From the NCBI RefSeq assembly GCF_002788215.1, contig NZ_CP024845.1, forward strand, positions 2,542,001 through 2,606,000: a stretch of 64,000 nt of DNA, read 5' to 3'. The position numbers and the translations under genes are program-made. The notes below the pieces were generated by a model that saw nothing but the letters and a program-made list of their open reading frames with translations, was not told where the DNA came from and ran no database searches. Positions within the stretch are counted from its first letter, which is position 1; each line of letters starts with the position of its first letter. This document shows, one piece after another, positions 1 through 64,000 of the stretch. Origin of the DNA: Halohasta litchfieldiae (GTDB lineage: Archaea; Halobacteriota; Halobacteria; Halobacteriales; Haloferacaceae).

Positions 1-1
1 G

Positions 2-856
2 GAGTTTTCCGAGGCGGTTGCCCCCGGCGATGTCCAGCGAGTGGCCGAACAGTACGTTTCCAGCGGGATGGACGCAATCTTCGGAACTACGTTCGGCTAC
101 ATGGATCCGCTGCACAGTATGGCACCGGACTACCCGGAGACGACCTTCGAACACTGTTCGGGCTTCAAGACCCAAGACAACATGGGGCGGTACTACGGGC
201 GGCTCTACCAAGCCCGGTTCCTGTGTGGCGTCGCTGCGGGCCTCCTCACCGAGACGAATCAAATCGGATACGTCGCGGCGTTTCCGATTCCGGAGCTGAT
301 CCGCCAGATCAACGCGTTCGTGCAAGGAGCACGGACTGTCAATCCCGACGTTACAGCCGATGTCAGGTGGACCAATGCATGGGTCGACCCGCCAGCGGTG
401 ACTCAGGCAGTCAATGCCTTAACCGACAGTGGAGCCGACGTAATCAACAACCACCAGACGACCACTGCAGCCACCCAGACCGCTGCCAGCAACGAAGCGT
501 GGGCCTTCACCTACACGACCTCGATGGCCGAGGCGGGCGGCGACTACTACGGTAACTCAGCCGTATTCAATTGGGAGGAGTTCTACGCGCCGACGCTTCA
601 GGCGATTAACGACGACAACTGGGAGTCGGACGCCTACTGGGAGGGGCTCGATGCTGGCGTCGTCGGCCTCGGAGACTGGGGGCCGCAGGTGCCCGATAGC
701 GTCGTGAGCGAAGTCGAAACGAAACAGGACGAACTCATCAACGGCGACCGGACGGTCTGGCAAGACACACAGTTCGCTGGCGAGTCCGACTCGTTCCTCT
801 TCGGCGAGATGGGAAGCTACGTCGAAGGCATCAACGGAAGCGTCCCCAGCTCGTAG
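2..856 (+). CDS. BMP-family ABC transporter substrate-binding protein, C-terminal part
   Basis: The reading frame is open from the first bases of the window, so the N-terminus with its signal peptide lies upstream. The visible part matches the BMP/Med family (PF02608), which binds purine nucleosides or related solutes for ABC import. The diagnostic stretch is YVAAFPIPELIRQINAF followed by a region on NPD, W.N.WVDPPAV and DSGADVINNHQ, which is how these receptors continue from lobe to lobe. The C-terminal acidic tail ends in GSVPSS. An internal GTG at 41 is in frame but falls inside the conserved domain and is not the start. Genes for the permease and ATPase are not in the window and would be expected upstream. 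The neighbours (RidA, Rieske oxygenase, adenine deaminase, Xdh) suggest a nucleobase-like substrate; that is inference. Confidence 0.85.
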   Translation, partial: EFSEAVAPGDVQRVAEQYVSSGMDAIFGTTFGYMDPLHSMAPDYPETTFEHCSGFKTQDNMGRYYGRLYQARFLCGVAAGLLTETNQIGYVAAFPIPELIRQINAFVQGARTVNPDVTADVRWTNAWVDPPAVTQAVNALTDSGADVINNHQTTTAATQTAASNEAWAFTYTTSMAEAGGDYYGNSAVFNWEEFYAPTLQAINDDNWESDAYWEGLDAGVVGLGDWGPQVPDSVVSEVETKQDELINGDRTVWQDTQFAGESDSFLFGEMGSYVEGINGSVPSS

Positions 857-958
857 CGCCGCTGACCGGCGTGGTGTGTCAACAGCTGAAACCACCGCCC
901 ACCACACACGGCGGTTGTCGCAGCGAGACTTTATTTTGTACTCCGTGTTGGCATCCGT

Positions 959-1339
959 ATGAAGCGAGTTGTCGACGTCCCAGAGAACGCGGACGTACTT
1001 GGCCCCTACAGCCACGGCACGACGAACGGAGACCTGCTGTTTACAGCCGGACAGATCCCGATAACGCCGACGGGAGAGGTGCTTGACGACGAGCCGATCA
1101 CTGTCCAGACCGAGCAAGCACTCTCGAACATCGAGCAGATTCTCGTCGCCGCGGATCTAACGATGGCTCACGTCCTCAAGACGACAGTGTATATGACCGA
1201 TATCGGTGACTTCAACCGGATGAACGAGGTTTACCGATCGTTTTTCGATTCGGAGCCGCCAGCACGGACGGCATTCGAAGTCCAACGTCTCGCTGACGGG
1301 GCTGCCATCGAGATCGAAGCAGTCGCCACACACGAGTAG
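959..1339 (+). CDS. RidA family (YjgF/YER057c/UK114) enamine/imine deaminase
   Basis: A full-length 126-residue RidA-type protein. These trimeric proteins hydrolyse reactive enamine/imine intermediates; relatives in catabolic operons (RutC-like) handle pathway-specific amino-acrylates. Seen here: GPYSHGT near the N-terminus, LLFTAGQIP, the conserved Arg in PPARTAFEVQ and the acidic IEIEAVATHE at the end, all typical of active members. The ATG at 959 is preceded by an AT-rich box (tttattttgta) about 20 bases upstream, so the mRNA is probably nearly leaderless. It lies between a nucleobase-type receptor and a Rieske oxygenase, which fits a role in clearing an imine product of ring cleavage or deamination, but the substrate is not visible. 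Confidence 0.9.
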   Translation: MKRVVDVPENADVLGPYSHGTTNGDLLFTAGQIPITPTGEVLDDEPITVQTEQALSNIEQILVAADLTMAHVLKTTVYMTDIGDFNRMNEVYRSFFDSEPPARTAFEVQRLADGAAIEIEAVATHE

Positions 1340-1460
1340 TTCGTGTGCCACAGACACACTGTGTCGACACCGAACTCATCAGAGATCACACACCGGCGTT
1401 GGTCCACCTCCGAGCTGGCTGACTGCAAGAATTATTTTTGGACACAACCATTATTATGAG

Positions 1461-2873
1461 ATGGTGATGAACTCAGAATCAATGAATAGATCGAGTTCAG
1501 ACAATAAACACGGCAGAATAAACGAGATTATTGAAAAAACTGGTTCAGCAATAAACGGTGGACGGTATCCGCTAGAAATCATGAACAACTCGGATCTCTA
1601 CCCGCTGGAACTGCGGCGTATCTTCGGTCAAGCGTGGGTCTACATGGGGCATGTCTCCGAGTTTGAGGAGCCAGGGGACTATGCTCGACGATACATCGGC
1701 GAAGATCCGTTTATTCTGACACGGGACGAAAACGGAGAACTACATGCGTTCCTGGACAGTTGTATGCATCGCGGCGCGCAGTTCTGTACTGCTGAAAACG
1801 GGAACACCTCTCACTTCCGGTGTCCGTACCACGGGTGGACCTACAAGAACGACGGCACGCTCCAAGGAATGCCACATATGAGCGAAGCCTATCAAGATCT
1901 CGATGACGAGGAGATCACGCTCGAAGAAGCCTGTCTGGAAACCTATCGGGGGTTGATATTCGGTCGGATCGCCGAGGAGGGACCCTCGCTCGAAGCGTAT
2001 CTTGGCGACTTCACGTGGTATCTCGACGTACTCTTCGGGGCGACCGAGGCGGGCATGACGGTCGTCGGCGAGCCACACCGTTGGGAGTCCAGCCACGACT
2101 GGAAAACGTCTGCCGACAACTTCTCCGGAGATTCGTATCACGTCCTCACAACCCATCAGGCTGGTCTCGAAACCGAGACCTTCTCGAAAGACCCGTGGGA
2201 GGAACTTGACGACTTCCCGGCGGCATCGTATCTCGCCTGCACGGATCGACACTCGATAGGGTACTACCTCTCCGAGGACGGAGAAACGTTCATGGGCTAT
2301 CCCGAAGAGATCACCGACTATCTAAATCCAGAGCTTTCCGCTGAGCAGCGGGAACTGTTCGGCAGGTCGGTGTTTCACTTCGGGAGCGTCTTCCCGAATA
2401 TGTCGCTCATACACGGCATCCAATCCGGCGGTTGGGGCGGGCCGTGGGCCTGTATTCGGAAGTGGAACCCACGCGGTCCGGGGACGACCGAGACGACGAG
2501 TTGGTGGCTCGTCCCAAAAGAGTTCGCCGACGACGAGTCATTTCTCTCGGATTCCCACCGAGGCTGGGAGAGTCTCAGCCCCGGCGGCGCGTTCGAATCC
2601 GACGATCTCACCATCTGGGAGGGAATTTCCAACAGCAGTGGGGCCGTGACACACGAACTGCGCGATACACGAGGGAATATGCAGCAGGGCATGGGCGAAA
2701 TGACCGACGAAGTCGACACCATCGAAGACCCACTCCACGGGCCTGCGGACGTCACCTCCAAGGGGTTGTACTTCGACGAGCGCAACTCCCGAACCATCCT
2801 GCAATCGTGGTACGAGATGATGAGCGAGACCTCAAAAAGCGACAATGACCCGGAGATGGAGGCCGAGCCATGA
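1461..2873 (+). CDS. Rieske non-heme iron oxygenase, large (alpha) subunit
   Basis: A 470-residue ring-hydroxylating oxygenase alpha subunit. The Rieske [2Fe-2S] ligands are visible as C101-x-H103 and C121-xx-H124 (CMHRGAQF ... CPYHGW). The mononuclear iron site of the catalytic domain appears as NFSGDSYHVLTTH with H227 and H232; a later acidic residue (in the region DDLTIWEG) probably supplies the third ligand. Length is normal for the family. ATG 1461 is used, with alternatives at 1467 and 1482. The first 35 residues are Ser/Asn-rich and not conserved. The stop overlaps the beta-subunit start by four bases (ATGA), so the two are translationally coupled. No ferredoxin or reductase gene is adjacent. 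Substrate unknown; the purine-type neighbours suggest an N-heterocycle. Confidence 0.93.
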   Translation: MVMNSESMNRSSSDNKHGRINEIIEKTGSAINGGRYPLEIMNNSDLYPLELRRIFGQAWVYMGHVSEFEEPGDYARRYIGEDPFILTRDENGELHAFLDSCMHRGAQFCTAENGNTSHFRCPYHGWTYKNDGTLQGMPHMSEAYQDLDDEEITLEEACLETYRGLIFGRIAEEGPSLEAYLGDFTWYLDVLFGATEAGMTVVGEPHRWESSHDWKTSADNFSGDSYHVLTTHQAGLETETFSKDPWEELDDFPAASYLACTDRHSIGYYLSEDGETFMGYPEEITDYLNPELSAEQRELFGRSVFHFGSVFPNMSLIHGIQSGGWGGPWACIRKWNPRGPGTTETTSWWLVPKEFADDESFLSDSHRGWESLSPGGAFESDDLTIWEGISNSSGAVTHELRDTRGNMQQGMGEMTDEVDTIEDPLHGPADVTSKGLYFDERNSRTILQSWYEMMSETSKSDNDPEMEAEP

Positions 2874-3418
2874 GTTCGCTCTCGGTCACTGAGACGGCGA
2901 CGCCCGTCGACCCGGAGACACAACACAGCATCGAGCAGTTCCTCTACCGCGAAGCGGATCTACTCGACGGGTTCGAACTCGAAGAGTGGCTCACGCTGCT
3001 CGATGAGGATATCCAGCTCGAAGTCCCGATCCGTGTTGCTCGTCACCCCGGCTCTGAACGACCCGAGTTCAGCGAAACGACGAATTATCTGAAAGAAGAC
3101 TACGAGATGCTCCGTGAACGAGTCGGGCGGCTCGAAAAAGAGTACGCTTGGTCGGAGAACCCTCGCTCGCGGATCCGGCACGTCATCGGCAACGTGCGGG
3201 TTATCGAGTCGACCGACACAGAGCTAACGGTCGCCAACAACCAGCATGTGTTCCGAAGTTACGGCGACACGGCCGACCATGATCTGTTGTCCGCACAGCG
3301 ACACACGGTTCTCCGACGGCCCGACGAGGACGGCGATGGGTTCTCTATTGGCCACCGAACGGTCTACCTCGATCACACTATCCTGAACACAAAGAACCTG
3401 ACCCTCCCACTGCTCTAA
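2870..3418 (+). CDS. Rieske oxygenase small (beta) subunit, SnoaL-like fold
   Basis: The 182-residue partner of the preceding alpha subunit. Beta subunits of aromatic-ring dioxygenases are structural, stabilise the alpha3beta3 hexamer and have a cone-shaped NTF2/SnoaL-like fold. Matching features are the N-terminal EQFLYREADLLDGFELEEW, then LLDEDIQLEVPIRV, the basic SRIRHVIGNVRV segment and the terminal HRTVYLDHTIL. The start ATG lies inside the alpha-subunit stop (ATGA). It is followed after two bases by the 170-aa gene, so at least three genes are co-transcribed. Confidence 0.9.
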   Translation: MSSLSVTETATPVDPETQHSIEQFLYREADLLDGFELEEWLTLLDEDIQLEVPIRVARHPGSERPEFSETTNYLKEDYEMLRERVGRLEKEYAWSENPRSRIRHVIGNVRVIESTDTELTVANNQHVFRSYGDTADHDLLSAQRHTVLRRPDEDGDGFSIGHRTVYLDHTILNTKNLTLPLL

Positions 3419-3420
3419 CA

Positions 3421-3933
3421 ATGTACGACGACCATACAGTCGGAAACACGCGTAAAACCGAGCGTCGACGGCTTACTGACGGCGAGAACGCAGTCACGAT
3501 CACGAAACGCGTCTCGAAAGGGGAACGACTGGAAATCGACACCGGCGACACCAGCGTCAAACTCGATGCCCTCCTGCTCGAAGGCCTCTCGTGGCAACCC
3601 GACCGAGCGGCGGTCGACGAACTGCTGGAAGCCGAGACCGCTATCACGACAGACCCGGCTGCGACGACTGACGAGGGCGACAATACGATGACAGCGGCTG
3701 AGGTCGCAGCTCCCATCTCGATCTCCAGCGAGTACTCACACGTCCTCGTGGGCGACATCACGACATCCGACGGGGATGCACTCGTTGTGACGACGCCGGG
3801 CCGGGGGAGTACGATCACACTCGGGGTGCAGTCGTTGCGGGAGCTCGCTGCTGTCGAGGATACCTACGTGTTCTCAATCTGGTTCGAGACCCCGTTTGGT
3901 CCCGAGGATACCCCGGTCGAGGGACCACTGTAG
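3421..3933 (+). CDS. Uncharacterised acidic protein in the Rieske operon
   Basis: A 170-residue protein not recognised as any named family. It begins two bases after the oxygenase beta-subunit stop and ends four bases before the amidohydrolase start, so it is an integral operon member. The N-terminal third alternates charged residues (KTERRRLTDGENAVTITKR). A middle Thr/Asp-rich linker (ATTDEGDNTMTAAEV) separates it from a C-terminal beta-rich part (VLVGDITTSDGDALVVTTPG). There are no cysteines, no transmembrane segment and no signal peptide. A two-domain beta protein acting as an assembly or ring-product factor is possible, but no function can be assigned. Confidence 0.7.
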   Translation: MYDDHTVGNTRKTERRRLTDGENAVTITKRVSKGERLEIDTGDTSVKLDALLLEGLSWQPDRAAVDELLEAETAITTDPAATTDEGDNTMTAAEVAAPISISSEYSHVLVGDITTSDGDALVVTTPGRGSTITLGVQSLRELAAVEDTYVFSIWFETPFGPEDTPVEGPL

Positions 3934-3937
3934 ACCG

Positions 3938-5242
3938 ATGTTGCTCTCGGGAACCGTCGTCGTCGACGAGACGACAGTCATCGAGGATGGTGCAGTCGTT
4001 ACCGTCGGCGACAAGATCGAAGCGGTCGGCCCGGCATTGGATCTCGTCGATCAGTACCCAGACCACCACCGGCGGGCGTTCGATATCATCTCTCCGGGAT
4101 TCGTACAGACCCACGTACATTCCGTCCAGAGCCCCGGCCGCGGGCTCGCAGACGACACCGACCTCTTCGAGTGGCTCGAAGACCATATTCTCCCCATCGA
4201 GGCCGAACTGACTGCCGACGAACTGGAACTTGCCTCGACACTGAGTTACGTCGAACTGCTTGGCCACGGTACCACGTGCTGTGTCGACCATCTGACGGTT
4301 GACCACGCCGAACGCGCCTTCGAGGCAGCAGGCAACACTGGCATTCGCGGCGTCCTCGGGAAGGTACTGATGGACCGCAACGCCCCGGATGGGCTCTGTG
4401 AGGAGACTGCCACTGGATTGTCTACGACGCGATCGCTTATCGACCGGTACCACCGCTCCCACGACGACCGGATCCGCTACGCGGTGACACCGCGGTTCAC
4501 TCCGACCTGTTCGGAAGCCTGTCTCCGTGGTGCACGAGAGATTGCAGACGACTACGAGGGCGTCCGAATTCATACCCACGCCAGCGAACACCAGTCTGTC
4601 ATCGACGACGTGACCGCCGAGCGTGGGATGGGCGATATCGAATGGCTCCACGAAGTCGGACTGACCGGAGAAGACGTGGTCTTGGCCCACGTGATTCTCA
4701 CGAACGAGCACGAACGAGAAATCCTCGCAGAGACCGGCACACACGTCACCTACTGTCCGTCGTCGAATATGAAAGTGGGTGCGGGAATTGCGCCCATCGT
4801 CGACTATATCGATCGGGGAATCAATGTCGCGCTGGGAAACGACGGCGCACCAGCGAACAACACACTTGATCCGATAGCCGAGATGCGGCAGGCGACACTG
4901 CTCCAGAAAGTCGCCCACGAAGATCCACGGACACTTCCTGCCGAGATGGTGTTCCGGATGGCAACGCGAAACGGTGCGAGAGCAGCCGGATTCGAGCAGG
5001 TCGGAGCACTCTATGAGGGATGGAAAGCCGATGTCGTGGGGATTCGAACCGACACCAGTCGTGGCGTCCCGTTGCACGACGTCTACTCGTATCTCGTCTA
5101 TGCGGCTACCGGGGACGACGTCGAGTTCAGCATGGTCGACGGCCAAGTCATCGTCGAGGACGGCTCGGTGACCACCGTTTCCGAAGCGGACGTCTACCGG
5201 CGCGCTCGCGCTGCCTTCGAGGAACGGAGCTGGGGAGACTGA
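3938..5242 (+). CDS. Amidohydrolase (SAH/MTA deaminase and chlorohydrolase-like family)
   Basis: A 434-residue metal-dependent hydrolase of the TrzA/AtzA/MtaD/guanine-deaminase branch of the amidohydrolase superfamily. Seen: the first metal ligands in QTHVHSVQ, a GTTCCVDH strand, the third His in HTHASEH, the fourth in LAHVILTNEHE, and the metal-binding Asp in GNDGAPANNTLDP. Members deaminate or dechlorinate N-heterocycles, including purines, adenosine derivatives and triazines. The ATG at 3938, four bases after the preceding stop, is preferred over an upstream in-frame TTG at 3896 because it gives the usual N-terminus (LLSGTVVVDE) and no overlap. In this operon a deamination of the oxygenated ring or of a purine is the likely role; the exact substrate is open. 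Confidence 0.88.
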   Translation: MLLSGTVVVDETTVIEDGAVVTVGDKIEAVGPALDLVDQYPDHHRRAFDIISPGFVQTHVHSVQSPGRGLADDTDLFEWLEDHILPIEAELTADELELASTLSYVELLGHGTTCCVDHLTVDHAERAFEAAGNTGIRGVLGKVLMDRNAPDGLCEETATGLSTTRSLIDRYHRSHDDRIRYAVTPRFTPTCSEACLRGAREIADDYEGVRIHTHASEHQSVIDDVTAERGMGDIEWLHEVGLTGEDVVLAHVILTNEHEREILAETGTHVTYCPSSNMKVGAGIAPIVDYIDRGINVALGNDGAPANNTLDPIAEMRQATLLQKVAHEDPRTLPAEMVFRMATRNGARAAGFEQVGALYEGWKADVVGIRTDTSRGVPLHDVYSYLVYAATGDDVEFSMVDGQVIVEDGSVTTVSEADVYRRARAAFEERSWGD

Positions 5243-5258
5243 GGATCACTACGGCCAC

Positions 5259-5666
5259 TCAGTCCCCGTCTGAGAGGGTCGGTTCCGATTCGAACGTTGA
5301 GTCGACCGGTGCCGCACCGAAGAGACCGACCATTCGAGCCGTTTCCGAGCCGATGTTTCGAACAGTGTGGTCGGTATCGGCAGGAATCACGGTGAGCGTT
5401 CCCGCATCAACAGTGGCCGTTTCCGAGCCAACGACGGCTTCGACGGTCCCAGCTAGCACGATCAGGAGTTCATCAGATCCGTCTCGGTGAGTGCCAATGT
5501 GAGCGCCGGGATCGAGCTCGTTGTACACCACGGTGTAGTCTGTCGACTCCATCGTCGTCTCACCGGGACGATCTGAACTGAACGGGAATCCAGCAAGCCA
5601 ATGAGCGTTTGGGTCGTCCTGTTCGACTGCGTCGAGTTCTAGCGCGTCGAATTGGATCGTCTCCAT
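5259..5666 (-). CDS. Cupin-domain protein
   Basis: A 135-residue single-domain cupin. The two cupin motifs are visible: a first motif around LDPGAHIGTHRDGSDELLIV with the His/Glu metal ligands and LAGTVEAVV, and a second motif around TLTVIPADTDHTVRNIG with the final His. Small cupins of this kind are metal-dependent isomerases, dioxygenases or sugar/nitrogen-compound binding proteins. It is convergent with the amidohydrolase (16 bases apart) and 40 bases downstream of adenine deaminase on the same strand, so it may be the last gene of the xdh-ade transcript. Function within purine breakdown is plausible but not shown. Confidence 0.85.
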   Translation of the reverse strand: METIQFDALELDAVEQDDPNAHWLAGFPFSSDRPGETTMESTDYTVVYNELDPGAHIGTHRDGSDELLIVLAGTVEAVVGSETATVDAGTLTVIPADTDHTVRNIGSETARMVGLFGAAPVDSTFESEPTLSDGD

Positions 5667-5706
5667 GAGTAATCTGTGTACAGACAGCTAATACGTCTTT
5701 CGACGC

Positions 5707-7395
5707 TCACTCGACGACAACGTCGACGTACTCGCCTGCCTCGACATCGACGAGACCGTTGTTCGTCAGTCGATCAGTTGGGATGACTTCGAGTGCGAGA
5801 TAGGTCAGTTCGAGGATACCGCCCGGCACTGACAGGCCGATATCGGCCGCTGCCTCGACAACGGCCTCAAACGAGTTGGCAGTCTCGTCGATCGGTGCAT
5901 CCGATATGAGTCCAGCGACCGGCAGCGGAAGCGTCGTGAGCGCGTCGCTTACCGGATCGAACACGGCGATACCACCATCGACCTCGCGGAGATGATTTGC
6001 GACGGTTACTATCGCAGTGTGGGACACACCGGCCACGATGCAGTTGTGTGCGTCGTGTGCGACCGTCGTGCCGATTGCACCACGCTCAAGCCCAAGGTTG
6101 TGGACGAATCCACAGCCCACATTACCGGGCCCGCCATGACGTTCGATGACGGCCATCGGGAGCACGTCCGCCTCGCAATTGCTCACGAGTACGCCATCGG
6201 TTCCTGCAGGCGGGTCCGAAGTGTCGACGGGAACTGTTGCGATCCTGCGTTCGGTACGGAAGCTCCCTATTGCCGACTCAACACGAACCTCGACCGGCCC
6301 CGATCCCGTGTGTTCGATAGCCAGATCCGACGGGTCGACGGGGTCAAAGGTGACGGTATCAGTAGCTACCGCTGACCGGTTCGGTGGAGTCGAATCAGCT
6401 GTTGGGTCGACGACACCATCGATGATGACGTGCTCAACGGACCAAGATTCGAGCTCCGAGAGCAGCACCAAATCGGCGGGTGCGCCGGGTTCGATCCGTC
6501 CGAACGGAAGATCGTAGGCCTCGGCAGTGTTCAGCGTCGCCATCTGCACGGCAGTGACCGGGGCGACACCCAGTTCCATCGCTTTCTGGACGGCCTCATT
6601 GATCCCACCGTTTTCGAGTATATCGACCACGCTCCGGTCGTCGGTACACAGCGAGAGCCGACGAGTGTCCACCTCCTCGACAATGTCGACAAGGGCCTCA
6701 AGGTTCTTACTTGTCGACCCCTCGCGCAGGTAGACCCGGAAGCCAGCGTCGGCTTTGGCTCGTGCCTCATCGAGGGTCACACTCTCGTGGTCAGTGTCGA
6801 GATACCGGGCGAGGTCCTGGAGCGATGCGTCTGTCACGCCGGGGATGTGGCCGTCGACTGTCAGGCCGTGGTCGCGTGCAGCGGTAATCTTCGTGTGGAT
6901 CTCCTCGTCTCCATTGAGCACGGCTGGCAGATCCATCACCTCTCCGAGGGCGACTGCTTGGTCCACCGCAAGGAGATCGTCGACCGCCGCCGCATCAACC
7001 GATCCCCCGGCGTCCTGTAGCGGCGTTGCTGGCACTGAAGACGGGACTGTCATCCGCGGTTTCAGCGGCGTGCTGTCGGCGTCAGCACCGAAGTTACGCA
7101 CGCCCGCTGGTCCAAGTACGTTCGCTATTTCGTGAGGGTCGTGGATGACGCTTGTCACCCCGTGTGGCACGACTGCTTCGCCGTACTGGGGGATGGTGAC
7201 CATCGATGCCTCGATGTGAGTGTGGGCGTCGATGAGCCCGGGCGTCACGTAGGCTGCTTCAAGTACGCGGGACGCCGGATGCTCCCCGAAGCCGACGATC
7301 TCGCCATCGTCGACGGCGATTGCCCGATCTTCGAAGGAGCCCGTAGTGACATCGACGACTGTGCCCTTGACCAGCAGGTCGACTGGGTCGATCAC
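5707..7395 (-). CDS. ade: Adenine deaminase
   Basis: A 562-residue adenine deaminase (AdeC type), converting adenine to hypoxanthine and ammonia. Family marks: the N-terminal DLLVKGTVVDVTTG, the metal-binding PGLIDAHTHIEASMV, VIHDPHEIANVLG with the second metal site, DGHIPGVTD, TDDRSVVDIL, and the C-terminal adenine deaminase domain with SIAHDAHNCIV-like text (here TTVAHDAHNCIVAGVS). Length is normal. It lies downstream of the xanthine-dehydrogenase-type subunits on the same strand with an 88-base gap. Together they would take adenine to hypoxanthine and on to xanthine or urate. Confidence 0.95.
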   Translation of the reverse strand: MIDPVDLLVKGTVVDVTTGSFEDRAIAVDDGEIVGFGEHPASRVLEAAYVTPGLIDAHTHIEASMVTIPQYGEAVVPHGVTSVIHDPHEIANVLGPAGVRNFGADADSTPLKPRMTVPSSVPATPLQDAGGSVDAAAVDDLLAVDQAVALGEVMDLPAVLNGDEEIHTKITAARDHGLTVDGHIPGVTDASLQDLARYLDTDHESVTLDEARAKADAGFRVYLREGSTSKNLEALVDIVEEVDTRRLSLCTDDRSVVDILENGGINEAVQKAMELGVAPVTAVQMATLNTAEAYDLPFGRIEPGAPADLVLLSELESWSVEHVIIDGVVDPTADSTPPNRSAVATDTVTFDPVDPSDLAIEHTGSGPVEVRVESAIGSFRTERRIATVPVDTSDPPAGTDGVLVSNCEADVLPMAVIERHGGPGNVGCGFVHNLGLERGAIGTTVAHDAHNCIVAGVSHTAIVTVANHLREVDGGIAVFDPVSDALTTLPLPVAGLISDAPIDETANSFEAVVEAAADIGLSVPGGILELTYLALEVIPTDRLTNNGLVDVEAGEYVDVVVE

Positions 7396-7483
7396 CGTAA
7401 TCCGCCACCCAATCGTTTCGCTGTGTTATCGTCTGTGATACTACTGTGGGGCGTCTGCCAACAGCTACCAATCGATGGCTGTC

Positions 7484-9925
7484 TCATTGCTTGTCAAGTT
7501 CGGTTTTGATTTTCCCCGCCGTGATCGGTAGGTCGCTGATTCGGACGTCGACGGCGCGTCGGATCGCGTTGCTCAACGCCGGTGGGACAGCATTGGTCGG
7601 GATTTCGGCGATCGACTTCGCACCGAACGGTCCCGTCGGTTCGTGGGTTTCGACTAAAATCGGTGTCAGCGGGGGCTGGTCGGACGTTCGAGGCATTCCG
7701 TAGTGGCGGAATCCAAGTGTCTCGGGTGTGCCGTCGTCATCGAACGAGAGGTCGGCACCGGTCGCCAGTTCGTAGCTCATATGCATTGCCCCAGTCACCT
7801 GTCCCTCTGCGAGATCAGGGTTGATCGCAACCCCGCAGTCGACGGCGAACGCGAGCTCGTGAACCTCGAACTCGCCGGTTCGTTCGTCGACAGTGATATC
7901 CGCGAACTGCGCGCCGAACGGAGGCGGGGACTCGTCGGTGCTATGACTCGCCTCGCCCATTATTTGTGCACGCACTTCGTCGCCGTAGATGGATGCATAG
8001 CCGATTTCTTCGAGTGTGACCGATTCGCCAGTCCGCTTAGAGGAGACTGCTCCGTCACGGGCTACAAGCTTCTCAACCGATTCATCAAGCAGTTGAGCGG
8101 CGAACTCGAAGAGTTGCTCCCGGGCGTCCAGTGCGGCCTTTTGAACCGCCTGTCCGGTCACGTACGTCGTCGACGAGGCGTAGGCACCGTAATCGAACGG
8201 TGAGATGTCCGTATCCGATGGTTGGACGACGATATCCTCGGGTGAGGTACCGAGCACCTCGGCGGCGATCTGCGACATCGCTGTATCGGCTCCTGTCCCG
8301 ATGTCGACGGCCCCCGTCTGAAGAATAAACGAGCCGTCTTCGTTCATTTTGATGTGTGCGGCCCCAAGCTCGTCGCCGGGGATGCCGCTACCCTGTGTCG
8401 CCAGCGCCATGCCACAGCCCCGATGAAGATGCTCCGCATCGGGTTGGTCGACCTCGTCCCAGCCGATAGCAGTTTTCCCCCGTTCGATACATTCTTCCAG
8501 ACCACAAGAGCGGATTTTCCGGCCGTACTCCCCGTCTTTGAGAATCCCCGAGGCGATGTCGAGATCACCCTCACCGATGTAATTCCGCGCGCGGAACTCA
8601 ATGGGGTCGATCTCCAGTTCGCGGGCAACCTCGTCCATATGCCCCTCGACAGCGAAATGTCCCTGTGGCGCACCGTAGCCACGCATTGCGCCCGCGATCG
8701 GCAGGTTCGTATGGACGGCATCCATCTCGAAGCGAATGTTCGGCGTGTGGGTGTACAGCGGCAGCGGTTTCTTCCCGATGGCACCGGCCGCGGTCAGGCC
8801 GTGGGGGCCGTAGGCACCGGAATTGGTCACTACCGACATATCGAGGGCGTCGAGTTCGCCGTCGTCGGTCACGACGCTCCGGACCTCGATGCGAGAGGGT
8901 CGACGCAGTCGCATCGCGTGGAACTCCTCGCGCCGCGTCGCCTCCAGTTTGACCGGCCGGTCGGCCGCCAGCGACAGCGCGAGCGTGATCGGCTCGATCA
9001 CCATGGACTGTTTGCCGCCAAATCCGGCTCCGACCTGTGGTTTCGTCACCCGGACGTCCCGGATCGGGACATCGAACAGATGTGCCAACTGGCGGCGCAC
9101 GTGGTACGGAACCTGCGTGCTGGTCACGAGGTGATACCGGTTGTCCTCGTCGCGGTGTGCAATCGTTGTGTGTGGTTCGGGGACACAGTGGGACTGGTAG
9201 GGTGTCTCCCATTCGGTTTCGACGACGGTCCGATCATCCCTCGTGGCTGCCGCCTCGAAAGCGTCGTCGACGTCGCCGATTTCGCCCAAAGCGTGGGCTT
9301 CGATGTTTCGTTCGTACGCCGCGCCGGGCTGTGGGTTTTCGATATCGTCCCGGTCGTGGATTTGTGGAGCAGCCTCGTCCGTTGCCGTCTCGGTATCGAA
9401 GACAGCGTCGTACTCGTCGTAGGTAACTGTTATCTGGCGCGCGGCAGCCCTCGCAGTGGCAGCGTCCTCGGCAGCGACCGCAGCGATAGGGTCACCGACA
9501 TAGCGCACCCGTTTCCGGAGGACGTGGAGATCCAGTGGTGAAGGCTCGGGGTACGACTGTCCGGCCGATGTGTACGGTTTATCGGGCACCGACGGCGAGT
9601 CTGGTGTGATAACCGCGTAAACGCCATCCATCTCTGCTGCGGCGCTCGTCTCGATATCGGTGACAACGCCGTGTGCGATCTCCGAGCGGACGACGGCTGC
9701 TTCTGCGAGGTTTGGGAAGGCCGCCGCGTGATCGGCCGTATATGTCGCCTCGCCGGTGACTATCTTGCGAGCGTCGCTTTTCTCTGTCCGACTCGATACT
9801 GACTCACGCTCGTCTTTCGGTTTTCTACCCCTCGGCTGTTCGTCTCCCGCGCCGTGAGGGGCGGTGTCCGCCGACGTCGACTCATCCGGCCGGCCGTTCT
9901 CGTTCGGCGTGTTGGGTCTGCTCAT
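7484..9925 (-). CDS. Xanthine dehydrogenase-type molybdopterin-binding (large) subunit
   Basis: An 813-residue Mo-MCD-binding large subunit of the xanthine oxidase/CO dehydrogenase family. Seen: the substrate and cofactor strand PQVGAGFGGKQSMVIEP, the GAMRGYGAPQGHFA motif, the QTGAVDIGTGADTAMSQ cofactor loop, and near the C-terminus KSIAEIPTNAVPPALSN, where the Glu corresponds to the catalytic base. The first about 60 residues are a hydrophilic, likely disordered extension before the usual start of the domain (VTGEATYTADH). The ATG overlaps the small-subunit stop by four bases. The absence of the CO dehydrogenase VAYRCSFR loop argues for a hydroxylase of purine-like N-heterocycles. The FAD subunit is not adjacent but is found at 19255. 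Confidence 0.93.
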   Translation of the reverse strand: MSRPNTPNENGRPDESTSADTAPHGAGDEQPRGRKPKDERESVSSRTEKSDARKIVTGEATYTADHAAAFPNLAEAAVVRSEIAHGVVTDIETSAAAEMDGVYAVITPDSPSVPDKPYTSAGQSYPEPSPLDLHVLRKRVRYVGDPIAAVAAEDAATARAAARQITVTYDEYDAVFDTETATDEAAPQIHDRDDIENPQPGAAYERNIEAHALGEIGDVDDAFEAAATRDDRTVVETEWETPYQSHCVPEPHTTIAHRDEDNRYHLVTSTQVPYHVRRQLAHLFDVPIRDVRVTKPQVGAGFGGKQSMVIEPITLALSLAADRPVKLEATRREEFHAMRLRRPSRIEVRSVVTDDGELDALDMSVVTNSGAYGPHGLTAAGAIGKKPLPLYTHTPNIRFEMDAVHTNLPIAGAMRGYGAPQGHFAVEGHMDEVARELEIDPIEFRARNYIGEGDLDIASGILKDGEYGRKIRSCGLEECIERGKTAIGWDEVDQPDAEHLHRGCGMALATQGSGIPGDELGAAHIKMNEDGSFILQTGAVDIGTGADTAMSQIAAEVLGTSPEDIVVQPSDTDISPFDYGAYASSTTYVTGQAVQKAALDAREQLFEFAAQLLDESVEKLVARDGAVSSKRTGESVTLEEIGYASIYGDEVRAQIMGEASHSTDESPPPFGAQFADITVDERTGEFEVHELAFAVDCGVAINPDLAEGQVTGAMHMSYELATGADLSFDDDGTPETLGFRHYGMPRTSDQPPLTPILVETHEPTGPFGAKSIAEIPTNAVPPALSNAIRRAVDVRISDLPITAGKIKTELDKQ

Positions 9926-10470
9926 TGGTCCTCACCACCGGGGTAGCAGTCACACCCGGTACACGACTGCCCATTGGGTATCCGACCGCCGTCGGCTGCC
10001 ACATCCGTCTCGCCCGCCACTCGGTCCGCGGCGTCAGCGACGGCATCAAGTATCTTCTCGTAGCCGGTACATCGACAGAGGTTCCCCGAGAGTGCGTCCC
10101 TGATCTCCGCTTCGTCCGGGTCGGGATTCGTTTCGAGCAGTCCTTTCGTCCGCATGATCATACCGGGAATACAGAAGCCACACTGGAGAGCCGCGTTGTC
10201 GACGAAGGCTGCTTGAATAGGATGGAGGTCGTCTTGGGTACCCAAACTCTCGATTGTCTCGACATCCGAACCATCGATCCGGATGGCCGGTTCGATACAC
10301 GACTTGATCGGCTCACCGTCGACGATGACAGTGCAGAACCCGCAGTCACCGGTGTTACAGCCCCGCTTTGCGCCGGTGTAGCCGGACTGGCGGAGAAGAT
10401 CAAGCAACGAATCCGAGCGTGCAGCCTGAAGCGTTACCGCTTCGCCGTTCAGTGTGAGGTCGATTTTCAT
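9922..10470 (-). CDS. Xanthine dehydrogenase-type 2Fe-2S (small) subunit
   Basis: A 182-residue electron-transfer subunit with the two [2Fe-2S] clusters of the family. The plant-type cluster ligands are C38, C43, C46 and C58 (GCNTGDCGFC...KSC). The second cluster uses C97 and C100 (CGFCIPGMIM) and C132 and C134 (LCRCTGY). Homologues end soon after the second cluster domain; this one has about 20 additional residues with a further CTGCDC group (C170, C173, C175), which is unusual. It is the first gene of the transcript small-large-ade-(cupin). The upstream region holds an AT-rich stretch (10545-10650) likely to include the promoter. Confidence 0.93.
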   Translation of the reverse strand: MKIDLTLNGEAVTLQAARSDSLLDLLRQSGYTGAKRGCNTGDCGFCTVIVDGEPIKSCIEPAIRIDGSDVETIESLGTQDDLHPIQAAFVDNAALQCGFCIPGMIMRTKGLLETNPDPDEAEIRDALSGNLCRCTGYEKILDAVADAADRVAGETDVAADGGRIPNGQSCTGCDCYPGGEDQ

Positions 10471-10874
10471 ATTAAGCTCCGAGTACGAAAGTCGTCAGTC
10501 GGCCTGCTATCGAACCGCGCTGTGCATATCCCTCTCATGGATATCAGTTTAGTGAGAACAGTTTTCAATCTTTGCATCAATTACCCCACACAATGGCAGA
10601 TACAACGCTACAATATTCTTTTTGTGGCTATTTTAGTCGGAATAGCTTTTTGATTCCAAAGAAATTGCTTGGTCAGTCACCGGGAGAGTGTCCGTTGGAG
10701 TGTTGTTCACAAAGCCCTGTCGACCGAGTGGATGGACGTTTGGGACCTGACGACACACGCGACACATTTGCGACACATCTTCTCCACTGGTGAGGTCCCA
10801 CAGAGCGTCAGTGGGTGCTACTTTTTGCGAGCGATGTGTCACACCGTGATACGCAGCGTCGACAGACCGTCCAG
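10471..10874. other. Intergenic region upstream of the xdh-ade operon
   Basis: About 400 bases without a convincing gene. The part at 10545-10660 is AT-rich and can hold the promoter of the leftward xdh operon. Between 10740 and 10790 a short motif (gcgacacat or acacgcgaca) recurs several times at short intervals. The region ends at the presumed right end of the TnpB element. Confidence 0.5.
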
Positions 10875-10945
10875 TGAACTACCTCACCCTACTCGCTAAC
10901 CGCTGACGCGGTTCGCTCCTTGAGGATGGGGCTTCCTGCTTCGAT
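10875..10945 (-). ncRNA. Probable omega/reRNA 3' scaffold of the TnpB element
   Basis: The last codons of tnpB and the following bases form the conserved right-end sequence of haloarchaeal TnpB elements. Reading on the minus strand it runs aagccccatcctcaaggagc, then a stem (accgcg/cgcggt-like), then gagtagggtgaggtagttcac. In studied TnpB systems this stretch is the scaffold of the guide RNA and the guide itself is the DNA just beyond the element end, here leftward of about 10874. The assignment rests on position and on a similar degenerate copy at 13444-13520. Exact ends are not known. Confidence 0.4.
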
Positions 10946-12130
10946 GACGCGCTTTGCAGATATAGGCGTATCCACAGGGAGCTCAGTCTCCACAGGCGTT
11001 GATTCGGAGTGTCCCACTCCTAGCTGTTTCAGGCCGCGAGAAAGGATGTTGATCGCCGCGTTTGCGTCTCTGTCGGCTTCAAATCCGCATGAGGGGCAGG
11101 AGTGTTCCCGCACCCATAGTGGTTTGTCTGTTTTCGCGCCACAACTGGCGCACTCTTTGGTCGTGTCCTTCGGATCAACTGCCACGAAATGCGCCCCTTC
11201 GCGTTCACACTTGTATTCAAGCATCCGCTTGAATGTTCCCCACGCCGCCGACGCTCGGTTCCGAGAGTTGCCCGGTAGTTCGACCAATCCCTTCGCGTCT
11301 AGGTCCTCAACGGCTACGAGGTCGTATTCGGTGGCGTAGTACGCCGAGAGCTTGTGCAAGAAATCTCGTCGCTTCCGTTTCAGGTCTGCGTGCCGCCGGG
11401 CGACGACCTTTCGCTGCCGCTCCCAATTGTTCGACCCGTGTTCTTTGCGTGAGAGATCGCGCTGGGCGCGTTCCAACCGCTCGCGTTCATCCGACAGATC
11501 AAGCGACTCCACAGCGGTTCCATCCGTATCGTGGGCGTATTTCAGTATGCCAACGTCGATCCCGACACACCGCTCGGGATCAGCTGGTTTTTCCGGCGTC
11601 TGTTTGCCGTCGACGACGAATGAAGCGAACCACTCACCGGTTGGTTCCTTCTTGATCGTGACCTCTTTTACCGTCATGTCGTCGGGTATCTCCCGGTGTT
11701 TCACGATAGGAATATCCGCAAGTTTCGATAGCGAAAGCACAGGCTGGCCGTTCTTACTATCAAACTCGAAACCAGACTGAACGTAGGTGAAACTGCGGAA
11801 CTCCTGTGGTGCTTTCCAGTTGAGGCTGCCGACGTTGTAGCTGTTCTGTTTCAACTCAGAGAGTGCTTTGATGCTGTCTTCGATTCGCATGACAGCGGCT
11901 TGTGCAACCGTCGAATACAGGTCGTTCAGTTCATCCCACCACTCTTTGAGATCGGTGAGTTGGTCACGAACCTGTCGGACACGCTGATTGAGCGTCCCCG
12001 CCGAGTCGGGGATTTGCTCAAATTCACCGAGTGCGTGGTTGTAGAGTTGCCTACAGGTGTCACGGTGATAATCCAGTAGCTCACGCTGTTTTGCTGTGGG
12101 GTTGAGCCGGAACCTGTAGGCGTAGTGCAT
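10889..12130 (-). CDS. tnpB: TnpB (RNA-guided nuclease of IS200/IS605-type transposon)
   Basis: A 413-residue TnpB with all key residues visible. The RuvC-like triad is D192 (CVGIDVGIL), E275 (LVAVEDLDAKGL) and D355 (EADRDANAAINIL). The zinc ribbon uses C327/C330 and C345/C348. The N-terminal helical domain starts YAYRFRLNPTAKQRELL. TnpB proteins are RNA-guided DNA endonucleases that help retain the transposon; the guide RNA is read from the tnpB 3' end and the flanking DNA. The reading frame is intact. No tnpA is present in the window. Confidence 0.93.
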   Translation of the reverse strand: MHYAYRFRLNPTAKQRELLDYHRDTCRQLYNHALGEFEQIPDSAGTLNQRVRQVRDQLTDLKEWWDELNDLYSTVAQAAVMRIEDSIKALSELKQNSYNVGSLNWKAPQEFRSFTYVQSGFEFDSKNGQPVLSLSKLADIPIVKHREIPDDMTVKEVTIKKEPTGEWFASFVVDGKQTPEKPADPERCVGIDVGILKYAHDTDGTAVESLDLSDERERLERAQRDLSRKEHGSNNWERQRKVVARRHADLKRKRRDFLHKLSAYYATEYDLVAVEDLDAKGLVELPGNSRNRASAAWGTFKRMLEYKCEREGAHFVAVDPKDTTKECASCGAKTDKPLWVREHSCPSCGFEADRDANAAINILSRGLKQLGVGHSESTPVETELPVDTPISAKRVIEAGSPILKERTASAVSE

Positions 12131-12243
12131 TGATCGTAGCTATTCGTCGGGGTCAGACGTTCGGACGATTTTCACATCTGCGCCACGCCACTGTTTTGGG
12201 ACGAGGACGTGTGCGCCGTTGCCGGTTGGTTTTACCTTGCCCT

Positions 12244-13312
12244 GAGGGTGTCATAGAATAGTTCTCATAGCGTGATGACGGTGCTTCCTGGATTGTCTCC
12301 GCGTTCGTCGTTGGTGATCGCAATAACGAGACGAAGGCACAGCGCGAGGAACACTTGTGCTCGTGCGTGGACGCGGCCTCGGGCGCGAACGTGCCCGAGG
12401 CCGCAGTCCTTGACGGCGTCGTTGGTTCGTTCGACTCCACTCCGGCGGTTGTACGTCTCGTCTAGCGTCGATTGCTTCAGCTGAACGTCCTCGCTGTGTT
12501 CGTCGATGCGGGCTTCGACCCTGTACTCGATGTCTTTCGGATCGTCGGTGTTTCGTGCGTTGTACGGAGCGACTGGCACGACCCCTGCGGCCAGCAGGTG
12601 GTCGTGCCAGCCGAGCGTGTCGTAGGCGCTGTCTCCAAGCATCCAGATCGGTTTCTCGACGGCGAGCGCGTCACACGTGACGCGCATCGCCGTCTCCTCT
12701 GGCGCTTGCTTGCTCTCGGTGAACTCCGCGGCAATCGGGATCTTTTGCCCGGTCGAGACGATCGTACAGCCGTAGCCGTGGTAGTACTCTTCGGCGGTTG
12801 GATCGTAGCCTTTCGACGCGTCTTGGTCGGCGGGCATCGTCCTCACGTCGGTGGAATCGATGGAGTAGGTCAAGTCGAGCAGGCCGCGGCAGGCGGCCTG
12901 CTCGACGAGGCGGTCGAAGACCTCGTCGACGACGTGTTCGAGGTCGGTGAGGAAGCGATCGACCGCGTCTCTCGACGGCGGTCGATCGAAGCCACAGCTG
13001 AGCCAGACGACCGTGTTCTGGAGTTCTCGCGTGACTGGACGGATGCCGTAGACGTTCTTGTAGTAGCAGTGCAGGAACGCTCGGAAGAGTGCTGGTGGGT
13101 GATGATCTCGTGTTCGCCCCCGGCGAGCGGGGGCGAACACATCGAATTCTTCGAGAAAGTCGAACTCAAGATGCTCGAACAACGCGAGCGTCTCGGTCGC
13201 CATTACATTGAAGAACTCGTCGATAGAAGTCTCCTCTTGCAGGATGCTGGCGCTCGTAGACACAGTTCCAACATCCTGCGTCTTCGTGTGTGACGCTTTC
13301 TATGACACCCTC
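12244..13312 (-). mobile_element. Complete DDE insertion sequence, about 1.07 kb, with target duplication
   Basis: The element is bounded by perfect 15-base inverted repeats (gagggtgtcatagaa at 12244 and its complement ending at 13312). It is flanked by a direct repeat of the target, ttgccct, at 12237-12243 and 13313-13319. The match extends by one base on each side (cttgccctg), so the duplication could be 7 to 9 bases depending on where the repeat is taken to end. It carries a single intact transposase gene. It sits inside the DUF2080 gene of a TnpB element. Confidence 0.88.
12265..13263 (-). CDS. DDE transposase (IS4/IS5-type fold)
   Basis: A 332-residue transposase with a DDE_Tnp_1-like catalytic domain. 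Visible motifs are the first Asp in YSIDSTDVRTMP, the second in WMLGDSAYDT, and the signature YNRRSGVERTNDAVKD supplying the Tyr-(2)-Arg-(3)-Glu triplet. The N-terminal domain has the conserved HHPPALFRAFL and VTRELQN region. The frame is intact and fills the element from end to end, so it may be active. Base composition is somewhat more GC-rich than the AT-rich flanks. Confidence 0.92.
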   Translation of the reverse strand: MSTSASILQEETSIDEFFNVMATETLALFEHLEFDFLEEFDVFAPARRGRTRDHHPPALFRAFLHCYYKNVYGIRPVTRELQNTVVWLSCGFDRPPSRDAVDRFLTDLEHVVDEVFDRLVEQAACRGLLDLTYSIDSTDVRTMPADQDASKGYDPTAEEYYHGYGCTIVSTGQKIPIAAEFTESKQAPEETAMRVTCDALAVEKPIWMLGDSAYDTLGWHDHLLAAGVVPVAPYNARNTDDPKDIEYRVEARIDEHSEDVQLKQSTLDETYNRRSGVERTNDAVKDCGLGHVRARGRVHARAQVFLALCLRLVIAITNDERGDNPGSTVITL

Positions 13313-13443
13313 TTGCCCTGGATAACTTCATGGCCTTCGATTTCGTGTTTATCCATCACTGGCATTTATACATTGTTTCAACAAAAATGTGTCGGTACGT
13401 GGGCCTGTGGGATAGTGATTGAATAGTGTAGGAGAGACAATGA

Positions 13444-13520
13444 CGGCGGTGTATCCCCTCCCTACTATGCTACTCAGCCTCCGGCCTGCGTTGCTCCTTG
13501 AGGAAGGGGGCTTACCGCCT
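13444..13520 (-). repeat. Remnant right end of a second TnpB-type element
   Basis: This stretch, not associated with a gene, resembles the conserved right end overlapping tnpB at 10875-10945. On the minus strand it reads aagcccccttcctcaaggag, a GC-rich stem (gcaggccggaggctg), gagtag, then gtagggaggggatac. Outer arms ggcggt (13445) and accgcc (13514-13519) are complementary, so it can fold into a long hairpin. It is best read as the scaffold end of a decayed or nested copy. Confidence 0.55.
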
Positions 13521-13626
13521 AGAATCTGCTAATCCGAAGCAGAAGTTACTTTTATCCAATAGTAATTAACACCCTAAGTGTGTAAATTTTGTGGAACTGT
13601 GCACCGAGAGTGGCAGATCTGCTATG

Positions 13627-13665
13627 TTGTACACGCTTTGTACACACTGCGTAACAATATATAAG
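13627..13665 (+). promoter_or_regulatory. Operator-like direct repeat and TATA box upstream of the first rdfA-like gene
   Basis: Two copies of ttgtacac occur at 13627-13634 and 13638-13645, exactly 11 bases apart, so they face the same side of the helix. They are followed by a TATA-like aatatataag (about 13656-13665) some 27 bases before the ATG at 13690. The spacing fits a leaderless haloarchaeal transcript with a regulator-binding site directly upstream of the basal promoter. Confidence 0.5.
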
Positions 13666-13689
13666 ACGTAGCCACTGTTTGTAGCTACA

Positions 13690-14331
13690 ATGACTTCGGA
13701 CACCAGTTGTAAGATAGATGGTGTGATCGAGCGGTACGATCTCGAATCAGCCGACCCCATCTACGACTCGATCAATGAGGGGCTTCTTGCCCGCTGGACA
13801 GGCGCTGGCAAGCGAACGGCGATGGGGTATCGATCACTCACTGAGTGGTTCAACAAACGATTATTGCAGGTTGTGTATGACAAACACGGCCGTGAAACAC
13901 TCGGTGCAAGACTCGATAGCGACTATGAGATCCTCACAAGCGACGACGACCTCGTCGGTGAGGAAGTAACCGAAAGCTTGCGTGTCGACGGGATCGACAG
14001 TGATCGGCTTGAACGAGATCTGGTCTCGTGGGGGACAATGCGAACACATCTAAAAGAGTGTCTAGACGGCCACAAGGAACCGCAGACGGCAAGTACGAAC
14101 TGGGAACAAGAAAGTATCCGGAAAGCAACCGAGATCGCAGAGGAGAAAACGGAGTCGGCGCTTTCGGCACTCGCAAACAAAGGAACGCTCGCTGGTGGTG
14201 AGACCGCTGATGTCGACGTTCAAATCCAACTCAGTTGTCAGTCGTGTCCAACGCGAGTCCCTTTCGATGTCGCGCTGGAACGCGGGTACATCTGTGAAGA
14301 CCACAACACACAGCAAGTCTCTCGGAACTAA
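13690..14331 (+). CDS. RdfA-family protein (rod-determining-factor-like), copy 1
   Basis: A 213-residue protein of the haloarchaeal RdfA family, named for a gene needed for rod shape in Haloferax volcanii and normally encoded beside an SMC-related protein. Seen: an N-terminal conserved region with LARWTGAGKRTAMGYRSL and TEWFNKRLL, which matches MSLRDLADYFNRQLL in copy 2. A polar helical middle with WEQESIRKATEIAEEK follows, and a C-terminal Zn-binding-like part with CQSCPTRVPFD and YICEDH. The ATG sits just downstream of a TATA box. The next gene starts two bases after the stop. Molecular activity is not known; DNA binding or partner binding via the zinc site is inference. Confidence 0.75.
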   Translation: MTSDTSCKIDGVIERYDLESADPIYDSINEGLLARWTGAGKRTAMGYRSLTEWFNKRLLQVVYDKHGRETLGARLDSDYEILTSDDDLVGEEVTESLRVDGIDSDRLERDLVSWGTMRTHLKECLDGHKEPQTASTNWEQESIRKATEIAEEKTESALSALANKGTLAGGETADVDVQIQLSCQSCPTRVPFDVALERGYICEDHNTQQVSRN

Positions 14332-14333
14332 CC

Positions 14334-16115
14334 ATGGTTTGGACAATCGATATCGAGCGGATCGCCGGAATCCTCCACGGGAGTGCAACCATCCAACCAG
14401 GTTTGAATGCTGTACAGGCCGCAAACTGGCAGGGCAAATCGAGCTTCGTCGAGGCGGTCAAAACGGCCCTCGGGACCTCGACCGAGCTGACAGAAGGAGC
14501 GGACTCGGGTCACGTCGACCTGCAGACACCAGCCGGGGATACCACGGTGCGGCTCGTTCGCAACGGGTCGACTGTTAGCCGTGAGGGAACGCCGTATCTC
14601 GACGACGAATACGACGTTATCCGGGCTGAGCTGTTCGCCTGTCTGGACGAACACAACGAGATCAGGAGAGCCGTTCGACGGGGCGACAACCTCGAAGAAG
14701 TCCTCTTGGAGCCGTTGGACTTCCAGAACATCGACGAGCAGATCGCCGAGCTGAAACGCGAATGCGAGCGTGTCGAGTCCGAGCTTTCGCAGGCCACCGA
14801 GGCAAGCAAACGACTGCCGAGCGTCCAGGAGAAAGTCACGAGACTCAACAGAGAAATCGAGGAGCTACGTGAGCAGCGCGAGGCTATCGAGCCGGGCGAA
14901 GAGGGTGAGGACTCGACACAGCAACAGCTGAACCAAGCCCGGTCCGACAAGCGGCAAGCAGAAACCCGGGTCGACCAGCTCGAACAGAGCATCGAACGCA
15001 CACGAAACCGGCTCTCGGAACACCGTACGGAACTCGACGAACTCGATGTCCCGGATCACGAGAACGTCGACGAACAGCTCGAACGTGTCCGAGCGGAACT
15101 GGATGATGTCAAGCGGGACGCGGAGATCCTCCAATCGCTGTATTCTGCCACCGAGATGGTTCTCGACGAAAGCAGGCTTGACCTGATTACGGATGTCCAG
15201 CGCGACATCGCTGGCGACACGGTCACCTGTTGGACCTGTGGGAACGATACCACGCGAGAAGGCATCGAGTCACAACTTGACGCACTCGGAAACCAACTGA
15301 CAGAACACAGAGCAGCGGCCGAACAGCACCGCGACAGGGCCGAAGAACTCGAAGCCCGCCGTGAACAGCAAAAGCAGATACAGCACCGCGAGGAAGAACT
15401 CAAAGCCGACATACTCGAACTCGAAGAGCAACTCGCCGACAGACAACAGAGTCTGGCGGACACACAGGAGCGACTGGACGCCGCGAGCACACGCGCCGAC
15501 GAACTGGCCGAGACGGTCGACGAGACGATGTCGGAGCGCTCCGACATCGAGAGCGAAATCAAGTATCGCGAGGCCGAACTTGACGATGCGACGGCCGAAC
15601 TCGACGAACTCGACGCGAGAGCCGACAAAATCGACAGACTCGAGACGGAACTGGAGTCGATGCGAACCGAAATCGAGGATCTCAGAAGCCGGAAAGATCG
15701 AGTCAAACGCGAGGCGCGGACCGCCTTCGATCAGGCAATTGACGATATCGTCTCTCGGTTCGAAACGGGGTTCGAGTCTGCCCGGCTCACCGCCGATTTC
15801 GACATTGTCGTCGCCCGCGATGGGCGCGAAGCCAGTCTTACGGCGCTCAGCGAGGGCGAACTGGAACTCATCGGGTTCGTAGCGGCGCTGGCTGGCTGGC
15901 AGGCGTTCGACGTGGGAGAGTCCGTCCCGCTGATAGTCGTCGACAGCGTTGGTGGCCTTGACGATGAGAATCTGCATACGCTCGTCGAGTATCTCCGGGA
16001 TCGGACAGAGTACCTCGTCTTCACTGCCTATCCGGAGTACACTGATTTCGACGGTCATCGAATCGATCCCACTGTTTGGACCGTCGCAAACGAAGGAACG
16101 ATCAAAACCAACTAG
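14334..16115 (+). CDS. Archaea-specific SMC-related ATPase (Sph/Rad50-like) with zinc hook, copy 1
   Basis: A 593-residue SMC/Rad50-type protein: N-terminal nucleotide-binding half with a Walker A variant ANWQGKSSF (K35, S36), two long coiled-coil arms, a CWTCG zinc hook at C299/C302 in the exact middle, and a C-terminal half with the ABC signature LSEGELELIGF (from L505) and Walker B PLIVVDSVGGLDD (D537). In the Walker B the usual Glu after Asp is Ser. The coiled coils are short compared with true SMC or Rad50. The hook would join two molecules through zinc. It is coupled to the RdfA-like gene (two-base gap). Such pairs are linked to cell shape in Haloferax; a DNA-tethering role is inferred from architecture. 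Confidence 0.88.
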   Translation: MVWTIDIERIAGILHGSATIQPGLNAVQAANWQGKSSFVEAVKTALGTSTELTEGADSGHVDLQTPAGDTTVRLVRNGSTVSREGTPYLDDEYDVIRAELFACLDEHNEIRRAVRRGDNLEEVLLEPLDFQNIDEQIAELKRECERVESELSQATEASKRLPSVQEKVTRLNREIEELREQREAIEPGEEGEDSTQQQLNQARSDKRQAETRVDQLEQSIERTRNRLSEHRTELDELDVPDHENVDEQLERVRAELDDVKRDAEILQSLYSATEMVLDESRLDLITDVQRDIAGDTVTCWTCGNDTTREGIESQLDALGNQLTEHRAAAEQHRDRAEELEARREQQKQIQHREEELKADILELEEQLADRQQSLADTQERLDAASTRADELAETVDETMSERSDIESEIKYREAELDDATAELDELDARADKIDRLETELESMRTEIEDLRSRKDRVKREARTAFDQAIDDIVSRFETGFESARLTADFDIVVARDGREASLTALSEGELELIGFVAALAGWQAFDVGESVPLIVVDSVGGLDDENLHTLVEYLRDRTEYLVFTAYPEYTDFDGHRIDPTVWTVANEGTIKTN

Positions 16116-16322
16116 CACTTCCTGCCATGGGGGGGTCGGATGGGCCAGTATAAACAACGTTCAGTTCACCGGTGGCACTCGGCCGCCATAGTATGAGTTC
16201 GTTTGTCCGGTTCTATTCGATAAAACGCGACATCTGTAACAAGTAATCGAATTACTGTGGACGTATGGGGCAATATTTATGTGATAGTAGGAAGGAGAAG
16301 TATTCAACCGGAGATCGCAAGT

Positions 16323-17372
16323 ATGGTTGCCAGTAACAGTTTCAAAGAGCTTTCAGAGGTACTCGCGCGTTTAGAATCATCAGGGACCACAGTCCAGCAT
16401 GCCGAAATGGACCAGGACCTGTTGAACACAGACGGCGAAGTCACAGCCGAATTAGCCGTCACTGTGCCAATTTTGACGGACGAAGAGATGGGAGAGGTCG
16501 TCTCAATAAATGCCAAGGACGCCACCATCGAAGACGGAGACGTCGCAGTCGACCTGACAGTCACGGTGTCGGCCGATGGATCGAAACACACGGAAAATGC
16601 TGGCACACCGCGTGAAACCCTCGCTACCACAAGTAGTCAATCCAACGTGGAGACAGTCCCCGCATATAAAAACCCGGATGCACTGCAGGCGGTCTACGAG
16701 CAGTACAGTTCCTTCCCGAAAATGACGGAGGCACTCGGGGTCGACGTTACCTCGGAGACCGTCCGTCGACACATGATCGAGTATGATATCCATGATCCGG
16801 ATGATACCAGACCGAAGTCGTACATCGATGCTAGGGCACCCAAAGAAACGGATGACGACACGGACACTGGTAGCTCTTCTACACCTGCCACAGCCAGTAC
16901 CGAAACCGAGCCACCAGCAGATACGGACCCTGAAACCAGTGTATTGACGACGGATGAACAGACTAACACGTCCTCAGGAGTCGATGATGACGTCGCAACC
17001 CAAGAGGCAACGAGTGCAGTTACTGACGGCGGAAACATAACAGTAGACAGTCTTAACAAGCAGTCACCATTCGCTACCGCGCAGGTACGAGACGTGGTAA
17101 CCGAATCATCTACACAGCAGTGTGGCGACCCGACTATGAGGAGCGATATCGATCTTCCCGAGACGCTCACTGTCGCCGAACTCGCAGACGCGATCAACCA
17201 GTCACAGACAGTCCACGGGGTAACCCAACACATCGGCATGAACCGGAGTGCTGCTAAACAGTTCCTCCAAGAGTTCGGTCTCATCGACTTCGTCTCTCAT
17301 CGCCTCGCTGCTGATCAAATTACCGTCTCACCGAACGAGGTTGTCAGACGAATTAACGCCGCTGGCCAGTGA
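16323..17372 (+). CDS. Uncharacterised HTH-like protein next to the SMC-related gene
   Basis: A 349-residue protein not assigned to a named family. Start ATG 16323 is preferred over an in-frame ATG at 16257 because the latter adds a weak, hydrophobic, non-acidic tail. Residues about 1-110 are beta-rich and acidic. Around residue 120 comes NPDALQAVYEQYSSFPKMTE followed by ALGVDVTSETVRRHMIEY, which looks like a helix-turn-helix. A long Thr/Asp/Glu-rich linker follows. The C-terminal about 80 residues hold a second possible HTH (TVAELADAINQSQTVHGVTQ, then HIGMNRSAAKQFLQEFGL). Two DNA-binding-like ends on a flexible linker beside an SMC-like ATPase suggest a DNA-loading or regulatory partner; that is inference. 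Confidence 0.7.
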   Translation: MVASNSFKELSEVLARLESSGTTVQHAEMDQDLLNTDGEVTAELAVTVPILTDEEMGEVVSINAKDATIEDGDVAVDLTVTVSADGSKHTENAGTPRETLATTSSQSNVETVPAYKNPDALQAVYEQYSSFPKMTEALGVDVTSETVRRHMIEYDIHDPDDTRPKSYIDARAPKETDDDTDTGSSSTPATASTETEPPADTDPETSVLTTDEQTNTSSGVDDDVATQEATSAVTDGGNITVDSLNKQSPFATAQVRDVVTESSTQQCGDPTMRSDIDLPETLTVAELADAINQSQTVHGVTQHIGMNRSAAKQFLQEFGLIDFVSHRLAADQITVSPNEVVRRINAAGQ

Positions 17373-17466
17373 AAAGAGCATATTGCCGCCCAAATACTCG
17401 ATATAACCCACCCAGACAGTCGAGTGTGGGAAAGAGGTATCAGTAATACGGACGATAATCAGTACA

Positions 17467-18270
17467 ATGGCAACAATTCGGATTCGTGAATGGACAAAAA
17501 AGCAAATCGAACGGATTAGGGAAACCGAATCACATTCCTCCAACGATTCCGTTATTAAGTCGTTGCTGAAAGATCGCGAACTCGCCAAGTTCGCAGGCGA
17601 GCGCGTCGAAACAACCGACAGAGCGTCCGTAACAGAGACCGCCCCACCGCTTGACAAGCCTTTCGACGATCTAACTGTTATCGATGAACTGTCAGCCCCC
17701 GATAATGGAGTCGTGTTTCTCTGGTGTCCGAACTGTGCGACTGAAATAGCCCATCTGACTGTTGAGGGTCAGATGAGCGTTTCCGCGTTCGAAATGGAGT
17801 GCCGACATTGTCTCACCAATCTCGACCATCATGCAATCGTTGCTATCGAAATCGGCTACCCGATCGAGCAGAAGCTCACTGAAGACGATCTCGAAGCGGA
17901 TCTCAGAGCGTGTGTCATCGACTACTGGGATCGAATCCTCAGACAACAGACAGAGAGTGCCACAGACGAGGCAGCAGGTATCGAACGACTTGTCTGGCAA
18001 CTCGGCGAGTACGCACGGGAGTTCGCTTGGGAGTGGCCGGAAGACGTTCCCGTGGTCGGATTTGAGGGTGGGAACACCTACCGGAACTCGACCACCGACG
18101 AATGGATCGAAGTCATCGAACAAGTCACCGAAAACAGGAACTCCCTCGATTCGTTCGAGGTCAAGCGGTACACCGCTGATAGCGACCCCTCCGATGTCGA
18201 CACAGAAATCATGGACAGCAGTACCATCGTCGACCTCATTGCGACGCGAAGCCTGCTACTGGAGAGCTAG
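17467..18270 (+). CDS. Uncharacterised Zn-ribbon protein with N-terminal RHH-like segment
   Basis: A 267-residue protein, family unknown. The first 45 residues (TIRIREWTKKQIERIRETE, then SNDSVIKSLLKD) have the strand-helix-helix pattern of ribbon-helix-helix DNA binders. In the middle a zinc ribbon is formed by WCPNC and, about 26 residues later, ECRHC. The rest is acidic and helical with several Trp residues. It is the fourth gene on the + strand after rdfA and the SMC-related gene, 94 bases after the HTH-like gene, and has its own AT-rich upstream sequence. The combination of RHH-like and Zn ribbon points to nucleic-acid binding. Confidence 0.68.
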   Translation: MATIRIREWTKKQIERIRETESHSSNDSVIKSLLKDRELAKFAGERVETTDRASVTETAPPLDKPFDDLTVIDELSAPDNGVVFLWCPNCATEIAHLTVEGQMSVSAFEMECRHCLTNLDHHAIVAIEIGYPIEQKLTEDDLEADLRACVIDYWDRILRQQTESATDEAAGIERLVWQLGEYAREFAWEWPEDVPVVGFEGGNTYRNSTTDEWIEVIEQVTENRNSLDSFEVKRYTADSDPSDVDTEIMDSSTIVDLIATRSLLLES

Positions 18271-18342
18271 CCGACATCGGCAATCGAGCACCAACACAAC
18301 AACTGAGAGATGTGGGTTACAGCGTCAACAGATGATCGAAAT

Positions 18343-18438
18343 CGTCGCAGCGTCGACGTACCGTCGGGAGAGTCAATATCGACATATTAGGAGGACAGTC
18401 GCAGTGTCGACATATCATCGGGAGAGTCGACGTCGACA
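18343..18438. repeat. Imperfect direct duplication at the 3' end of the MobA-like gene
   Basis: A segment of about 42 bases beginning gtcgcag(c/t)gtcgac occurs at about 18343-18384 and again at 18397-18438, 54 bases apart. The second copy encodes the C-terminus of the MobA-like protein (VDVDSPDDMSTLR). The first would encode VDIDSPDGTSTLR beyond the stop. It looks like a tail duplication or a leftover of an older C-terminus. Confidence 0.7.
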
Positions 18439-19049
18439 AGCACGCCACGGTCGCCGGTTTCGACGAGCACGGCTCTGTCGTCGTCGAGTAAGATCTCACG
18501 ACCACCGGTGTCACCAGTTGCATCCGCTAACGCCTCGAAATGGCGACGACCGAACAACACCGGGTTCCCGCGAGCCCCGTTGCAGGCGGCTGCCAAGGCC
18601 TCACTAACGCCAGTACGATATGCAGCGACGAGTAGGTCGAAGCTCTCGGCCTCAACGGTCGGCATATCCCCGAGTGCGAAAACAACAGCATCAGCTCCGT
18701 GATTCCGAGCTGCCGTGATGCCCCGACGCACCGAGGTGGACTGTCCGGACGCGTACCGGTCGTTGTGCACAATGGTAACCTCGAAATCACTGACGGCCCT
18801 TCGTACACGTCCGGCGTCGTCGCCGACGACCACCACGACCTTATCTACGGTCGACCGTAACAGCGTGTCGACCACGTGAGACACGAGCGGCGCGTCCGCC
18901 CACTCGGCGAGCAGTTTGTTTGTCGCTCCGAATCGGGAGCTAGTGCCAGCTGCAAGGACGACACCGACAACTGTCGACTGGCCGCCAGCCACGCCGCCGT
19001 CGAGCTCCTCGAACGGCGGTTCGACGACTGGGAACTCCTTGACCGCCAT
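18387..19049 (-). CDS. MobA-like molybdenum cofactor nucleotidyltransferase
   Basis: A 220-residue NTP-transferase domain protein (MobA/MocA type) that attaches a nucleotide to molybdopterin for hydroxylases of the xanthine oxidase family. Seen: the nucleotide-binding GVVLAAGTSSRFGATNKLL, VVVVVGDDAGRVRR, DAVVFALGDMPTV with the metal-binding Asp, and NGARGNPVLFGRRHF. The ATG at 19049 is chosen over one at 19136, which would add a Cys/Trp-rich tail unlike the family. It is divergent from the FAD-subunit gene 206 bases away. The context makes a MCD-forming (cytidylyl) activity likely. Confidence 0.85.
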   Translation of the reverse strand: MAVKEFPVVEPPFEELDGGVAGGQSTVVGVVLAAGTSSRFGATNKLLAEWADAPLVSHVVDTLLRSTVDKVVVVVGDDAGRVRRAVSDFEVTIVHNDRYASGQSTSVRRGITAARNHGADAVVFALGDMPTVEAESFDLLVAAYRTGVSEALAAACNGARGNPVLFGRRHFEALADATGDTGGREILLDDDRAVLVETGDRGVLVDVDSPDDMSTLRLSS

Positions 19050-19240
19050 TGCAGAGTTCTCTGGTAACACAAAATAATAAGCAATCGGGTCGCAGACGTG
19101 GCAAATATACCACATAGCCACGTTGAACCGTGACACACACCGTTGCTAATGTGGCTGGCGACGTTTTAAAATCGGTTGATCTCGACCGTGTTAATATGTT
19201 ATTAATAGACGAGCGGCTTCGGGGTAGGCTCACTGCAAAC

Positions 19241-19254
19241 GGAGGTCGTGTGTG
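19241..19254 (+). promoter_or_regulatory. Shine-Dalgarno that fixes the FAD-subunit start
   Basis: A perfect ggaggt at 19241-19246 lies eight bases before the ATG at 19255 and five before an in-frame GTG at 19252. The spacing favours the ATG. Most other genes in the window lack such a site. Confidence 0.6.
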
Positions 19255-20139
19255 ATGGACGCCGACGCGTTTGAGTACCGAGAGGCCGAAACCATTGCAG
19301 ACGCCATAGCTCTGTTGGAGGAGCATCCTGATGCAGAGGTGCTGGCCGGGGGCCATACGCTACTGCCGAACATGGAAATTGGCTTGATCGGCCCGGATAC
19401 AGTCGTCGACATTGGCGGCATCGATGCTATGCAGGGTATCGATCGCGATGGCGATGTAATGAACATCGGTGCGTTGACGACCTACAGCAAGATCATCGAC
19501 ACGGACGAACTCTGGGACGGCGCAACCGTGCTGACGGAGGCAATCCGCGAAATCGGCGACACCCAGATTCGGAACCGGGCGACTGTTGGGGGAAACCTCG
19601 TCCGTCCGGAACCGACATCGGACCTCTCGGCCGCAATCATCGCTAGCGACGCAACGCTCATCGCAACGAGTCGCCGCGGCGAGCGCCGGATCGACGCCGA
19701 CGAGTTCTTTCTCCCGAAGCGTACGACAGCCCTCGAAGAGGACGAACTGCTCACTCGAATCGAAATTCCACTCGTGGGCGGGGCCGCCAGCGGTGCCTAC
19801 AGCAAAACCCAAAGCCCGTCTGCGAGGTACACATTGCTGGGTGTTGCGGCCCGTATGTCGGTCGACGACGGGTTGGTGTCGACGGCCCGCGTGGCTGCCA
19901 ACGGGGTGATGAATCACGGCATTCGCCTCGGCGGGGTCGAAGACGCTCTCACAGGGAATCCACTTGATACCGAAACAATAGCGGCCGCAACGACACAGGC
20001 AACAGCTGGCATCGACGAGTCACAGATGATAGACGACAGCCAAGCGTCGGCGACGTTCCGTATGCAACTTCTTGAGGTGTATACACAACAGGCACTCGAA
20101 CGGACGGCCGAGCGTACCGGGCTCACCATTCCGGCATGA
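19255..20139 (+). CDS. Xanthine/CO dehydrogenase-type FAD-binding (medium) subunit
   Basis: A 294-residue CoxM/XdhB-type FAD subunit. The FAD-binding motifs are AGGHTLLPNMEIGLI near residue 30 (AGG-HS/T-L type) and TVGGNLV near residue 110 (NRATVGGNLVRPEPTSD). The C-terminal CO_deh_flav_C domain is seen in SARYTLLGVAARM and the final MQLLEVYTQQALER. It supplies the third subunit missing from the minus-strand xdh operon at 7.5-10.5 kb. It is followed by the XdhC-like gene 98 bases downstream. Confidence 0.92.
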   Translation: MDADAFEYREAETIADAIALLEEHPDAEVLAGGHTLLPNMEIGLIGPDTVVDIGGIDAMQGIDRDGDVMNIGALTTYSKIIDTDELWDGATVLTEAIREIGDTQIRNRATVGGNLVRPEPTSDLSAAIIASDATLIATSRRGERRIDADEFFLPKRTTALEEDELLTRIEIPLVGGAASGAYSKTQSPSARYTLLGVAARMSVDDGLVSTARVAANGVMNHGIRLGGVEDALTGNPLDTETIAAATTQATAGIDESQMIDDSQASATFRMQLLEVYTQQALERTAERTGLTIPA

Positions 20140-20237
20140 TACCGCACGTATTCACCCACCGAAGGATTGCTATGGCACAGTCGACACGGAGACCAACGGA
20201 TGATCACTGTTAGACAGTCGACACCGAGGACTGACGA

Positions 20238-21404
20238 ATGACAACTGGAGACTGGAGCGCCCCCGAAACGGAAGTGTTGGATGCCATCGTCTCGGGTATC
20301 ACTAATCAGCAAGCCGTCCTCGCAACGGTCGTTGCCGTTGAGGGGAGTGCCTACCGGCGTCCGGGTGCGAAGATGGTCATTGCCGACGACACCGGCATTG
20401 GTGCGGTCACCGCTGGCTGTCTGGAAGACGAGGTGCTCGCACTCACTGAGCAAGTGCTGGCCGACGGAGCACATATCGAGCGGTTCGATCTTACCGGTAC
20501 CAACGATGTCTGGGGCCTCGGTGTTGGTTGCAATGGTGTGGTCGACATCCTGCTCGAACCACTAACTGTAGAGTACCGACCGGTCGCCCACGCACACGAA
20601 GTTGCCGAAGACATAGCCGTTCTCACTGTGCTCGACGGGGAGCGGTCGGATGTCGAACAGGGCGACCATGCCTTCGCTCATCCGACCGGAGCAGCCGATT
20701 ACCGAGGGCTCTCGTTCGAAACACCGACAACTGACTGGCCCGACGAGCTGATCTCAACACTGACCAAGCCGACCGCTGAAATGCTGGCAGCCGATGCCTC
20801 TGACAGTATTACCGTTAACTGGGAAGGCAAGACAGCCGAGATTTTCGTCGACAGCATACACGCGCCGCCCGAACTGGTCGTCTTCGGGAGCGGACACGAC
20901 GTTGTCCCGGTCGTGGAACTGGCAAAACAGGTCGGCTTCAGTGTCACTGTCGTCACGTTCCGGGGAGCGGCCGACAACAAGCGGTTCTCCGCAGCTGATC
21001 GTGTCATCACGACATCTCCCGCGGAGCTTCACGAGAGCCTTGCGTTCGATACCAACACCTACGCCGTCGTGATGTCACACAACTTCGTCGACGATCGGCT
21101 CACCCTAGAGGAGTTGCTTGCGACGCCTGTCGAGTACGTCGGGATGGTGGGCTCACGAGAACGGTTCAGAGAGATGCAGGACGCGTTCGCTGCGGAGGGG
21201 CATCGGTTCAGCGCCTCCGAACGGGATCGCATCTATACCCCGGCTGGCCTTGATCTCGGCGGCGGAACTCCGTTCCACATCGCTCAGAGCATCGTTACAG
21301 AGATAACAGCTATCCACCATGGCCGTGATCCACAACACCTCACAGACCAGACTGGACCGATCCACGCACGGTCGACGGTCACACAGTCGGTCGACGATGA
21401 CTGA
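20238..21404 (+). CDS. XdhC/CoxI-family maturation protein
   Basis: A 388-residue XdhC-family protein, which binds molybdenum cofactor, helps its sulfuration and inserts it into xanthine-dehydrogenase-type enzymes. Seen: the N-terminal XdhC_CoxI domain with VAVEGSAYRRPGAKMVI, GAVTAGCLEDEVLAL, and the Rossmann-like C-terminal domain with LVVFGSGHDVVPVVELAK, VVMSHNFVDDRLTLEELL, YVGMVGSRERF and IYTPAGLDLGGGTP. Location with the MobA-like and FAD-subunit genes supports a role in maturing the hydroxylase encoded at 7.5-10.5 kb. Confidence 0.92.
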   Translation: MTTGDWSAPETEVLDAIVSGITNQQAVLATVVAVEGSAYRRPGAKMVIADDTGIGAVTAGCLEDEVLALTEQVLADGAHIERFDLTGTNDVWGLGVGCNGVVDILLEPLTVEYRPVAHAHEVAEDIAVLTVLDGERSDVEQGDHAFAHPTGAADYRGLSFETPTTDWPDELISTLTKPTAEMLAADASDSITVNWEGKTAEIFVDSIHAPPELVVFGSGHDVVPVVELAKQVGFSVTVVTFRGAADNKRFSAADRVITTSPAELHESLAFDTNTYAVVMSHNFVDDRLTLEELLATPVEYVGMVGSRERFREMQDAFAAEGHRFSASERDRIYTPAGLDLGGGTPFHIAQSIVTEITAIHHGRDPQHLTDQTGPIHARSTVTQSVDDD

Positions 21405-21524
21405 GACCGCGTGATCAGTCGCCGATCTCATATCGAAACGGTCTGAACGAGTGGGCAAGCAAGCGTTCTCTCCTCACCAAGTGGTCTCGGTATATATTTA
21501 TTCGAGACAGTTCCTCACTATCCT

Positions 21525-22244
21525 ATGCAGATTGCACGATTGCGCACACCGGATGGCGTACTCACAGGTCGCTATGAGGACGGCGTTGTCACGACCTCCG
21601 ATGGAGAAGCAGTCGTTGGCGATGATGGCCACCTCACGCACCCGTGTTCGCCCTCAGCGGTATACTGCATCGGACGGAACTACGCCGAGACGCTCTCTCA
21701 GATGGAGTATGATCGCCCCGACGAACCGGATTTCTTCATCAAACCACCGACTGCGCTTACGGGCCCCGACCAGCCGATTCACTACCCCGACTGGACCGAG
21801 GAGTTGACATACGCTGGCGAACTCGCGGCGGTTATCGACCAACAGTGTCACAGAATCGACCCGGAGGACGTTCCATCGGTTGTGCGTGGGTATACAATTT
21901 TGAACGATGTCGACGCCCTCGATCAACCAGGACGGACGGCACGGAAAGCCTTCGATACGTCGGGCCCACTGGGACCGTGGATCGAGACCGATATCGATCC
22001 GTACAATATCGAGATGGAAACCACCATCAACGGAGAGCAACGTCAGTCAGCGACTACTGACCAGATGTTGTTCGACCCGTATGAGATCATCTCGTTCCTT
22101 TCAGGGCGGGTCACCTTCCAGCCGGGCGACGTAGTCGCTTTCGGTAGCCCTGCGAACCCAGGAACGATCGCGCCCGGCGACACCATCGAAATCACGTACG
22201 ATGGGATCGGAACGCTTTGCAACACGGTTTCGTCGTCCCGCTGA
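21525..22244 (+). CDS. Fumarylacetoacetate hydrolase family protein
   Basis: A 239-residue FAH-fold enzyme. Members hydrolyse C-C bonds of 3-keto acids, decarboxylate or tautomerise oxaloacetate-like acids, or act on ring-cleavage products. Motifs: VYCIGRNYAETLSQME, PDFFIKPPTAL, ELAAVIDQQC with the metal-binding Glu, GYTILNDVDALDQPGR, GPLGPWIETD, and the C-terminal GDVVAFGSPANPGTIAPGD. A good TATA-like box (tatatattta) lies upstream at about 21490. It may act on the final product of the nearby oxygenase pathway; substrate unknown. Confidence 0.9.
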   Translation: MQIARLRTPDGVLTGRYEDGVVTTSDGEAVVGDDGHLTHPCSPSAVYCIGRNYAETLSQMEYDRPDEPDFFIKPPTALTGPDQPIHYPDWTEELTYAGELAAVIDQQCHRIDPEDVPSVVRGYTILNDVDALDQPGRTARKAFDTSGPLGPWIETDIDPYNIEMETTINGEQRQSATTDQMLFDPYEIISFLSGRVTFQPGDVVAFGSPANPGTIAPGDTIEITYDGIGTLCNTVSSSR

Positions 22245-22259
22245 AACCGTGTGGTCTTG

Positions 22260-23177
22260 TTAGGTATGAGTCGTGATCGCCTTCGAGACGATGTCCGCAC
22301 AGCGGTCCCAGTAGTTCGGTGTGTGACCCGCATTGTGTGGGGTGATCTGGCAGTTCTGCAACTCCCACAATGGACTCTCAGACGGTAGTGGCTCGGGGTC
22401 AGTCACATCAAGCGCAGCCCCACGTAGCTTGTTGGTTTGCAGCGCGTCGACGAGTGCGTCCGTGTCGATGACTTCGCCACGGGCGATGTTGGTCACTGTC
22501 GCGTCGGTTGGTAACAACAGGAGTGCCTCCTCGTCAATCAATCCCTCAGTTATCTCGGTAAGTGGGCACGCTAAGACGAGATGATCCGTTTGGACGAGCG
22601 CATCGTCGAGATCTGCCTCATCGAAGCCGATTATTTCATCGGCCGGTCCGCCCTTTGAAGGCGTATATCGGACCCCAATGGTAGACACACCGAACGCATT
22701 GAGTCGGTCGACGATCGTTCGGCCGATCGGCCCGAGACCAATGACCGTTGCTGTCGACCCTTTGAGTTCACCTGCTTGGTAGTGGTTCCACTCTGCCTGC
22801 TGTTTCTGTCGCCATGCTTTGTCCAGTTGGCGTACGAACGTGAGAATGTAGCCTAAAACCTGTTCAGCGATGTTCGGGCCGTGAACACCGGAGGCGTTTT
22901 GAACCGCAACATCGTGCGCTTTGAGCGCATCAAGCGGGAGGTGGCCAGTCCCGGCAAAGGTACAGACGAACAGCGACAACGTCTCGGATTTCTCAACGAG
23001 TGCTTGATCGATCGTATATCCGGTTGCAATCGTTGCTTCTTGTAGGAGTTTCATCTTTTGTGCAGATGTTTTTGCAAGCTGCACCTCATACTCGGGAAGT
23101 TGTGCCTGCAATGTGTCGGCGTAGTCTGCAGCTGATAACCCGTGAATTTTGTGGTCTAAGACGACAATATCGGTCAT
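22260..23177 (-). CDS. D-isomer-specific 2-hydroxyacid dehydrogenase
   Basis: A 305-residue NAD(P)-dependent D-2-hydroxyacid dehydrogenase. The nucleotide-binding loop is TVIGLGPIGRTIVDRL. Catalytic residues are seen in NIARGEVIDTDAL (Arg), DVTDPEPLPSESPLW (Glu) and ITPHNAGHTP (His). The C-terminus is AT-richer than the gene next door. It is convergent with the FAH-family gene, 15 bases apart. It probably reduces a 2-keto acid or oxidises a D-hydroxy acid from a catabolic pathway. Confidence 0.9.
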   Translation of the reverse strand: MTDIVVLDHKIHGLSAADYADTLQAQLPEYEVQLAKTSAQKMKLLQEATIATGYTIDQALVEKSETLSLFVCTFAGTGHLPLDALKAHDVAVQNASGVHGPNIAEQVLGYILTFVRQLDKAWRQKQQAEWNHYQAGELKGSTATVIGLGPIGRTIVDRLNAFGVSTIGVRYTPSKGGPADEIIGFDEADLDDALVQTDHLVLACPLTEITEGLIDEEALLLLPTDATVTNIARGEVIDTDALVDALQTNKLRGAALDVTDPEPLPSESPLWELQNCQITPHNAGHTPNYWDRCADIVSKAITTHT

Positions 23178-23572
23178 CGTGTTAGCTCTATTGTGAAGAG
23201 ATCGGTTGCTGTTAGCAGTACATCGGCTGGGGAAGTTGTCGACCGAAAACGGATTTGATTTGTAATCATTAGTTTCGTAGTTATTGAGTTTATTTTATTG
23301 TTTTTTACTATAGAGACATTTTATTAGTCACATCAAGATGTGACAAATATTTAGTTATTGTTATATAACTTTATTGCCTCTATGCTACAGGCTAAAACTA
23401 GTTTGTTCAGGTATTTTGTGGTGACCCTGAGTTATTTGTGAATTATCTGTTTTCTATTTCTGCATATTCACAACAGTAGTATAAAATTATCCTGTGCCAA
23501 TGTGTCGATGTTAATTATTTTTTACAATGTGGCTCCGAAAGTATAAGTTTAAGTCTGTAATAAAACCATATA
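23178..23572. other. AT-rich intergenic region
   Basis: About 395 bases, markedly AT-rich compared with the rest of the window, particularly 23260-23560, with runs such as ttattttattgtttttt. No gene is visible. It probably holds promoters for the leftward dehydrogenase and, at its right end (gtataagttt at 23541), for the microprotein gene. Confidence 0.55.
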
Positions 23573-23695
23573 ATGATAGCTTGTCCCGAGTGTGGGTCAA
23601 AACTTCAAATGGCCGCAAGTGGTATGTTCTTTACACACGTCACGCATTTATACTGTTCTCAGGAAGAATGCGATTATAGAGAAGTATTATGTTAA
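23573..23695 (+). CDS. 40-residue zinc-ribbon microprotein
   Basis: A small ORF of 40 codons plus stop. It begins MIACPECGSKLQMAASGM and ends CSQEECDYREVLC. CPECG near the start and CSQEEC near the end provide four cysteines for a zinc ribbon. A TATA-like gtataagttt lies 28 bases upstream of the ATG, the spacing of a leaderless haloarchaeal gene. Haloarchaea encode many short double-CxxC proteins, some linked to biofilm, swarming or stress. Its function cannot be told. Confidence 0.6.
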   Translation: MIACPECGSKLQMAASGMFFTHVTHLYCSQEECDYREVLC

Positions 23696-24191
23696 TAAAC
23701 GTATATATTAGATGCTGTTAAGATAGATGTAGGCACTGCCTAGTTGACGACTTCTTGGATTTCCTAGTGCCTTCGATTTGTGAGGATTCCAGCGCTTCTT
23801 TTCGGATGAACGGCTCGATTAGGATCTCTCTTGAACCAACACGTGGGCCGATACCGTGGAGTCGACCCACGTCCTACCGGATCAAATCCGAAGTGGTTAC
23901 ACGCCAAACCAGAGACTTACGGAGCCCAGCAGGTCGAACGCACGGACTCACGGAGAACCAACACCACTTATTGAACGAAGTCAACGACGCGGTCGACGGC
24001 GTCAAGTAAGACACCCCGGTTCCGGTGTAACACGTCACTACCGCACCTCGGTTCAACTGTATCTACATCCCTCGGATGGGGCTGCTCCGACAACGTAACC
24101 AAATAGAAAGCGAGAGTGCTGACGACGCTAACAAACTCTTCAACAATATAGACGTGTTGAATCCCAACGAGCAAACCCACCAACCGACCGA
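23696..24191. other. Degraded sequence without a recognisable gene
   Basis: About 500 bases between the microprotein and the Orc1/Cdc6 remnant. Short open frames occur (for example 23755-24009) but none shows a family motif and they overlap in different frames. The stretch becomes more GC-rich from about 23830. It may be a relic of the upstream part of the initiator gene or of an inserted element, but no homology can be argued by eye. Confidence 0.4.
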
Positions 24192-24671
24192 CGGGATGCC
24201 CGCGAAGCGATCCGGCTGTTCTTTCGAGCCGCTCGGTTTGTCGACGACCGTGGTGAGTCGACCATTACTGAGGACCACATTCGAGAAGCACGAGAGTTTT
24301 TAGAACAGAAGACCGTCGAAAGCGGGATTCGAACGCCCCCACAACAGAAGCTCTTGGCGTTGATGAGTGCGACATGGCATGTCTCGAAAGGCGAGTCGTC
24401 GATAGCGACAACGCCGATCTACACCCAGTACAACAAGATGTGCGAGGTCGAAGACATAATACCGCTGTCGAACCGCCGGTTTCGAGATCGGCTCAACGAC
24501 CTTTCGGATTCGAATATCCTTACGAAAACACAGGGTCGTGGGCAAGGAAAGCAAAACCGCTATGAGCTGGCCGTCGACGTCAAGACGGTCGTCGAGGATC
24601 TCCTACAGAAAAACGAACGCCACGGCGAGGTCACACAAGTACTTCGAACACAACTAGCGAAACACCAGTAG
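24192..24671 (+). pseudogene. Orc1/Cdc6 replication initiator, C-terminal remnant
   Basis: From about 24192 an open frame reads DAREAIRLFFRAARFVDDRG, ITEDHIREAREFLEQKTVES and KLLALMSATWHVSKGESS, then NRYELAVDVKTVV. This is the end of the AAA+ lid and the winged-helix DNA-binding domain of haloarchaeal Orc1/Cdc6 proteins. The ATPase core (Walker A and B) is absent and an in-frame stop lies at 24129, with no family match upstream. About 150 of the usual 350-450 residues remain. It is probably a relic of a plasmid or secondary origin. A downstream start (TTG 24354) could express only the winged helix. Confidence 0.78.
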
Positions 24672-24784
24672 CCTGCATTAGTTCTTGTAGCAGTTGTATT
24701 CGAGAGGTTTACACTTTGAACACGGGATGTAGGGTGGACGGAGATAGCTCGTGAACAGTGGTGGTCGACGGTCGGTCGAACTGA

Positions 24785-25015
24785 TCAATCCAGCAGTTCA
24801 GCCACGCCGCTGGGTGTCCGTACATGTACGGTGCCGTCGATCAAGAGCGTATCATCGGCCTCTTCACCGACACCGTGGTCAGTCGGCAGTTCGATTTTGT
24901 CTTCGACAGTCGCTTCGATAGCGTCGTAGGTGTCCTTGAGCAGCTCGTCGTGTTCGGGCGGTTCGTCGAGTACCTCTACGATGATCCTACTGCCGCCGAG
25001 TACTGGATTTATCAT
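24785..25015 (-). CDS. Small acidic protein, uncharacterised
   Basis: A 76-residue acidic ORF (ATG 25015; another in-frame ATG at 25033). It begins MINPVLGGSRIIVEVLDEPP and ends VHVRTPSGVAELLD. The middle is Asp/Glu-rich. The composition fits a real haloarchaeal protein and the alternation of hydrophobic and acidic residues suggests a small alpha/beta fold. No family is recognised. It stands alone between pseudogenes. Confidence 0.5.
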   Translation of the reverse strand: MINPVLGGSRIIVEVLDEPPEHDELLKDTYDAIEATVEDKIELPTDHGVGEEADDTLLIDGTVHVRTPSGVAELLD

Positions 25016-25117
25016 ATTTACTGATTGTCCCACAGAGTGATAAAAAGTTAAACAGGATTTAACGGGCGGTGTTCAAATAAGAATTAAAAAACGAGGCATC
25101 ACGTTTTCTGAGTGCCT

Positions 25118-25750
25118 ATGCTCAAAAACACACGCCTAAACGGTAGTATCGATCAAATCGAGTTAGGTTTTGTGGAACGAGAAGCGACACCGGAGTTTCT
25201 GATGAAGCTCAGTATTCAGCTGCATCTTTCTGTCCTCTCACTTTCGAACACTGTTTGAGTTCTTGAGATATTCGGTGTCTAACGCGCTCGATCCACCGTT
25301 GATAACTGGATTCATAAGGCTGATTTACAGCCCGAATCCGGAAAATCCGGATCACGTTGCAGTTGATGAGGCGGTGATCCGGCTCAATAATGAATAGTAT
25401 TGGCCGCACGCGACAGTCGATCCAGGGATAAATGAATTGCTGTATACAAGCCTTAAACCAACCACTAATACGGTTATCGCTCAAACATCTCTCGCTGAGA
25501 TTAAGGAGAAACACGATGTTTCTGAGGCGATATTTCTCGTTGATGGCCCACACTCGTTACAAGCAGCGTGTCACCGAGGGGCTACGATTTTAGATATGAA
25601 AAACATGGAAATCAGAATGCCGTCGAACGTGTCTTCAGAGAAATAAAACGCCGAACTATCTGTTTCTCGAATTGTTTCAGTAACGCCTCAACAGATACTG
25701 CCGACAACTGGATCAGCTCGCTCAGCTTTGCATGGAATCAGCTTATCTGA
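25118..25750 (+). pseudogene. IS6-family transposase relic
   Basis: Pieces of a haloarchaeal IS6-type transposase run in order but in shifting frames. At 25118: MLKNTRLNGSIDQIELGFVE, then EFLMKLSIQLHLSVLSLS. Near 25340: NPDHVAVDEAVIRLNNE ending in a stop where the family has Tyr-Trp. Then EIKEKHDVSEAIFLVDG and finally RYEKHGNQNAVERVFREIKR, with FSNCFSNASTDTADNWI to the end FAWNQLI. At least two frameshifts and one in-frame stop disable it. The DDE residues are partly preserved (VDEAV, LVDG, VERVFREIK). Confidence 0.8.
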
Positions 25751-25867
25751 ACACTACCGTTCTAACAGCGGTCCCGACCCACCTGAGGTGTAGCCGAAGC
25801 GGGTCGCTGTAGACGAAACCGCTGTCAAAATCAATAGCGAACAGTCTTGATTAGATACTGCAATAAA

Positions 25868-26210
25868 CCCCGCCATCGAGTTGACTCTGGGCATCGATCA
25901 GGTCGGAACATACCGAACCGATCTGCGACCGTGTGTCTGCGTCGACTCCCCGAAAACCACGACCGCTCCGAGGCCGTATTTCTCGCCGATAGTCTCAACT
26001 ACCAGATTGCTGTCGCTCGATTCAGTCAGTGGTCGACGTAGATATCCGGACCGAAATCCGATCGAAACACGGATTCAACCACTCGAAGCTCGGATCGACT
26101 GCTGCCATCGTTCGTCGGTAGGCAGTCGGTCGACCGTTCGCCACAGTTATTCTCAGTTCACACTATTATGCCCGCCAGCGACGACCGCAATCGTCACATA
26201 ATCGAGCACC
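25868..26210 (+). pseudogene. Second transposase relic (IS6/IS240-like)
   Basis: Short matches to the C-terminal half of a second DDE transposase type lie in two frames: EAVFLADSLNYQIAVARFSQ (near 25970), then RNPIETRIQPLEARIDCCHR and SSVGSRSTVRH (near 26055-26140). The pattern is like the RNLIEKWF...VDRF...SWVGSRSSVR ending of haloarchaeal IS6/IS240-type enzymes, with key residues lost. It is heavily decayed and no terminal repeats could be located. Confidence 0.5.
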
Positions 26211-26248
26211 GACCGGAGTAGTCCTCAACCAGACAGTATTACCACAAA

Positions 26249-27319
26249 TCATGTATCACGTGGGAAGATATCCTTCGGTACTTTACAGTGCATTCCTTTG
26301 ACCCCGTTGACGACCTGCGTGGACTGGAAATCCCCGGCGACGCTCAGGAGGGAGTACGACTCGGTTTCGGATAGCCCTTTGTTGTTTTGCAGGAAGTCGA
26401 CCGTTTCGATTGCGGCGTTCCGTGTCGCTTCGTCTAGGTCTTCATCGAACCCATGTATCATCCAGTGGTCGTTTGTTTCCAACACTGGTGTCGTGATATC
26501 GAGGTCATCCCTGACGAAGAATTGGACGACAGCATCGACATGTGCTTCGATTGCGGTCCCAGATATTTCACCGTCACCCTCGGCAATGTGGGAGTCGCCA
26601 GCGGTGAACAATCCTCCCTCAACTTGGACGGGATAATACATCGAGGTCCCGACAGTGAAATGTCGGTTGTCGACGTTGCCGCCGAATACGCCCGGCGGAA
26701 CGGAGTCGATACAGCCATCCTCGGCCGGTGCAACGCCAGCCGTTCCGAAGTGGTACCGCACGGGGATCCGAACGTCCTCCAAGACAGGGTGCCGGTCGAC
26801 CGACTCGGGGTCGACGACGCGACCGGGGGTATCGTAGAGATCCGGATACTCGTATTGGAAACACGCTCGTGCCGTGTGGGTTTCCTGATCAACCTCATAG
26901 ACCGTCACGTACTCCGTTTCATCGAACTCGTCGTACAACAGCCCCCAGTTCGCACTCACGTTACTGCCGTACGGCAGTCGTGGTTCGAGATTGAGGATCC
27001 GACACTCGAGTACGTCACCGGGTTCTGCACCCTCGATGTGAATCGGGCCGGTCACGACGTGAACGCCGGGGCCTCGGTCTTCCTGATCGATCTCGTCGTA
27101 AATCTCCCGTACTCCCTCATCCATCATCAGGTCGGGGGCGTCTCCGGCGTGGTGGGAGACGGTTTCGATCCGCACGATATCACCCGATTCAACGCGTGCA
27201 ACCGGTTCTTGGGAGTTATCAAAGAACCCCCAGTTGACTGTCTCCGGGGTGGCTTTGATCTCGTGTTTTTCAGCGTCGACGGCGCGACGTGGGCTTCGTG
27301 TTGGGGTATTCGAACTCAT
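26249..27319 (-). CDS. Acetamidase/formamidase family amidohydrolase
   Basis: A 356-residue FmdA/AmdA-family enzyme that hydrolyses formamide, acetamide or other short amides to ammonia and the acid. Family text: TVNWGFFDNSQEPVARVESG, DIVRIETVSHHAGDAPD, the central VTGPIHIEGAEPGDVLE, FGTAGVAPAEDGCIDSVPPG with FGGNVDNRHF, and GDSHIAEGDGEISGTAIE. The ATG shares one base with the stop of the upstream solute-binding protein gene, so the two are coupled. Confidence 0.93.
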   Translation of the reverse strand: MSSNTPTRSPRRAVDAEKHEIKATPETVNWGFFDNSQEPVARVESGDIVRIETVSHHAGDAPDLMMDEGVREIYDEIDQEDRGPGVHVVTGPIHIEGAEPGDVLECRILNLEPRLPYGSNVSANWGLLYDEFDETEYVTVYEVDQETHTARACFQYEYPDLYDTPGRVVDPESVDRHPVLEDVRIPVRYHFGTAGVAPAEDGCIDSVPPGVFGGNVDNRHFTVGTSMYYPVQVEGGLFTAGDSHIAEGDGEISGTAIEAHVDAVVQFFVRDDLDITTPVLETNDHWMIHGFDEDLDEATRNAAIETVDFLQNNKGLSETESYSLLSVAGDFQSTQVVNGVKGMHCKVPKDIFPRDT

Positions 27320-28605
27320 CAGAAGCTGTTGTTGCCGATGTAGCTACGGAAGTCGTCCGCGTCTTCGAGACTGTACTGGGTCGTGTCCGACTGCTCGGTG
27401 AGGTCACATCCGATCGCCTCTTCGAGGAAGGACGGTTCGACGATATCGCTCTCGATGAACGAGATAGAGTGATCCTCTTCGACCCTCGCCAGCCGCATGT
27501 TGTGGCTCATGTGGTGTGTCGAGCCTTTCAGGCTGAGATCGCCGGACGGTGCCTCGACATCCATCCCCTCTTCGAGAACCGAAATGACCTCCTGTTGGTC
27601 GACCGTTCCGGCTTCTTCGACGGCCTGTTTGTATAGCTGGAGAGTCACGTATGGACTCATAGCCATCTGGGCGATATACTCGTTGTCGGGCCAGCGATCG
27701 TAGAACCGGTCGACGAAGTCCTGGTTCCGGTCGGTCGGTATCTCTTCCATGTAGTAAACTGCCGAGTGCATTCCCTCCATCGTCGGTGGATCGAACCGAA
27801 CGTGCTCGTAGCTCTGTGAGAGGTTCACCGAGCTTGCCATCGGAACGTCGAGACCGAGGTTTTCGGCTTGGGTAAAGAAGGCAGATTGGTTCGAACCAAC
27901 CAGCACAGTCGCCAAGAAATCCGGATCCGCATCTTGGATTCTGTTGATACTCGATCCGTACTGGGAAACGGAAAGCGGAGGGAACTCCTCGCCAACTACT
28001 TCCCCACCGTTTTCCTCGACGTACGCCCTGATCCAGTCCGCAGAGAGCTGTCCGAAGTTGTAATCGGCCGCGATGATGTACGCCTCAGGACCGAATTCGT
28101 CGATCATGTACGGAATCAGTGTTCCGTACTGTTGTTCAGGAATAGATCCGATCGCAAACGTGGTGTTGTCACAGAGCCCACCCTCGTACTCATTCGAATA
28201 GAAATAGAGTTGCTCCTCTTCATTTACCGTCGGCCGGATCGCTTCACGCGTATTACTGGCGAACGCTCCAGTGAGCATATCAACGTCGTCCTGAAGTATG
28301 AGTTGTTCTGCTAACTCTCTGTACCGCTGGACGTTGGACTGCGGGTCGGGAGCCACGTATTCGACCTCTCGGCCGAGGATTCCGCCTGCCTCATTAATCT
28401 CCTCGATTGCGAGAACGCTCGACCTGTACTTGGGAAGGCCGTTGATGGAAAAGTTACCGGATTGATCTTCTAGTATCCCAATTTTGATTGTATCGGAATC
28501 ATCGCTTCCTCCCCCTGAACAGCCAGCAATTGATACTGTGATGCCTGCTGCGCCCGCTGTTTTTACAAACGTACGTCTATTAACCGAATTGGACTTCATA
28601 TCCAT
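27319..28605 (-). CDS. ABC transporter substrate-binding lipoprotein (amide/urea/branched-chain type)
   Basis: A 428-residue periplasmic-binding-protein type I receptor of the amide/urea/branched-chain amino acid class (Peripla_BP_5/6). The N-terminus has a Tat-like twin arginine (NRRTFVKTAG) and a lipobox (SIAGCSGGG), typical of haloarchaeal Tat-exported lipoproteins anchored outside the membrane. The mature part starts DTIKIGILEDQSGNFSINGL and includes GREVEYVAPDPQSNVQRY and GAFASNTREAIRP. It overlaps the formamidase start by one base, so the solute is probably a short amide. No permease or ATPase genes are near, which is unusual. Confidence 0.92.
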   Translation of the reverse strand: MDMKSNSVNRRTFVKTAGAAGITVSIAGCSGGGSDDSDTIKIGILEDQSGNFSINGLPKYRSSVLAIEEINEAGGILGREVEYVAPDPQSNVQRYRELAEQLILQDDVDMLTGAFASNTREAIRPTVNEEEQLYFYSNEYEGGLCDNTTFAIGSIPEQQYGTLIPYMIDEFGPEAYIIAADYNFGQLSADWIRAYVEENGGEVVGEEFPPLSVSQYGSSINRIQDADPDFLATVLVGSNQSAFFTQAENLGLDVPMASSVNLSQSYEHVRFDPPTMEGMHSAVYYMEEIPTDRNQDFVDRFYDRWPDNEYIAQMAMSPYVTLQLYKQAVEEAGTVDQQEVISVLEEGMDVEAPSGDLSLKGSTHHMSHNMRLARVEEDHSISFIESDIVEPSFLEEAIGCDLTEQSDTTQYSLEDADDFRSYIGNNSF

Positions 28606-28887
28606 CCTTTTTTAGACAATACACCTATAAACATATGAGTTATATCGCAAGTATTGCAAAGATATACATAAAATTTTTTGTATGTTGGAGGAAGCGCACA
28701 TAAAGTTTTGATATGTAGGGATAAAAATCGTATTATGTGTTTTATTAATCCTAACTGTATCTCTGGTGTCACATCGGTTCCACTTGTTACTCGCATGGGT
28801 CGGTTTCTAAACGTGAACGATCCCGGTCACAGTTTGCCAGACACCAAGTTAACAATCGGATATAACGGAGACTCCCGGCAGTCGACC
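28606..28887. other. Intergenic region between receptor gene and Ggt-like gene
   Basis: About 280 bases. The left part (28606-28750) is AT-rich and holds the promoter of the leftward receptor-formamidase operon. Nothing else is seen. Confidence 0.5.
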
Positions 28888-30531
28888 TCAGTAGCCGATT
28901 GCCGCGCCGTCACCCCGTGGATCAGCGCCGCCTTCAAGTGTGCCGTCCTCGTGGAGCCGGATCGCCGCAGCATGGCCCATCGTGTCGTCGAAGCGGCGAG
29001 CCATCGCTACCGGCTGGCCCCGTCGCTGGAGTTCAGTGACCACGCCGTCCGGGATCCGTCCTTCCAGCGAGAGCGACCGGGATTCATCGCCCCACGTCCG
29101 GCCAAAGAGCCAGCGTGGGGCTTCGATGGCCTGCTGGACGTCGTAACCGAAGTCGACGATACGGGAGACGAGCGCGGCCTGCGTCTGGGGCTGGCCCTCC
29201 CCACCCATCGTTCCGTAGACGAGCCACGGTTTGCCGTCCCGCGTTAGCATCGAGGGAATCAACGTGTGGAACGTTCGCTTGCCGGGTTCGAGGCTGTTGA
29301 TATGATCCGCATCGAGCGAGAAGAACGAGCCGCGGTTTTGGGGGATGATCCCGGTGTCGCCAGCGATCATGCCACTGCCGAAGTCGAAATAAATCGACTG
29401 GATCATCGAGACCGCCAGCCCGTCGCTGTCGACCACCGAGAGATAGCAGGTGTCACCGCCGGGGTCCTGTGTCTGTGGCGTCACTCCATCGGGTGTCAGC
29501 CCCGGTTCGACGGCAGCCGGAAGCGAGCTGTCGGGTTCGATTAGCGTCCGGCGCTCGTCGAGATACGACGCCGAGAGCAACTGTTCGACTGGCATGTCAA
29601 CCGTCTCGGGATCGGTTACCCACGCATCGCGGTCCGCAAACGCGATCTTGACGGCTTCGGCCATATGATGGTAGTAGTCGGCGGTGCCGTCGCCCCACGA
29701 GTCGACATCGAAGCCATCGAGCAGGCCGAGGATCTGGAGTGCAGCGATTCCCTGTGTGTTCGGCGGGAACGAGTGGATAGTGACATTCCGGTAGTCGACA
29801 CTGAGTGGCTCGACCCACTCGGCATGGTACTGGCTCAAATCCGTCGCCATCAACGGCGACTCCTCGCCGATTCCCTCGCAGAACGCCTCGGCAAGCGGTC
29901 CCTCGTAGAATCCCTCACGGGGTCCCTGTTGGGCGATCAGTTCGAGCGAGTCAGCGAGCGCTGGCTGGCGGAGCAGGGTCCCAGTCTCGGGAGCCGATTC
30001 GTCCGTGAGAAACGTCTCGGCTGTGGTCGACTGCTCGCTGAGGACATCGACGTCAAGACTGATCCAGCGAGTGAAATCGGCGGTCATCGCGAATCCATCG
30101 CGGGCATGCGTAATAGCGTCCTCGAACAGCCGCTCCCACGGGAGATTGCCGTGTTTCTCGTGGGCAAGTCGCCAGCCGTCGACGGCCCCGGGTACGGTCA
30201 GTGCCGAGGCGCTACCACGCTCGGGAATCTCGTCGTACCCCAGCTCCTCGTAGTAGCTGCGGGTTGCTTGTTGGCCAGCGGGGCCACTGGCGTTGATCCC
30301 CTCGACGTCATCGTCACCGTCAGCGATCAGCCAGAAGCCGTCGCCGCCCAATCCAGCCATGTGTGGGTAGACCACACAGAGCGTCGCGTTGGTCGCGATG
30401 GCCGCGTCGACTGCCGAGCCACCGTTCCGAAGGATGTCGGTGCCCGTACTGCTCGCAAGGTAGTGGGGACTCGTCACGAGTCCGTGCTGTGCTCTCGTCG
30501 GGGGGCGCCCGGTTCGCGTTTGATCATACAT
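28888..30531 (-). CDS. Gamma-glutamyltransferase family protein
   Basis: A 547-residue Ntn-hydrolase of the Ggt family, normally self-cleaving before a Thr that becomes the nucleophile. Seen: SSTGTDILRNGGSAVDAAIA, PHMAGLGGDGFWLI, RGSASALTVPGAVDGW, the expected cleavage site around PGGDTCYLSVVDSDG (GDT, Thr nucleophile), and YFDFGSGMIAGDTGIIPQNR. No N-terminal signal peptide is visible, so it is likely cytoplasmic and may act on an acylated amine or a Ggt-like amide rather than glutathione. It is 89 bases downstream of the MFS gene on the same strand. Confidence 0.92.
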   Translation of the reverse strand: MYDQTRTGRPPTRAQHGLVTSPHYLASSTGTDILRNGGSAVDAAIATNATLCVVYPHMAGLGGDGFWLIADGDDDVEGINASGPAGQQATRSYYEELGYDEIPERGSASALTVPGAVDGWRLAHEKHGNLPWERLFEDAITHARDGFAMTADFTRWISLDVDVLSEQSTTAETFLTDESAPETGTLLRQPALADSLELIAQQGPREGFYEGPLAEAFCEGIGEESPLMATDLSQYHAEWVEPLSVDYRNVTIHSFPPNTQGIAALQILGLLDGFDVDSWGDGTADYYHHMAEAVKIAFADRDAWVTDPETVDMPVEQLLSASYLDERRTLIEPDSSLPAAVEPGLTPDGVTPQTQDPGGDTCYLSVVDSDGLAVSMIQSIYFDFGSGMIAGDTGIIPQNRGSFFSLDADHINSLEPGKRTFHTLIPSMLTRDGKPWLVYGTMGGEGQPQTQAALVSRIVDFGYDVQQAIEAPRWLFGRTWGDESRSLSLEGRIPDGVVTELQRRGQPVAMARRFDDTMGHAAAIRLHEDGTLEGGADPRGDGAAIGY

Positions 30532-30620
30532 GAATTGTCTCTGGTACTGTTAGGTCATGGTCTCTTCGGCTATACAATCGTCCGCCCGGTACGGAGTGGC
30601 CTTGGTCGCAACACCATCCA

Positions 30621-31880
30621 TCATGCGTCGACTGCCTGTTTCGGACTCCCGCGTCGACTCAGAACGAGGGCAAACACACACCCAAGAGCGGGGAACGCTG
30701 CCAGCGCGAGGAAGGTGCCGTCGACGGAGGTCACCGACAGCAGGTAGCCCGCGATGGCTGCTCCCGTCGCACCCACCCCGAACGACGTGAGGTACGTGTA
30801 GCCGTAGGAGAGCCCTCGTCCGTCCGGTGGGCTGTGATCGGCAATAGTCGCCTGATACAACGGTTGCAGGGCGAACAACAGGAATCCCAACAACGCGCTC
30901 ACGATGAGCAGCGTCGTGACGCCGCCTCTCGCTGCTGGCACGAAGGCGATGGTAACAGCCACGAGGCTTCCGAAGACGACTGCCAGCCCGGTCGTCGACG
31001 GGATCCGATCCGACAGTTTGCCGCCGACGTACTGGCCAGCGATCCCGATAGTCAACAGGGCGACGTAGAGATACGACGAGAGCGTGAACTCCTCGGCCAT
31101 CGGACTCCCGGGTTCGAACAGCTGAACGAAGTCGGTGACTGGCGGAAGGAACTGGTCGAACACTTCGGGGAGGAACGTCAACATCCCCCGGTAGAACAGC
31201 CCGTTCATCATCACGATGACCATCGCCAGGGCGAACCCTGCGGTAAACAGCGCGCGGCTACTCCCGATGAACTCCGACAGCGACATCGATTTCGACTCCT
31301 CGGTCCCACCGTCGACGCTGACGGCTGCGGTCTCGTCGAACTCGGTAGTCATGGCGTAGCCGATAGCGATCACTGCAGGGATCACCAACAGTCTGGTAAC
31401 GATCCGCCAGTCGAAGGTGATCAACAGCAGTGCCGTAATCAGTGGGCCGAAGGCGATGCCGATGTTCCCTGCCATGCCGTGGTAGGCAAATGCGGAGCCC
31501 CGGTTTTCGACACTGGTTGAGATGAGTGCGAGCCCGGAGGGGTGATACACACTTGCGGCGATCCCCCACGCAGCCAGCGCAATGGCGATGGTCACGATCC
31601 CGTCGGCGAAGCTCAGCAGAGCGAAAGAAAGTCCCATTCCACCGAGACAGGTCAAGATGAGCGTTCGCGATCCGAACCGATCAGCGAGGATGCCACCGGG
31701 AAGCGCGCCGATGCCGAACAGCGCGTAGCCTATCGACACCACGCCGCCCAGTATCGCCGTCGACACTGGAAACTCCATGAGCCAAATAACGACCAAAATT
31801 GGTATCGAGAGCTCGTAGGTATGGACGATTGCATGGGATATTCCGGTGAATAAGACTACCGAGCGGGAGTTATCGTTCAT
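30621..31880 (-). CDS. MFS transporter
   Basis: A 419-residue major facilitator with about 12 hydrophobic segments. The first has HAIVHTYELSIPILVVIWLM, and the loop 2-3 motif is GALPGGILADRFGSRTLI. A hydrophilic centre (DETAAVSVDGGTEESKS) separates the two halves, and a second loop motif GQYVGGKLSDRIPS starts the second half. It resembles the FSR-like and nucleobase/organic-anion permease branch. Located upstream of the Ggt-like enzyme and downstream of an IclR regulator, it probably imports the substrate of that enzyme. Confidence 0.9.
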   Translation of the reverse strand: MNDNSRSVVLFTGISHAIVHTYELSIPILVVIWLMEFPVSTAILGGVVSIGYALFGIGALPGGILADRFGSRTLILTCLGGMGLSFALLSFADGIVTIAIALAAWGIAASVYHPSGLALISTSVENRGSAFAYHGMAGNIGIAFGPLITALLLITFDWRIVTRLLVIPAVIAIGYAMTTEFDETAAVSVDGGTEESKSMSLSEFIGSSRALFTAGFALAMVIVMMNGLFYRGMLTFLPEVFDQFLPPVTDFVQLFEPGSPMAEEFTLSSYLYVALLTIGIAGQYVGGKLSDRIPSTTGLAVVFGSLVAVTIAFVPAARGGVTTLLIVSALLGFLLFALQPLYQATIADHSPPDGRGLSYGYTYLTSFGVGATGAAIAGYLLSVTSVDGTFLALAAFPALGCVFALVLSRRGSPKQAVDA

Positions 31881-31946
31881 CTTGTTGGATACAGTTGGAG
31901 ATCAACCCGCAGTATTTAATATTTTTGGGCTATCGTTCGACCAGAG

Positions 31947-32699
31947 CTACTCGATCCAGGAGTGTTTCTCGGTGGCAAAGGATCTGGTGTCGTCCCACCC
32001 CGAGCGAAATCGGGTTTCGATCCGTTCTCGGAGGCGAACGGTTGCCTCAGTAATCCGTTGTCGCTGTTGGTCCGACAGCTCCGTAGGGAGCAGTACCGCG
32101 AGACAGCCATAGCAATCGTCCGCATCGTCGACTATCGGGGCGGCGACACAGCGGTGTGTGATCTCATCGGAGAGTGGGCCGACGATGTACCCCTGCTCGT
32201 CGAGGGAGTCGCCCATCGCACCCGTGTCGTTGGAGACTGACTCACCGTGGTCGATGGTCTCGTTCTGCGCCGAGATCGCCTGCCCCGGAAGCGACGTCGA
32301 CCTCGGGATCGCTGTGCCGACGTCGACTGTGGTATCCGGAATATCGTGGGTGTCGACAACGACACAGTCGGAGCCGGCGGTTTCAACCAATAGAACGCTC
32401 GTCTCGAACTGATTGGCGAAGGCTGCAAGGAAGTCATGAGCAAACGTGTAGAGCCGAGAGTTAGACCGGGTCCGAAACCCAACGCGTAGTAGTTTCGGCG
32501 AGAGCTGGTAGCCGTCATCGGCTTTCCGAACGTAGCCGAGTTCCCGGAGTGTACTTAGGTGGTTGTGGATGATGCCCTTGCTCGTCTCCAGGTCCGCTGC
32601 GAGATCGGAGACACGTACCCTGTCCGTTCGGCTCAACTGTTCTATTATTGCAAACGTCTTGAGACTCGTTTTCACGGGCCGGTTCGCTTCGTAGGTCAT
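31947..32699 (-). CDS. IclR-family transcriptional regulator
   Basis: A 250-residue IclR regulator. The N-terminal winged helix is KTSLKTFAIIEQLSRTDRVR followed by LAADLETSKGIIHNHLSTL and GYVRKADDGYQLSPKLL. The C-terminal effector domain includes ETSVLLVETAGSDCVVVD, IPRSTSLPGQAISA and RCVAAPIVDDADDCYGCLAV. ATG 32699 is chosen; the frame extends to 33008 but that part is not IclR-like. It is on the same strand as and just upstream of the MFS and Ggt-like genes and may control them. Confidence 0.92.
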   Translation of the reverse strand: MTYEANRPVKTSLKTFAIIEQLSRTDRVRVSDLAADLETSKGIIHNHLSTLRELGYVRKADDGYQLSPKLLRVGFRTRSNSRLYTFAHDFLAAFANQFETSVLLVETAGSDCVVVDTHDIPDTTVDVGTAIPRSTSLPGQAISAQNETIDHGESVSNDTGAMGDSLDEQGYIVGPLSDEITHRCVAAPIVDDADDCYGCLAVLLPTELSDQQRQRITEATVRLRERIETRFRSGWDDTRSFATEKHSWIE

Positions 32700-32973
32700 G
32701 GTATCTCTTCGCACGGTGATTGGTATAATTATTGTGGGTCTCTCCTCACATCTGTGTTCTACACAGTAGAACAGTAGCACCACACCCACGAACCCTGTGA
32801 ACTGCGCGACGCAACTATTCCGCGGTTCGTCCAGAAAAACAGGAGCTGATGGTTGATTCACCCAATCAACTCTTGAAACGAACCGTGTGGGCTGGCAGAA
32901 ACCAGTTTCGAACAGCAGTCTGTTTGACAAATGTGTTTGCGAGGATAGAACACTACGATAATTCCAACGCGGA

Positions 32974-33870
32974 TTACAGTTGATTCGACTGCTCTGCTTT
33001 CGACACAATTCGTTTGGCCATCTGATACATCTCTTGATCGATTATTTTGCCATCGATGGCGGCGACATCGTTTGAGGCCGTCGACTCGTAGTTGTCGACG
33101 ATTCGGCGGGCCCGGTCGGCCTCCTCGGGGGTTGGCGAGAACACGCGGTTGACAGTCTCGATTTGGTCCGGATGGATGACGATTTTGCCGTCATAGCCGA
33201 GGGCGCTCTCAGCAGTACAGGCCTCCTGAAACCCTTGTGAATCGTGTGGGTCCGTATGTGGACCGCCGATAGCAAGCAACCCGGCGCTTGCGGCCGCCTG
33301 TGAGACCCGCGACAGCGGGTAGTGCCAGTAGTGTCCCGGATACTCCGCGGCACCGTGAGACGCACCGATAGAGGCCGCATAATCAGCCGGGCCAAAGATG
33401 AGCGCTTGGAGTCGCTCGGACGCATGGGCGATCTCCGTAATCGAGTCCATCCCCTCGGCCGTTTCGATCTGGGCGCTGAGTCCGATTGGGCCACTGTCAG
33501 CCCCCATGTTGGTCTCGACTGATGAGAGCAGTGTCGCAACCGTCTGGATGTCCGCTGGCCCGCTTACTTTTGGTACGATGAGCGTATCGATGGTCTCGCC
33601 GACAGCTTCGACGACCTCGATAATGTCGTTGTACCACCAGCGCGTGTCGGTCCCGTTGATCCGATAGCTGAGAACGTTGTCGGTCCACGAATGGGCCTCG
33701 ACGATGTCGATGAGTTCCGACCGTGCCGACTGCTTTTCGCCGGGTGCCAGCGAATCTTCGAGATCGAGGAATATTTCGTCGGCCGCACTCCCCATGGCCT
33801 CCCCGACAAGTCGGGACTCGTTGCCCGGGATCCCCAACTGCGACCGCCGAAGCGTGTTTTCGTTCAACAT
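32974..33870 (-). CDS. HpcH/HpaI aldolase/citrate lyase (CitE-like) family protein
   Basis: A 298-residue CitE-like lyase (malyl-CoA/citramalyl-CoA/malate-thioesterase family). Motifs: RRSQLGIPGNESRLV, ADEIFLDLEDSLAPGEK with the metal-binding Glu-Asp, SYRINGTDTRWWYND, LIVPKVSGPADI, QIETAEGMDSI with the second acidic ligand, LIFGPADYAASIG and the C-terminal GYDGKIVIHPDQIE. The ATG at 33870 gives the family N-terminus; the frame continues to 34197 without homology. It stands between an IclR regulator and the second rdfA gene. Confidence 0.9.
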   Translation of the reverse strand: MLNENTLRRSQLGIPGNESRLVGEAMGSAADEIFLDLEDSLAPGEKQSARSELIDIVEAHSWTDNVLSYRINGTDTRWWYNDIIEVVEAVGETIDTLIVPKVSGPADIQTVATLLSSVETNMGADSGPIGLSAQIETAEGMDSITEIAHASERLQALIFGPADYAASIGASHGAAEYPGHYWHYPLSRVSQAAASAGLLAIGGPHTDPHDSQGFQEACTAESALGYDGKIVIHPDQIETVNRVFSPTPEEADRARRIVDNYESTASNDVAAIDGKIIDQEMYQMAKRIVSKAEQSNQL

Positions 33871-34117
33871 ATCCGCTGTAGAGATGGAAGGAAAATAAAC
33901 GTACTGGCACCTGTGTGAGGATGAGTCCAATTCAGCGTGACCATCTTGGACACGGATTCCGAGTACCGATTTGTCGACCCTTCCTATGACGATATTAGAG
34001 TTGTCATAGATACCGTGCGATGAGTCGTCTTCGACTTCCACCCAACACTCTCCGTCGACCTGTTGTCGGCAATCTACGTCGGAAGCTACCGGACACTGTC
34101 CCCACCACGTCACAATC

Positions 34118-34128
34118 ATTTTTAAACA
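34118..34128 (+). promoter_or_regulatory. TATA-like box of the second rdfA-like gene
   Basis: The stretch catttttaaac centred about 26 bases before ATG 34149 has the position and composition of a haloarchaeal TATA element giving a nearly leaderless mRNA. The ttgtacac repeats seen upstream of the first rdfA copy are absent here. Confidence 0.45.
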
Positions 34129-34148
34129 CCTAGTCCAACCCATAGACA

Positions 34149-34769
34149 ATGGATACGACACCGAACGCTGCGTCCGGTCGAACCGGAAAAGTAGCACGTC
34201 TTCTCAGCGACGATACCATTGCAGAGGTCGGGGATGAGTTAGTAGAGCGGTGGACAGCCGAAGCCAACCGTATGAGTCTCCGCGACCTCGCGGACTACTT
34301 CAACAGGCAGTTGCTCGAAGCACGGCTCGACCAGCAGCGAATCGACGTGCTTCCCGGAGAAATCGAGAACATGTATCGCTTGCTTACTGACGACGAGGTG
34401 ACCAGCGGAACGCGGATTCAAGTGAAAAACCGACTGGGTGAATATGGGGTCGATACCGAGACTCTGGAGTCGGATTTCGTCAGTCGACAGGCGATCCACA
34501 CCTATCTAACGAAACACCGCCAGGAGAGCTACGACGAACCCGATCCCGATGAGATCGTCGACCGGCGGCTCGAAGAACTCCAACGACTCAACAGTCGACA
34601 GCAAGCCGTAACCGAACAGACGGTGTCGACACTCCAAAACAGGGACCGTCTCGATCTGGGAGAGTTTCAGGTGCTGTCTTCGGTTCAGATCCAGTGTACT
34701 GACTGTGGTCGACAGTTCGATCTGCCAACCTTGGTCGACCGTGGTCGCTGTCAGTGCGACACCTCCTGA
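34149..34769 (+). CDS. RdfA-family protein (rod-determining-factor-like), copy 2
   Basis: A 206-residue paralogue of the protein at 13690. Shared layout: GKVARLLSDDTIAEVGDELV, RWTAEANRMSLRDLADYFNR, LLTDDEVTSGTRIQVKNRL, a polar helix with DEIVDRRLEELQRLNSRQQA, and a C-terminal zinc-site-like QIQCTDCGRQFDLP with RGRCQC. The C-terminal site here has four Cys instead of the Cys/His mix of copy 1. Copy 2 looks closer to the usual rdfA form. The SMC-related gene follows after 137 bases, a looser spacing than in copy 1, with its own AT-rich upstream box. Confidence 0.78.
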   Translation: MDTTPNAASGRTGKVARLLSDDTIAEVGDELVERWTAEANRMSLRDLADYFNRQLLEARLDQQRIDVLPGEIENMYRLLTDDEVTSGTRIQVKNRLGEYGVDTETLESDFVSRQAIHTYLTKHRQESYDEPDPDEIVDRRLEELQRLNSRQQAVTEQTVSTLQNRDRLDLGEFQVLSSVQIQCTDCGRQFDLPTLVDRGRCQCDTS

Positions 34770-34906
34770 GACACACAACAGCTGTCTGAAAACGTAGCTG
34801 TGAGTCTCACGAGTAGAGTATGAAATAGGTATGACAGCCATAGAGACGTCATAATAGCGGACAGTAAACCAACCTTTTAATAAATTCATCCTGTAGGTGT
34901 TGAAGA

Positions 34907-36862
34907 ATGAGTCACACACGTCCCGATCAACAGGCTACTCAGATCGAGATCACCAACATCGGTGGGATCGATCAGTCATCGCTGACTCTGCACTCCGGTG
35001 TGAACGTTCTCGCTGGCAAAAACGCGACGAACCGGACTTCGTTTCTGCAGGCGCTCATGGCCGTCTGCGGAAGCGAGCAGGCGACACTCAAGGCGGATGC
35101 CGATCAGGGACAGGTCACACTTTCGAGCGGAGACCAGCAGTACACACGCACGATCAGCCGACGAAACGGTGTGGTTTCGTACGACGGAGAGCCGTATCTC
35201 GACGATCCGATTCTCGCCGACCTGTTTGCCTTCCTGCTTGAGGACAACGAGGCTCGTCAGGCGGTCGCACGCGGGGATAACCTCCGCGAAATACTGATGC
35301 GACCGGTCGACACGGCGGCAATCGAGCGGGAGATCGAGGAGCGCCAGTCCGAGCGTGAAGAGATCGACACACAGCTACAGCGGCTCGATTCGCTCGAAGA
35401 ACAGCTCCCGACGCTGGAGGCCGACCGGGACGCACTCGAAGACGAGATCGCCGAGAAGAAATCCGAGTTGGCTGCAAAGAACAGTCAAATCGAATCGCTG
35501 GATACCACCGTCGACGAGACCCGCGAACAGAAGGACGCATACGAATCGAAGCTCGATGCACTGAGTCAGGCACGGCAGGAGCGCCAGCGGATCGAGAGGC
35601 GGATCGACTCCGAACGGGAGAGTATCGAGAGTCTCCGAACTGATCGAAATGAGATCGCCGAACAGGTAGCCGAGTACGACGCAGTCCCTGAGTCACGGAT
35701 CTCGGAGATCGACGGGGAAGTTCAGCATCTCCGCGGACAGATTCAGCAGATCAATTCGACTGTCAGTGATCTGCAGTCCGTTATCCAGTTCAACGAGGAG
35801 TTCCTTGCGGAAGACCAGCCGTCATCTCTCCAGACCTTGGATGATGATCCTGAATCGTCTGGGAGTGAGATCACCGAGCAACTGGTGAGTGATTCGACCG
35901 AGGTCACCTGCTGGACCTGCGGCAGTAACGTTGAGACGACACAGATCGACTCGACGCTCGACGAACTCCGGGCGATACGGAACGACAAGATGGACCAGCG
36001 ACAGACGTTCCAAGACCAAGTCGACGAGTTGGAAGCCGAGAAATCATCACTTGAACAGGCACAACAGACCCATGATCGACTTCAGCAGCAACTTGCAGAC
36101 GTCGAGAGAGAAATCGATGATCGCACAGCGAAACTAGACGGCCTCGAAGCACAGCAAGCCGACATACAGACGCGGATTGACACACTCGAATCCGAGGTCG
36201 ACGCTTTCGAGAACGTCGAACAAAGCGAGATACTCGACCTTCAAAAGGAGACGAGTCGGATCGAAGTCGAAATCGAGCAGCTTACGGCTGATCTCGAGAG
36301 CATCGAGGCCGAAATTTCCGACATCGAATCGCAACTCGACGACCGCGACCATCTCGAAGCCCAGCGAGAGCAGCTCAGTTCGGAGCTTGCAGGGCTCAGA
36401 ACGAAGATCGAGGATCTTCAAACCGACGCCGTCGACGAGTTCAACTCCCATATGGATTCCCTCTTGGATCGACTCGGCTACGACAACCTCGAACGGATCT
36501 GGATCGAACGCACCGAAAAGGAAGTACGAGAGGGTCGACGCAAGATCAGCAAAGACCAGTTCGAGCTACACGTGGTCCGCAGCACTGACTCGGGGACGGT
36601 CTACGAGGACGTGGTCGACCATCTCAGCGAAAGTGAGCGGGAACTCACCGGCCTCGTGTTCGCGTTAGCTGGCTATCTCGTTCACGAGGTGTACGACCAC
36701 GTTCCGTTCATGCTGCTGGACTCCGTGGAGGCCATCGACGCCGACCGTATCGCACGGCTCGTCGACTACCTCGGTGGCTACTCCGACTACCTCGTCGTTG
36801 CACTGCTGGAAGAAGACGCACGAGCGCTCGACGACAGCTACCCCCGAATCGAATCGATCTAA
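34907..36862 (+). CDS. Archaea-specific SMC-related ATPase (Sph-like) with zinc hook, copy 2
   Basis: A 651-residue protein with N-terminal ATP-binding part, coiled coil, CWTCG hook (C335/C338), second coiled coil and C-terminal part. The Walker A is the family variant AGKNATNRTSFLQ (residues 36-48), which lacks the Lys directly before Ser/Thr; copy 1 has the more canonical QGKSS. The signature is LSESERELTG (from L573), and Walker B PFMLLDSVEAIDAD (D605) again has Ser after Asp. Coiled-coil text such as EREIEERQSEREEIDTQLQ fills most of both arms. About 10 percent longer than copy 1. Pairs with the RdfA-like gene directly upstream. Confidence 0.88.
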   Translation: MSHTRPDQQATQIEITNIGGIDQSSLTLHSGVNVLAGKNATNRTSFLQALMAVCGSEQATLKADADQGQVTLSSGDQQYTRTISRRNGVVSYDGEPYLDDPILADLFAFLLEDNEARQAVARGDNLREILMRPVDTAAIEREIEERQSEREEIDTQLQRLDSLEEQLPTLEADRDALEDEIAEKKSELAAKNSQIESLDTTVDETREQKDAYESKLDALSQARQERQRIERRIDSERESIESLRTDRNEIAEQVAEYDAVPESRISEIDGEVQHLRGQIQQINSTVSDLQSVIQFNEEFLAEDQPSSLQTLDDDPESSGSEITEQLVSDSTEVTCWTCGSNVETTQIDSTLDELRAIRNDKMDQRQTFQDQVDELEAEKSSLEQAQQTHDRLQQQLADVEREIDDRTAKLDGLEAQQADIQTRIDTLESEVDAFENVEQSEILDLQKETSRIEVEIEQLTADLESIEAEISDIESQLDDRDHLEAQREQLSSELAGLRTKIEDLQTDAVDEFNSHMDSLLDRLGYDNLERIWIERTEKEVREGRRKISKDQFELHVVRSTDSGTVYEDVVDHLSESERELTGLVFALAGYLVHEVYDHVPFMLLDSVEAIDADRIARLVDYLGGYSDYLVVALLEEDARALDDSYPRIESI

Positions 36863-36908
36863 CACCACTACTCGGTACTGTCGGCGATAGAACGACAAGT
36901 TCCTATTC

Positions 36909-36926
36909 GGGGTCGGCGGTGACCCC
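36909..36926. terminator. GC-rich hairpin after the SMC-related gene
   Basis: ggggtc and gacccc pair across a six-base loop, 46 bases beyond the stop. There is no clear T-run after it, so a terminator function is only possible. Confidence 0.3.
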
Positions 36927-36936
36927 GCCAAACCAA

Positions 36937-36953
36937 ATTCGGTATTGCCGAAT
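36937..36953. promoter_or_regulatory. Palindromic operator-like site (TTCGGTATTNCCGAA type), site A
   Basis: attcggtattgccgaat is a perfect 17-base palindrome around a five-base centre. Related sites lie at 37032 and 47581. It is in the gap between the SMC-related gene and the 3' end of an IclR gene, beside an AT-rich stretch. Confidence 0.5.
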
Positions 36954-37031
36954 AATATAGCAGTATTAATAATGTGAGATTCGAGCTTTATTTAAACGTG
37001 CAGAGAGAGGCGTCCGGTATGGATTGTTTCG

Positions 37032-37048
37032 GTTCGCAAATACCGAAC
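37032..37048. promoter_or_regulatory. Palindromic operator-like site, site B
   Basis: gttcgcaaataccgaac matches the complementary form of the palindrome at 47581 at about 15 of 17 positions. It lies 95 bases from site A and 25 bases before the IclR stop. Confidence 0.4.
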
Positions 37049-37072
37049 ACAGTTTCGAGGCGCTGCCGATTT

Positions 37073-37840
37073 TCAGTTTTCGGACTCTCGGAGCGTGTTC
37101 TGGATCTGGGTTGCCGAACTGATGACAAGTCCGGGAAGGTCTTGCTGAAATCGTTTGCCCGAGAGACTCTCCGTGTCAGTTAGCACATAGATTGCGCCTC
37201 GAACGGAGCCATCGGGAGCTTCAACGGCTGCCGCGATCCCTCGCATATCGGGATACCACTCCTCGCGGTCGACTGCGAGACCACGTGCGGTGACGGTTTG
37301 TAGCTCGGCATCCAGTTCTGCCCGGCTCGAATAGGACTGTTCGGTTCCGGCGTCGAACGCGTGGTCCGCAAGCAGGTCCTCACGGCGGGCCTCCGGCAGC
37401 GCCGCGAGAATCGCCTTCCCGGCGGCTGTGTGGAGCGGCAACTGGTCGCCAGCACCGACTCGCGGTGTCCCGGTGTTCGGACCGAGGCGATGATGGAGAC
37501 AGATGACGCTGTCGGCTTCAAGCACGACGATCCCGGCCGAACAGTTTGCGGCAGTCGACAGCTGTACGACCTCGTCGATCCCAGCAGTATAAATCGGGTA
37601 CTGCTGGCGTGCATATGATCCAATGTGCAGGAACCGAAGACTGACACGGTACTCGTGGTCGTCTTTGACGACGAAGCCGAGGCCGGTCAGCGTCTCCAGA
37701 TGGTTGTGGACCGAGCTTTTCGACCGACCGAGCGCCTCGGCAACCGCAGTGACACCACCGCCATCGAGGTCGATGAGCGTCTCGAGTATCCGAACACTCG
37801 TCTGTGTCGCCGCCACCGGGAGATCTGAGCCGTCTACCAT
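37073..37840 (-). CDS. IclR-family transcriptional regulator (sugar-acid cluster 1)
   Basis: A 255-residue IclR regulator: winged helix with TSVRILETLIDLDGGGVTAV, AEALGRSKSSVHNHLETLTG and DHEYRVSLRFLHIG. The effector domain has NCSAGIVVLEADSVICLHHR, LPLHTAAGKAILAALPE and the common RGLAVDREEWYPDMRGIAAA. ATG 37840 (MVDGSDLP) is preferred over 37864. The dehydratase gene lies directly upstream on the same strand (66 bases), so it is likely co-transcribed with it and regulates the cluster. Confidence 0.92.
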   Translation of the reverse strand: MVDGSDLPVAATQTSVRILETLIDLDGGGVTAVAEALGRSKSSVHNHLETLTGLGFVVKDDHEYRVSLRFLHIGSYARQQYPIYTAGIDEVVQLSTAANCSAGIVVLEADSVICLHHRLGPNTGTPRVGAGDQLPLHTAAGKAILAALPEARREDLLADHAFDAGTEQSYSSRAELDAELQTVTARGLAVDREEWYPDMRGIAAAVEAPDGSVRGAIYVLTDTESLSGKRFQQDLPGLVISSATQIQNTLRESEN

Positions 37841-37906
37841 ACAAAGAGGTCCCGACAACTGCATATAAATTTGTTCACTAATAGCGAATCAGGAGCTATC
37901 GAGAGC

Positions 37907-39058
37907 CTACCACTCGGCGATACTCCCGTCGTCGTGGTACCAGATCGGGTTCTGCCAGTTGATTTGGGACTGGGCCTGCTCCCGGACAACTGCTTCGTCG
38001 ACTTCGATTCCCAGACCGGGGCCCTCCGGGGGAGTGACGTAGCCATCGGCGAACTCGAAAACCCCAGGTTCGTCGAGATAGTCCAGTAGCTCGTTGTCGG
38101 CTGGCTGGTCGATATCGAGGCTCTGGGCCTGAACGATGCTGTTCGGTGTCACCATATCCAGTTGGATACAGGCTGCAAAGGAGATCGGTCCGAGCGGACA
38201 GTGCAGTGACAGCAGGATATCAGCACTCTCGGCACTGCTCGCGATCTTCCGGACCTCAGAGATGCCGCCCGCATGTGAGGGCGACGGCTGGATGATGTCG
38301 ACCACGCCGTCCTCGATCAGGGGTGCGAAATCCCACCGCGAGTAGAGCCGCTGGCCGATAGCCAGCGGAACCTTCGTGCTGGAGGCAATGTCACCGAGGG
38401 CGTCTGCGTGCTCCGGCAGCACGGGCTCCTCATAGAACATTGGATCGTACTGATCGAGTTCGGCGGCCACCCAGTCGGCCATCGCTTTCGTTACTCGGCC
38501 GCGGAAGTCGACGCCGATATCGATCTCGTCGCCAACTCGCTGTCGGACTGCTGCCAGTCGGTCACGGGCGTGGTGGACTGCCGCCGGTGAGTCGATCCGC
38601 CGGAACTGCGAGACCGCCGAGAGCTTCAGCGTTCGGTAGCCGTTGTCGACCGCGGCTTCGGCCGCGTCGGCGATCTCTTCTGGCGTGTCGCCGCCGATCC
38701 ACTGATAGACCCGAATCCGGTCGCGGGCCCGCCCGCCGAGCAGTTCGTACACCGGCGCGTCGTACCGTTTGCCCTTGATATCCCAGAGTGCCTGATCGAT
38801 GCCGCCGATTGCGCTCATCAAAACCGGCCCGCCACGGAAATGTCGCCCCCGGTACATCGCCTGCCAGTGGCGTTCGATCTCCATGGGGTTGTTGCCGATT
38901 AGATAGTTGTCGAGGATCTCCTCGACAGCAGCGCGAGTGGTCTTGGCATGGCCCTCAACGATGGGTTCGCCCCAGCCGCAGAGTCCCGTGTCTGTCTCCA
39001 GTTTGAGAAACAGCCACCGTGGGGGCACGGCAAACAGTTCGTAGCCTGTGATTTCCAT
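37907..39058 (-). CDS. Galactonate dehydratase-like enolase-superfamily enzyme, copy 1
   Basis: A 383-residue mandelate racemase/muconate lactonizing enzyme family dehydratase closest in pattern to D-galactonate dehydratase (DgoD). Seen: LKLETDTGLCGWGEPIVEGH, the substrate-loop RHFRGGPVLMSAIGGIDQAL, metal ligands in GVDFRGRV, MFYEEPVLPE and VPLAIGQRLYSRWDF, then IIQPSPSHAGGISE with the catalytic His, and LHCPLGPISFAACIQ. The enzyme would dehydrate an aldonic acid to a 2-keto-3-deoxy acid. A paralogue lies at 49124. The true sugar acid is not readable from sequence. Confidence 0.88.
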   Translation of the reverse strand: MEITGYELFAVPPRWLFLKLETDTGLCGWGEPIVEGHAKTTRAAVEEILDNYLIGNNPMEIERHWQAMYRGRHFRGGPVLMSAIGGIDQALWDIKGKRYDAPVYELLGGRARDRIRVYQWIGGDTPEEIADAAEAAVDNGYRTLKLSAVSQFRRIDSPAAVHHARDRLAAVRQRVGDEIDIGVDFRGRVTKAMADWVAAELDQYDPMFYEEPVLPEHADALGDIASSTKVPLAIGQRLYSRWDFAPLIEDGVVDIIQPSPSHAGGISEVRKIASSAESADILLSLHCPLGPISFAACIQLDMVTPNSIVQAQSLDIDQPADNELLDYLDEPGVFEFADGYVTPPEGPGLGIEVDEAVVREQAQSQINWQNPIWYHDDGSIAEW

Positions 39059-39159
39059 ACGCCGACAACGAAGCTATCGACGAAATAGGTTGTGCTGACC
39101 GAGAGTCGACTACTGTCGGTTGCCCGCCGACAGCGAGCGATCACGTCGGGTGTGTGGCG

Positions 39160-39327
39160 GTCAGGTGAGGCCTACAGGGATCCGTCAAGTGAGGCCTACA
39201 GGGATCCGTCAAGTGAGGCCTACAGGGATCCGTCAAGTGAGGCCTACAGGGATCCGTCAAGTGAGACCTACAGGGATCCGTCAAGTGAGACCTACAGGGA
39301 TCCGTCAAGTGAGGCCTACAGGGGTTC
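39160..39327. repeat. Seven tandem copies of a 24-base unit
   Basis: The unit gtcaagtgaggcctacaggg plus atcc repeats seven times without gaps. The first copy has gtcagg and the last ends gggttc. Copies 5 and 6 have an a in place of a g (gtgagacc). It lies in the 325-base gap between the dehydratase start and the 3' end of the kinase gene. The unit is a multiple of three and would read EAYRDPSS, but no gene uses it convincingly. Confidence 0.93.
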
Positions 39328-39383
39328 GTGTGATGGGGGTGCCTCTGTCTGGATCACAGGTCGACTGGCGTCGTGGTCTTGGT

Positions 39384-40901
39384 CTATTTGTCGCGGAGGC
39401 GGTTGAGCGTCTCGACGCGGTCGTCCCAGACATCGAACATCGCCTGATAGGCGTCGTGGTAGAACTCGTACCACTCGTCGTATTTGGGTACTTTCTCCGG
39501 GTCAGGTTCGAACCGATCCGTGGTCCGAACGGTCCGGTCGACCGCCGCTTCGAGGTCGTCGTACTCGCCGAGGGCGACGCCGGTCAGCAGAGCCGCACCT
39601 TTCGCACCGAGTTCGTCGCCCTCCGGGAGGACAATGGGCGCGTCAAGGCAATCGGAGAACATCTGACACCAAAAGTCGGAGCGGGAGCCGCCGCCAGCGA
39701 TCATGATCCGGTCGGACTCTACTTGGATGTGTTCGAACGAATCACGCATCGCCAAGGCGACGCCCTCGTAGATCGCCCGCATCATGTGTTTCTGGCCGTG
39801 TTCCGGCGACAGCCCGATGAACTGGGCGCGGGCACTCGTCTTGAGGAACGGGTTTCGCTCTCCCGAGGAGCTGAGATACGGATGGTACAGCAGTCCCTCG
39901 GAGCCGACCGGGAGCTCCTCAATCTCGCTCTCGACGTCAGCGAACTCCCGGTTGTTGGCGATGTTCTCGTAGGACCAGTCGATGTTGGGTGTGCCCGCCA
40001 TCGATGCCATCGACCGGAGATAAAACTCTTCGTCGACCGCGAGCGTAAAGCCCCGACCCAGTAGCTCTTCGGGTGGCTCGGTCAGCACGGTCTGGTTCAG
40101 CGAGGTCGTCCCCACAATGGAGGAACTCTCGCCGGGCTGGACCGCGCCGCTGCCGATGGCGTTGGCCGGGATGTCGAAGACGCCCGAAATCACGGGGGTC
40201 CCCTCGGGGAGCCCGGTCTCGACTGCGGCATCGCCAGTCACATCGCCGATGATCTCGGTCGGCGGCGCGAGCCGCGGCAGCAGGTCGTCGACACCATCGA
40301 AGTCGATCAACTCTTGCACCTCCTCGGAGTACTCCCGCGTTTCGATGTCGAGAAACGGCAACGTCGCGTCGCTATAGTCCATCGTTCGCTCGCCGGTGAG
40401 TTTGAACTTTAGCCAGTCCTTGCAGTAAAAGACCGTCTCGGCTTCCTCAAGGGTTTCGGGCTCGTTTTCGACCAGCCACTGCATGATCGGCAGGGTCACA
40501 CCGGGGAAGATGTCGGTGCCGGTGGCCTCCCGGATCACGTCGGCCTTCCCGTTGTCGACCCAGTCGTCGACGATTTCGGAGGCGCGACCGTCCGACCAGA
40601 GGATTGCATCCCGAACTGGATCGCCCTCCTCGTCGATGAGCCAACAGCCGTCACCTTGGCCGGTGATCCCGATGCCGAGGATCTCGTGGTCGTCCTCGAT
40701 ATCCTCGACGACCTCGCTGATGACGGTGGCCGTCTTCTTCCAGTTGGTGGTCATGTTCTGTACTTGCCACCCGGACTGGGGCGTTTCCACTGGGTTTTCG
40801 ATTGTTGCGATCTCGATCTGCTCGCCATCGAGATTGAATGCTGCGGCTTTCAGGTTAGAGGTGCCTGCGTCGACACCGATGAGTACTCGGCTCATGCGCA
40901 A
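39384..40901 (-). CDS. FGGY-family carbohydrate kinase
   Basis: A 505-residue FGGY kinase (glycerol/xylulo/fuculokinase superfamily). Seen: the phosphate-1 loop LIGVDAGTSNLKAAAFNLDG, the GIGITGQGDGCWLIDEEGD segment with the family catalytic Asp later in VISGVFDIPANAIGSGAV, the ATP-binding GTTSLNQTV and IMIAGGGSRSDFWCQMFSD, and GAKGAALLTGVALGEY. Specificity cannot be fixed. In this cluster phosphorylation of a ketose or a ketose-like acid before class II aldol cleavage is the natural guess. Confidence 0.9.
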   Translation of the reverse strand: MRMSRVLIGVDAGTSNLKAAAFNLDGEQIEIATIENPVETPQSGWQVQNMTTNWKKTATVISEVVEDIEDDHEILGIGITGQGDGCWLIDEEGDPVRDAILWSDGRASEIVDDWVDNGKADVIREATGTDIFPGVTLPIMQWLVENEPETLEEAETVFYCKDWLKFKLTGERTMDYSDATLPFLDIETREYSEEVQELIDFDGVDDLLPRLAPPTEIIGDVTGDAAVETGLPEGTPVISGVFDIPANAIGSGAVQPGESSSIVGTTSLNQTVLTEPPEELLGRGFTLAVDEEFYLRSMASMAGTPNIDWSYENIANNREFADVESEIEELPVGSEGLLYHPYLSSSGERNPFLKTSARAQFIGLSPEHGQKHMMRAIYEGVALAMRDSFEHIQVESDRIMIAGGGSRSDFWCQMFSDCLDAPIVLPEGDELGAKGAALLTGVALGEYDDLEAAVDRTVRTTDRFEPDPEKVPKYDEWYEFYHDAYQAMFDVWDDRVETLNRLRDK

Positions 40902-41070
40902 CTAGCAATGAACAACCCTGATATATAATTATATGTGGTTACTGTCTACTGGACATCAATTTTTGAATTGTTATTCGTTCAGTAGGTAGTCGACTGCTCT
41001 CGCAGCGATCATGACAGATAAAGACTGCATAGATTAATCATCCCCCTCCTCAAATGGGCATGTACGGACC

Positions 41071-42414
41071 ATGACAGACCAATCTGCCCAGCGGGTAGTC
41101 AGTGAGTTTGGCCAACGAATGCTTGCGGACGGACTCACGAAAGGTACCGGCGGCAACGTGAGCGTCAAAACCGACGACGGTAACGTCGCGATCAGTCCTT
41201 CGGGAATGGCCTACGACGAGATCGAACCCGACGACGTCCCAATCGTCGACGTCGACGGCACCCAAATCTCGGGCGACCGGAAACCCTCCAGCGAGTTCCG
41301 GATGCACACCGACATCCTTCGGGAGCGCGAGGACGTCGGTGCGGTCGTCCACAACCACTCGCCGTACGCCAGCACCTTCGCCAGCATCGGTGAGGCGGTC
41401 GGCCCCTCCCACTACCTCATCGCCTTCATCGGCGACGAGATCCCGGTCGCACCGTACGAAACCTATGGGACTGCCGAACTCGCCGAAGTTGCCCTCGAAA
41501 CATTGGGCGACGAGTACAACGCCTGCCTCCTCGAAAACCACGGCGTGCTTGCGACGGGACCCACCGCGGAGGCGGCCTACGAAGTCGCGCTGATGGTCGA
41601 GTACTGTGCCCGCGTCCACTACTACGCACTCTCTATCGGCGTGCCAAGTTTGCTCGACGATGCGGAGATCGACACCTTGCTTGACCGGTTTGCGAACTAC
41701 GGACAGAGCCAGTCGACTGACGACGAGGGAGCCGAGCCGGATACCGGTGTGAGCGTGTCGACCGACCGACTCACCGACCTACAATCCAACCGCGAGGCCG
41801 TCAGCGAGTTCGGTCGAAAGATGCTCCACCAAGGCCTGACCGAGGGCACTGGCGGCAACATCAGCTCCCAGAACGGTGATCTCGTGGCGATCACCCCATC
41901 GGGGATGCCATACGACGAGATCACCGCCGAGGACGTCTCGGTCGTCGACCTCCATGGCGAGCACATCGCTGGCAAGCGCAAGCCATCCAGCGAGTTTCGG
42001 ATGCACACCGACATCCTCCGGGAGCGCGACGATGTCGGCGCAGTGGTCCACAACCACTCGCCGTACGCCAGCGCCTTCGCCAGTCTCAACGAACCCATCG
42101 AGGCCTCCCACTACCTGATTGCCTTCGCGGGCGATCAGATCCCGGTCGCACCCTACGAGACCTATGGGACGGCCGAACTCGCCGAAGTCGCCCTCGAAAC
42201 CCTCGGCGACGAGTACAACGCCTGCCTCCTCGAAAACCACGGCGTCCTCGCGACCGGCGAGACTGTCGACGAAGCCTTCGAGGTCGCGCTGATGGTCGAA
42301 TACTGCGCCCGCATCCACTATCAGGCCCGCAACATCGGCGAACCGAACCTCCTGCCCAATGAGGAGATCGACACGCTGCTCGACCGCTTCGCGGACTACG
42401 GGCAAGACCACTGA
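41071..42414 (+). CDS. Tandem-duplicated class II aldolase (L-fuculose-phosphate aldolase-like)
   Basis: A 447-residue protein made of two full class II aldolase/adducin domains in tandem. Domain 1 (about 1-200) has zinc ligands H94, H96 and H157 and catalytic-type E75 (KPSSE, VVHNHSPYAS, LENHG). Domain 2 (about 231-447) has H317, H319, H380 and E298. The linker (202-230) is Ser/Asp/Glu-rich. The halves are nearly identical over long stretches (YETYGTAELAEVALETLGDE and the next 15 residues). Family members are single-domain tetramers of about 215 residues, like the copy at 50422. Both sites appear intact. It should cleave a sugar 1-phosphate to DHAP and an aldehyde. Confidence 0.93.
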   Translation: MTDQSAQRVVSEFGQRMLADGLTKGTGGNVSVKTDDGNVAISPSGMAYDEIEPDDVPIVDVDGTQISGDRKPSSEFRMHTDILREREDVGAVVHNHSPYASTFASIGEAVGPSHYLIAFIGDEIPVAPYETYGTAELAEVALETLGDEYNACLLENHGVLATGPTAEAAYEVALMVEYCARVHYYALSIGVPSLLDDAEIDTLLDRFANYGQSQSTDDEGAEPDTGVSVSTDRLTDLQSNREAVSEFGRKMLHQGLTEGTGGNISSQNGDLVAITPSGMPYDEITAEDVSVVDLHGEHIAGKRKPSSEFRMHTDILRERDDVGAVVHNHSPYASAFASLNEPIEASHYLIAFAGDQIPVAPYETYGTAELAEVALETLGDEYNACLLENHGVLATGETVDEAFEVALMVEYCARIHYQARNIGEPNLLPNEEIDTLLDRFADYGQDH

Positions 42415-42548
42415 ACGAACCACACACCCATCGCAACAACGCGTTGACCGGCAATCTGTGGGTTCCTCTCAGCCGCGGCTCTCGTCGCGAGTCGACACCG
42501 ATCCTGTTGCAGTGCCGCAACAATTATGATGACACTCTCTAACCTCGA

Positions 42549-44249
42549 ATGTACATGACTCACTCAGTCGTCGTTATCGGCGGCGGAGCGACCGGTACGG
42601 GCACCGCCCGCGACCTTGCGATGCGGGGGTTCGACGTAACGCTCGTCGAGCGCGGGAACCTCACCGAGGGCACCACCGGTCGCACCCACGGCCACCTCCA
42701 CAGCGGGGGTCGCTACGCCGTCAGCGATCAGGAAAGCGCGGTCGACTGTATGGAAGAAAATAGGGTTCTCCACCGGATCGCCGGCCACTGTATCGAAGAC
42801 ACCGGTGGTCTCTTTGTCCAACTCGAAGGCGACTCCGACGAGTATTTCCAGCAGAAACTGGAGGGCTGTGCGGAGTGCGACATTCCGACCGAGGTTATTT
42901 CGGGTGAGGAAGCCCGCAGACAGGAGCCACACCTCACAAAACGTGTCAAGCGTGCCATCCGCGTGCCCGACGGAGCCATCGACCCTTTCCGTCTCTGTGT
43001 GGCCAACGCCGCCGACGCCGTCGACCACGGCGCACGGGTCGAAACCCACGCCGAAGTGGTCGACCTCGTCGTCGAAGACGGCCGGGTCACCGGCGTCGAA
43101 ATTGAGCGGCAGGGTCCGAACTACCTCGGGGAGGGCAGCGAGGGCCAGCGAGAGACCATCGCGGCCGACTACGTCCTCAGCGCGACCGGCGCGTGGGCGA
43201 GCCAGATCGCCGAAATGGCGGATGTCGACCTCGAAATGGCGATCTCGAAGGGCGCGATGGTCGTCACCAACGTCCGGCAGATCGACACCGTGATCAACCG
43301 CTGTCTGCCCAAGGGAGAGGGCGATACGATCATCCCGCACGAAACCACCGTCCTGCTCGGGGCGAACGACGACCCGGTCGACGATCCCGATGACTATCCC
43401 GAAGAACAGTGGGAGGTCGACCTGATGATCGACCTCGCAAGCGAGATGGTGCCGATCACCGCCGAGGCCCGCATGATCCGGGCCTACTGGGGCGTCAGAC
43501 CGCTGTACGACCCCGATCCCGAGTCGACCAAAGAATCCGGCGACGTAACCCGGAACTACTTCGTCCTCGATCACGCCGACCGCGACGGTATCGAGGGATT
43601 CAGCTCGATTGTTGGCGGCAAACTCACGACCTACCGGGAGATGGCCGAATCCGCGACTGACCACGTCTGTGAGGTGTTGGGTGTCGACGCCGAGTGTCGA
43701 ACCCACGAAGAACCACTCCCGGGAAGTAGCGATATCTCGGTGCTCGAAGACCAGATGGACGATTTCGGGCTTCGGTCACCGATTGCCCGCCGAAGCAAAC
43801 AGCGTCTCGGCGACCGTGCAGAGGAAGTCCTCGATACCGATGGACCGAACCCCACCGTTTGCGAGTGCGAAGCCGTCACCCGCGCGGAGATCCAGGACGC
43901 CATCGACGGCGTGGGCGCGGACCCCAACGGGATTCGGCTTCGGACCCGCGCCTCGATGGGTAACTGTCAGGGCGGGCTCTGTTCGCACCGGATCAGTGCG
44001 GAGATCTATCCGAAACACGACGCGGTCGACGCCCGCGACGCCCTCGACGAACTGTATCAAGAGCGCTGGAAAGGCCAGCGCCACACGCTGTGGGGTCGAC
44101 AACTCTCTCAAGCGATGCTCAATCATCTGTTACACGCAACGACGATGAACCACGACGCCGACCCCGCGGTCGGTGGCCCGAGCGTCGACTACGACGCCTT
44201 CGACAGTGGTCGCACCGAACCGATCAGGGAGGAGAGCCATGGCCATTGA
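42549..44249 (+). CDS. glpA: Anaerobic-type glycerol-3-phosphate dehydrogenase subunit A
   Basis: A 566-residue GlpA-type FAD protein, oxidising glycerol 3-phosphate to DHAP. Seen: the N-terminal dinucleotide fold [75 protein letters not shown], and a C-terminal BFD-like [2Fe-2S] domain with [15 protein letters not shown] and [15 protein letters not shown] 42549 is followed by a second ATG at 42555; either is possible. The end overlaps glpB by 11 bases. Confidence 0.93.
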
Positions 44250-45612
44250 AAGCGAGGTGCTGGTCGTCGGTGGTGGCCTCGCCGGGATCACGAGCGCGAT
44301 TGCGGCCGCCCGCGAGGGAGCCGACGTACGGCTGGTCTGTCACAAGCGAACCTCGCTCCGACAGGCCTCGGGGCTGGTCGACGGACTGGGCTACGTGCCC
44401 GCCCGCAGCGAGCCACGCGAGGCCGACGCGATCACCCAACGACGGAAGGATTTCCGAACCGTGCGGTCGACTCGCGGCGAGTATACGGGGCCACTCGTCA
44501 GCCCGTTTGATGGTTTCGACGAGCTTCCGGAGTCCCACCCCTACTCGATTCTCGGCCCCGAGGCACTCCGCGATGGGCTGGCGCTGTTCGACGAGATGAC
44601 CGGCGACATGTATCTCGGAGACCACACCGAGCGAAACGCGCTCGTTCCGACCTTCGGCGGGACGATCAAACCCACTGCCCGCTATCCCCGCGCGGTCGAA
44701 GCCGGGCTGGCCAGCGATAGTCGACCGATGGCTATCGTTGGCTTTCGCTCGCTCACTGATTTCGACGCCGGGATGGTTGCCGACAGCCTCGAACGGGCCG
44801 ACGTTCCTTTCGAGGTGACTGGCGCTGAGATCGCCTTCGCTGAGTCGTTCCCCGCCGACGCCAAGGTAACTCGACTCGCCAAGGCTCTGGATCACGACGA
44901 GCGGATCGATGGGATACCGGCTCGACAGGCACTCGTTGAGGCCGTCGAGCCGCATATCGGTGATGCCGAGCGCGTCGGCTTTCCCGCGCTGCTCGGCGAC
45001 GATCACACCGCCGAGGTGCGGGCTGATCTCGGCGACCGATTGGGCGTCGACGTCTTTGAGATCCCGATGGGACCGCCGAGCCTGCTCGGACTCCGGCTCG
45101 AAGATCAACTGTACGATGCACTCGACGCCGAAGGCGTCCGGTTCGTCACGGGTAACCCAGTGGTCGGCTACGAGACGCGGGCGGATGATCCCAACTGCAT
45201 CGAGTCGGTCTGGGTCGACCACAAGGGACGAGAGGTACCCTACAGCGCCGAGCAGTTCGTGTTGGCGACCGGCGGCTTGGTCGGTAAGGGACTCGACTCC
45301 GACCGAAACCGGGTTCGTGAGCCGGTGTTCGACTGCCATATTCCACAGCCGGACAATCGGTATGACTGGTTCGTCGACGACGCCTTCGGCGATCACGCCT
45401 ACGCGCGGTTCGGCGTGCGACCCAACCCGTCGATGCAACCCCTTGATGCCAATGGCGAGCCGGAGTTTGCGAACCTCTATGCGGCTGGGTCGGTCGTCGG
45501 CGGTGCGGATATCGCCCGCGAGAAATCCGCTAGCGGTGTCTCGCTGGCTACCGCTGTCGTCGCCGGGCGGATGGCTGCCGATCCAAGCACAGAAACGCCG
45601 ACCTCTCAGTAG
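44239..45612 (+). CDS. glpB: Anaerobic-type glycerol-3-phosphate dehydrogenase subunit B
   Basis: A 457-residue GlpB-type flavoprotein. The N-terminus [18 protein letters not shown] begins a FAD/FMN fold; [54 protein letters not shown], and the C-terminal [19 protein letters not shown] and [20 protein letters not shown] follow the family. ATG 44239 lies inside glpA. GlpC, the iron-sulfur membrane anchor that normally follows glpB, is missing: the next gene is HbpS-like. Confidence 0.92.
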
Positions 45613-45720
45613 CGACGACAGCTGTCGACGGACGAGTATCGAGTCGACTGACAACTTTTATGTTCTGATTATAGAGAAAATACGAACACTTATACTACAT
45701 TGAAATAATCTACAACTTGC

Positions 45721-46167
45721 ATGGTAGAATCTATCCCGCTGGCGACAGCAACGCAACTCATCGAAGCAACCCAAGCGAAGGCTGAGGAGATCGACAACCC
45801 GATGGTTATCGCAGTAGCCAACAGCGAGGGCAACCTCATCGCTCAACATCGAATGGACGGCGCGTGGCTCGCGTCGGTCAACATCTCGAAAAACAAGGCC
45901 TACACCTCGGCCGCGCTGGATATGCCAACTCACGAACTCGCCGAACCGAGCGAGCCCGGCAACTCACTGTACGGTCTCGATACCCGCGACGAGGGCCGAA
46001 TGGTCGTCTTCGGCGGCGGCTATCCGCTCGAAGCCGACGGTGAGATTGTCGGCACTATTGGGGTCTCCGGCGGCGCAGTCTCCCAAGATCAGGAAGTCGC
46101 CGAGGCTGGCGTCGACAAATGGAACCAGCTTGTCGAAGACGGTGCTGTCGACGTCCAACAGGACTGA
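45721..46167 (+). CDS. GlcG/HbpS family (DUF336) heme-binding-like protein
   Basis: A 148-residue GlcG/HbpS-fold protein. Motifs are IPLATATQLIEATQAKAEEI, IAVANSEGNLIAQHRMDGA, NISKNKAYTSAALDM, and VVFGGGYPLEADGEIVGTIG. The family binds heme or cobalamin-related ligands or modulates glycolate, propanediol and sensor systems. It follows glpAB by 108 bases and has its own AT-rich upstream box. Its role with glycerol-phosphate oxidation is unknown. Confidence 0.88.
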   Translation: MVESIPLATATQLIEATQAKAEEIDNPMVIAVANSEGNLIAQHRMDGAWLASVNISKNKAYTSAALDMPTHELAEPSEPGNSLYGLDTRDEGRMVVFGGGYPLEADGEIVGTIGVSGGAVSQDQEVAEAGVDKWNQLVEDGAVDVQQD

Positions 46168-46204
46168 ACCCGGAACTCCTCCCGTGTCGACTATTTTTTA
46201 CGGA

Positions 46205-46247
46205 GAATCAAGGAGAAAGCCTCGCCGTTCACGGCGGGGAGGATGTC
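46205..46247 (+). repeat. TnpB-type element right-end relic
   Basis: The stretch gaatcaaggagaaagcctcg followed by ccgttcacggcggggaggatgtca has the conserved right-end scaffold features of haloarchaeal TnpB elements: a caaggag box, a GC hairpin (ctcgccg/cggcggg) and the terminal ggaggatgtca. No tnpB is present beside it, so only the end remains. Confidence 0.5.
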
Positions 46248-46305
46248 AAAGTGCCCGGTTCAGGTCTGCGCCCGGTTTAGCACAGTGCCCGGTATAGCGC
46301 ACGAC

Positions 46306-46530
46306 TTAGAAGTCGCCGTGCTCGTTGGCCGGCCACATGTAGGTCATGCCCGAACTCTCGGAGTCCCACGGCGTCTCGGTCGGGGTCTGGGTGTCCTCTC
46401 GGCCCTGAACCTCGTTCACGATGGCTTCGACGACCGCCTCGTCGACGTCGTTCTGTTCGGCGACTGCCTGTGTCCAATCATCAATCGATGCTGCTGCGTC
46501 GAGTTTGGGTAGGTTGACGAACATACTCAA
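46306..46530 (-). CDS. Small acidic protein, uncharacterised
   Basis: A 74-residue protein (ATG at 46530, or 46524 for 72 residues). It begins MFVNLPKLDAAASIDDWTQA and has an acidic helix AEQNDVDEAVVEAIVNEVQ followed by a Pro/Thr-rich tail PTETPWDSESSGMTYMWPAN. An AT-rich box (aaataaatattttgcac) precedes it, fitting expression. No family is recognised. Confidence 0.55.
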   Translation of the reverse strand: MSMFVNLPKLDAAASIDDWTQAVAEQNDVDEAVVEAIVNEVQGREDTQTPTETPWDSESSGMTYMWPANEHGDF

Positions 46531-46699
46531 CTACAGCTTTGAGCCGGGTATAAATAAATATTTTGCACATGCAAAATAGTGTAAATTAACCCCATGAACG
46601 ATCATCCACGACACCGAAGGCGCAGTCGACAGCCAGCATGCCGACCAACGAGGCTGAGACAGGCGGTAGGTTTAGGCAACGGGCCGAGAATGTAGGTGT

Positions 46700-47413
46700 A
46701 TGGTATCCGTTACCGTCTGGAACGAGTATCTCGAAGAGCGAACGAACGACGAGGTTGCATCTGTGTATCCGGATGGGATTCACGAGACTCTTGCATCTGG
46801 ACTCCGCGAGCGCGGCCACGACGTGCGGACAGCGACCCTCGACGAACCGGACCACGGACTGACAGAGGAGGTTCTCGACGACACCGATGTTCTGGTCTGG
46901 TGGGAACACCGCGCCCACGAGGACGTCGACGACGAAATCGTTGAACGCGTCTGCGACCGTATCTACGACGGAATGGGGTTCGTCCCGCTTCACTCGGCGC
47001 ATTTCTCGAAGGTTTTCAAGCGACTGATGGGGACGCCCTGCTCGTTGACTTACCGCGAATCCAGAGAGCGCGAGCGAGTGTGGACCGTCGACCCGAGCCA
47101 TCCGATTACGGCGGGGCTTGAGGAGTCGTTCGTGATCCCCGAAACCGAGATGTACGGCGAGCCGTTCTCCGTTCCCGAACCCGACCAACTCGTGTTTGTC
47201 TCGTGGTTTGAGGGTGGTGAAGTGTTCCGGTCGGGTTGCTGTTACCAGCGCGGCACTGGTCGGATCTTCTACTTCCGACCGGGCCACGAGACGTATCCGG
47301 TCTACCACGAACCCGTGGTGCTCGATGTGATCGACAACGCTGTCCGCTGGGCAGTCCCACAGACGGACCGAACTGTCTCGAACGACAACGTGGCAGTCGA
47401 CTCTCTCGAGTAG
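46700..47413 (+). CDS. ThuA-family protein
   Basis: A 237-residue ThuA (trehalose utilisation) family protein with a class I glutamine amidotransferase-like fold. Seen: [80 protein letters not shown] and the final [19 protein letters not shown]. It lies between two sugar-type gene clusters, so a role in processing or regulating sugar oxidation is plausible. Catalytic activity for the family is not settled. Confidence 0.9.
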
Positions 47414-47580
47414 CGTCACGTCTGACGGGTTGTTCGCAATAACCGAATGGATGTCTATTCGAGGATTCGATTCGTCACCAACAGACCTCTTTTGGATGGT
47501 CATCCACTAGAGATGATTCCGGATAGCGGGCCATCAATAGCATAACTAGGATTCTGAAACGTAGGTTACTGCGTTCTTCT

Positions 47581-47597
47581 GTTCGGTATTACCGAAC
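47581..47597. promoter_or_regulatory. Palindromic operator-like site, site C
   Basis: gttcggtattaccgaac is a perfect 17-base palindrome around an AT-type centre, nearly the same as site A at 36937 and related to site B at 37032. Confidence 0.5.
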
Positions 47598-47642
47598 AAC
47601 TGTGGCGAACTATCAACCTGTTCGGAGTCTACTGTTGTTTCG

Positions 47643-47659
47643 ATGTTACCCGGTAACAT
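47643..47659. promoter_or_regulatory. Perfect palindrome atgttacc-c-ggtaacat
   Basis: A 17-base perfect palindrome with a single central base, 46 bases to the right of site C, with a different sequence. It could bind a second regulator or be the top of a hairpin. Confidence 0.4.
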
Positions 47660-48181
47660 GTCGACTCATCGTTCGCCGAGAGGTCGACTTTGTCTGCCCG
47701 GTCTTATCTATGACATAGATGTGTATGTCATAGTGATGAGTGTCTTCGATCAGGATGAATTAAAACGAACTAAATCTATTTTGGTCTCGGCGAGATCGGC
47801 TTTGGAGAGTACATACCCTCATAACTGGTTGTGAGAGATCTTGTGGGAATCAATACACAGTTACTCAACGGTCATCCCGTAGCCTCACTCTTCGGGCTCT
47901 GTTAGTGCCCCTCGTTCATTATAGGGAAATACAGAACTCTGATTTGGTCGACGAAGGGAACGTTATCCACTACAAACGAGGCCTAGGTTGTCGACTTTAC
48001 GTTACAATCATATGTCTGTAATACTTAATTCGTCGAATGTTCTTCGAAGAGAACACGTTCAGCTGTGCTGAACAGAAACCTTCGAGAGTAGATCTGGCAG
48101 AGACTACTCCTTACAATACCCATATTATCGATGTTAATATCGGTAAAGAAGCCGTTCATCACCAATGAACACTACACGTAC

Positions 48182-48951
48182 CTACTCTTTCGTCGGTGGT
48201 TGCGCTGGATTTCCTAATCGGTTTTTCGCACTGATAAGAAGGCCAGGATTGTTTTGATGAAGTTGTTTTCCAGTCAACGACTCGCTATCTCCTGCAACAA
48301 AGAGTCCACCAATAAGTCGATCGTTCTTGCCCGTAATGGCTATACCGATAGCACGAACATTATCGTGAAATTCATTCTCCTCAAAGGCTACACGGTGATT
48401 TTTGATTGTTTCGAGCGTATCAATCAACTCTTCTCGATTTGTTATTGTCTTTTCGGTGAACAAGTCTGTGCCGTGTTGATCAAGAATTTGTTCCGTCTCC
48501 TTGCGTGGGATTTCTGCCAACATGGCTTTGCCAACAGCGGTTGCATGCAGAGGTATCTCTTCGCCTTCTTCAATTACAACCGAATCAAGGTCTTTTCCAG
48601 CCCGACTGTAGAGACAGTATCCGAGACCATGTTCTTCGACAACAAGTCCAGCATTGAGACCGGTAGAAGATGAGAGACGATCTACTTCGCTGCGAGCACA
48701 TTTGTATAGTTCCTTGCGTGAACGGAGACACGTTCCCAACTGAAAGAGCTGCATACTGACTCGCGACCCAGACTCGTCACGGACAACGTATCCGAGCTGT
48801 TCGAGTGTCTTCAAATGATTGTGTACGGAACTCTTGGCCATATCGAGATGTGATGATAGTTCGGAGACCCCAGCTCCGTCACGTTCGACAAGACCTTCGA
48901 GAACACGGAAACTGGTAGCCGTCGACTTAATGGGTGTATCAGAGTAGGCAT
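48182..48951 (-). pseudogene. IclR-family regulator (cluster 2) with no in-frame start codon
   Basis: An IclR protein whose winged helix (SFRVLEGLVERDGAGVSELS, then SSHLDMAKSSVHNHLKTL) is complete in reading frame, but the codons before it (AYSDTPIKSTAT) run back to a stop with no ATG, GTG or TTG. An ATG at 48951-48949 is one base out of frame and would fit if one base were restored after it. The rest of the protein (GLNAGLVVEEHGLGYCLYSR, LHATAVGKAMLAEIPRKE, LIGGLFVAGDSESLTGKQ) is intact. Options are a recent single-base deletion, a non-standard start (ATT), a short form from ATG 48841 lacking half of the DNA-binding domain, or a sequencing error. Confidence 0.7.
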
Positions 48952-49123
48952 ATCACTGTCAAAGGTAGCCCCCTAATTAACTCTTGTTCGGAGTGACTGA
49001 ACGACGATAGCCGCTCAAAGAATCCGATCACGGATAACTCGATAGGGATTGAGTGGAACTGGCAGGGAGTCAGACCAACTCACGTTTAAAAGCTGTTCAC
49101 TGTTTCCGAACGAGAGACTCCTC

Positions 49124-50275
49124 TCACCATTCAGCAACGCTCCCGTCATTATGGTACCAGACTGGATTCTCCCAATCGAGTGTAGGCTCTTGTCGATTTG
49201 TAACGTACTCCTCATCGATTTCAATACCGAGACCCGGTGCGTCGGGGGGACGAATGAACCCATCACTGTACTGGAAGACATCTTGATCCTTGAGATAAGC
49301 CAAATGTTCGTTGTTCTCTGGGGCATGAATCTCGTGATACTGTGCTTGGAGGATGGCGTTGGGGATAACAGTATCAAGCTGGACGCACGCTGCAAGGGCA
49401 ATCGGCCCCACTGGGCAGTGCGGTACCAATGCCACGTCCTGGGTTTCGGCGTGGGCTGCAATCTTTCGGACTTCGCTGATACCGCCAGCGTGTGACGGGT
49501 TTGGTTGAATAACGTCGACGAGGCCTTCCGAGAGGATTTCCTCGAAATCCCAGCGTGAATAGAGTCGTTCACCCGATGCGAGTGGCGTACGAGTGTGAGG
49601 ACGCACTTCTGAGAGCAGTTCGATATTGTCTGGGAGGACAGGTTCTTCGTAGAACATTGCACCGTACTCGTCGAGTTCCGCTGCCAGCCATCGGACCATC
49701 GCTTTGGAAACTCGACCACGGAAGTCGACACCAAGATCGATATCCTCGCCAATGACATCACGAACAGCCCCGACACGGCGTTTGGCTTCCATGATGGTAG
49801 ACGGAGAATCAAGTCTTCGCAGAGACGACACAGCAGCCATTTTGAGTGCCCTGTATCCGTGGTCGACTGCTATCTGTGCTGCTGCGGCGACTTCTTCGGG
49901 TGTGTCGCCACCCACCCATTGGTAAACCGGAATTCTGTCCCGAGCACGTCCGCCGAGCAGTTCGTAGACTGGCGCATCGTACTGCTTGCCTTTGATATCC
50001 CACAGGGCCTGATCGATACCGGCAATAGCGCTCATAAGAATGGGGCCGCCCCGGACGTGGCGAGCACGATACATGGCCTGCCAGTGACGTTCGATTTCGG
50101 TGGCATCTTGACCGACAAGATAGTTATCGAGAATCTCTCTGACGGCACTCATCGTGGTCTGGGCATGGTTTTCTATAATCGGCTCACCCCAGCCTTCAGT
50201 ACCGTCCTCAGTGACGAGTTTTAAAAATACCCACCGTGGGGGGACCAAGTACAGTTCGTAATCTGTGATTTCCAT
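49124..50275 (-). CDS. Galactonate dehydratase-like enolase-superfamily enzyme, copy 2
   Basis: A 383-residue paralogue of the dehydratase at 37907, alike along its length: EITDYELYLVPPRWVFLKL, RHVRGGPILMSAIAGIDQAL, GVDFRGRVSKAMVRWLAAEL, MFYEEPVLPDNIELLSE, TPLASGERLYSRWDF, QPNPSHAGGISEVRKIA, and the C-terminal NPVWYHNDGSVAEW. ATG 50275 matches the start of copy 1; the frame opens at 50299. Codon use is less GC-rich than in copy 1, so the two have different histories. It belongs to cluster 2 with the aldolase and dehydrogenase upstream. Confidence 0.88.
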   Translation of the reverse strand: MEITDYELYLVPPRWVFLKLVTEDGTEGWGEPIIENHAQTTMSAVREILDNYLVGQDATEIERHWQAMYRARHVRGGPILMSAIAGIDQALWDIKGKQYDAPVYELLGGRARDRIPVYQWVGGDTPEEVAAAAQIAVDHGYRALKMAAVSSLRRLDSPSTIMEAKRRVGAVRDVIGEDIDLGVDFRGRVSKAMVRWLAAELDEYGAMFYEEPVLPDNIELLSEVRPHTRTPLASGERLYSRWDFEEILSEGLVDVIQPNPSHAGGISEVRKIAAHAETQDVALVPHCPVGPIALAACVQLDTVIPNAILQAQYHEIHAPENNEHLAYLKDQDVFQYSDGFIRPPDAPGLGIEIDEEYVTNRQEPTLDWENPVWYHNDGSVAEW

Positions 50276-50421
50276 ATCATCCGGTGTTTGTTCTATCATA
50301 TAGGTATTCCCTCTAATTTAGAGTCGAACAATAGGCCTCTGTGAATCAATAGAATTCGCCTCGTCGTGTCACGGAAAATCAGAGAAAGAACCGAGAGACA
50401 ACAAACCCGACGAGTCAGAAA

Positions 50422-51090
50422 TCAGCTGTTTTGGCCGTAGCCCTTGAACTTCTCTTGAAGATGGTCGACTTCCTCGTTAGGTAGCAGGTCCGGTTCGCCG
50501 ATGGACCGTGCCTGATAATGGATGCGGGCGCAGTACTCAACCATCTCGGCCGTCTCTAGGGCGTCCGAAAGCGAGTCACCAAGCGCGAGGACACCGTGGT
50601 TTGCAAGCAGGCAGGCGTTATACTCGTCGCCAAGTGCTTCGACTGCTCGCTGACCGAGCGCTTCGGTCCCGTAGGTTTCGTAACCGGCGACGGGGATCTT
50701 GTCGCCGATAAAGGCGATGAGGTAATGGGAGGCCTCAACCGGTTCGTTGAGACTAGCGAACGTGCTGGCGTATGGTGAGTGGGTGTGGACCATCCCGCCG
50801 ACGTCGTCGCGGGCCTCGTAGACGAGTCGGTGCATCGTATCCTCGTTGGACGGCTTCTCGCCCTCGTGGACGACGTTGCCGTCGAGGTCGATGATCGGCA
50901 CCTCTTCGGGGTCGATCTCTGGATATGGCATCCCCGAGGGACTGATGGCGATGTTGCCCTCCGCGGTCCGGCTGCTGACGTTGCCGCCGGTGCTCTTTGT
51001 CAACCCCTTCTCGAGCATCTCTCGGCCGTAGGTACAGACGGTCTCTCTTGCGTCGCGGTTCGGTAGGTCGGGTTGGTTCTGTGAAGTCAT
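50422..51090 (-). CDS. Class II aldolase (L-fuculose-phosphate aldolase-like), single domain
   Basis: A 222-residue class II aldolase, the usual size. It has CTYGREMLEKGLTKSTGGNV, SPSGMPYPEIDPEEVPIIDL, the metal site GGMVHTHSPYASTFASL (His-x-His) with LLANHGVLALG, and EEVDHLQEKFKGYGQ. It resembles both halves of the tandem protein at 41071, and probably shares its reaction. The start codon lies eight bases after the stop of the dehydrogenase, so it is co-transcribed with it. Confidence 0.92.
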   Translation of the reverse strand: MTSQNQPDLPNRDARETVCTYGREMLEKGLTKSTGGNVSSRTAEGNIAISPSGMPYPEIDPEEVPIIDLDGNVVHEGEKPSNEDTMHRLVYEARDDVGGMVHTHSPYASTFASLNEPVEASHYLIAFIGDKIPVAGYETYGTEALGQRAVEALGDEYNACLLANHGVLALGDSLSDALETAEMVEYCARIHYQARSIGEPDLLPNEEVDHLQEKFKGYGQNS

Positions 51091-51098
51091 GGTGGATC

Positions 51099-52172
51099 TC
51101 AGTTGTCGGCTGTAAGTCCAAAGTCGTCGACAACGCTTTTGTCGGCAACGTGGGTCGGTTCACGACCGTTGAGCAACGCATCGATATCGTCGACGATCAT
51201 CTTCGAATGGCGGTCGACCACCTCGTTTGCGGCCCCGGCCAGATGCGGCGTTGTGACGACTCGGTCAAGGTCGAGCAGTGGGTGGTCATCGGGTAGCGGT
51301 TCCTTATCGTACACGTCAAGGGCGGCTCCTTGGAGTTCGTCGTTTTGCAGAGCCTTGACCAACGCGTCTTGGTCGATGAGAGCCCCGCGGGCCGTATTGA
51401 TGAAGAAGGCGCTGTCTTTCATCGCGGCGAACTCCTCGGTGCCGAACAGGCCTCGCGTGCTGTCGGTCACTGGGGCATGGACGGTAACGACGTCACTCTT
51501 TTCGAGTAGTTCGTCGAGATCTCCTTTCGTCACGTCGTGGTCAGCCATCTCGTCGGCGTCAATGTAGGGGTCATAGCCTAGCAGGTCCACGCCAAAGCCC
51601 TGAGCGCGGGCGGCGACCGCTTGCCCGATGGCGCCCATACCGACGATACCGACTGTCTTGCCCGTCAGTTCCGGCCCTTTCAGGTTTGCGAAGGGCGAGT
51701 CCTTCGCGACGCCCCAAGTCACGTCCTCGCGTTCACCGCCGCCGGCCGCGTCGGAGATGGGGTCGCCGGTATAGGTCCCCGTATGCAGGAGGTGGTGTGC
51801 GCGAGCAATCTGTCGACCGGCGGCCAAAATTAGCCCCCATGTGAAGTCGGCCACGCTGACCGCGTTGCGACCAGGGGCATAGAGAACGGGAATCCCCCGC
51901 TCGGTGGCCGCGGCGATATCGACGTTGGCATCCGGGCCGCCCCGAGCGCAAGCGATGATTTCCAAGTCCTCGGCCTGGGTGAGAACGTTTTCGGAGACGC
52001 CCTCGTAGCCGACGATGAGAATCTCCACGCCCTCAAGGTGGTCGATGAATTCCGATTCAGGGAGCCGGCTCTCTCGGTCCCCAATGGGGACATACTCTAC
52101 GTCAAAGCCGTAGTCGTCCTCCAGACGGGACAATGCCGCCGAGGACAGGTTCGCTGTGACAAGTATCTTCAT
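51099..52172 (-). CDS. D-2-hydroxyacid dehydrogenase (3-phosphoglycerate dehydrogenase-like)
   Basis: A 357-residue NAD-dependent D-2-hydroxyacid dehydrogenase. Seen: the N-terminal MKILVTANLSSAALSRLEDD, NVDIAAATERGIPVLYAPGR, the Rossmann GKTVGIVGMGAIGQAVAARA, and catalytic residues in INTARGALIDQDAL (Arg), DVYDKEPLPDDHPLLD (Glu) and VVTTPHLAGAANE (His). ATG 52172 is chosen; the frame opens at 52367 but the added part is not conserved. It is the first gene of the leftward cluster-2 operon and faces the truncated kinase. Confidence 0.92.
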   Translation of the reverse strand: MKILVTANLSSAALSRLEDDYGFDVEYVPIGDRESRLPESEFIDHLEGVEILIVGYEGVSENVLTQAEDLEIIACARGGPDANVDIAAATERGIPVLYAPGRNAVSVADFTWGLILAAGRQIARAHHLLHTGTYTGDPISDAAGGGEREDVTWGVAKDSPFANLKGPELTGKTVGIVGMGAIGQAVAARAQGFGVDLLGYDPYIDADEMADHDVTKGDLDELLEKSDVVTVHAPVTDSTRGLFGTEEFAAMKDSAFFINTARGALIDQDALVKALQNDELQGAALDVYDKEPLPDDHPLLDLDRVVTTPHLAGAANEVVDRHSKMIVDDIDALLNGREPTHVADKSVVDDFGLTADN

Positions 52173-52376
52173 GATTGATGATGACGGCCCGGTTGCGACG
52201 AAAGACCAGCGGGCCGTCGGACTGGCTTCCGCTGTGGAGGCGTGACCACTCCCGAGGGTCACGCGGCGCATATCCACATTGAAAAGTGCGCAAGTATTAT
52301 ATAAGAAGAATCGTTCACAAGTAAATAATTCTCCTACCCTTTCCTTTATAAGTAGATTATTACACAATTAATCATT

Positions 52377-52598
52377 ATGATTGTGGCGCTGATAGGCATT
52401 GATGCCGGCACGACTGTGATAAAATCCGTCGCTTTCTCGCTCGAAGGCGAGGAGTTGTACACTAGCAGCGTCGATAACGCCGTCGACTCGCCGGAACCAG
52501 GCTGGGCAGAACAGGCTATGCTGACCACATGGGAGAAGACCGCACAGACGCTCCGGGTTCAGTGTGGTCGACAGACACGCCGCACGCCGTTGAGATAA
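52377..52598 (+). pseudogene. FGGY kinase, truncated after about 60 residues (cluster 2)
   Basis: The start of an FGGY kinase: ALIGIDAGTTVIKSVAFSLE, PEPGWAEQAMLTTWEKTAQT. It then turns into a short unrelated tail and stops after 73 residues. No more of the kinase is found downstream in any frame. The text corresponds to VLIGVDAGTSNLKAAAFNLD and SGWQVQNMTTNWKKTATVI of the complete kinase at 39384. It is divergent from the cluster-2 dehydrogenase. Confidence 0.8.
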
Positions 52599-52875
52599 CC
52601 AGTGAAACACCACTGAATCGCCGGTGTTTGTAGCGATTTGTGCCACCGCCGACTATAGGAACGGCCCTAGTAACCTAGTAAATCTATCATGTATTGCAAT
52701 CCGGTGTGTTTTGATTTGCTACAGGCGATTCCGAAGCAATCAGCTATCCCACCGCCGTAATCTGCAACAGTCGACTGCATTGCGATGGTGTCTACCGCCT
52801 CGGTACGGCGTCAGTGATGGTGGGTCACGACCCGAACTCGATGATCCATCTGAGGACGGTTTTGAGGACGATCTA

Positions 52876-53199
52876 TCAGTGATACAGCCGGGTATAAACC
52901 ATATACTGCGATACAGAAATATACTGGAGGAGTTGGGCATGCATACCGAAGGCCTCGCCCATTGCCTCGGCCTGATTTTTCTCTCGCTGGAGGTACTCTG
53001 CCATATCCGACAGCATGTTGTGCTCTGGGATGATGTCGACACCCTCGACAGTCCGGACATCGAAGTCACCGTTCGGTCGACAGATCATATATCGAACAAT
53101 ATTGTCGACGGAGTCCGTTTGCTGATCGTCGACGCCGAACAGCCGTGAGAGATCTCCATCCTGTGGGTCGACGTGGAGGCACAAGAGTACAAACGGCAA
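52876..53199 (-). CDS. Uncharacterised ORF after SppA, doubtful
   Basis: An open frame of up to 107 codons that begins directly after the sppA stop with only a TTG start (53199). Text such as DPQDGDLSRLFGVDDQQTDS and GDFDVRTVEGVDIIPEHNM, then SDMAEYLQREKNQAEAMGEA, is acidic and looks protein-like. No family is recognised and there is no good start. It could be a remnant of a larger gene or be expressed by read-through coupling from sppA. Confidence 0.35.
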   Translation of the reverse strand: MPFVLLCLHVDPQDGDLSRLFGVDDQQTDSVDNIVRYMICRPNGDFDVRTVEGVDIIPEHNMLSDMAEYLQREKNQAEAMGEAFGMHAQLLQYISVSQYMVYTRLYH

Positions 53200-54165
53200 T
53201 TACTTCAGTTCAACTTCGAGATCGCGACCGTCACTCACTGCGACATTTGCGACACCGTTGCCAGCGGCGAAGGCAACCCGTTCGGCACCGAGGCTCAGTC
53301 GCTCGGCAATGCTTCGAGACGGTTCGAACGCATGCGTTTCAACATCGGCTCCGATGAGATCGCTAATTCTATCTTCGACATCCGACTCGGTTCCGAGTTC
53401 GTCGACGAGTCCGATCTTTAGAGCGTCGCTCCCGAGATAGATGCGGGCTTCCGTATCCCGAATATCTTGGGGGTCCATATCCCGGCCCTCGCTGACTGTC
53501 TCGACGAACTGGTCGTAGTAGCCGTCGATGATACTCTGGAGATACTCCCGCTCGTCGTCCTCGATTTCGCGAAGGGGAACGCCGGCGTCTTTGAACTCAC
53601 CTGCTGTAAACTGCTCGTACGTGAGCCCAAGTTTTTCGGCCAATCCAGCCGCGTTGGGTCGTGAACCGACGACACCAATCGACCCGACAAGGCTGGCATC
53701 TCTGGCCCACAGCTCGTCACAGCCAGTTGCGATCCAGTAGCCGCCAGACGCACACGTATCGGTTGCATATGCGAGTGTCGGACCGTCGAAGTCGACGGCT
53801 GCACGGCGAATATCGTCACTCGGAAGGACCTCTCCACCGGGCGTATTGAGTTCAACTATGAGAGCTTCGACAGCCTCGTCGTCGTCAGCCGCCTCGATCT
53901 GCTCGACGATTTCGTCGGCAGTGGACGCGTTTCGTCCCGCAACTGGTGAGGATCGGCTCCGAGTGCGCTGAATCGGACCCGAGACTGTGACTTTCGCTAC
54001 ATTGTAATCTTCGGGACCGCCGAACCGGCCGCCTGTGAGTCGACCAACAAGCTGTTTTCCAGCGAGGGTCGCGGCGGCGCCTGCGATCCCTGCAGCAATC
54101 ATCGCAGCTTTGTTGGAATTGGCGTCAGTCTTCGAGACGGTGTCGCCGGGTATGTCTTCCACCAT
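53200..54165 (-). CDS. SppA-type signal peptide peptidase (S49 family)
   Basis: A 321-residue S49 protease, an integral membrane enzyme with its catalytic part probably outside. One N-terminal hydrophobic stretch is seen (AAMIAAGIAGAAATLAGKQ). The catalytic Ser is in TDTCASGGYWIATGCD and the Lys in FTAGEFKDAGVPLREIE. Other family text: VALIVELNTPGGEV-like (here EALIVELNTPGGEVLPSDD) and DASLVGSIGVVGSRP. Start ATG 54165 is preferred over 54225. It is intact despite lying next to decayed DNA. Confidence 0.9.
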   Translation of the reverse strand: MVEDIPGDTVSKTDANSNKAAMIAAGIAGAAATLAGKQLVGRLTGGRFGGPEDYNVAKVTVSGPIQRTRSRSSPVAGRNASTADEIVEQIEAADDDEAVEALIVELNTPGGEVLPSDDIRRAAVDFDGPTLAYATDTCASGGYWIATGCDELWARDASLVGSIGVVGSRPNAAGLAEKLGLTYEQFTAGEFKDAGVPLREIEDDEREYLQSIIDGYYDQFVETVSEGRDMDPQDIRDTEARIYLGSDALKIGLVDELGTESDVEDRISDLIGADVETHAFEPSRSIAERLSLGAERVAFAAGNGVANVAVSDGRDLEVELK

Positions 54166-54315
54166 AATTGCGCATGGCACGCAGAACGGATATATTGGAG
54201 GATTGGGAACTCGGCATGTGGTCACTCGCCGGCCAAGGCCATGTCCCGGACCAGCGGGGCTGTAATCCGAGCGAGGCTCCTGACGGCATCGATGCCTATC
54301 CGTAAGTGTGAGATG

Positions 54316-54480
54316 TCACCGTTTGTGAATTTCGGAGTCGAACGGCTTCCGCTGTGCGGCCCGCAGGTGTTGGGTGAATGTTGCCCGCGAGATATTGAGG
54401 GCGTCGACGAGTTCCCCAGTGTGGTGTGGCGTGACCGCTCGAAGTAGCCCGCCTCGACGACGGGTTCGGACACCTCGACG
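54316..54480 (-). pseudogene. HTH_10 (bat-type) regulator fragment
   Basis: On the minus strand a frame reads GYFERSRHTTGELVDALNIS and RATFTQHLRAAQRK, then FDSEIHKR and a stop. This is the end of a haloarchaeal HTH_10 (Bat-like) regulator. The expected upstream part is absent. It overlaps the opposite-strand antitoxin relic slightly. Confidence 0.65.
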
Positions 54481-54738
54481 AGAAGGACGACCGTGCGTGG
54501 AAGGCAGCGACGATTGCCGAGCAACTCGGGGTAGATACGGACGCCGTTAGTGCGATCCTCTTGCGACTGAAAGGCGCGGCCTCGTCCGGCATAAACGCCC
54601 ATACTGGGCGGTCACGGACGGTACGGAACGACTCCAAGCTGCCTATCGGTGCATCAGTATCACGAGGCTGCAGACGAGCAGTACGGCGAGGAACATCTTG
54701 AGGAGCTCCAAAACGACGAGATGGAGCCCGTGCAGTGA
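54453..54738 (+). pseudogene. Winged-helix antitoxin-like gene, frameshifted
   Basis: Pieces in three frames: LDDGFGHLDEKDDRAWKAAT with IAEQLGVDTDAVSAILLRLK (near 54453-54570), GLVRHKRPYWAVTDGTERLQ with AAYRC, and HQYHEAADEQYGEEHLEELQ ending at TGA 54736-54738. At least two frameshifts break it. The next gene starts across its stop (GTG 54735), as in toxin-antitoxin pairs. Confidence 0.6.
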
Positions 54739-54863
54739 CGGTGTTCGATGAACTGGAACGCGGCAACATCGTCTGGGAGACCGATCCACTCTTGGACAAC
54801 GGTCGACCGCTCCTCGTTTAACAGACCCCTCGGTTCCCTACTCACGGTTTACAACTCATCACT
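54735..54863 (+). pseudogene. PemK/MazF-like toxin relic
   Basis: A frame starting at GTG 54735 reads MTVFDELERGNIVWETDPLL and DNGRPLLV, a stop, then in the same frame QTPRFPTHGLQLIT and a stop. The text resembles the N-terminus of haloarchaeal PemK/MazF-like growth inhibitors (RGDVVW...GRP...). The in-frame stop and the loss of the rest disable it. Confidence 0.55.
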
Positions 54864-54931
54864 TGAGATCCGGTCGTGGACCGAGAGGTAGGGCCTTTGG
54901 GCCAAGAATCTCGACGGTGTCTCTGGTTTCG

Positions 54932-54970
54932 GTCGACCTCCCCGGGGTGAGAGGGGTATTGGAGGTCGAC
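54932..54970. promoter_or_regulatory. Inverted repeat in the region upstream of the CRISPR array (presumed leader)
   Basis: gtcgacctcc (54932-54941) and ggaggtcgac (54961-54970) are perfectly complementary around a 19-base GC-rich loop, 57 bases before the first repeat. If the array is read on the + strand, this lies in the leader. It may be a terminator of upstream transcription or a factor-binding site. The rest of the region is not recognisably a haloarchaeal leader. Confidence 0.45.
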
Positions 54971-55027
54971 AGAACATCTTTGTGCAAACCCCGCATTATA
55001 GCATCTGTAGCCGGTATATCCGGCATG

Positions 55028-56626
55028 GTTTCAGACGAACTCTCGTGAGGTTGAAGCAAGCGGTCGCTCCACCGTAGGGCTTCGTCATCTTGTTTCAGAC
55101 GAACTCTCGTGAGGTTGAAGCATCGCAAAGGATGATGGCGACTTGACTGCCTTCGAGTTTCAGACGAACTCTCGTGAGGTTGAAGCAGCTCACGACCGAC
55201 CAGGAGGACGTCACGCTGGCGTTTCAGACGAACTCTCGTGAGGTTGAAGCCCCGAGCGCACGGAGGGCTCGACGTCTTCGGCCAGGGTTTCAGACGAACT
55301 CTCGTGAGGTTGAAGCTGCCGGTACCCCGCCGCGGCGTTCGCGACGTCGGTTTCAGACGAACTCTCGTGAGGTTGAAGCAATCAGTCCGGCGAAACGGCT
55401 GAAACGAGCGAGGGTTTCAGACGAACTCTCGTGAGGTTGAAGCGTGACTGCGCCGTTGGCGGGGAGCGATGCGCCGATGGTTTCAGACGAACTCTCGTGA
55501 GGTTGAAGCGTCGCGTGGTCGTCGCGTACGTGGCGTTCGAACCGGGTTTCAGACGAACTCTCGTGAGGTTGAAGCTGGGGGCAGTATCCTGGGCGCTCCG
55601 TAAAGAGGCAGTTTCAGACGAACTCTCGTGAGGTTGAAGCTACGGAGTCCGAGACACGGTCACCGACGCACTGGGGTTTCAGACGAACTCTCGTGAGGTT
55701 GAAGCAAACTCTAACTCGGAGATTTGCAAATCTACAGTCTGTTTCAGACGAACTCTCGTGAGGTTGAAGCGATCAGTCATCTATCCCTCTGCATGGTGTC
55801 GGTGGGTTTCAGACGAACTCTCGTGAGGTTGAAGCCGACGTGATCCCGGTCGAGGCCGAGAGCGAGGAGAGTTTCAGACGAACTCTCGTGAGGTTGAAGC
55901 CGATTGCTCGTCTGCTCCTCGGGGTGTGGCATCCCGTTTCAGACGAACTCTCGTGAGGTTGAAGCGGAGATAGTAGCACCTCCTAAGTGGCTTCTGTACG
56001 GTTTCAGACGAACTCTCGTGAGGTTGAAGCTACAGTAAGCTGATGCAGTACACCCACGCCGAGTAGTTTCAGACGAACTCTCGTGAGGTTGAAGCCTCTC
56101 AATCGTCGGGTCGCTCCCGTCGGTCCCGGTTTCAGACGAACTCTCGTGAGGTTGAAGCGGCCCCTCGATCTACACGTCGGTGCTGTTCGACGAAGTTTCA
56201 GACGAACTCTCGTGAGGTTGAAGCCGTGGGCACGTCACCGAAGCTGAGACAGTCCCGAAAGGTTTCAGACGAACTCTCGTGAGGTTGAAGCGTTTCGGAG
56301 CGGTGAATGTCACAGATACTGAATCATAGTTTCAGACGAACTCTCGTGAGGTTGAAGCGCGTGGTGGACCGGCCGGGCGAGTTCAGCGATTGATACGAGT
56401 TTCAGACGAACTCTCGTGAGGTTGAAGCGATTGAACCGAGATATCGCCAAACGCATTGTCGACAGTTTCAGACGAACTCTCGTGAGGTTGAAGCGACTCC
56501 GGGACAGCCGTTGTCGGAGATGATAATGGCGTTTCAGACGAACTCTCGTGAGGTTGAAGCGGCGACCGCTCGAAATCGAAGTCGGTCGCGGTCCGGGTTT
56601 CAGACGAACTCTCGTGAGGTTGAAGC
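55028..56626 (+). CRISPR. CRISPR array, 25 repeats and 24 spacers, no cas genes in the window
   Basis: Thirty-base repeats begin gtttcagacgaactc and end gtgaggttgaagc; all 25 copies look identical. Spacers run from 33 to 40 bases, most 34 to 36. Starts are at 55028, 55092, 55157, 55221, 55287 and so on, the last at 56597. The repeat matches the haloarchaeal type I-B group, and the terminal gttgaagc corresponds to the usual eight-base 5' handle of crRNA, so transcription is left to right. The right side abuts a truncated nuclease gene. Even repeat identity at both ends means there is no sign of decay at the trailer. Confidence 0.97.
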
Positions 56627-56984
56627 TCGGCGATCAGGTCGATCAGATGGAGATCGGCGTTTTGTCGGAGGCGGACGGCATACTCTTCGGCTGGTCCCGT
56701 GAATCGCCCCATTGTAACAACCATCCCTCGCTGGGGGCCGTCGAAGTCGAACGTGGCGATCGCTGAATGGAGCTTCTGAACGACTGGTCGACCAACGGTG
56801 TCGGTGTGTTTGGATTCGACGATGACTGCTTGGCGGGTTCCGTCGACGACTTCCTCTATCAGGACATCTCGGCCTTCGTCAGCCCGACGGTCGGCCTGTC
56901 GAACGTTCTCGTAGCCAAGATTACGGAATACATCCTCGATTACGTCTTCGAACTCGAACCCGGAGAAGTCGTCTAAACAGCCAT
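56627..56984 (-). pseudogene. Mrr-like restriction endonuclease, truncated by the CRISPR array
   Basis: A minus-strand frame reads LDDFSGFEFEDVIEDVFRNL, GYENVRQADRRADEGRDVLI with the acidic site, IVESKHTDTVGRPVVQKLHS and QRGMVVTMGRFTGPAEEYA, then runs directly into the last CRISPR repeat. This is the Mrr_cat-type nuclease core (E...D...E-x-K). The C-terminal part is missing. At the 5' end ATG 56984 is one base out of frame: restoring one T in the gttt run gives MAVLDDFSG. So it is frameshifted at the start and cut at the end. Confidence 0.82.
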
Positions 56985-57124
56985 TCTACTTGGTAAAGAA
57001 CTATTGCTAATTGTATAAACACCATTGGAAACCAACAGGCAAACCCAGGATTCTATATCAGTGAGGGTCTCCAATCCCACATATTATAGTTCCAACCATT
57101 ATAGACTAAACTATAATAGTCTAA

Positions 57125-57580
57125 ACTCTAACTGCAAAACAGTACGAACTGTGCGGGGCCGACGCGTATGCGGATCTAATCGAACCGGAACTTCCAGATT
57201 TTGTGAGAGAGACGTTCGAATTGCTCTGTCACGAGGTACTTCCCACGCTCTACCCAGAATACAGACTGACACAGCTGCCTGCACAGTGGTGGTACAAACA
57301 CCACGAAATCGATGTTGTCGCGACAACTGATCAGAGTACGTTGATTGTCGGGGAAGCAAAGTTCACGAATTCCCCGCTCGGATACGATGTGCTCGCCAAG
57401 CTTGAGAACACGACAGACCACATTGACTGGAAGACGAACACTGGTGGGACTCCGGAGTACGAATACGCTCTATTCAGTCACTCCAGATTCAAGAATTCAG
57501 TCGAAGAAGCTGCAACAGAGCGTGATAATCTCCAGTTCGTTGCGTTGGGAGAGATTGTTTCGGTCCTCGAATCCAGTTAG
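57125..57580 (+). pseudogene. Archaeal ATPase (DUF234) C-terminal fragment
   Basis: The frame opens after a stop at 57122 and reads IEPELPDFVRETFELLCHEV, LPTLYPEYRLTQLPAQWW, HEIDVVATTDQSTLIVGEAK and EYALFSHSRFKNSVEEAA. This is the DUF234 nuclease-like C-terminal domain of haloarchaeal AAA-type ATPases. The N-terminal ATPase with Walker motifs is absent. A GTG at 57203 could start a short product of 125 residues. Confidence 0.75.
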
Positions 57581-57743
57581 TCAAGGCATACTGACTGCTG
57601 CTGTGCTGGGACGCGAGACTGAAAATGTTAGCGAATGTGAAGAAAATGAGTGATTTGTCCGTAAGTGTCATGCTTACGGAGATTCGAGCTTGCCGAGACG
57701 TGCTCACTCCGTTGCGCGCGTCACAGAGTGACGCTCGCTACAA

Positions 57744-57818
57744 TGCTCCGACGGGGATTCGAACCCCGGTCATTACCGTGAGAGGGTAATATGATTGGCC
57801 GGACTACACCATCAGAGC
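57744..57818 (-). tRNA. tRNA-Glu (anticodon CTC)
   Basis: On the minus strand a full cloverleaf is visible: acceptor gctctga/tcggagc (one G-T), D arm, anticodon stem ttacc/ggtaa with loop ctctcac (anticodon CTC), and T arm with ggttcgaatcc. The discriminator is A and CCA is not encoded. It reads GAG codons. It marks the right border of the defence-gene and relic region. Confidence 0.92.
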
Positions 57819-58169
57819 GTGCTGTCGCGTTCTGCTGAACGCATTGCATAGTATCCCGCTGGTGAACAAAACAGTTGCGCTTTGGACGCCCCCGTGTGTT
57901 GGGCTGTCGACCCACAAAAACACGGGACGCCAGCGACCCGTCTCATCGCTACGAAACCACATTCATTCCTGATTGTCCCCATGCTGCTACTGTATGTTGA
58001 TTGATCACAACCAACATTATTGTATATAATATACTGACGCACTAGGTGAAATAAACGGTGGGGGTATCTGAGTCGTTGATTCACGAGGAATACTGATCGG
58101 AGTTAGCTATCGAATAGAAAAATCCTTCAATAAGGCCAACCGTGGTTATACCATCTAGGTGTCGACCGA
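57819..58169. other. Intergenic region between tRNA-Glu and nadA
   Basis: About 350 bases with no convincing gene. An AT-rich part (58010-58060, with attgtatataatatact) may be the promoter region; sequence just upstream of nadA (aaaaatccttcaataaggc) is also AT-rich. Confidence 0.5.
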
Positions 58170-59303
58170 ATGCCAAACATGGAAACAGCGACGTTCGAGA
58201 CTGAACTGAGTCTGTTCAAGTACGACAATTTGGAGCAGTTGCCCGCCAGCTACCGGGAGTTGACCGAAGCCGACCGAACGCCGCGGATCGAGGCCGCACT
58301 CGATGAACTCGGCGACGATGTGGTCATTCTGGGCCACAACTACCAGCGCCGCGAGATCGTCGACCACGCCGACTTCATCGGCGACTCCTACGCGCTAAGC
58401 AAGCACGCCGCAGAGGCCGACGCCGAGTACGTCGTCTTCGGCGGGGTGACGTTCATGGCCGAATCCGCCGACATCATCACCGACGACGACCAGACGGTCG
58501 TCCTCCCCTGTATGGAAGCCTCCTGTCCGATGGCAGGCATGGCCGAAGCTCTGCAGGTCGACGCTGCTTGGGAGCAGATCACCGCTGCGGACCCCGACAG
58601 CGAGATCATCCCAATTACGTATATGAACTCCTACGCCGACCTGAAGGCGTTCTGCGCCGAACAGGGAGGCCTCGTCTGTACCTCCTCGAACGCCCACAAA
58701 GCCTTCGAGTGGGCGCTGGAACGCGGCGACAAGATTCTCTTCTTGCCCGACAAACACCTCGGCGAGAACACCGCCCACCGACTCGGGATGGCCGAGTCCA
58801 TTGCCGAGTGGAACCCGTGGGACCCCGAAGCCAAGGACGCCGACGAACTCGAAGAAAGCGAAATCGTCCTCTGGGACGGCTACTGTCAGGTCCACGAACG
58901 CTTTACGGCCGAACATATCGCCGAGGTCCGCACCGAATACCCAGACGCAAACGTCGTCGTCCACCCCGAGTGTCGACGCGAGGTCGTCGAGGCCGCCGAT
59001 GTCGTCGGCAGCACCGCGACGATCACGGAGGTCGTCGAAGAGGCCGACCCCGGCGAGACGTGGGCCATCGGGACCGAAATCCATCTCGCCAAACACCTCG
59101 ACCGCTGGCACGACGACGTGAACGTCTTCCCGCTCTGTGGCGACGCCTGTATGGACTGTGATGCGATGAGACAGATCGACCCCAACTATCTGACGTGGGT
59201 ACTCGAAGAACTGGCAGCGGGCCGCGAACACAACGTCATCGAGGTCGCCCCCGAGGAGAAGGAACTCGCTGGGGTCGCCCTCGACCGCATGCTGGAGCTA
59301 TAA
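58170..59303 (+). CDS. nadA: Quinolinate synthase
   Basis: A 377-residue NadA, a [4Fe-4S] enzyme condensing iminoaspartate with DHAP to quinolinate. Cluster Cys and active-site motifs: LGHNYQRREIVDHADFIGDS, EYVVFGGVTFMAESADII, LPCMEASCPMAGMAE (first cluster Cys), VCTSSNAHKAF (Cys), VNVFPLCGDACMDCDAM (Cys). ATG 58170 is chosen; ATG 58179 is possible. The nadB gene begins one base after its stop. Confidence 0.96.
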   Translation: MPNMETATFETELSLFKYDNLEQLPASYRELTEADRTPRIEAALDELGDDVVILGHNYQRREIVDHADFIGDSYALSKHAAEADAEYVVFGGVTFMAESADIITDDDQTVVLPCMEASCPMAGMAEALQVDAAWEQITAADPDSEIIPITYMNSYADLKAFCAEQGGLVCTSSNAHKAFEWALERGDKILFLPDKHLGENTAHRLGMAESIAEWNPWDPEAKDADELEESEIVLWDGYCQVHERFTAEHIAEVRTEYPDANVVVHPECRREVVEAADVVGSTATITEVVEEADPGETWAIGTEIHLAKHLDRWHDDVNVFPLCGDACMDCDAMRQIDPNYLTWVLEELAAGREHNVIEVAPEEKELAGVALDRMLEL

Positions 59304-59304
59304 G

Positions 59305-60870
59305 ATGGCCGGTGAGTCGACCCCGAACCAGCCGACGTCCAAGGAGCCGGAGCCGCGCACAGTTGACGTGCTCGTCGTCGGCTCGGGAATCGCTGGCTGC
59401 GCGGCAGCACTCGCCGCCGCCCGCGAGGGCGAGGAGATACTGCTCGTCACCAAAGCCAGCGAGCCCGAAGACGCCTCTTCAGACTGGGCACAGGGTGGTA
59501 TCGCTACCACTCGTGGCGACCCGGAATCGCTTAAAACCGATATCATCGAAGCCAGTGCTGACACGGCCGATCCGGCCGCAGTCGACGTCCTCGTCGACAA
59601 CGCGGCCCCCGCGATCCGCGACGTACTACTCGACACCCTCGGTATTGATTTCGATACCCTCGGCCAAGAAGCGGAGTACGACTTCGCCCGCGAGGCAGCC
59701 CATTCGGAGGATCGAATTCTCCACGTCGACGCCTCGACGGGCCAACACATCCTCAGGCCCTTTTTATCCTACTTAAGCGAGGTCGACAACGTCACGATCC
59801 TCGAAGACACGACTGCGCTCGAACTGATCCGCCACGAGGGACGGGTCCACGGCGCACTGCTCGATACCGAACCGGACGGCGAACCGGTGTTCGCTGGCGC
59901 AACGATCCTCGCAACGGGCGGGATCGGCGACTGCTTCGAGCAGTCGACCAATCCCCCCGGTTCGACGGGCGACGGAATTGGGATGGCGTTTCTCGCCGGA
60001 GCCGACGTCGAGGATATGGAGTACGTCCAGTTCCATCCGACCGCCGCCGCAGTCGACGACCCGTTCCTCCTCAGCGAAGCCGTCCGCGGTGAGGGCGGCG
60101 TGCTCCGCAATGCCGAGGGCGAGCGGTTCATGCCCGACTACCACGAAGACGCTGAACTCGCACCCCGCGATGTCGTCGCTCGCGCAGTGCTAGACGAGAT
60201 CGATGCCACCGGCTCGGTCCACCTCGATGTCTCGCCGCTGGCCGAACCGTTCGACGAGGCGTTTCCGAACCTCGCGGCCACCTGCCAAGAGCACGGAATC
60301 GACTGGCGCGCCGGGATTCCGATTGCGCCCTGTGAACACTTCCTCTGTGGTGGGATCGACGTCGACGGCCACGGTCGAGCTAGTCTCGACCGCCTGTATG
60401 CGGTCGGCGAATGTGCCCACACCGGCGTCCACGGGGCCAACCGGCTGGCCTCCACGAGCCTCTTGGAGGGCCTCGTCTGGGGCCTCCGCGCTGGCGAGGA
60501 TGCAACCGGATACGACCCCGAGAGTATCGAGGTCCAGCGGCTCCAGAACAGCGATCCAGCGCTTCCGGAACGGTTCGCGGGTGAGAAGTTCCACCGGCTG
60601 ACGACGATCATGAGTGGAGAACTCGGCTTACGGCGAACAACTGACGGCATTGCCAGTGCGCGTGGAGTTCTCCGTCGACTCAAAGGTGAGGTCGACGCCT
60701 ATACGCGGACCCGAACCTCGCGGGGACTCTACGAACTCCGAAACGCCACTGTCGTGGCCATCCTCATTGCGACTGCAGCTGCCGAAAACGACGAAAGCGT
60801 GGGGTGTCACTACCTTGAACCCCCACAAGAGGAGGCTACCAGCCCGCCAGCCGAGGCAGGACCAGAGTAA
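59305..60870 (+). CDS. nadB: L-aspartate oxidase
   Basis: A 521-residue NadB that oxidises L-aspartate to iminoaspartate for NadA, using FAD. Seen: VDVLVVGSGIAGCAAALAAA, ASSDWAQGGIATTRGDPES, the FAD loop RILHVDASTGQHILRPFL, MEYVQFHPTAAAVDDPFLLS, and GECAHTGVHGANRLASTSLL. The first 18 residues are a short hydrophilic extension. Its stop overlaps the nadC start by one base. Confidence 0.95.
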   Translation: MAGESTPNQPTSKEPEPRTVDVLVVGSGIAGCAAALAAAREGEEILLVTKASEPEDASSDWAQGGIATTRGDPESLKTDIIEASADTADPAAVDVLVDNAAPAIRDVLLDTLGIDFDTLGQEAEYDFAREAAHSEDRILHVDASTGQHILRPFLSYLSEVDNVTILEDTTALELIRHEGRVHGALLDTEPDGEPVFAGATILATGGIGDCFEQSTNPPGSTGDGIGMAFLAGADVEDMEYVQFHPTAAAVDDPFLLSEAVRGEGGVLRNAEGERFMPDYHEDAELAPRDVVARAVLDEIDATGSVHLDVSPLAEPFDEAFPNLAATCQEHGIDWRAGIPIAPCEHFLCGGIDVDGHGRASLDRLYAVGECAHTGVHGANRLASTSLLEGLVWGLRAGEDATGYDPESIEVQRLQNSDPALPERFAGEKFHRLTTIMSGELGLRRTTDGIASARGVLRRLKGEVDAYTRTRTSRGLYELRNATVVAILIATAAAENDESVGCHYLEPPQEEATSPPAEAGPE

Positions 60871-61697
60871 TGCTCACGAGCGACCAGATCGAGGGCTGGC
60901 TCCGCGAGGACGTCGGCCACCACGACGTAACCAACGACGTTCCCGGCGAGACGACGGGTCGACTCGTCGCCAAAGAAAGCGGCGTTGCAGCCGGAATCGA
61001 GGCCGCCGCAGCCGTCTTCGAGTATCTCGACGTGACCACTGAGACACCGGTTTCGGATGGCGACCGAATTGAGGCAGGCGATATCCTTCTCCGAACCACA
61101 GGCACGGCCCGTGAGACGCTCCGAGCCGAACGCGTGGCGGTTAACCTCGCCGGTCATGCCTCCGGCATCGCAACGAAAACACGGCAGGCAGTCGACCGTG
61201 CCGAGGAGGTCGGCTCCGATGTCAGAATTGCGGGCACACGCAAGACGACCCCCGGACTTCGGGGAATCGAAAAGCGCGCAGTAGTCGCTGGCGGCGGTGA
61301 CACCCATCGCCTCGATCTCTCACATATGGTGATGATCAAGGACAACCACATCGCCGAACTCGGGCTCGAAACGGCTGTCTCGCAGTTCCGTGAGCGCGTC
61401 TCTTTTGCCACCAAAATCGAGGTCGAAGCCGAGTCAGCCGTTCAGGCTAAACGAGCAGTCGACGCTGGAGCCGACATCGTTCTCCTCGACAACTTCCCAC
61501 CAACCGAACTGAGTGATGTCGTCGACAGCCTATCTGGATCAATCGACAACGCCGACCGGAAGGTCCTCATCGAAGCCAGTGGTGGCATTACAGTCGACAC
61601 AGTTACGGACTACGCGGCGACCGGCGTCGACATCATCTCGATGGGATCGCTAACCCACTCTGCAGAGACGCTCGACTACTCGTTTCGAACAAACTAA
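60870..61697 (+). CDS. nadC: Nicotinate-nucleotide pyrophosphorylase (carboxylating)
   Basis: A 275-residue NadC, converting quinolinate and PRPP to nicotinate mononucleotide. Motifs: REDVGHHDVTNDVPGETTGR, RVAVNLAGHASGIATKTRQA, IAGTRKTTPGLRGIEKRAVV, the substrate loop GGGDTHRLDLSHMVMIKDNH, and IEVEAESAVQAKRAVDAGAD with EASGGITVDTVTDYAATGVD. It completes the nadABC operon. Confidence 0.96.
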   Translation: MLTSDQIEGWLREDVGHHDVTNDVPGETTGRLVAKESGVAAGIEAAAAVFEYLDVTTETPVSDGDRIEAGDILLRTTGTARETLRAERVAVNLAGHASGIATKTRQAVDRAEEVGSDVRIAGTRKTTPGLRGIEKRAVVAGGGDTHRLDLSHMVMIKDNHIAELGLETAVSQFRERVSFATKIEVEAESAVQAKRAVDAGADIVLLDNFPPTELSDVVDSLSGSIDNADRKVLIEASGGITVDTVTDYAATGVDIISMGSLTHSAETLDYSFRTN

Positions 61698-61715
61698 CGA
61701 CCGGGTAGCCAGTGC

Positions 61716-62537
61716 CTACTCGTCGGCAGGGACTGCCTGATCCACCTCGACCGAATCACCGACACTGATTTTCTTGCCCCACTCAGATTCTGGAACCATC
61801 GTATTGAGCATCAGCCGGAAATGATGATCGAACCAGTCGCCGCCGCTCCAGTCGGGGAGTGTCTCCTCCCGTTTCTCGACGAAGGTCGACTGAAAGCCAT
61901 CGTACTCTGCGCCGGTATCGGGATTACGTGATGGAACCACACACCGCTGACAGGGGTTAATGCCCCGGAACGACACGTCGCCAATTGAAAACATCACGTG
62001 GTGGTTCCGGTCGTCGAACAGGTGATCCTCCCAGAACGCAGGCACCCCACCGAGTTCGATATTCGGCCGCAGGCGTCGACGCATTCCGTCCGTGCTGATC
62101 CCATCAAACCACAAGGCCACTGTCTCGATTGTTGCGGTACTGATGATCGTCGGTCCCGAGGCAGTAGTGTCATCGGGATAGCCACCGGCCTGATCGCGAG
62201 CTATCGAGACCGGGTAGCCTACGTGATCACTGAGCCAGTCGACAGCGTGGCCGTCTGCAAGTTCGTCGACCGTGAACCGACGTGGCTCCGTCTCGACTGT
62301 CGAGAGTTGTACGGCATCGATGTTGGCTCCATCGCCCTGGTAAGTAGCACGAATCTGATGGATCTGCTGTTCTCGCTTCCCGTTGACGTAGGTGTCCTCG
62401 GCATCAAACAGCGCAAACTCCCGGTCGCCAGCCAGTCCGCCATTGTCGACAATCGGGACCGACTCCACCGACCATCCGTCCAACGATTTGATCGGATAGA
62501 TCGTTAGTCGGTCGACTGTCGGACTGATATCTGTCAT
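61716..62537 (-). CDS. MOSC-domain protein
   Basis: A 273-residue MOSC-domain protein with N-terminal MOSC_N beta-barrel (LTIYPIKSLDGWSVESVPIV, LAGDREFALFDAEDTYVNGK) and C-terminal MOSC domain with the conserved site GINPCQRCVVPSRNPDTGAE and GDWFDHHFRLMLNTMV. MOSC proteins of the mARC type bind sulfurated Moco through a Cys (here the candidate Cys are in NPCQRC). It may serve Moco delivery for the hydroxylase in the window, but location with nad and proteasome genes is not informative. Confidence 0.9.
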   Translation of the reverse strand: MTDISPTVDRLTIYPIKSLDGWSVESVPIVDNGGLAGDREFALFDAEDTYVNGKREQQIHQIRATYQGDGANIDAVQLSTVETEPRRFTVDELADGHAVDWLSDHVGYPVSIARDQAGGYPDDTTASGPTIISTATIETVALWFDGISTDGMRRRLRPNIELGGVPAFWEDHLFDDRNHHVMFSIGDVSFRGINPCQRCVVPSRNPDTGAEYDGFQSTFVEKREETLPDWSGGDWFDHHFRLMLNTMVPESEWGKKISVGDSVEVDQAVPADE

Positions 62538-62586
62538 ACCTACTCATTCGACGGCAGTTTGAAAAACGTCCCGTCAGAAAGACGCG

Positions 62587-63330
62587 TTACTCGTCGGCTT
62601 CGTCCTCGGAGAGGTCGATCTCTGCCTCGGCGAAGACGTCTTCGATCTCGTCGACTGACAGCGACTGGTAGCCATCGTCGACAGTGACCGTCGAGATGCT
62701 GACTTCGCTCGGTCCGAGTTCGTCGTTGGCGACGCGCAGTGCCTGTGCGGCGAGCCCGAGCCCGGTCTGGAGGTCGACCTCGTCGGTCCATTCGTCTTCG
62801 AGGAACTCCTGAATCTCACGGCCGGAGCCGCCGATGACGGTCGCTTTCCACTCGTTGGGTGTGCCGGAGGGATCGGCTGCGAACAGCCGCGGTGTGCCGT
62901 TCTGGATGCCACCAACGAGGAGGGCTGCCCCGTACGGTCGGGTGCCACCGCGCTGAGTGTTTTCCTGAATGTGGTCGGTGAGTTCCTTGGTGAGTGCCTC
63001 GACATCGATTGGCTCGCCGTAGCGGAGCCGGTTGACTTGGCCCTGTTGGCGAGCGAAGTCGACCAGCTGGCGGGCGTCGGCCACGTGGCCAGCGCTGGCC
63101 GCGCCGACGTGGTCGTCGAGCTTGTGGAGCTTCTCGATACTTTCGGACTCCATCAGCGGCGATCCGGCCCGGCTCTGGGCTGCGAGGATGACGCCCTCGG
63201 TGGTTCGGAGACCGACACTCGGTGCACCCCGCGAGACGGCCTCGCGTGCGTACTCAACCTGATAGATCCGCCCGTCCGGCGAAAACAGCGAGGTCCCTCG
63301 GTCGTAGGCCTGCTGGTCGTTACCTCTCAT
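62587..63330 (-). CDS. psmA: Proteasome alpha subunit
   Basis: A 247-residue 20S proteasome alpha subunit. It has the alpha-type N-terminus YDRGTSLFSPDGRIYQVEYA, EAVSRGAPSVGLRTTEGVIL, GHVADARQLVDFARQQGQV, RPYGAALLVGGIQNGTPRLF, and an acidic C-terminus. The N-terminus is lengthened by the short MRGNDQQA. Haloarchaea often have two alpha paralogues; which of them this is cannot be told from sequence. Confidence 0.95.
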   Translation of the reverse strand: MRGNDQQAYDRGTSLFSPDGRIYQVEYAREAVSRGAPSVGLRTTEGVILAAQSRAGSPLMESESIEKLHKLDDHVGAASAGHVADARQLVDFARQQGQVNRLRYGEPIDVEALTKELTDHIQENTQRGGTRPYGAALLVGGIQNGTPRLFAADPSGTPNEWKATVIGGSGREIQEFLEDEWTDEVDLQTGLGLAAQALRVANDELGPSEVSISTVTVDDGYQSLSVDEIEDVFAEAEIDLSEDEADE

Positions 63331-63474
63331 TGCGCCCCTCCGCGTGTGAACCGACGTCCGTACTGATTCATCTGGTCGAATCTATGGGTCCAGACAGGAA
63401 AAACCCTTGCTACCGAGCAAATCAGGGTGTCATCATCCGAGTATGACAGATAGCTGTTGGCCCGTAATTCCTGA

Positions 63475-63999
63475 TTAATCGCCGTTTGTAACCGGGTGTA
63501 TACGGCCTAACTCCGCGAGCATTGTGGACCACGTTTCGGCGACGACCGCCTCGCCACAGACTGCTGGATCGCTGTAGGGCTGAACGAACAGTCCAGCCGC
63601 CTTCCCAGCCGCGAGCGCGTTTTTCACGTTGACATGGTAGTCATCGATTAAAATGTCACCAGCCAGTCGACCCTTGTTCCGGGGTACGTCGTCGATGATT
63701 TCGTCGTGTGGCACGTCGTGTTCGTCGAGCCATTGAGCGGTGATCGGGTGGCTCTCGGCGGGGCGATGGGTGGCGATCCGGACGGTGTGGCCCTGTTGGC
63801 TCAACCATCGGGCAGCCTCAGCCGCGCCATCGATTGGCTCCATTCCCAGTAGAAACCATTCGGGCCGCTCGTCGATTGCGCGGTGGAGCAGATCACCGAT
63901 ATCCAGCTCGGTTCCGGGAATCGAAAACGACCACTCGGTGATCTGCTCGCGAGTGAGTGCGACCCCACATTCGGCTTTGACGTACTCGATGAGTCTCGG
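63475..63999 (-). CDS. HAD-superfamily phosphatase, partial at the window edge
   Basis: The frame runs from 63475 on the minus strand to the window end, so the N-terminus with the first Asp motif is outside. Visible: WFLLGMEPIDGAAEAARWLS, the second HAD-type motif VRIATHRPAESHP, RNKGRLAGDILIDDYHVNVK with the acidic third motif, and FVQPYS. The pattern fits 5'-nucleotidase (NT5C type) or related HAD phosphatases. An internal ATG at 63843 is in frame but lies inside the domain. Confidence 0.75.
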   Translation of the reverse strand, partial: PRLIEYVKAECGVALTREQITEWSFSIPGTELDIGDLLHRAIDERPEWFLLGMEPIDGAAEAARWLSQQGHTVRIATHRPAESHPITAQWLDEHDVPHDEIIDDVPRNKGRLAGDILIDDYHVNVKNALAAGKAAGLFVQPYSDPAVCGEAVVAETWSTMLAELGRIHPVTNGD

Positions 64000-64000
64000 C

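Follow-up and report, generated by a model that had tools for sequence, protein, structure and literature searches.

What do an RdfA protein and an SMC-related ATPase, two families linked to cell shape in haloarchaea, do within a purine-catabolism island, and how might such an ATPase be placed on archaeal DNA? This question is raised by four consecutive genes in a stretch of 64,000 nucleotides of the Halohasta litchfieldiae genome (NZ_CP024845.1:2542001-2606000), here called the window. According to the account in PMC10869688, rdfA and sph3 of Haloferax volcanii (HVO_2174/HVO_2175) are adjacent, and 42 of 54 RdfA proteins are encoded next to an SMC-like gene; a first-pass annotation of the window had likewise treated the two genes as haloarchaeal neighbours linked to cell shape. 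The archaea-specific SMC-related proteins (ASRPs) have already been described as a family (PMC9389158). According to the summary in PMC9764264, coalescin (ClsN) of Sulfolobus carries a zinc-hook motif, and its occupancy opposes transcription: the protein accumulates at weakly transcribed loci and departs from those that are induced. The same 2022 review asks if loaders or partner proteins dedicated to coalescin exist (PMC9764264).

Results

The four open reading frames claimed in the first-pass annotation are present on the + strand. The first gene, rdfA (13690-14331, 213 aa), encodes a member of the RdfA family, which matches the Pfam profile PF21811 above its gathering cut-off (E 4.7e-45; 154 bits vs 27; residues 7-202 of 213). 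The second gene (14334-16115) starts two bases past the rdfA stop at 14331, as had been noted, and its product is a member of the ASRP family according to a full-length match to the NCBIfam equivalog NF045487 (E 1e-136; 457 bits vs a cut-off of 300; residues 10-568). We define lineage Ia as the ASRPs that are at least 54% identical to that of the window. These proteins retain the ASRP motifs, namely Walker A (GKSS) at the N-terminus, the signature LSEGE and Walker B (hhhhD) at the C-terminus, and a CWxC hook in the coiled coil; the CxxC motif of the hook (CWTC in the window copy) is invariant in an alignment of 21 lineage-Ia proteins. In most aligned ASRPs, including those of Ia, the Walker B Asp is followed by Ser or Gly, where SMC and Rad50 proteins have the catalytic Glu. 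Because of this replacement, ATP hydrolysis by ASRPs may be slow or different.

Annotated relatives of these two genes are named 'rod-determining factor RdfA' and 'archaea-specific SMC-related protein', and those of genes 3 and 4 'hypothetical protein'. The open reading frame of gene 3 (P3) spans 16257-17372 (+), and alignment with 16 relatives indicates ATG 16323 as the likely start, which yields a protein of 349 aa (16323-17372) with two likely HTH regions and an acidic linker. The linker agrees with the earlier description of a protein with HTH-like ends; the HTH signal is weak, and the HTH_50 match lies in the middle of the protein (E 4e-5, 23.6 bits, below the curated cut-off of 27 bits). 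Other HTH families match some relatives in a scattered and weak manner, and a sequence search of the PDB with gene 3 gave a single weak match (E 0.006). Gene 4 (P4; 17467-18270, +; 267 aa) was described from its sequence and an AF2 model as having an RHH-like N-terminus, a zinc ribbon and a C-terminal beta domain. The proposed ribbon is borne out by a CPxC...CxxC motif that is invariant among relatives and by a ribbon-like region of the model at approximately residues 82-127. The RHH identity of the N-terminus is plausible from the sequence pattern; it has no Pfam match, and residues 1-64 of the model have a pLDDT below 50. No Pfam family passes for gene 4 as a whole, and every library searched leaves it unnamed. 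For both RdfA and gene 4, comparison with the PDB gave no significant fold match and no sequence match. The predicted model of RdfA (pLDDT 74) is mostly helical, and no known DNA-binding fold was seen in it; it neither shows nor excludes such a fold.

We searched 243 genomes of the order for the ASRP, gene 3 and gene 4, and lineage Ia was found in 24 genomes from nine genera and five families. Gene 4 occurs in all 24 Ia genomes and in 2 of the 219 others (Fisher p 4e-31), although 13 of the 24 belong to one genus and therefore represent fewer independent cases than this p value implies. Outside Ia, matches to gene 4 beyond its N-terminal stretch were found in G039, whose ASRP belongs to the sister group of Ia, and as a fragment in G207. 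A gene-3 relative is present in all 24 Ia genomes (the G117 copy is a remnant). The distribution of gene 4 thus upholds the view that a single RdfA-ASRP lineage has genes 3 and 4 as its dedicated partners. The full order rdfA-ASRP-3-4, for which a genome search had been proposed, recurs in four haloarchaeal families, including that of the window, and a fifth family has gene 3 inverted. Some cassettes do not have gene 3; in other cases genes 3-4 stand by themselves, with an rdfA-ASRP-4 locus approximately 31-36 kb away along the same replicon. Many copies reside on megaplasmids. In the cultured Haloarcula hispanica, plasmid pHH400 carries both loci, roughly 35 kb apart; the genes are HAH_RS18895 (RdfA), RS18890 (ASRP), RS18885 and RS18730 (P4) and RS18735 (P3). 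The first-pass annotation had named a wide occurrence of genes 3 and 4 without the pair as the pattern that would contradict it. This pattern was not found for gene 4 or for close gene-3 relatives, but distant gene-3 paralogues do occur in other loci, where some adjoin one-carbon genes or HTH_10 regulators. In a maximum-likelihood ASRP tree, Ia is monophyletic (support 100) and the g32 group is its sister (support 99), and each lineage that bears a palindrome (Ia and the canonA and SecY lineages described below) is a clade.

The genes around the Ia cassettes encode an SsnA-like aminohydrolase, an allantoinase-type amidohydrolase, adenine and 5'-deoxyadenosine deaminases, a xanthine permease and a nucleoside-type ABC transporter, together with xanthine-dehydrogenase-type subunits, MocA, XdhC and YqeC. 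A purine setting, defined as at least two purine-catabolism markers within the fetched locus, was found in 19/19 Ia loci examined, in 7/7 loci that have gene 4 without an adjacent rdfA-ASRP pair (six of them with genes 3-4), in 3 of 22 Ib loci (all three belonging to the g32 sister group) and in none of the 32 remaining ASRP loci; the marker families were chosen from Ia loci, and the contrast between Ia and the others is therefore somewhat inflated. The Ia cassette is embedded in selenium-dependent molybdenum hydroxylase purine clusters (ssnA, xdh, yqeB, yqeC, selD, mocA), for example on pHH400 of H. hispanica; in a limited literature search, no account of these clusters that includes an SMC-related or RdfA gene was found.

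The window cassette is flanked by xdhAB and mocA-xdhFAD-xdhC. The left flank (7484-10470, -; XdhA model E 6e-191) consists of a xanthine-dehydrogenase-type Mo subunit (7484-9925) and a 2Fe-2S subunit (9922-10470). The right flank consists of a MocA-type Mo-cofactor cytidylyltransferase (18387-19136, -; TIGR03310, E 7e-43) and, on the + strand at 19252-21404, a Mo-hydroxylase FAD subunit (19252-20139) and an XdhC-like maturation factor (20238-21404). The island extends to the left of the window with a xanthine permease, DadD and BMP permeases. Two transposase genes (10889-13263, -), one of the IS605 OrfB type (PF01385) and one of the DDE type (PF01609), lie between xdh and the palindrome described below. 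The nearest relative, Halorientalis marina (L195), keeps the order xdhA-xdhB, rdfA-ASRP-3-4, mocA without IS elements; therefore, these elements are a local insertion outside the system. The accessory role that had been read from them finds no support in this order or in the position of the cassette within purine islands in every Ia locus examined. The arrangement varies by lineage, with the cassette adjoining ssnA/allB, xdh/mocA or dadD/yqeC, and the association with purine genes persists.

Motif discovery by EM upstream of rdfA recovered a 21-bp palindrome in 15/15 regions, with the consensus TTAACAnnCTWAGnnTGTTAA. The window copy, TTAACACCCTAAGTGTGTAAA, is located at 13566-13586 and has a PWM score of 33.3, against 9.8 for the next best score near this site. 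In 29 loci scanned with the PWM, the palindrome was found upstream of rdfA (19/19 Ia loci) or, where genes 3-4 are on their own, upstream of gene 3, often doubled with the copies 56-71 bp apart; beyond these, sites appeared only in L131 and L132, two loci of the sister group. In H. hispanica, palindromes precede P3 (RS18735), and the rdfA promoter yields nothing above PWM 17. In the 3.33-Mb window genome, TTAACACCCTAAGTGTGTAAA is a single copy when at most one mismatch is allowed, and no second palindrome was found near the purine genes within 40-60 kb on either side. The strict Ia pattern has 20 sites in the 243 genomes, compared with 2 for the reversed control. Gene 4 is present in 15 of the 17 genomes with strict sites; G068 belongs to the sister group, and the G178 site is inside an unrelated gene. 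Distal sites, 34-45 kb from the cassette when the G110 contig is taken as circular, precede dadD in G110, G069 and G259, which represent two genera (40-45 kb), and a threonine-synthase-like purine-cluster gene in G039. The palindromes are approximately 90-330 bp from start codons. Promoter comparison also identified a second element at 13628-13662 (+), which consists of two overlapping copies of CGTACACnCTnCGTnA beside the TATA-like ATATATAA; in most Ia rdfA promoters, CGTACACnCTnCGTnA is at about -47 to -52 and adjoins the TATA box.

Related palindromes accompany other RdfA-ASRP lineages. The Ia matrix gave five matches with scores of at least 18 in seven control loci of canonA, a distant lineage without genes 3 and 4, and none at this score in 1.19 Mb of other controls. 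The canonA palindrome is ATAACRnnCTWAGnnYGTTAT. All 11 of its strict sites in the 243 genomes fall in genomes with a canonA ASRP (ten genomes; reversed control 0), on the same contig as the ASRP and 0.2-109 kb from it, with two such contigs reaching approximately 3.4 Mb, and most of them do not belong to the loci that first revealed the motif. The canonA sites examined are intergenic (24/24); most precede a gene by 100-330 bp, a few fall in convergent gaps, and several of the downstream genes belong to acyl-CoA metabolism. The SecY lineage, also without genes 3 and 4, has RACAAYnnCTWAGnnRTTGTY in 8/8 loci; 16 of the 18 strict sites in the 243 genomes are in genomes that carry this lineage (reversed control 1). 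The CTWAG core is common to the Ia, canonA and SecY palindromes, and the arms are lineage-specific; in the canonA and SecY lineages, the sites cluster close to the ASRP genes. Because two lineages without genes 3 and 4 have palindromes with the same core, the element follows RdfA-ASRP and not genes 3 and 4. No common palindrome was found in the divergent and mixed Ib groups.

The SecY-lineage pair (L091, L092, L093, L095, L133, L134, L136, L141) has an EMC3/TMCO1-like membrane protein as its neighbour, frequently together with a SecY paralogue. A candidate palindrome of the large canonB lineage, TTACAC...GTGTAA, lies up to approximately 120 bp upstream of ASRP or rdfA in 6/14 loci (L157, L160, L162, L163, L165, L167). 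Furthermore, L229 and L241 (G257 C1 near 57 kb and G164 C1 near 1576 kb) have a further RdfA-like gene beside a canonA palindrome, away from the ASRP locus.

Discussion

The RdfA-ASRP pair is known; genes 3 and 4 as its partners and the palindromic cis-element are new, and the purine setting and the lineage-specific palindromes are important additions. ParB-parS systems and SMC loading likewise link an SMC-type protein to a short palindrome that lies close to the gene and shares its replicon. This similarity is no more than a resemblance: unlike ParB-parS, the cassette has no ParA or ParB, and its sites, one to four per genome, are mostly upstream of metabolic-island genes. The Ia core is like rdfA-sph3 of H. 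volcanii in that adjacent genes encode the same two families; however, the account of the latter pair in PMC10869688 mentions neither genes 3 and 4 nor a cognate palindrome, and links the pair to rod shape rather than to a purine island. Similarly, coalescin is a small SMC-related ATPase with a hook motif from the same named family as the Ia ASRP, but it acts over whole compartments, and the accounts consulted describe neither a sequence-specific site nor an RdfA partner for ClsN (PMC9389158, PMC9764264).

We give about an even chance to the reading in which the cassette is a regulatory or DNA-organising unit dedicated to the purine-catabolism island, acting through a lineage-specific palindrome with genes 3 and 4 as co-regulators. 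The presence of a rare palindrome at the cassette's own promoter suggests that SMC-like proteins act at specific DNA sites and control a metabolic island. RdfA and ASRP, with adjacent genes and a common lineage, would form a conserved core that acts at the 21-bp palindrome with its CTWAG centre; the near-exclusive co-occurrence of core and palindrome is observed, and from it we infer binding. The core would autoregulate through the palindrome upstream of the cassette and, in some genomes, would also act on dadD or another purine-cluster gene at a distance of 31-45 kb. Between sites, the hook-bearing ATPase could form bridges or compact the island; transcription would be the target of this effect, and the island would stay weakly expressed until purines appear, in the way that coalescin opposes transcription. 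An inducible, repressive role is the most obvious expectation because coalescin, itself an ASRP, is enriched at low transcription and leaves induced loci. Genes 3 and 4 probably add promoter-level control; as DNA-binding co-regulators specific to the lineage, they may tune the same promoters, perhaps by way of the element beside the TATA box. A wider reading, which we offer tentatively and with somewhat less confidence, is that RdfA-ASRP pairs are sequence-addressed SMC-like systems. Each lineage would read its own palindrome (CTWAG core, own arms) within 0.2-109 kb around the gene, and the hook-dimerised ATPase would bridge or compact a catabolic island, making it a domain that can be switched. 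Genes 3 and 4 would be add-on promoter-binding factors of the purine lineage.

With its palindromes, the conserved partner RdfA and two lineage-specific proteins, the cassette is a concrete candidate for the placement of an SMC-related protein on archaeal DNA, and the lineage-specific palindromes and purine setting make the addressing of ASRPs to DNA directly testable. If the binding is confirmed, an SMC-type protein would be tied to the way in which individual metabolic islands are controlled, and the altered shapes of rdfA and sph3 mutants could be re-read as effects of gene regulation. Several observations count against the regulatory reading. The window genome has a single site; therefore, no bridging between palindromes can occur there. 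The spacing of 90-330 bp and the few canonA sites in convergent gaps are odd for a plain operator, and the RdfA model without a known DNA-binding fold and the H. hispanica rdfA promoter mentioned above also weigh against it. Moreover, the sister pair rdfA/sph3 is known, according to PMC10869688, for cell shape and not for metabolism.

It is possible, though on balance unlikely, that an ordinary transcription factor (P4 or P3 in Ia, other local factors elsewhere) uses the palindrome as its operator, and that the RdfA-ASRP genes, with an unrelated job, are simply regulated or nearby. The HTH matches of P3, the occurrence of its paralogues in other catabolic loci (two beside HTH_10 regulators), the presence of P4 in 15/17 strict-site genomes and the location of most sites upstream of genes all agree with such an operator. 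However, near-identical or same-core palindromes accompany ASRP lineages without P3 and P4, and we therefore reject a private P3/P4 operator as the whole story; furthermore, G068 and G135 have strong Ia-type sites in a purine cluster and no match to P3 or P4. We consider it improbable that the cassette is a switch of cell shape and motility like rdfA/sph3 of H. volcanii, that is, a paralogue that happens to be wired to purine availability. The families are the same, and deletion of rdfA or sph3 leaves disks only and no motility, whereas deletion of sph2 gives rods, in the accounts of PMC10869688 and PMC11276520. Nevertheless, among the loci examined, Ia was found in purine islands only, and it is far from the window's own second pair (~28% identity).

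A role in DNA segregation, plasmid stabilisation or anti-plasmid defence, part of which had been suggested in the first-pass annotation, is more doubtful still. The megaplasmid location of many copies, an ATPase of the SMC superfamily and same-replicon palindromes that resemble parS-like marks would suit it. However, profile searches found no ParA-type ATPase among the four cassette genes (a ParA gene near one Haloterrigena locus is outside the cassette), and the copy in the window belongs to a metabolic island on a 3.3-Mb contig that has no other site. The ASRP match to LmuB in the defence library (67 bits, vs 457 bits as an ASRP) reflects generic SMC-superfamily similarity, beyond which no PADLOC family was found, and rdfA, gene 3 and gene 4 gave no match to system-specific defence proteins (Lamassu, Wadjet). 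Since the cassette has no ParA, the SMC-like matches are generic and P4 has no phage relatives, we reject the defence and plasmid-partition readings; moreover, every Ia locus examined is in a purine-catabolism island. Least probable of all is simple hitch-hiking, in which the cassette spread with the purine island with no functional link. Gene clusters do move as blocks on megaplasmids, and many sampled genomes are close relatives, but the association persists despite the varying arrangement (ssnA/allB, xdh/mocA or dadD/yqeC), and sites recur at dadD promoters far from the cassette.

The window also contains a second RdfA-ASRP pair (34149-36862) of another lineage, approximately 28% identical, in a cluster with IclR, mandelate-racemase-like, sugar-kinase and aldolase genes. 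In G001/G002 (L096, L097), similar catabolic genes lie beside a pair of yet another lineage. The palindrome CTGTTCGGTAWTRCCGAACAG, which is near the second catabolic cluster, is common to the window (47579-47599), L096 (near 14101 and 14196) and L097 (near 12060 and 12156), and it is possibly an IclR-type operator.

Follow-up and report, generated by a model that had tools for sequence, protein, structure and literature searches.

The window analysed here is the whole stretch of 64,000 nucleotides (G000:C1:2542001-2606000) from the 3.33-Mb single-contig genome of Halohasta litchfieldiae. Two side-by-side open reading frames were verified on its forward strand, at 34149-34769 (206 aa) and 34907-36862 (651 aa), and a related pair, hereafter copy 1, lies upstream of them. 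The genes considered are the following:

13690..14331, + strand: RdfA-family protein, copy 1 (Cys3His); PF21811, 154.2 bits
14334..16115, + strand: ASRP/Sph protein, copy 1 (GKS P-loop); NF045487, 457 bits
31947..32699, - strand: flanking IclR-like regulator (HTH_IclR); PF09339, 34.5 bits
32974..33873, - strand: HpcH/HpaI aldolase family protein, left neighbour; PF03328, 133.4 bits
34149..34769, + strand: RdfA-family protein, copy 2 (206 aa); PF21811, 230.9 bits
34907..36862, + strand: ASRP/Sph SMC-like protein, copy 2 (651 aa); NF045487, 693.6 bits
37073..37864, - strand: IclR regulator, right neighbour; PF01614, 72.7 bits, and PF09339, 42.9 bits

The match of RdfA copy 2 to PF21811 lies far above the cut-off of 27 bits and is near full length (profile positions 2-195 of 195), and that of ASRP copy 2 to NF045487 covers the entire profile (1-593 of 593; equivalog cut-off, 300 bits). 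By these matches, the copy 2 pair is a member of the known haloarchaeal family of RdfA and Sph (ASRP) proteins, in which 78% of the RdfA and 84% of the SMC-like genes are adjacent and of which Haloferax volcanii has four RdfA paralogues (PMC10869688). Both family models fit copy 2 much better than copy 1 (693.6 and 230.9 versus 457 and 154.2 bits). The RdfA/SMC-related pair at 34149-36862 that the first-pass annotation had proposed as the second near copy 1 is therefore real, and the genome holds a third besides (G000:C1:26707-29303; L221:4702-7349), whose ATPase is of the same N-R type as copy 2. Identity between copies 1 and 2 is 28% for the ASRPs and 27% for the RdfAs. The best named relative of ASRP copy 2 is from Halohasta litorea (77% identity), and orthologues with the same P-loop motif are found in two Halohasta genomes at 76-77% protein identity. 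Copy 1 forms a tight operon, with a gap of 2 bp between rdfA and asrp; TnpB-like (OrfB/IS605) and DDE transposase genes (10889-13263) lie closely upstream of it.

An altered ATPase core is the norm of the copy 2 lineage

Four motifs were located in ASRP copy 2:

35015..35041, + strand: P-loop GKNATNRTS, residues 37-45, with Asn42 and Arg43 instead of Gly-Lys (motif and lineage alignment)
35909..35923, + strand: zinc hook CWTCG, residues 335-339 (sequence)
36623..36643, + strand: ABC signature LSESERE (sequence and lineage alignment)
36707..36739, + strand: Walker B/D-loop region MLLDSVEAIDA, with Ser instead of Glu (sequence and lineage alignment)

The P-loop departs from the SMC-type Walker A motif GxxxxGK[ST], with Asn at the Gly and Arg at the Lys position, and the Walker B Asp is followed by Ser (LLDS) at the place of the catalytic Glu, as in 84/84 sequences of its clade (the NR clade). 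The zinc hook expected at the coiled-coil apex of an ASRP is present. The P-loop of copy 1 reads AANWQGKSS, and Walker B D-S and the CWTCG hook are common to both copies. Thus, the residues had been read correctly in the first-pass annotation: copy 2 lacks the Lys before Ser and copy 1 has QGKSS, both carry Ser for the Walker B Glu, and both keep the hook. Its description of copy 2 as the diverged ATPase has to be inverted, since N-R is found in 83/84 members of the lineage (R 100%, N 99%) and it is copy 1 that belongs to a minority lineage.

Among 182 distinct ASRP sequences, a sample deliberately enriched for relatives of copy 1, the P-loop Gly-Lys positions read N-R in 83, N-K in 17, H-R in one and G-K in 81, eight of the last being non-haloarchaeal. 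In the NR clade (84 sequences), N39, A40, T41, R43 and S45 are present in 100% and N42 and T44 in 99%, while Walker B D and S and an Ala that replaces the Thr of the H-loop region are invariant. The GK-type haloarchaeal ASRPs (72 sequences) have G-K-S/T in all cases, with Gly at the Walker B Glu position in 81% and Glu in only about 4%; in the eight non-haloarchaeal ASRPs, GK is found in 100% and DE in 88%. These alignments show that most haloarchaeal Sph proteins have lost the catalytic Glu, and the copy 2 lineage has also swapped the P-loop Gly-Lys; its motif speaks of conservation, not decay. Copy 2 as the odd one out is ruled out, since the NR motif is the norm of its large lineage. With even sampling, roughly a sixth of the haloarchaeal ASRP genes scored GK-like (hand count), and at least 80 of 391 genomes contain a clade I (GK) copy (hand count). 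Note that the class-wide searches scored no more than three candidates per genome, so that the copy numbers are minimum values.

An ancient split shared by both partners of the pair

Trees were inferred with IQ-TREE from 81 sequences and, after removal of the Walker A and B columns, from 54 sequences. Both trees recovered three solid haloarchaeal groups, with these support values in the one lacking the motif columns: GK (clade I; 100/100), NR (100/93) and NK (100/100). The position of NK shifts between the two trees, so that the Asn may have originated once or twice. Clade I includes copy 1 and Sph1 of Halobacterium salinarum (L128; its close relative L127 is also in the tree), and the NR lineage includes copy 2, the third copy (L002/L221) and a copy from a Haloferax gibbonsii plasmid. 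Copy 2 falls outside the clade with H. salinarum Sph1; H. volcanii Sph2-4 are not among the placed sequences. Our trees agree with a published one that sets Sph1 apart from Sph2-4 (PMC11276520). Copy 1 is placed in the Sph1 lineage, and copy 2 in the larger of the two ancient lineages, which most likely corresponds to Sph2-4 of the published tree. The trees bear out the earlier view of old paralogues rather than a recent duplication: the copies fall into two separate clades, each spanning many genera, and the RdfA proteins split likewise. An origin of copy 2 as a recent duplicate of copy 1 is ruled out by these separate clades and the low identity given above.

The partner proteins differ in their zinc ligands, as the first-pass annotation had also noted:

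34695..34757, + strand: zinc site CxxC...CxC (C183, C186, C201, C203) of RdfA copy 2 (sequence; Cys4 in 78/78 scorable N[RK] partners)

In RdfA copy 1 the ligands are CxxC...CxxH. Across the sample, all 78 scorable RdfA partners of N[RK] ATPases are of the Cys4 type and 70/71 partners of GK ATPases are Cys3His, and a single ligand change is needed on the RdfA tree. Since the zinc site follows the ATPase split almost perfectly, the pairs diverged anciently as units, and this covariation suggests that copies 1 and 2 may form separate complexes. The sole exception to the rule (L140, genome G173) is a long-branch, very divergent pair in which a GK ATPase with hook CLLCG accompanies a Cys4 RdfA.

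RdfA-like genes were also found directly downstream of ASRP genes in three genomes of the same phylum outside the haloarchaea (L182, L184 and L186, which we take as Methanosarcinia from the published occurrence of ASRPs). PF21811 scores are 35.4 bits in L182 and 26.3 bits, barely under the cut-off, in L184. The RdfA-ASRP pairing thus seems, from these neighbours, to predate the haloarchaea.

AlphaFold models built from three sequences reached a pLDDT of 63.8 for RdfA and 64.4 for the ASRP (head below 50). A fold search with the RdfA model gave zero matches at E under 1, and a PDB sequence search with the ASRP gave coiled-coil matches only. Given the poor models and the lack of a fold match, RdfA and Sph may, but need not, be in direct contact, and we advance neither a kleisin nor a KITE assignment.

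A palindrome marks the promoters of the NR lineage

A separate TATA-like box precedes each of the two copy 2 genes, and these boxes are conserved in two more Halohasta genomes. A palindrome also lies upstream of each gene:

33985..34008, no strand: palindrome TATGAC-N12-GTCATA upstream of rdfA, predicted IclR-type operator (exact match; conserved in Halohasta litorea)
34118..34125, + strand: ATTTTTAA, conserved TATA-like element some 27 nt upstream of the rdfA start (no differences among three Halohasta loci)
34830..34853, no strand: palindrome TATGAC-N12-GTCATA upstream of asrp, predicted IclR-type operator (conserved in L094, L131 and L223)
34874..34883, + strand: CTTTTAATA, conserved TATA-like element some 27 nt upstream of the asrp start (sequence conservation)

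The exact palindrome occurs three times in the 3.33-Mb genome, always inside the window, and is conserved in H. litorea, in one congener and in one genome of another genus. The third occurrence (47709-47732) is without the central TA and lies in a gene-poor gap of 770 bp between ThuA-like and IclR genes, a region with a further IclR-type site at 48001-48022. Another IclR protein of the window is encoded at 48182-48841. The promoters of the third pair of the genome (G000:C1:26707-29303) are without a palindrome under the strict pattern.

A motif search with no pattern set beforehand in the promoters of the other NR loci returned TTACAC-N8-GTGTAA in 9/47, GTTACA-N10-TGTAAC in 8/47 and ATAACA-N10-TGTTAT in 7/47, against a shuffle maximum of 3-5. 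A weight matrix merges these variants into a 22-bp palindrome, RTWACA-N4-TA-N4-TGTWAY. Because NR loci served to train the matrix, the meaningful controls are the GK set, the shuffled set and the genome scan. With a cut-off of 17 bits, the NR loci (465 kb) contained 89 sites, the GK loci (392 kb) contained 3, and shuffled NR sequence, 1.39 Mb in all, contained none; the palindrome is present in 68/84 NR loci (38/47 after thinning) versus 4/81 GK loci, the latter including eight outgroup loci. In 18 genomes, the consensus gave 0-38 sites each and the reversed-pattern control 0-1. In many cases the centre of the palindrome is 55-66 bp upstream of the asrp start, immediately before the place where a BRE/TATA is expected. 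About 15/89 are located 3' of asrp, an unusual position for an operator.

Among the sites listed in four genomes, 14/24 palindromes have an IclR gene no more than 1.5 kb away, where 0.15 would be expected. In one of them (G026), 7/7 listed palindromes are beside IclR genes, none on its ASRP-bearing contig. Conversely, in evenly drawn genomes, 11/39 ASRP genes have an IclR gene within 3 kb, compared to 0.39 expected (P about 6e-14, uncorrected for kinship; nine genomes). The difference in IclR adjacency between NR and GK loci (Fisher, 1e-4 raw) was lost when near-copies were thinned (0.18-0.70), so we claim IclR adjacency only relative to the genomic background, and lineage specificity, on these counts, only for the palindrome. 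Since the sites adjoin IclR genes elsewhere, and since haloarchaeal IclR regulators activate sugar catabolism (PMC11519228), the palindrome RTWACA-N4-TA-N4-TGTWAY is probably an IclR operator. The neighbouring IclR protein finds no support as the single cognate regulator, as the IclR neighbours are not orthologous among orthologous Halohasta pairs that share a palindrome variant. No report of IclR and RdfA together was found in the open-access literature searched; the palindrome, the IclR-ASRP proximity and the opposite-orientation pair described below are new here.

The pair is exchanged as a cassette

Comparison with a congeneric genome (G148) showed the window to be collinear from 28883 to 47389, at about 73-87% DNA identity, except for one segment:

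33878..37085, no strand: segment of the collinear locus, replaced in G148 by an opposite-orientation clade I pair (genome comparison)

In G148, this slot contains a clade I RdfA-ASRP pair, flanked by the same HpcH/HpaI (77% protein identity) and IclR (74%) genes. In H. litorea and G283, the match to copy 2 is limited to the pair itself (window 34135-36865) and the surroundings differ. These comparisons indicate that rdfA-sph pairs move or get replaced as units of about 2.7-3.2 kb. The presence of a copy-1-type pair in the syntenic copy 2 slot argues for partly interchangeable roles. Viral carriage of the ASRPs was ruled against, since no relative turned up when viral contigs were scanned with their alignment. 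Elsewhere in the neighbourhood, an in-frame short tandem repeat (VRPTGIRQ repeated) occupies 39120-39300, between mandelate-racemase-like and FGGY kinase genes. On Haloferax plasmids, conserved-hypothetical genes lie 3' of rdfA-sph pairs (L203:4825-6211 and L205:6566-9449).

Discussion

The lineage-wide Arg P-loop, the loss of the Walker B Glu, the zinc co-divergence, the palindromes and the exchange of pairs can all be read from the sequences compared here. The explanation that we consider probable as a whole is that RdfA and Sph would act together in one complex, in which Sph would dimerise via its zinc hook and its head would stay either nucleotide-bound and non-hydrolysing or nucleotide-free. 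Instead of cycling ATP as a motor does, such a complex could have a structural role in shape or genome handling, that of a clamp or filament. A catabolite regulator of the IclR family would switch the expression of copy 2, so that cell shape or chromosome handling would follow the nutrient supply. In H. volcanii, which is not a Halohasta, rods need RdfA and Sph3 (PMC10869688), deletion of Sph2 gives rods, the Sph2 and Sph3 deletions are opposite in shape, and all four Sph proteins matter in gene conversion while their shape phenotypes differ (PMC11276520). Sph3 rises 17.7-fold under iron starvation (PMC11349517), a result that likewise comes from another organism.

The counterpoint to a non-hydrolysing head is that a P-loop with Arg and Thr could retain ATP binding or a slow turnover. 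Taken further, copy 2 would be an active ATPase with an unusual chemistry, in which N-A-T-N-R-T-S binds ATP via the Arg and the downstream Glu of DSxEAID is catalytic. We regard this as unlikely: conservation of both motif and Glu reaches 99-100% across the NR clade, as in a site under selection, but the P-loop Lys, the Walker B Glu and the Thr of the H-loop region are all replaced jointly, and the downstream Glu position is mostly Gly in the NK clade and in clade I. The same conservation bears on the opposite extreme, that copy 2 is a decaying, non-functional duplicate. The loss of canonical ATPase residues is what decay would produce, yet the key residues are invariant across many genera, and the two Halohasta orthologues, with the motif, promoters and palindromes kept, contradict it; we therefore give decay almost no weight.

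The match of RdfA zinc type to ATPase lineage, the opposite shape phenotypes of the H. volcanii Sph2 and Sph3 deletions (PMC11276520) and the presence of another ASRP in about 95% of the genomes bearing clade I (hand count) would fit the proposal of the first-pass annotation, in which copies 1 and 2 form antagonistic or parallel systems, each with a complex of its own. However, those opposite phenotypes both fall within one published lineage, and in G148 a clade I pair fills the copy 2 slot between the same regulators, as exchangeable modules would; such a division seems possible but rather doubtful. The palindromes could also be parS-like loading sites bound by RdfA-Sph itself and not IclR operators, which would fit their occurrence on both sides of the pair, some of them 3', and their persistence where the IclR neighbour differs. 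We judge this quite improbable, since sites away from ASRP genes mostly adjoin IclR genes, as in G026, and the frequent spacing before asrp, upstream of the BRE/TATA, is that expected of an activator. Returning to the RdfA-Sph complex with a non-hydrolysing head and IclR switching, it may be, and we advance this only tentatively from the sequence comparisons, that the commoner Sph lineage consists of conserved pseudo-ATPases: an SMC motor made into a nutrient-switched structural module, exchanged with its matched RdfA as an IclR-controlled cassette, and tying cell shape or genome handling directly to carbon supply.

RdfA and Sph govern motility and the choice between rod and disk shape, and they play a part in gene conversion. 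IclR-type sites offer a reason for the presence of several pairs per genome: each coexisting pair may be switched on by a different nutrient. A change in the ATPase core that matches a zinc change in the partner provides a direct test of whether Sph needs ATP, and the swapped cassette of G148 amounts to a natural complementation experiment.

The closest described system is RdfA-Sph3 of H. volcanii (HVO_2174-HVO_2175; PMC10869688), which shares with copy 2 the adjacent rdfA and sph genes, the PF21811 and ASRP families and the zinc-hook coiled coil. Both are most likely of the same Sph2-4 lineage, although we do not claim orthology; a search for a HalOD1 (DdfA) neighbour that would pinpoint the Haloferax Sph3 did not identify it. 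Unlike RdfA-Sph3, copy 2 carries IclR-type palindromes and a TATA-like promoter for each of its two genes, and no DdfA neighbour was seen. In the IclR regulons XacR, GacR, RhcR and MscR (PMC11519228), IclR genes and palindromic promoter sites occur in catabolic clusters, as they do here, although rdfA-sph is not a reported target in the open-access literature searched. Sph1 (Hp71) of H. salinarum, on pNRC200, is an ASRP whose gene follows an rdfA and has an IclR gene in its vicinity, as in copy 2, but it belongs to clade I, with copy 1, and has a GKSS P-loop and an LDG Walker B. More distantly, the ASRPs of Methanosarcinia and other Halobacteriota and the coalescin ClsN of Sulfolobus (PMC9389158) are of the same family, with a zinc hook reported for most; unlike copy 2, the non-haloarchaeal ASRPs sampled here, a set without ClsN, keep GKT/S and mostly DE.

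Follow-up and report, generated by a model that had tools for sequence, protein, structure and literature searches.

An old, conserved fusion of two class II aldolase domains in Halohasta litchfieldiae, with probable local homogenisation of its halves

The window analysed here, a stretch of 64,000 nucleotides from Halohasta litchfieldiae (NZ_CP024845.1, positions 2,542,001 to 2,606,000; the genome is a single contig of 3,332,022 bases), carries an open reading frame in which the class II aldolase family PF00596 is matched in two stretches, with 367 bits against a gathering score of 22.2. The gene stands between an FGGY sugar kinase and the genes for two glycerol-3-phosphate dehydrogenase subunits, with the features of the region as follows:

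37073..37864, minus strand: IclR-family regulator (Pfam PF01614, PF09339)
37907..39058, minus strand: enolase-superfamily sugar-acid dehydratase (NF010624, galactonate dehydratase, 576 bits against a cut-off of 311)
39384..40901, minus strand: FGGY sugar kinase, divergent from the aldolase gene; below every NCBIfam cut-off, best match XylB
41071..42414, plus strand: two-domain class II (PF00596) aldolase gene, 447 aa, ORF bounds exact
41071..41709, plus strand: N-terminal aldolase half, residues 1-213, resembling the FucA and DrdA structures
41710..41769, plus strand: linker of ~20 residues, low model confidence
41770..42411, plus strand: C-terminal aldolase half, residues 234-447, placed by alignment and catalytic residues
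42549..44249, plus strand: GlpA, glycerol-3-phosphate dehydrogenase subunit A (TIGR03377, 689 bits against 553)
44173..45612, plus strand: GlpB, glycerol-3-phosphate dehydrogenase subunit B (NF003722, 687 bits against 349)
45721..46167, plus strand: HbpS-like (PF03928) small protein at the cluster end, kept in relatives
50422..51090, minus strand: single-domain class II aldolase paralogue, 63% identical to the C half, in a second cluster

The second cluster (48182-52367) is of like make-up, holding an IclR regulator, an enolase-superfamily dehydratase (NF010624, 555 bits), the single-domain aldolase and a 2-hydroxyacid dehydrogenase. GlpC is not found in the glp cluster of the window (42549-46167), unlike in Haloferax massiliensis (locus L067) and locus L070; a 72% identical GlpC copy lies elsewhere in the genome (G000:C1:2159971-2161218). 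Between the dehydratase and the kinase, 39160-39323 is occupied by a tandem repeat (24-nt unit, 6.8 copies, 97% matches) that is open as repeated octapeptides on the plus strand and is probably no gene, and a 17-nt unit repeated 2.9 times (75% matches) follows directly after the HbpS-like gene at 46250-46298. An open reading frame of 305 aa at 46586-47503 (minus strand) has no Pfam or NCBIfam match; its translation has counterparts next to this cluster in L067, L069, L071 and L077, with the frame unsure because a plus-strand frame was picked there in L067 and L069.

Both halves of the fused chain are intact as far as their sequences can tell. Equivalents of the E. coli FucA residues N29, S71, S72, E73, H92, H94, Y113, H155 and Y209 (numbering counted from the alignment) are present in both, as N29, S73, S74, E75, H94, H96, Y115, H157 and Y210 in the N half and N263, S306, S307, E308, H327, H329, Y348, H390 and Y443 in the C half, with the metal-binding His triad and the catalytic Glu in each. 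The alignment to FucA thus bears out the initial annotation, which had seen the Glu and three His in both halves, and the two PF00596 domains with their intact catalytic sets support its reading as two class II aldolases fused in tandem, both apparently active. All nine catalytic and phosphate-binding residues are also kept in the six single-domain relatives compared, and in every one of the 26 halves from the 13 fusion genomes described below. The last of these observations makes it improbable that only one half is catalytic and the other serves as a regulatory or structural pseudo-domain, an arrangement with which the divergence of the halves by position since before the split of the Halohasta and Haloferax genes would agree, and for which the adducin domain, the same fold without catalysis according to the accessible part of PMC12599920, offers a precedent.

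The names that family models give to the chain are a product of its two domains. The whole chain passes NF005302 (FucA, 474 bits against 264), NF053831 (Ru1P aldolase, 434 against 300), NF005123 (321 against 251), NF005984 (290 against 264) and TIGR03328 (169 against 137), with these scores arising from the sum of two sub-threshold domains, since neither half passes alone: in the same order, the N half scores 227, 213, 155, 138 and 86 bits and the C half 252, 230, 170, 157 and 89. A further FucA model, TIGR01086, gives 129 bits for the N half and 144 for the C half against 400. An identity as Ru1P aldolase was accordingly dropped, as none of the three aldolase domains in the whole genome lies above the 300 bits of NF053831. 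Curated per-protein cut-offs that are passed only by adding two such domains constitute an annotation trap.

An AlphaFold2 model of one chain, built from a 26-row alignment, has a pLDDT of 89 and a pTM of 0.86, suggesting a definite packing of the halves, and is poor only in the linker (pLDDT below 50 at residues 212-221 and 224-226) and at the C-terminal end. The nearest fold is that of DrdA (6btd; Z 32.2, rmsd 1.3 over 201 residues), with FucA also similar. In FucA, Y113 and Y209 are contributed by the neighbouring subunit. The pseudo-tetramer that had been proposed for this protein is plausible from the model.

Over 213 aligned codons the two halves share 72.8% protein and 74.8% DNA identity; they align in register with a 699-nt offset and reach 80% identity over 300 nt. 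Of the stretches that had been called nearly identical, 41485-41540 matches its partner at +699 in 52 of 56 bases (93%), and the longest exact run shared by the halves is 41 nt (41506-41546). In codons 136-160 the halves agree at every one of the 25 residues and use the same codon for 21 of them, where the codon usage of nine window genes predicts 11.4; for the whole gene the figures are 97 of 151 same-residue codons against 67.5. The near identity therefore stands locally, whereas the contrast that had been drawn with an old fusion does not, as outside this tract the halves have diverged as those of an old fusion should. The tract has two copies, between which within-genome identity is 91.4% (pairing rank 1 of 24, see below):

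41449..41553, plus strand: putative homogenised tract, N-half copy, alignment codons 131-165
42148..42252, plus strand: putative homogenised tract, C-half copy, alignment codons 131-165

A search for the fusion in relatives finds it in all four Halohasta genomes (89-100% identity in the genus search) and at least nine other genomes. The order, family and class searches, systematic within Halobacteria, give at least 5 of 392, at least 10 of 170 and at least 10 of 391 genomes respectively, with these sets overlapping and the counts being lower bounds that rest on four (order, class) or up to ten (family) candidates scored per genome, among hits that came with a locus. A pattern scan of named genomes adds two, in a Haloarculaceae MAG (L036) and Halomarina halobia (L038), giving 13 distinct fusions, among them those of Haloferax massiliensis (80%) and Halobellus rarus. 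That the two-domain gene is an assembly artefact of repeated sequence, the finding that was to have undone the initial annotation, can be dismissed with near certainty: three further Halohasta assemblies carry the fusion at 89-92% identity, it is found in Haloferax, Halobellus, Halomarina and others, and roughly one base in four differs between the halves, too many for a repeat to have been collapsed or expanded in error.

In a tree of 66 aldolase domains, the N halves of the four Halohasta genomes and Haloferax massiliensis form one clade (support 100/99), and their C halves form, together with that of L036, a separate one (89/98). Within Halohasta, DNA identity between N halves or between C halves of different genomes is 85-89%, compared with 74-79% between N and C halves. 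Amino-acid patterns agree by position rather than by species at 38 sites against 2 between the window and H. salina, and at 15 against 3 between the window and Haloferax. The fusion is therefore old, being common to the Halohasta and Haloferax massiliensis genes, and a recent duplication, as had also been suggested, is refuted as a within-genus event for these genes. A recent duplication of the whole gene, or a separate one in each lineage, would account for the dominance of species-wise patterns between distant lineages (18 against 1 between the window and Halomarina), but given the separate N and C clades and the position-wise patterns within Halohasta and Haloferax, we consider it very improbable.

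Fusions with a C half in the clade of Halohasta, Haloferax massiliensis and L036 are here termed type A, and seven others (G205, G352, Hb. rarus, G465, Halomarina, G196 and G423) type B. The C halves of type B fall in a different clade (98/92) that has single-domain genes within it. Forcing all C halves into one clade is 50 log units worse (p-AU 0.037), which is suggestive of two origins, the group having been defined only once the tree was known; a tree with all N halves in one clade is not rejected (p 0.39). Types A and B probably arose separately, although a single origin followed by a swap of the C half may also account for the pattern. In the tree, type A halves are not set off from single-domain genes as a group of their own, although such a grouping is not rejected (p 0.39), and the exact parent gene is therefore unsure.

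The gene order of relatives agrees with a fusion in place. Six loci with a single-domain aldolase near GlpA (L070-L075) all have the order dehydratase, FGGY kinase, aldolase, GlpA, with GlpB in four, IclR in five and HbpS in two (L070 and L071), some of these stretches stopping at a contig or fetched-sequence edge; in L070 and L071 a 2-hydroxyacid dehydrogenase precedes the aldolase. The fused gene occupies this single-domain slot in the window and in the Halohasta loci L069 and L077, and in Haloferax massiliensis (L067) it does so with no FGGY kinase intervening. The H. litorea locus (L068) has an additional single-domain copy and a further FGGY gene separating the fusion from GlpA. Fusions of type B stand elsewhere, five of the seven downstream of a 2-hydroxyacid dehydrogenase (L061, L062, L063, L066 and L038), with an intervening ORF of 391-396 aa in the four of these loci for which ORFs were listed; the one tested, in L063, is a sugar-ABC ATPase. 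A single-domain gene takes the type B slot in L079, and L064 has a rhamnulokinase-like kinase and an aldo-keto reductase beside the fusion.

Four tests, with outcomes pointing in both directions, bear on whether the halves have exchanged sequence since the fusion. Among variable sites, the longest run matching between the two halves of one genome has p <= 0.004 in 11 of the 13 genomes, the exceptions being G205 (p 0.71) and G352 (p 0.09). When halves are compared between genomes, 13 of 156 pairs have p < 0.01, comprising 11 of 16 same-clade pairs and 2 of 140 others; much of the run signal therefore predates the species splits, because same-clade pairs also score. The clearest conversion tract is found in Halomarina, whose halves (L038 6001-7317) share a run of 90 variable sites and have identical codons at 140 of 161 same-residue positions, compared with 92.9 expected from its own usage.

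Within Halohasta, quartets of the window with a second genome give species-wise to position-wise ratios in codons 131-165 of 6:1 for H. salina, 7:1 for H. litorea and 3:1 for B1-Br10, against cross-control values of 2, 1 and 3, the B1-Br10 comparison being not above its control and showing no tract excess. Outside these codons the position-wise to species-wise ratios are 74:4, 69:10 and 70:4. In the tract a genome's own halves are 89.3% identical compared with 85.8% over all pairings, the first rank of 24 and the best result attainable with four genomes; the ranks are 7 for codons 1-130, 15 for codons 166-218 and 4 for the whole gene. At the protein level, own-half pairing gives 68.5% against 64.3% across eight lineages, with 2 of 20,000 random pairings as good, and ranks first of 120 in the five lineages of type B alone, though coevolution of touching halves could add to this signal and is mixed in with conversion. 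The heaviest weight is placed on the protein-level and within-genus tests, because distant quartets are partly open to codon-usage bias.

Genome-specific substitutions form the fourth test. With the mean match to other genomes' halves as baseline, those of H. litorea match its own other half 8 times against 4.0 (N) and 11 against 4.7 (C), compared with 5 against 5.0 and 6 against 5.3 in H. salina, and 6 against 6.3 and 6 against 7.0 in B1-Br10. Those of the window (8 against 7.0 in N, 4 against 3.3 in C) show no excess of recent conversion in its own terminal lineage. A single-domain gene neighbouring the H. litorea fusion (L032) was considered as donor and dropped, since H. litorea-specific changes match it (5 of 25 in C, 6 of 21 in N) no more than do controls taken from the other three genomes.

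These patterns could also arise with no conversion at all, if the near-identical stretch is under strong constraint near the third metal-binding His and its synonymous codons are alike by codon bias. The full residue identity of codons 136-160 would fit such constraint, as would the good conservation of the segment in single-domain relatives and the lack of a sharing excess among window-specific changes. However, the excess of identical codons in this segment, the pairing ranks and the H. litorea-specific matches argue against it, and in codons 136-165 within-genome N-C identity (92%) exceeds that between N halves (84%) or C halves (86%) of different genomes, which constraint by itself would not predict; we regard an account of this kind as rather unlikely. 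Conversion between the halves over the history of the family is well supported, most strongly in H. litorea and Halomarina, and its mechanism is plausible because haloarchaea are polyploid with efficient gene conversion, as stated in the portion of PMC12186497 available. The idea that the halves are being homogenised thus holds for short tracts, best seen in H. litorea, Halomarina and the Halohasta stem, but not for the whole gene, and no recent excess is seen in the lineage of the window itself.

Taken together, the locus holds a real, old and conserved domain fusion with local homogenisation in a known enzyme family, and we consider it probable, with some reserve, that it encodes an old FucA-like, DHAP-releasing two-domain aldolase with short-tract gene conversion between its halves. 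As the fusion is shared by Halohasta and Haloferax massiliensis and stands in the single-domain slot, it most likely arose by tandem duplication of a single-domain aldolase and in-frame joining in an ancestor. Each chain would fold as two joined protomers, two chains forming the tetramer of the family, with every active site spanning the contact between two halves. The adjacent FGGY kinase may make a ketose 1-phosphate, which the fusion would cleave to DHAP and a short aldehyde, with DHAP entering the GlpAB/glycerol-phosphate pool. The best guess is a retro-aldol cleavage yielding DHAP and glycolaldehyde, lactaldehyde or acetaldehyde; the substrate is unreadable from homology, since the haloarchaeal Ru1P aldolase takes several aldehydes according to the part of PMC9700705 consulted. 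Since the fusion, short tracts would have been copied between the halves by gene conversion, which would keep them from complete divergence.

A more speculative extension, which we hold only tentatively, is that at least two joinings took place from different single-domain parents, with conversion keeping the halves matched, leaving an enzyme midway between homomer and heteromer with two kinds of active site across unlike boundaries. Single domains, fused alike halves and fused unlike halves form a natural series, in which one can ask how a ring-shaped homomer turns into a chain whose asymmetry is built in, and whether this is slowed by recombination between the halves.

Compared with known systems, FucA (E. 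coli 1fua; S. pneumoniae 4c24) shares the fold (Z 28-30) and all the metal and catalytic residues checked, and its DHAP-releasing chemistry is expected to be shared as well. However, FucA is a single-domain chain, the fusion halves individually fall below the FucA equivalog cut-offs, and the fusion cluster has a dehydratase and GlpAB, with no fucose isomerase among the neighbours scanned. The closest solved structure is DrdA, the 5-deoxyribulose-1-phosphate aldolase of Bacillus thuringiensis (6btd/6btg; 45-51% identity, Z 32), which is single-domain, unlike the fusion, and a tetramer in the crystal as given in the section of PMC6079011 available; none of its partner genes (methylthioribose-kinase-like, isomerase) is among the window neighbours scanned. 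The haloarchaeal Ru1P aldolase (NF053831) and the uncharacterised "FucA*" belong to the same family and the same organisms, with the accessible text of PMC9700705 placing FucA* genes in Halohasta, listing R15P isomerase and no FucA for H. litchfieldiae, and making no mention of a two-domain chain. The limited open-access literature consulted yielded no description of a class II aldolase with two domains in one chain. Long-lasting concerted evolution of prokaryotic paralogues, some of the homogenised ones forming homopolymers, is described in the available part of PMC6053082, where every copy is a gene of its own and all seven archaeal cases come from methanogens, whereas here the copies are the two halves of one reading frame.
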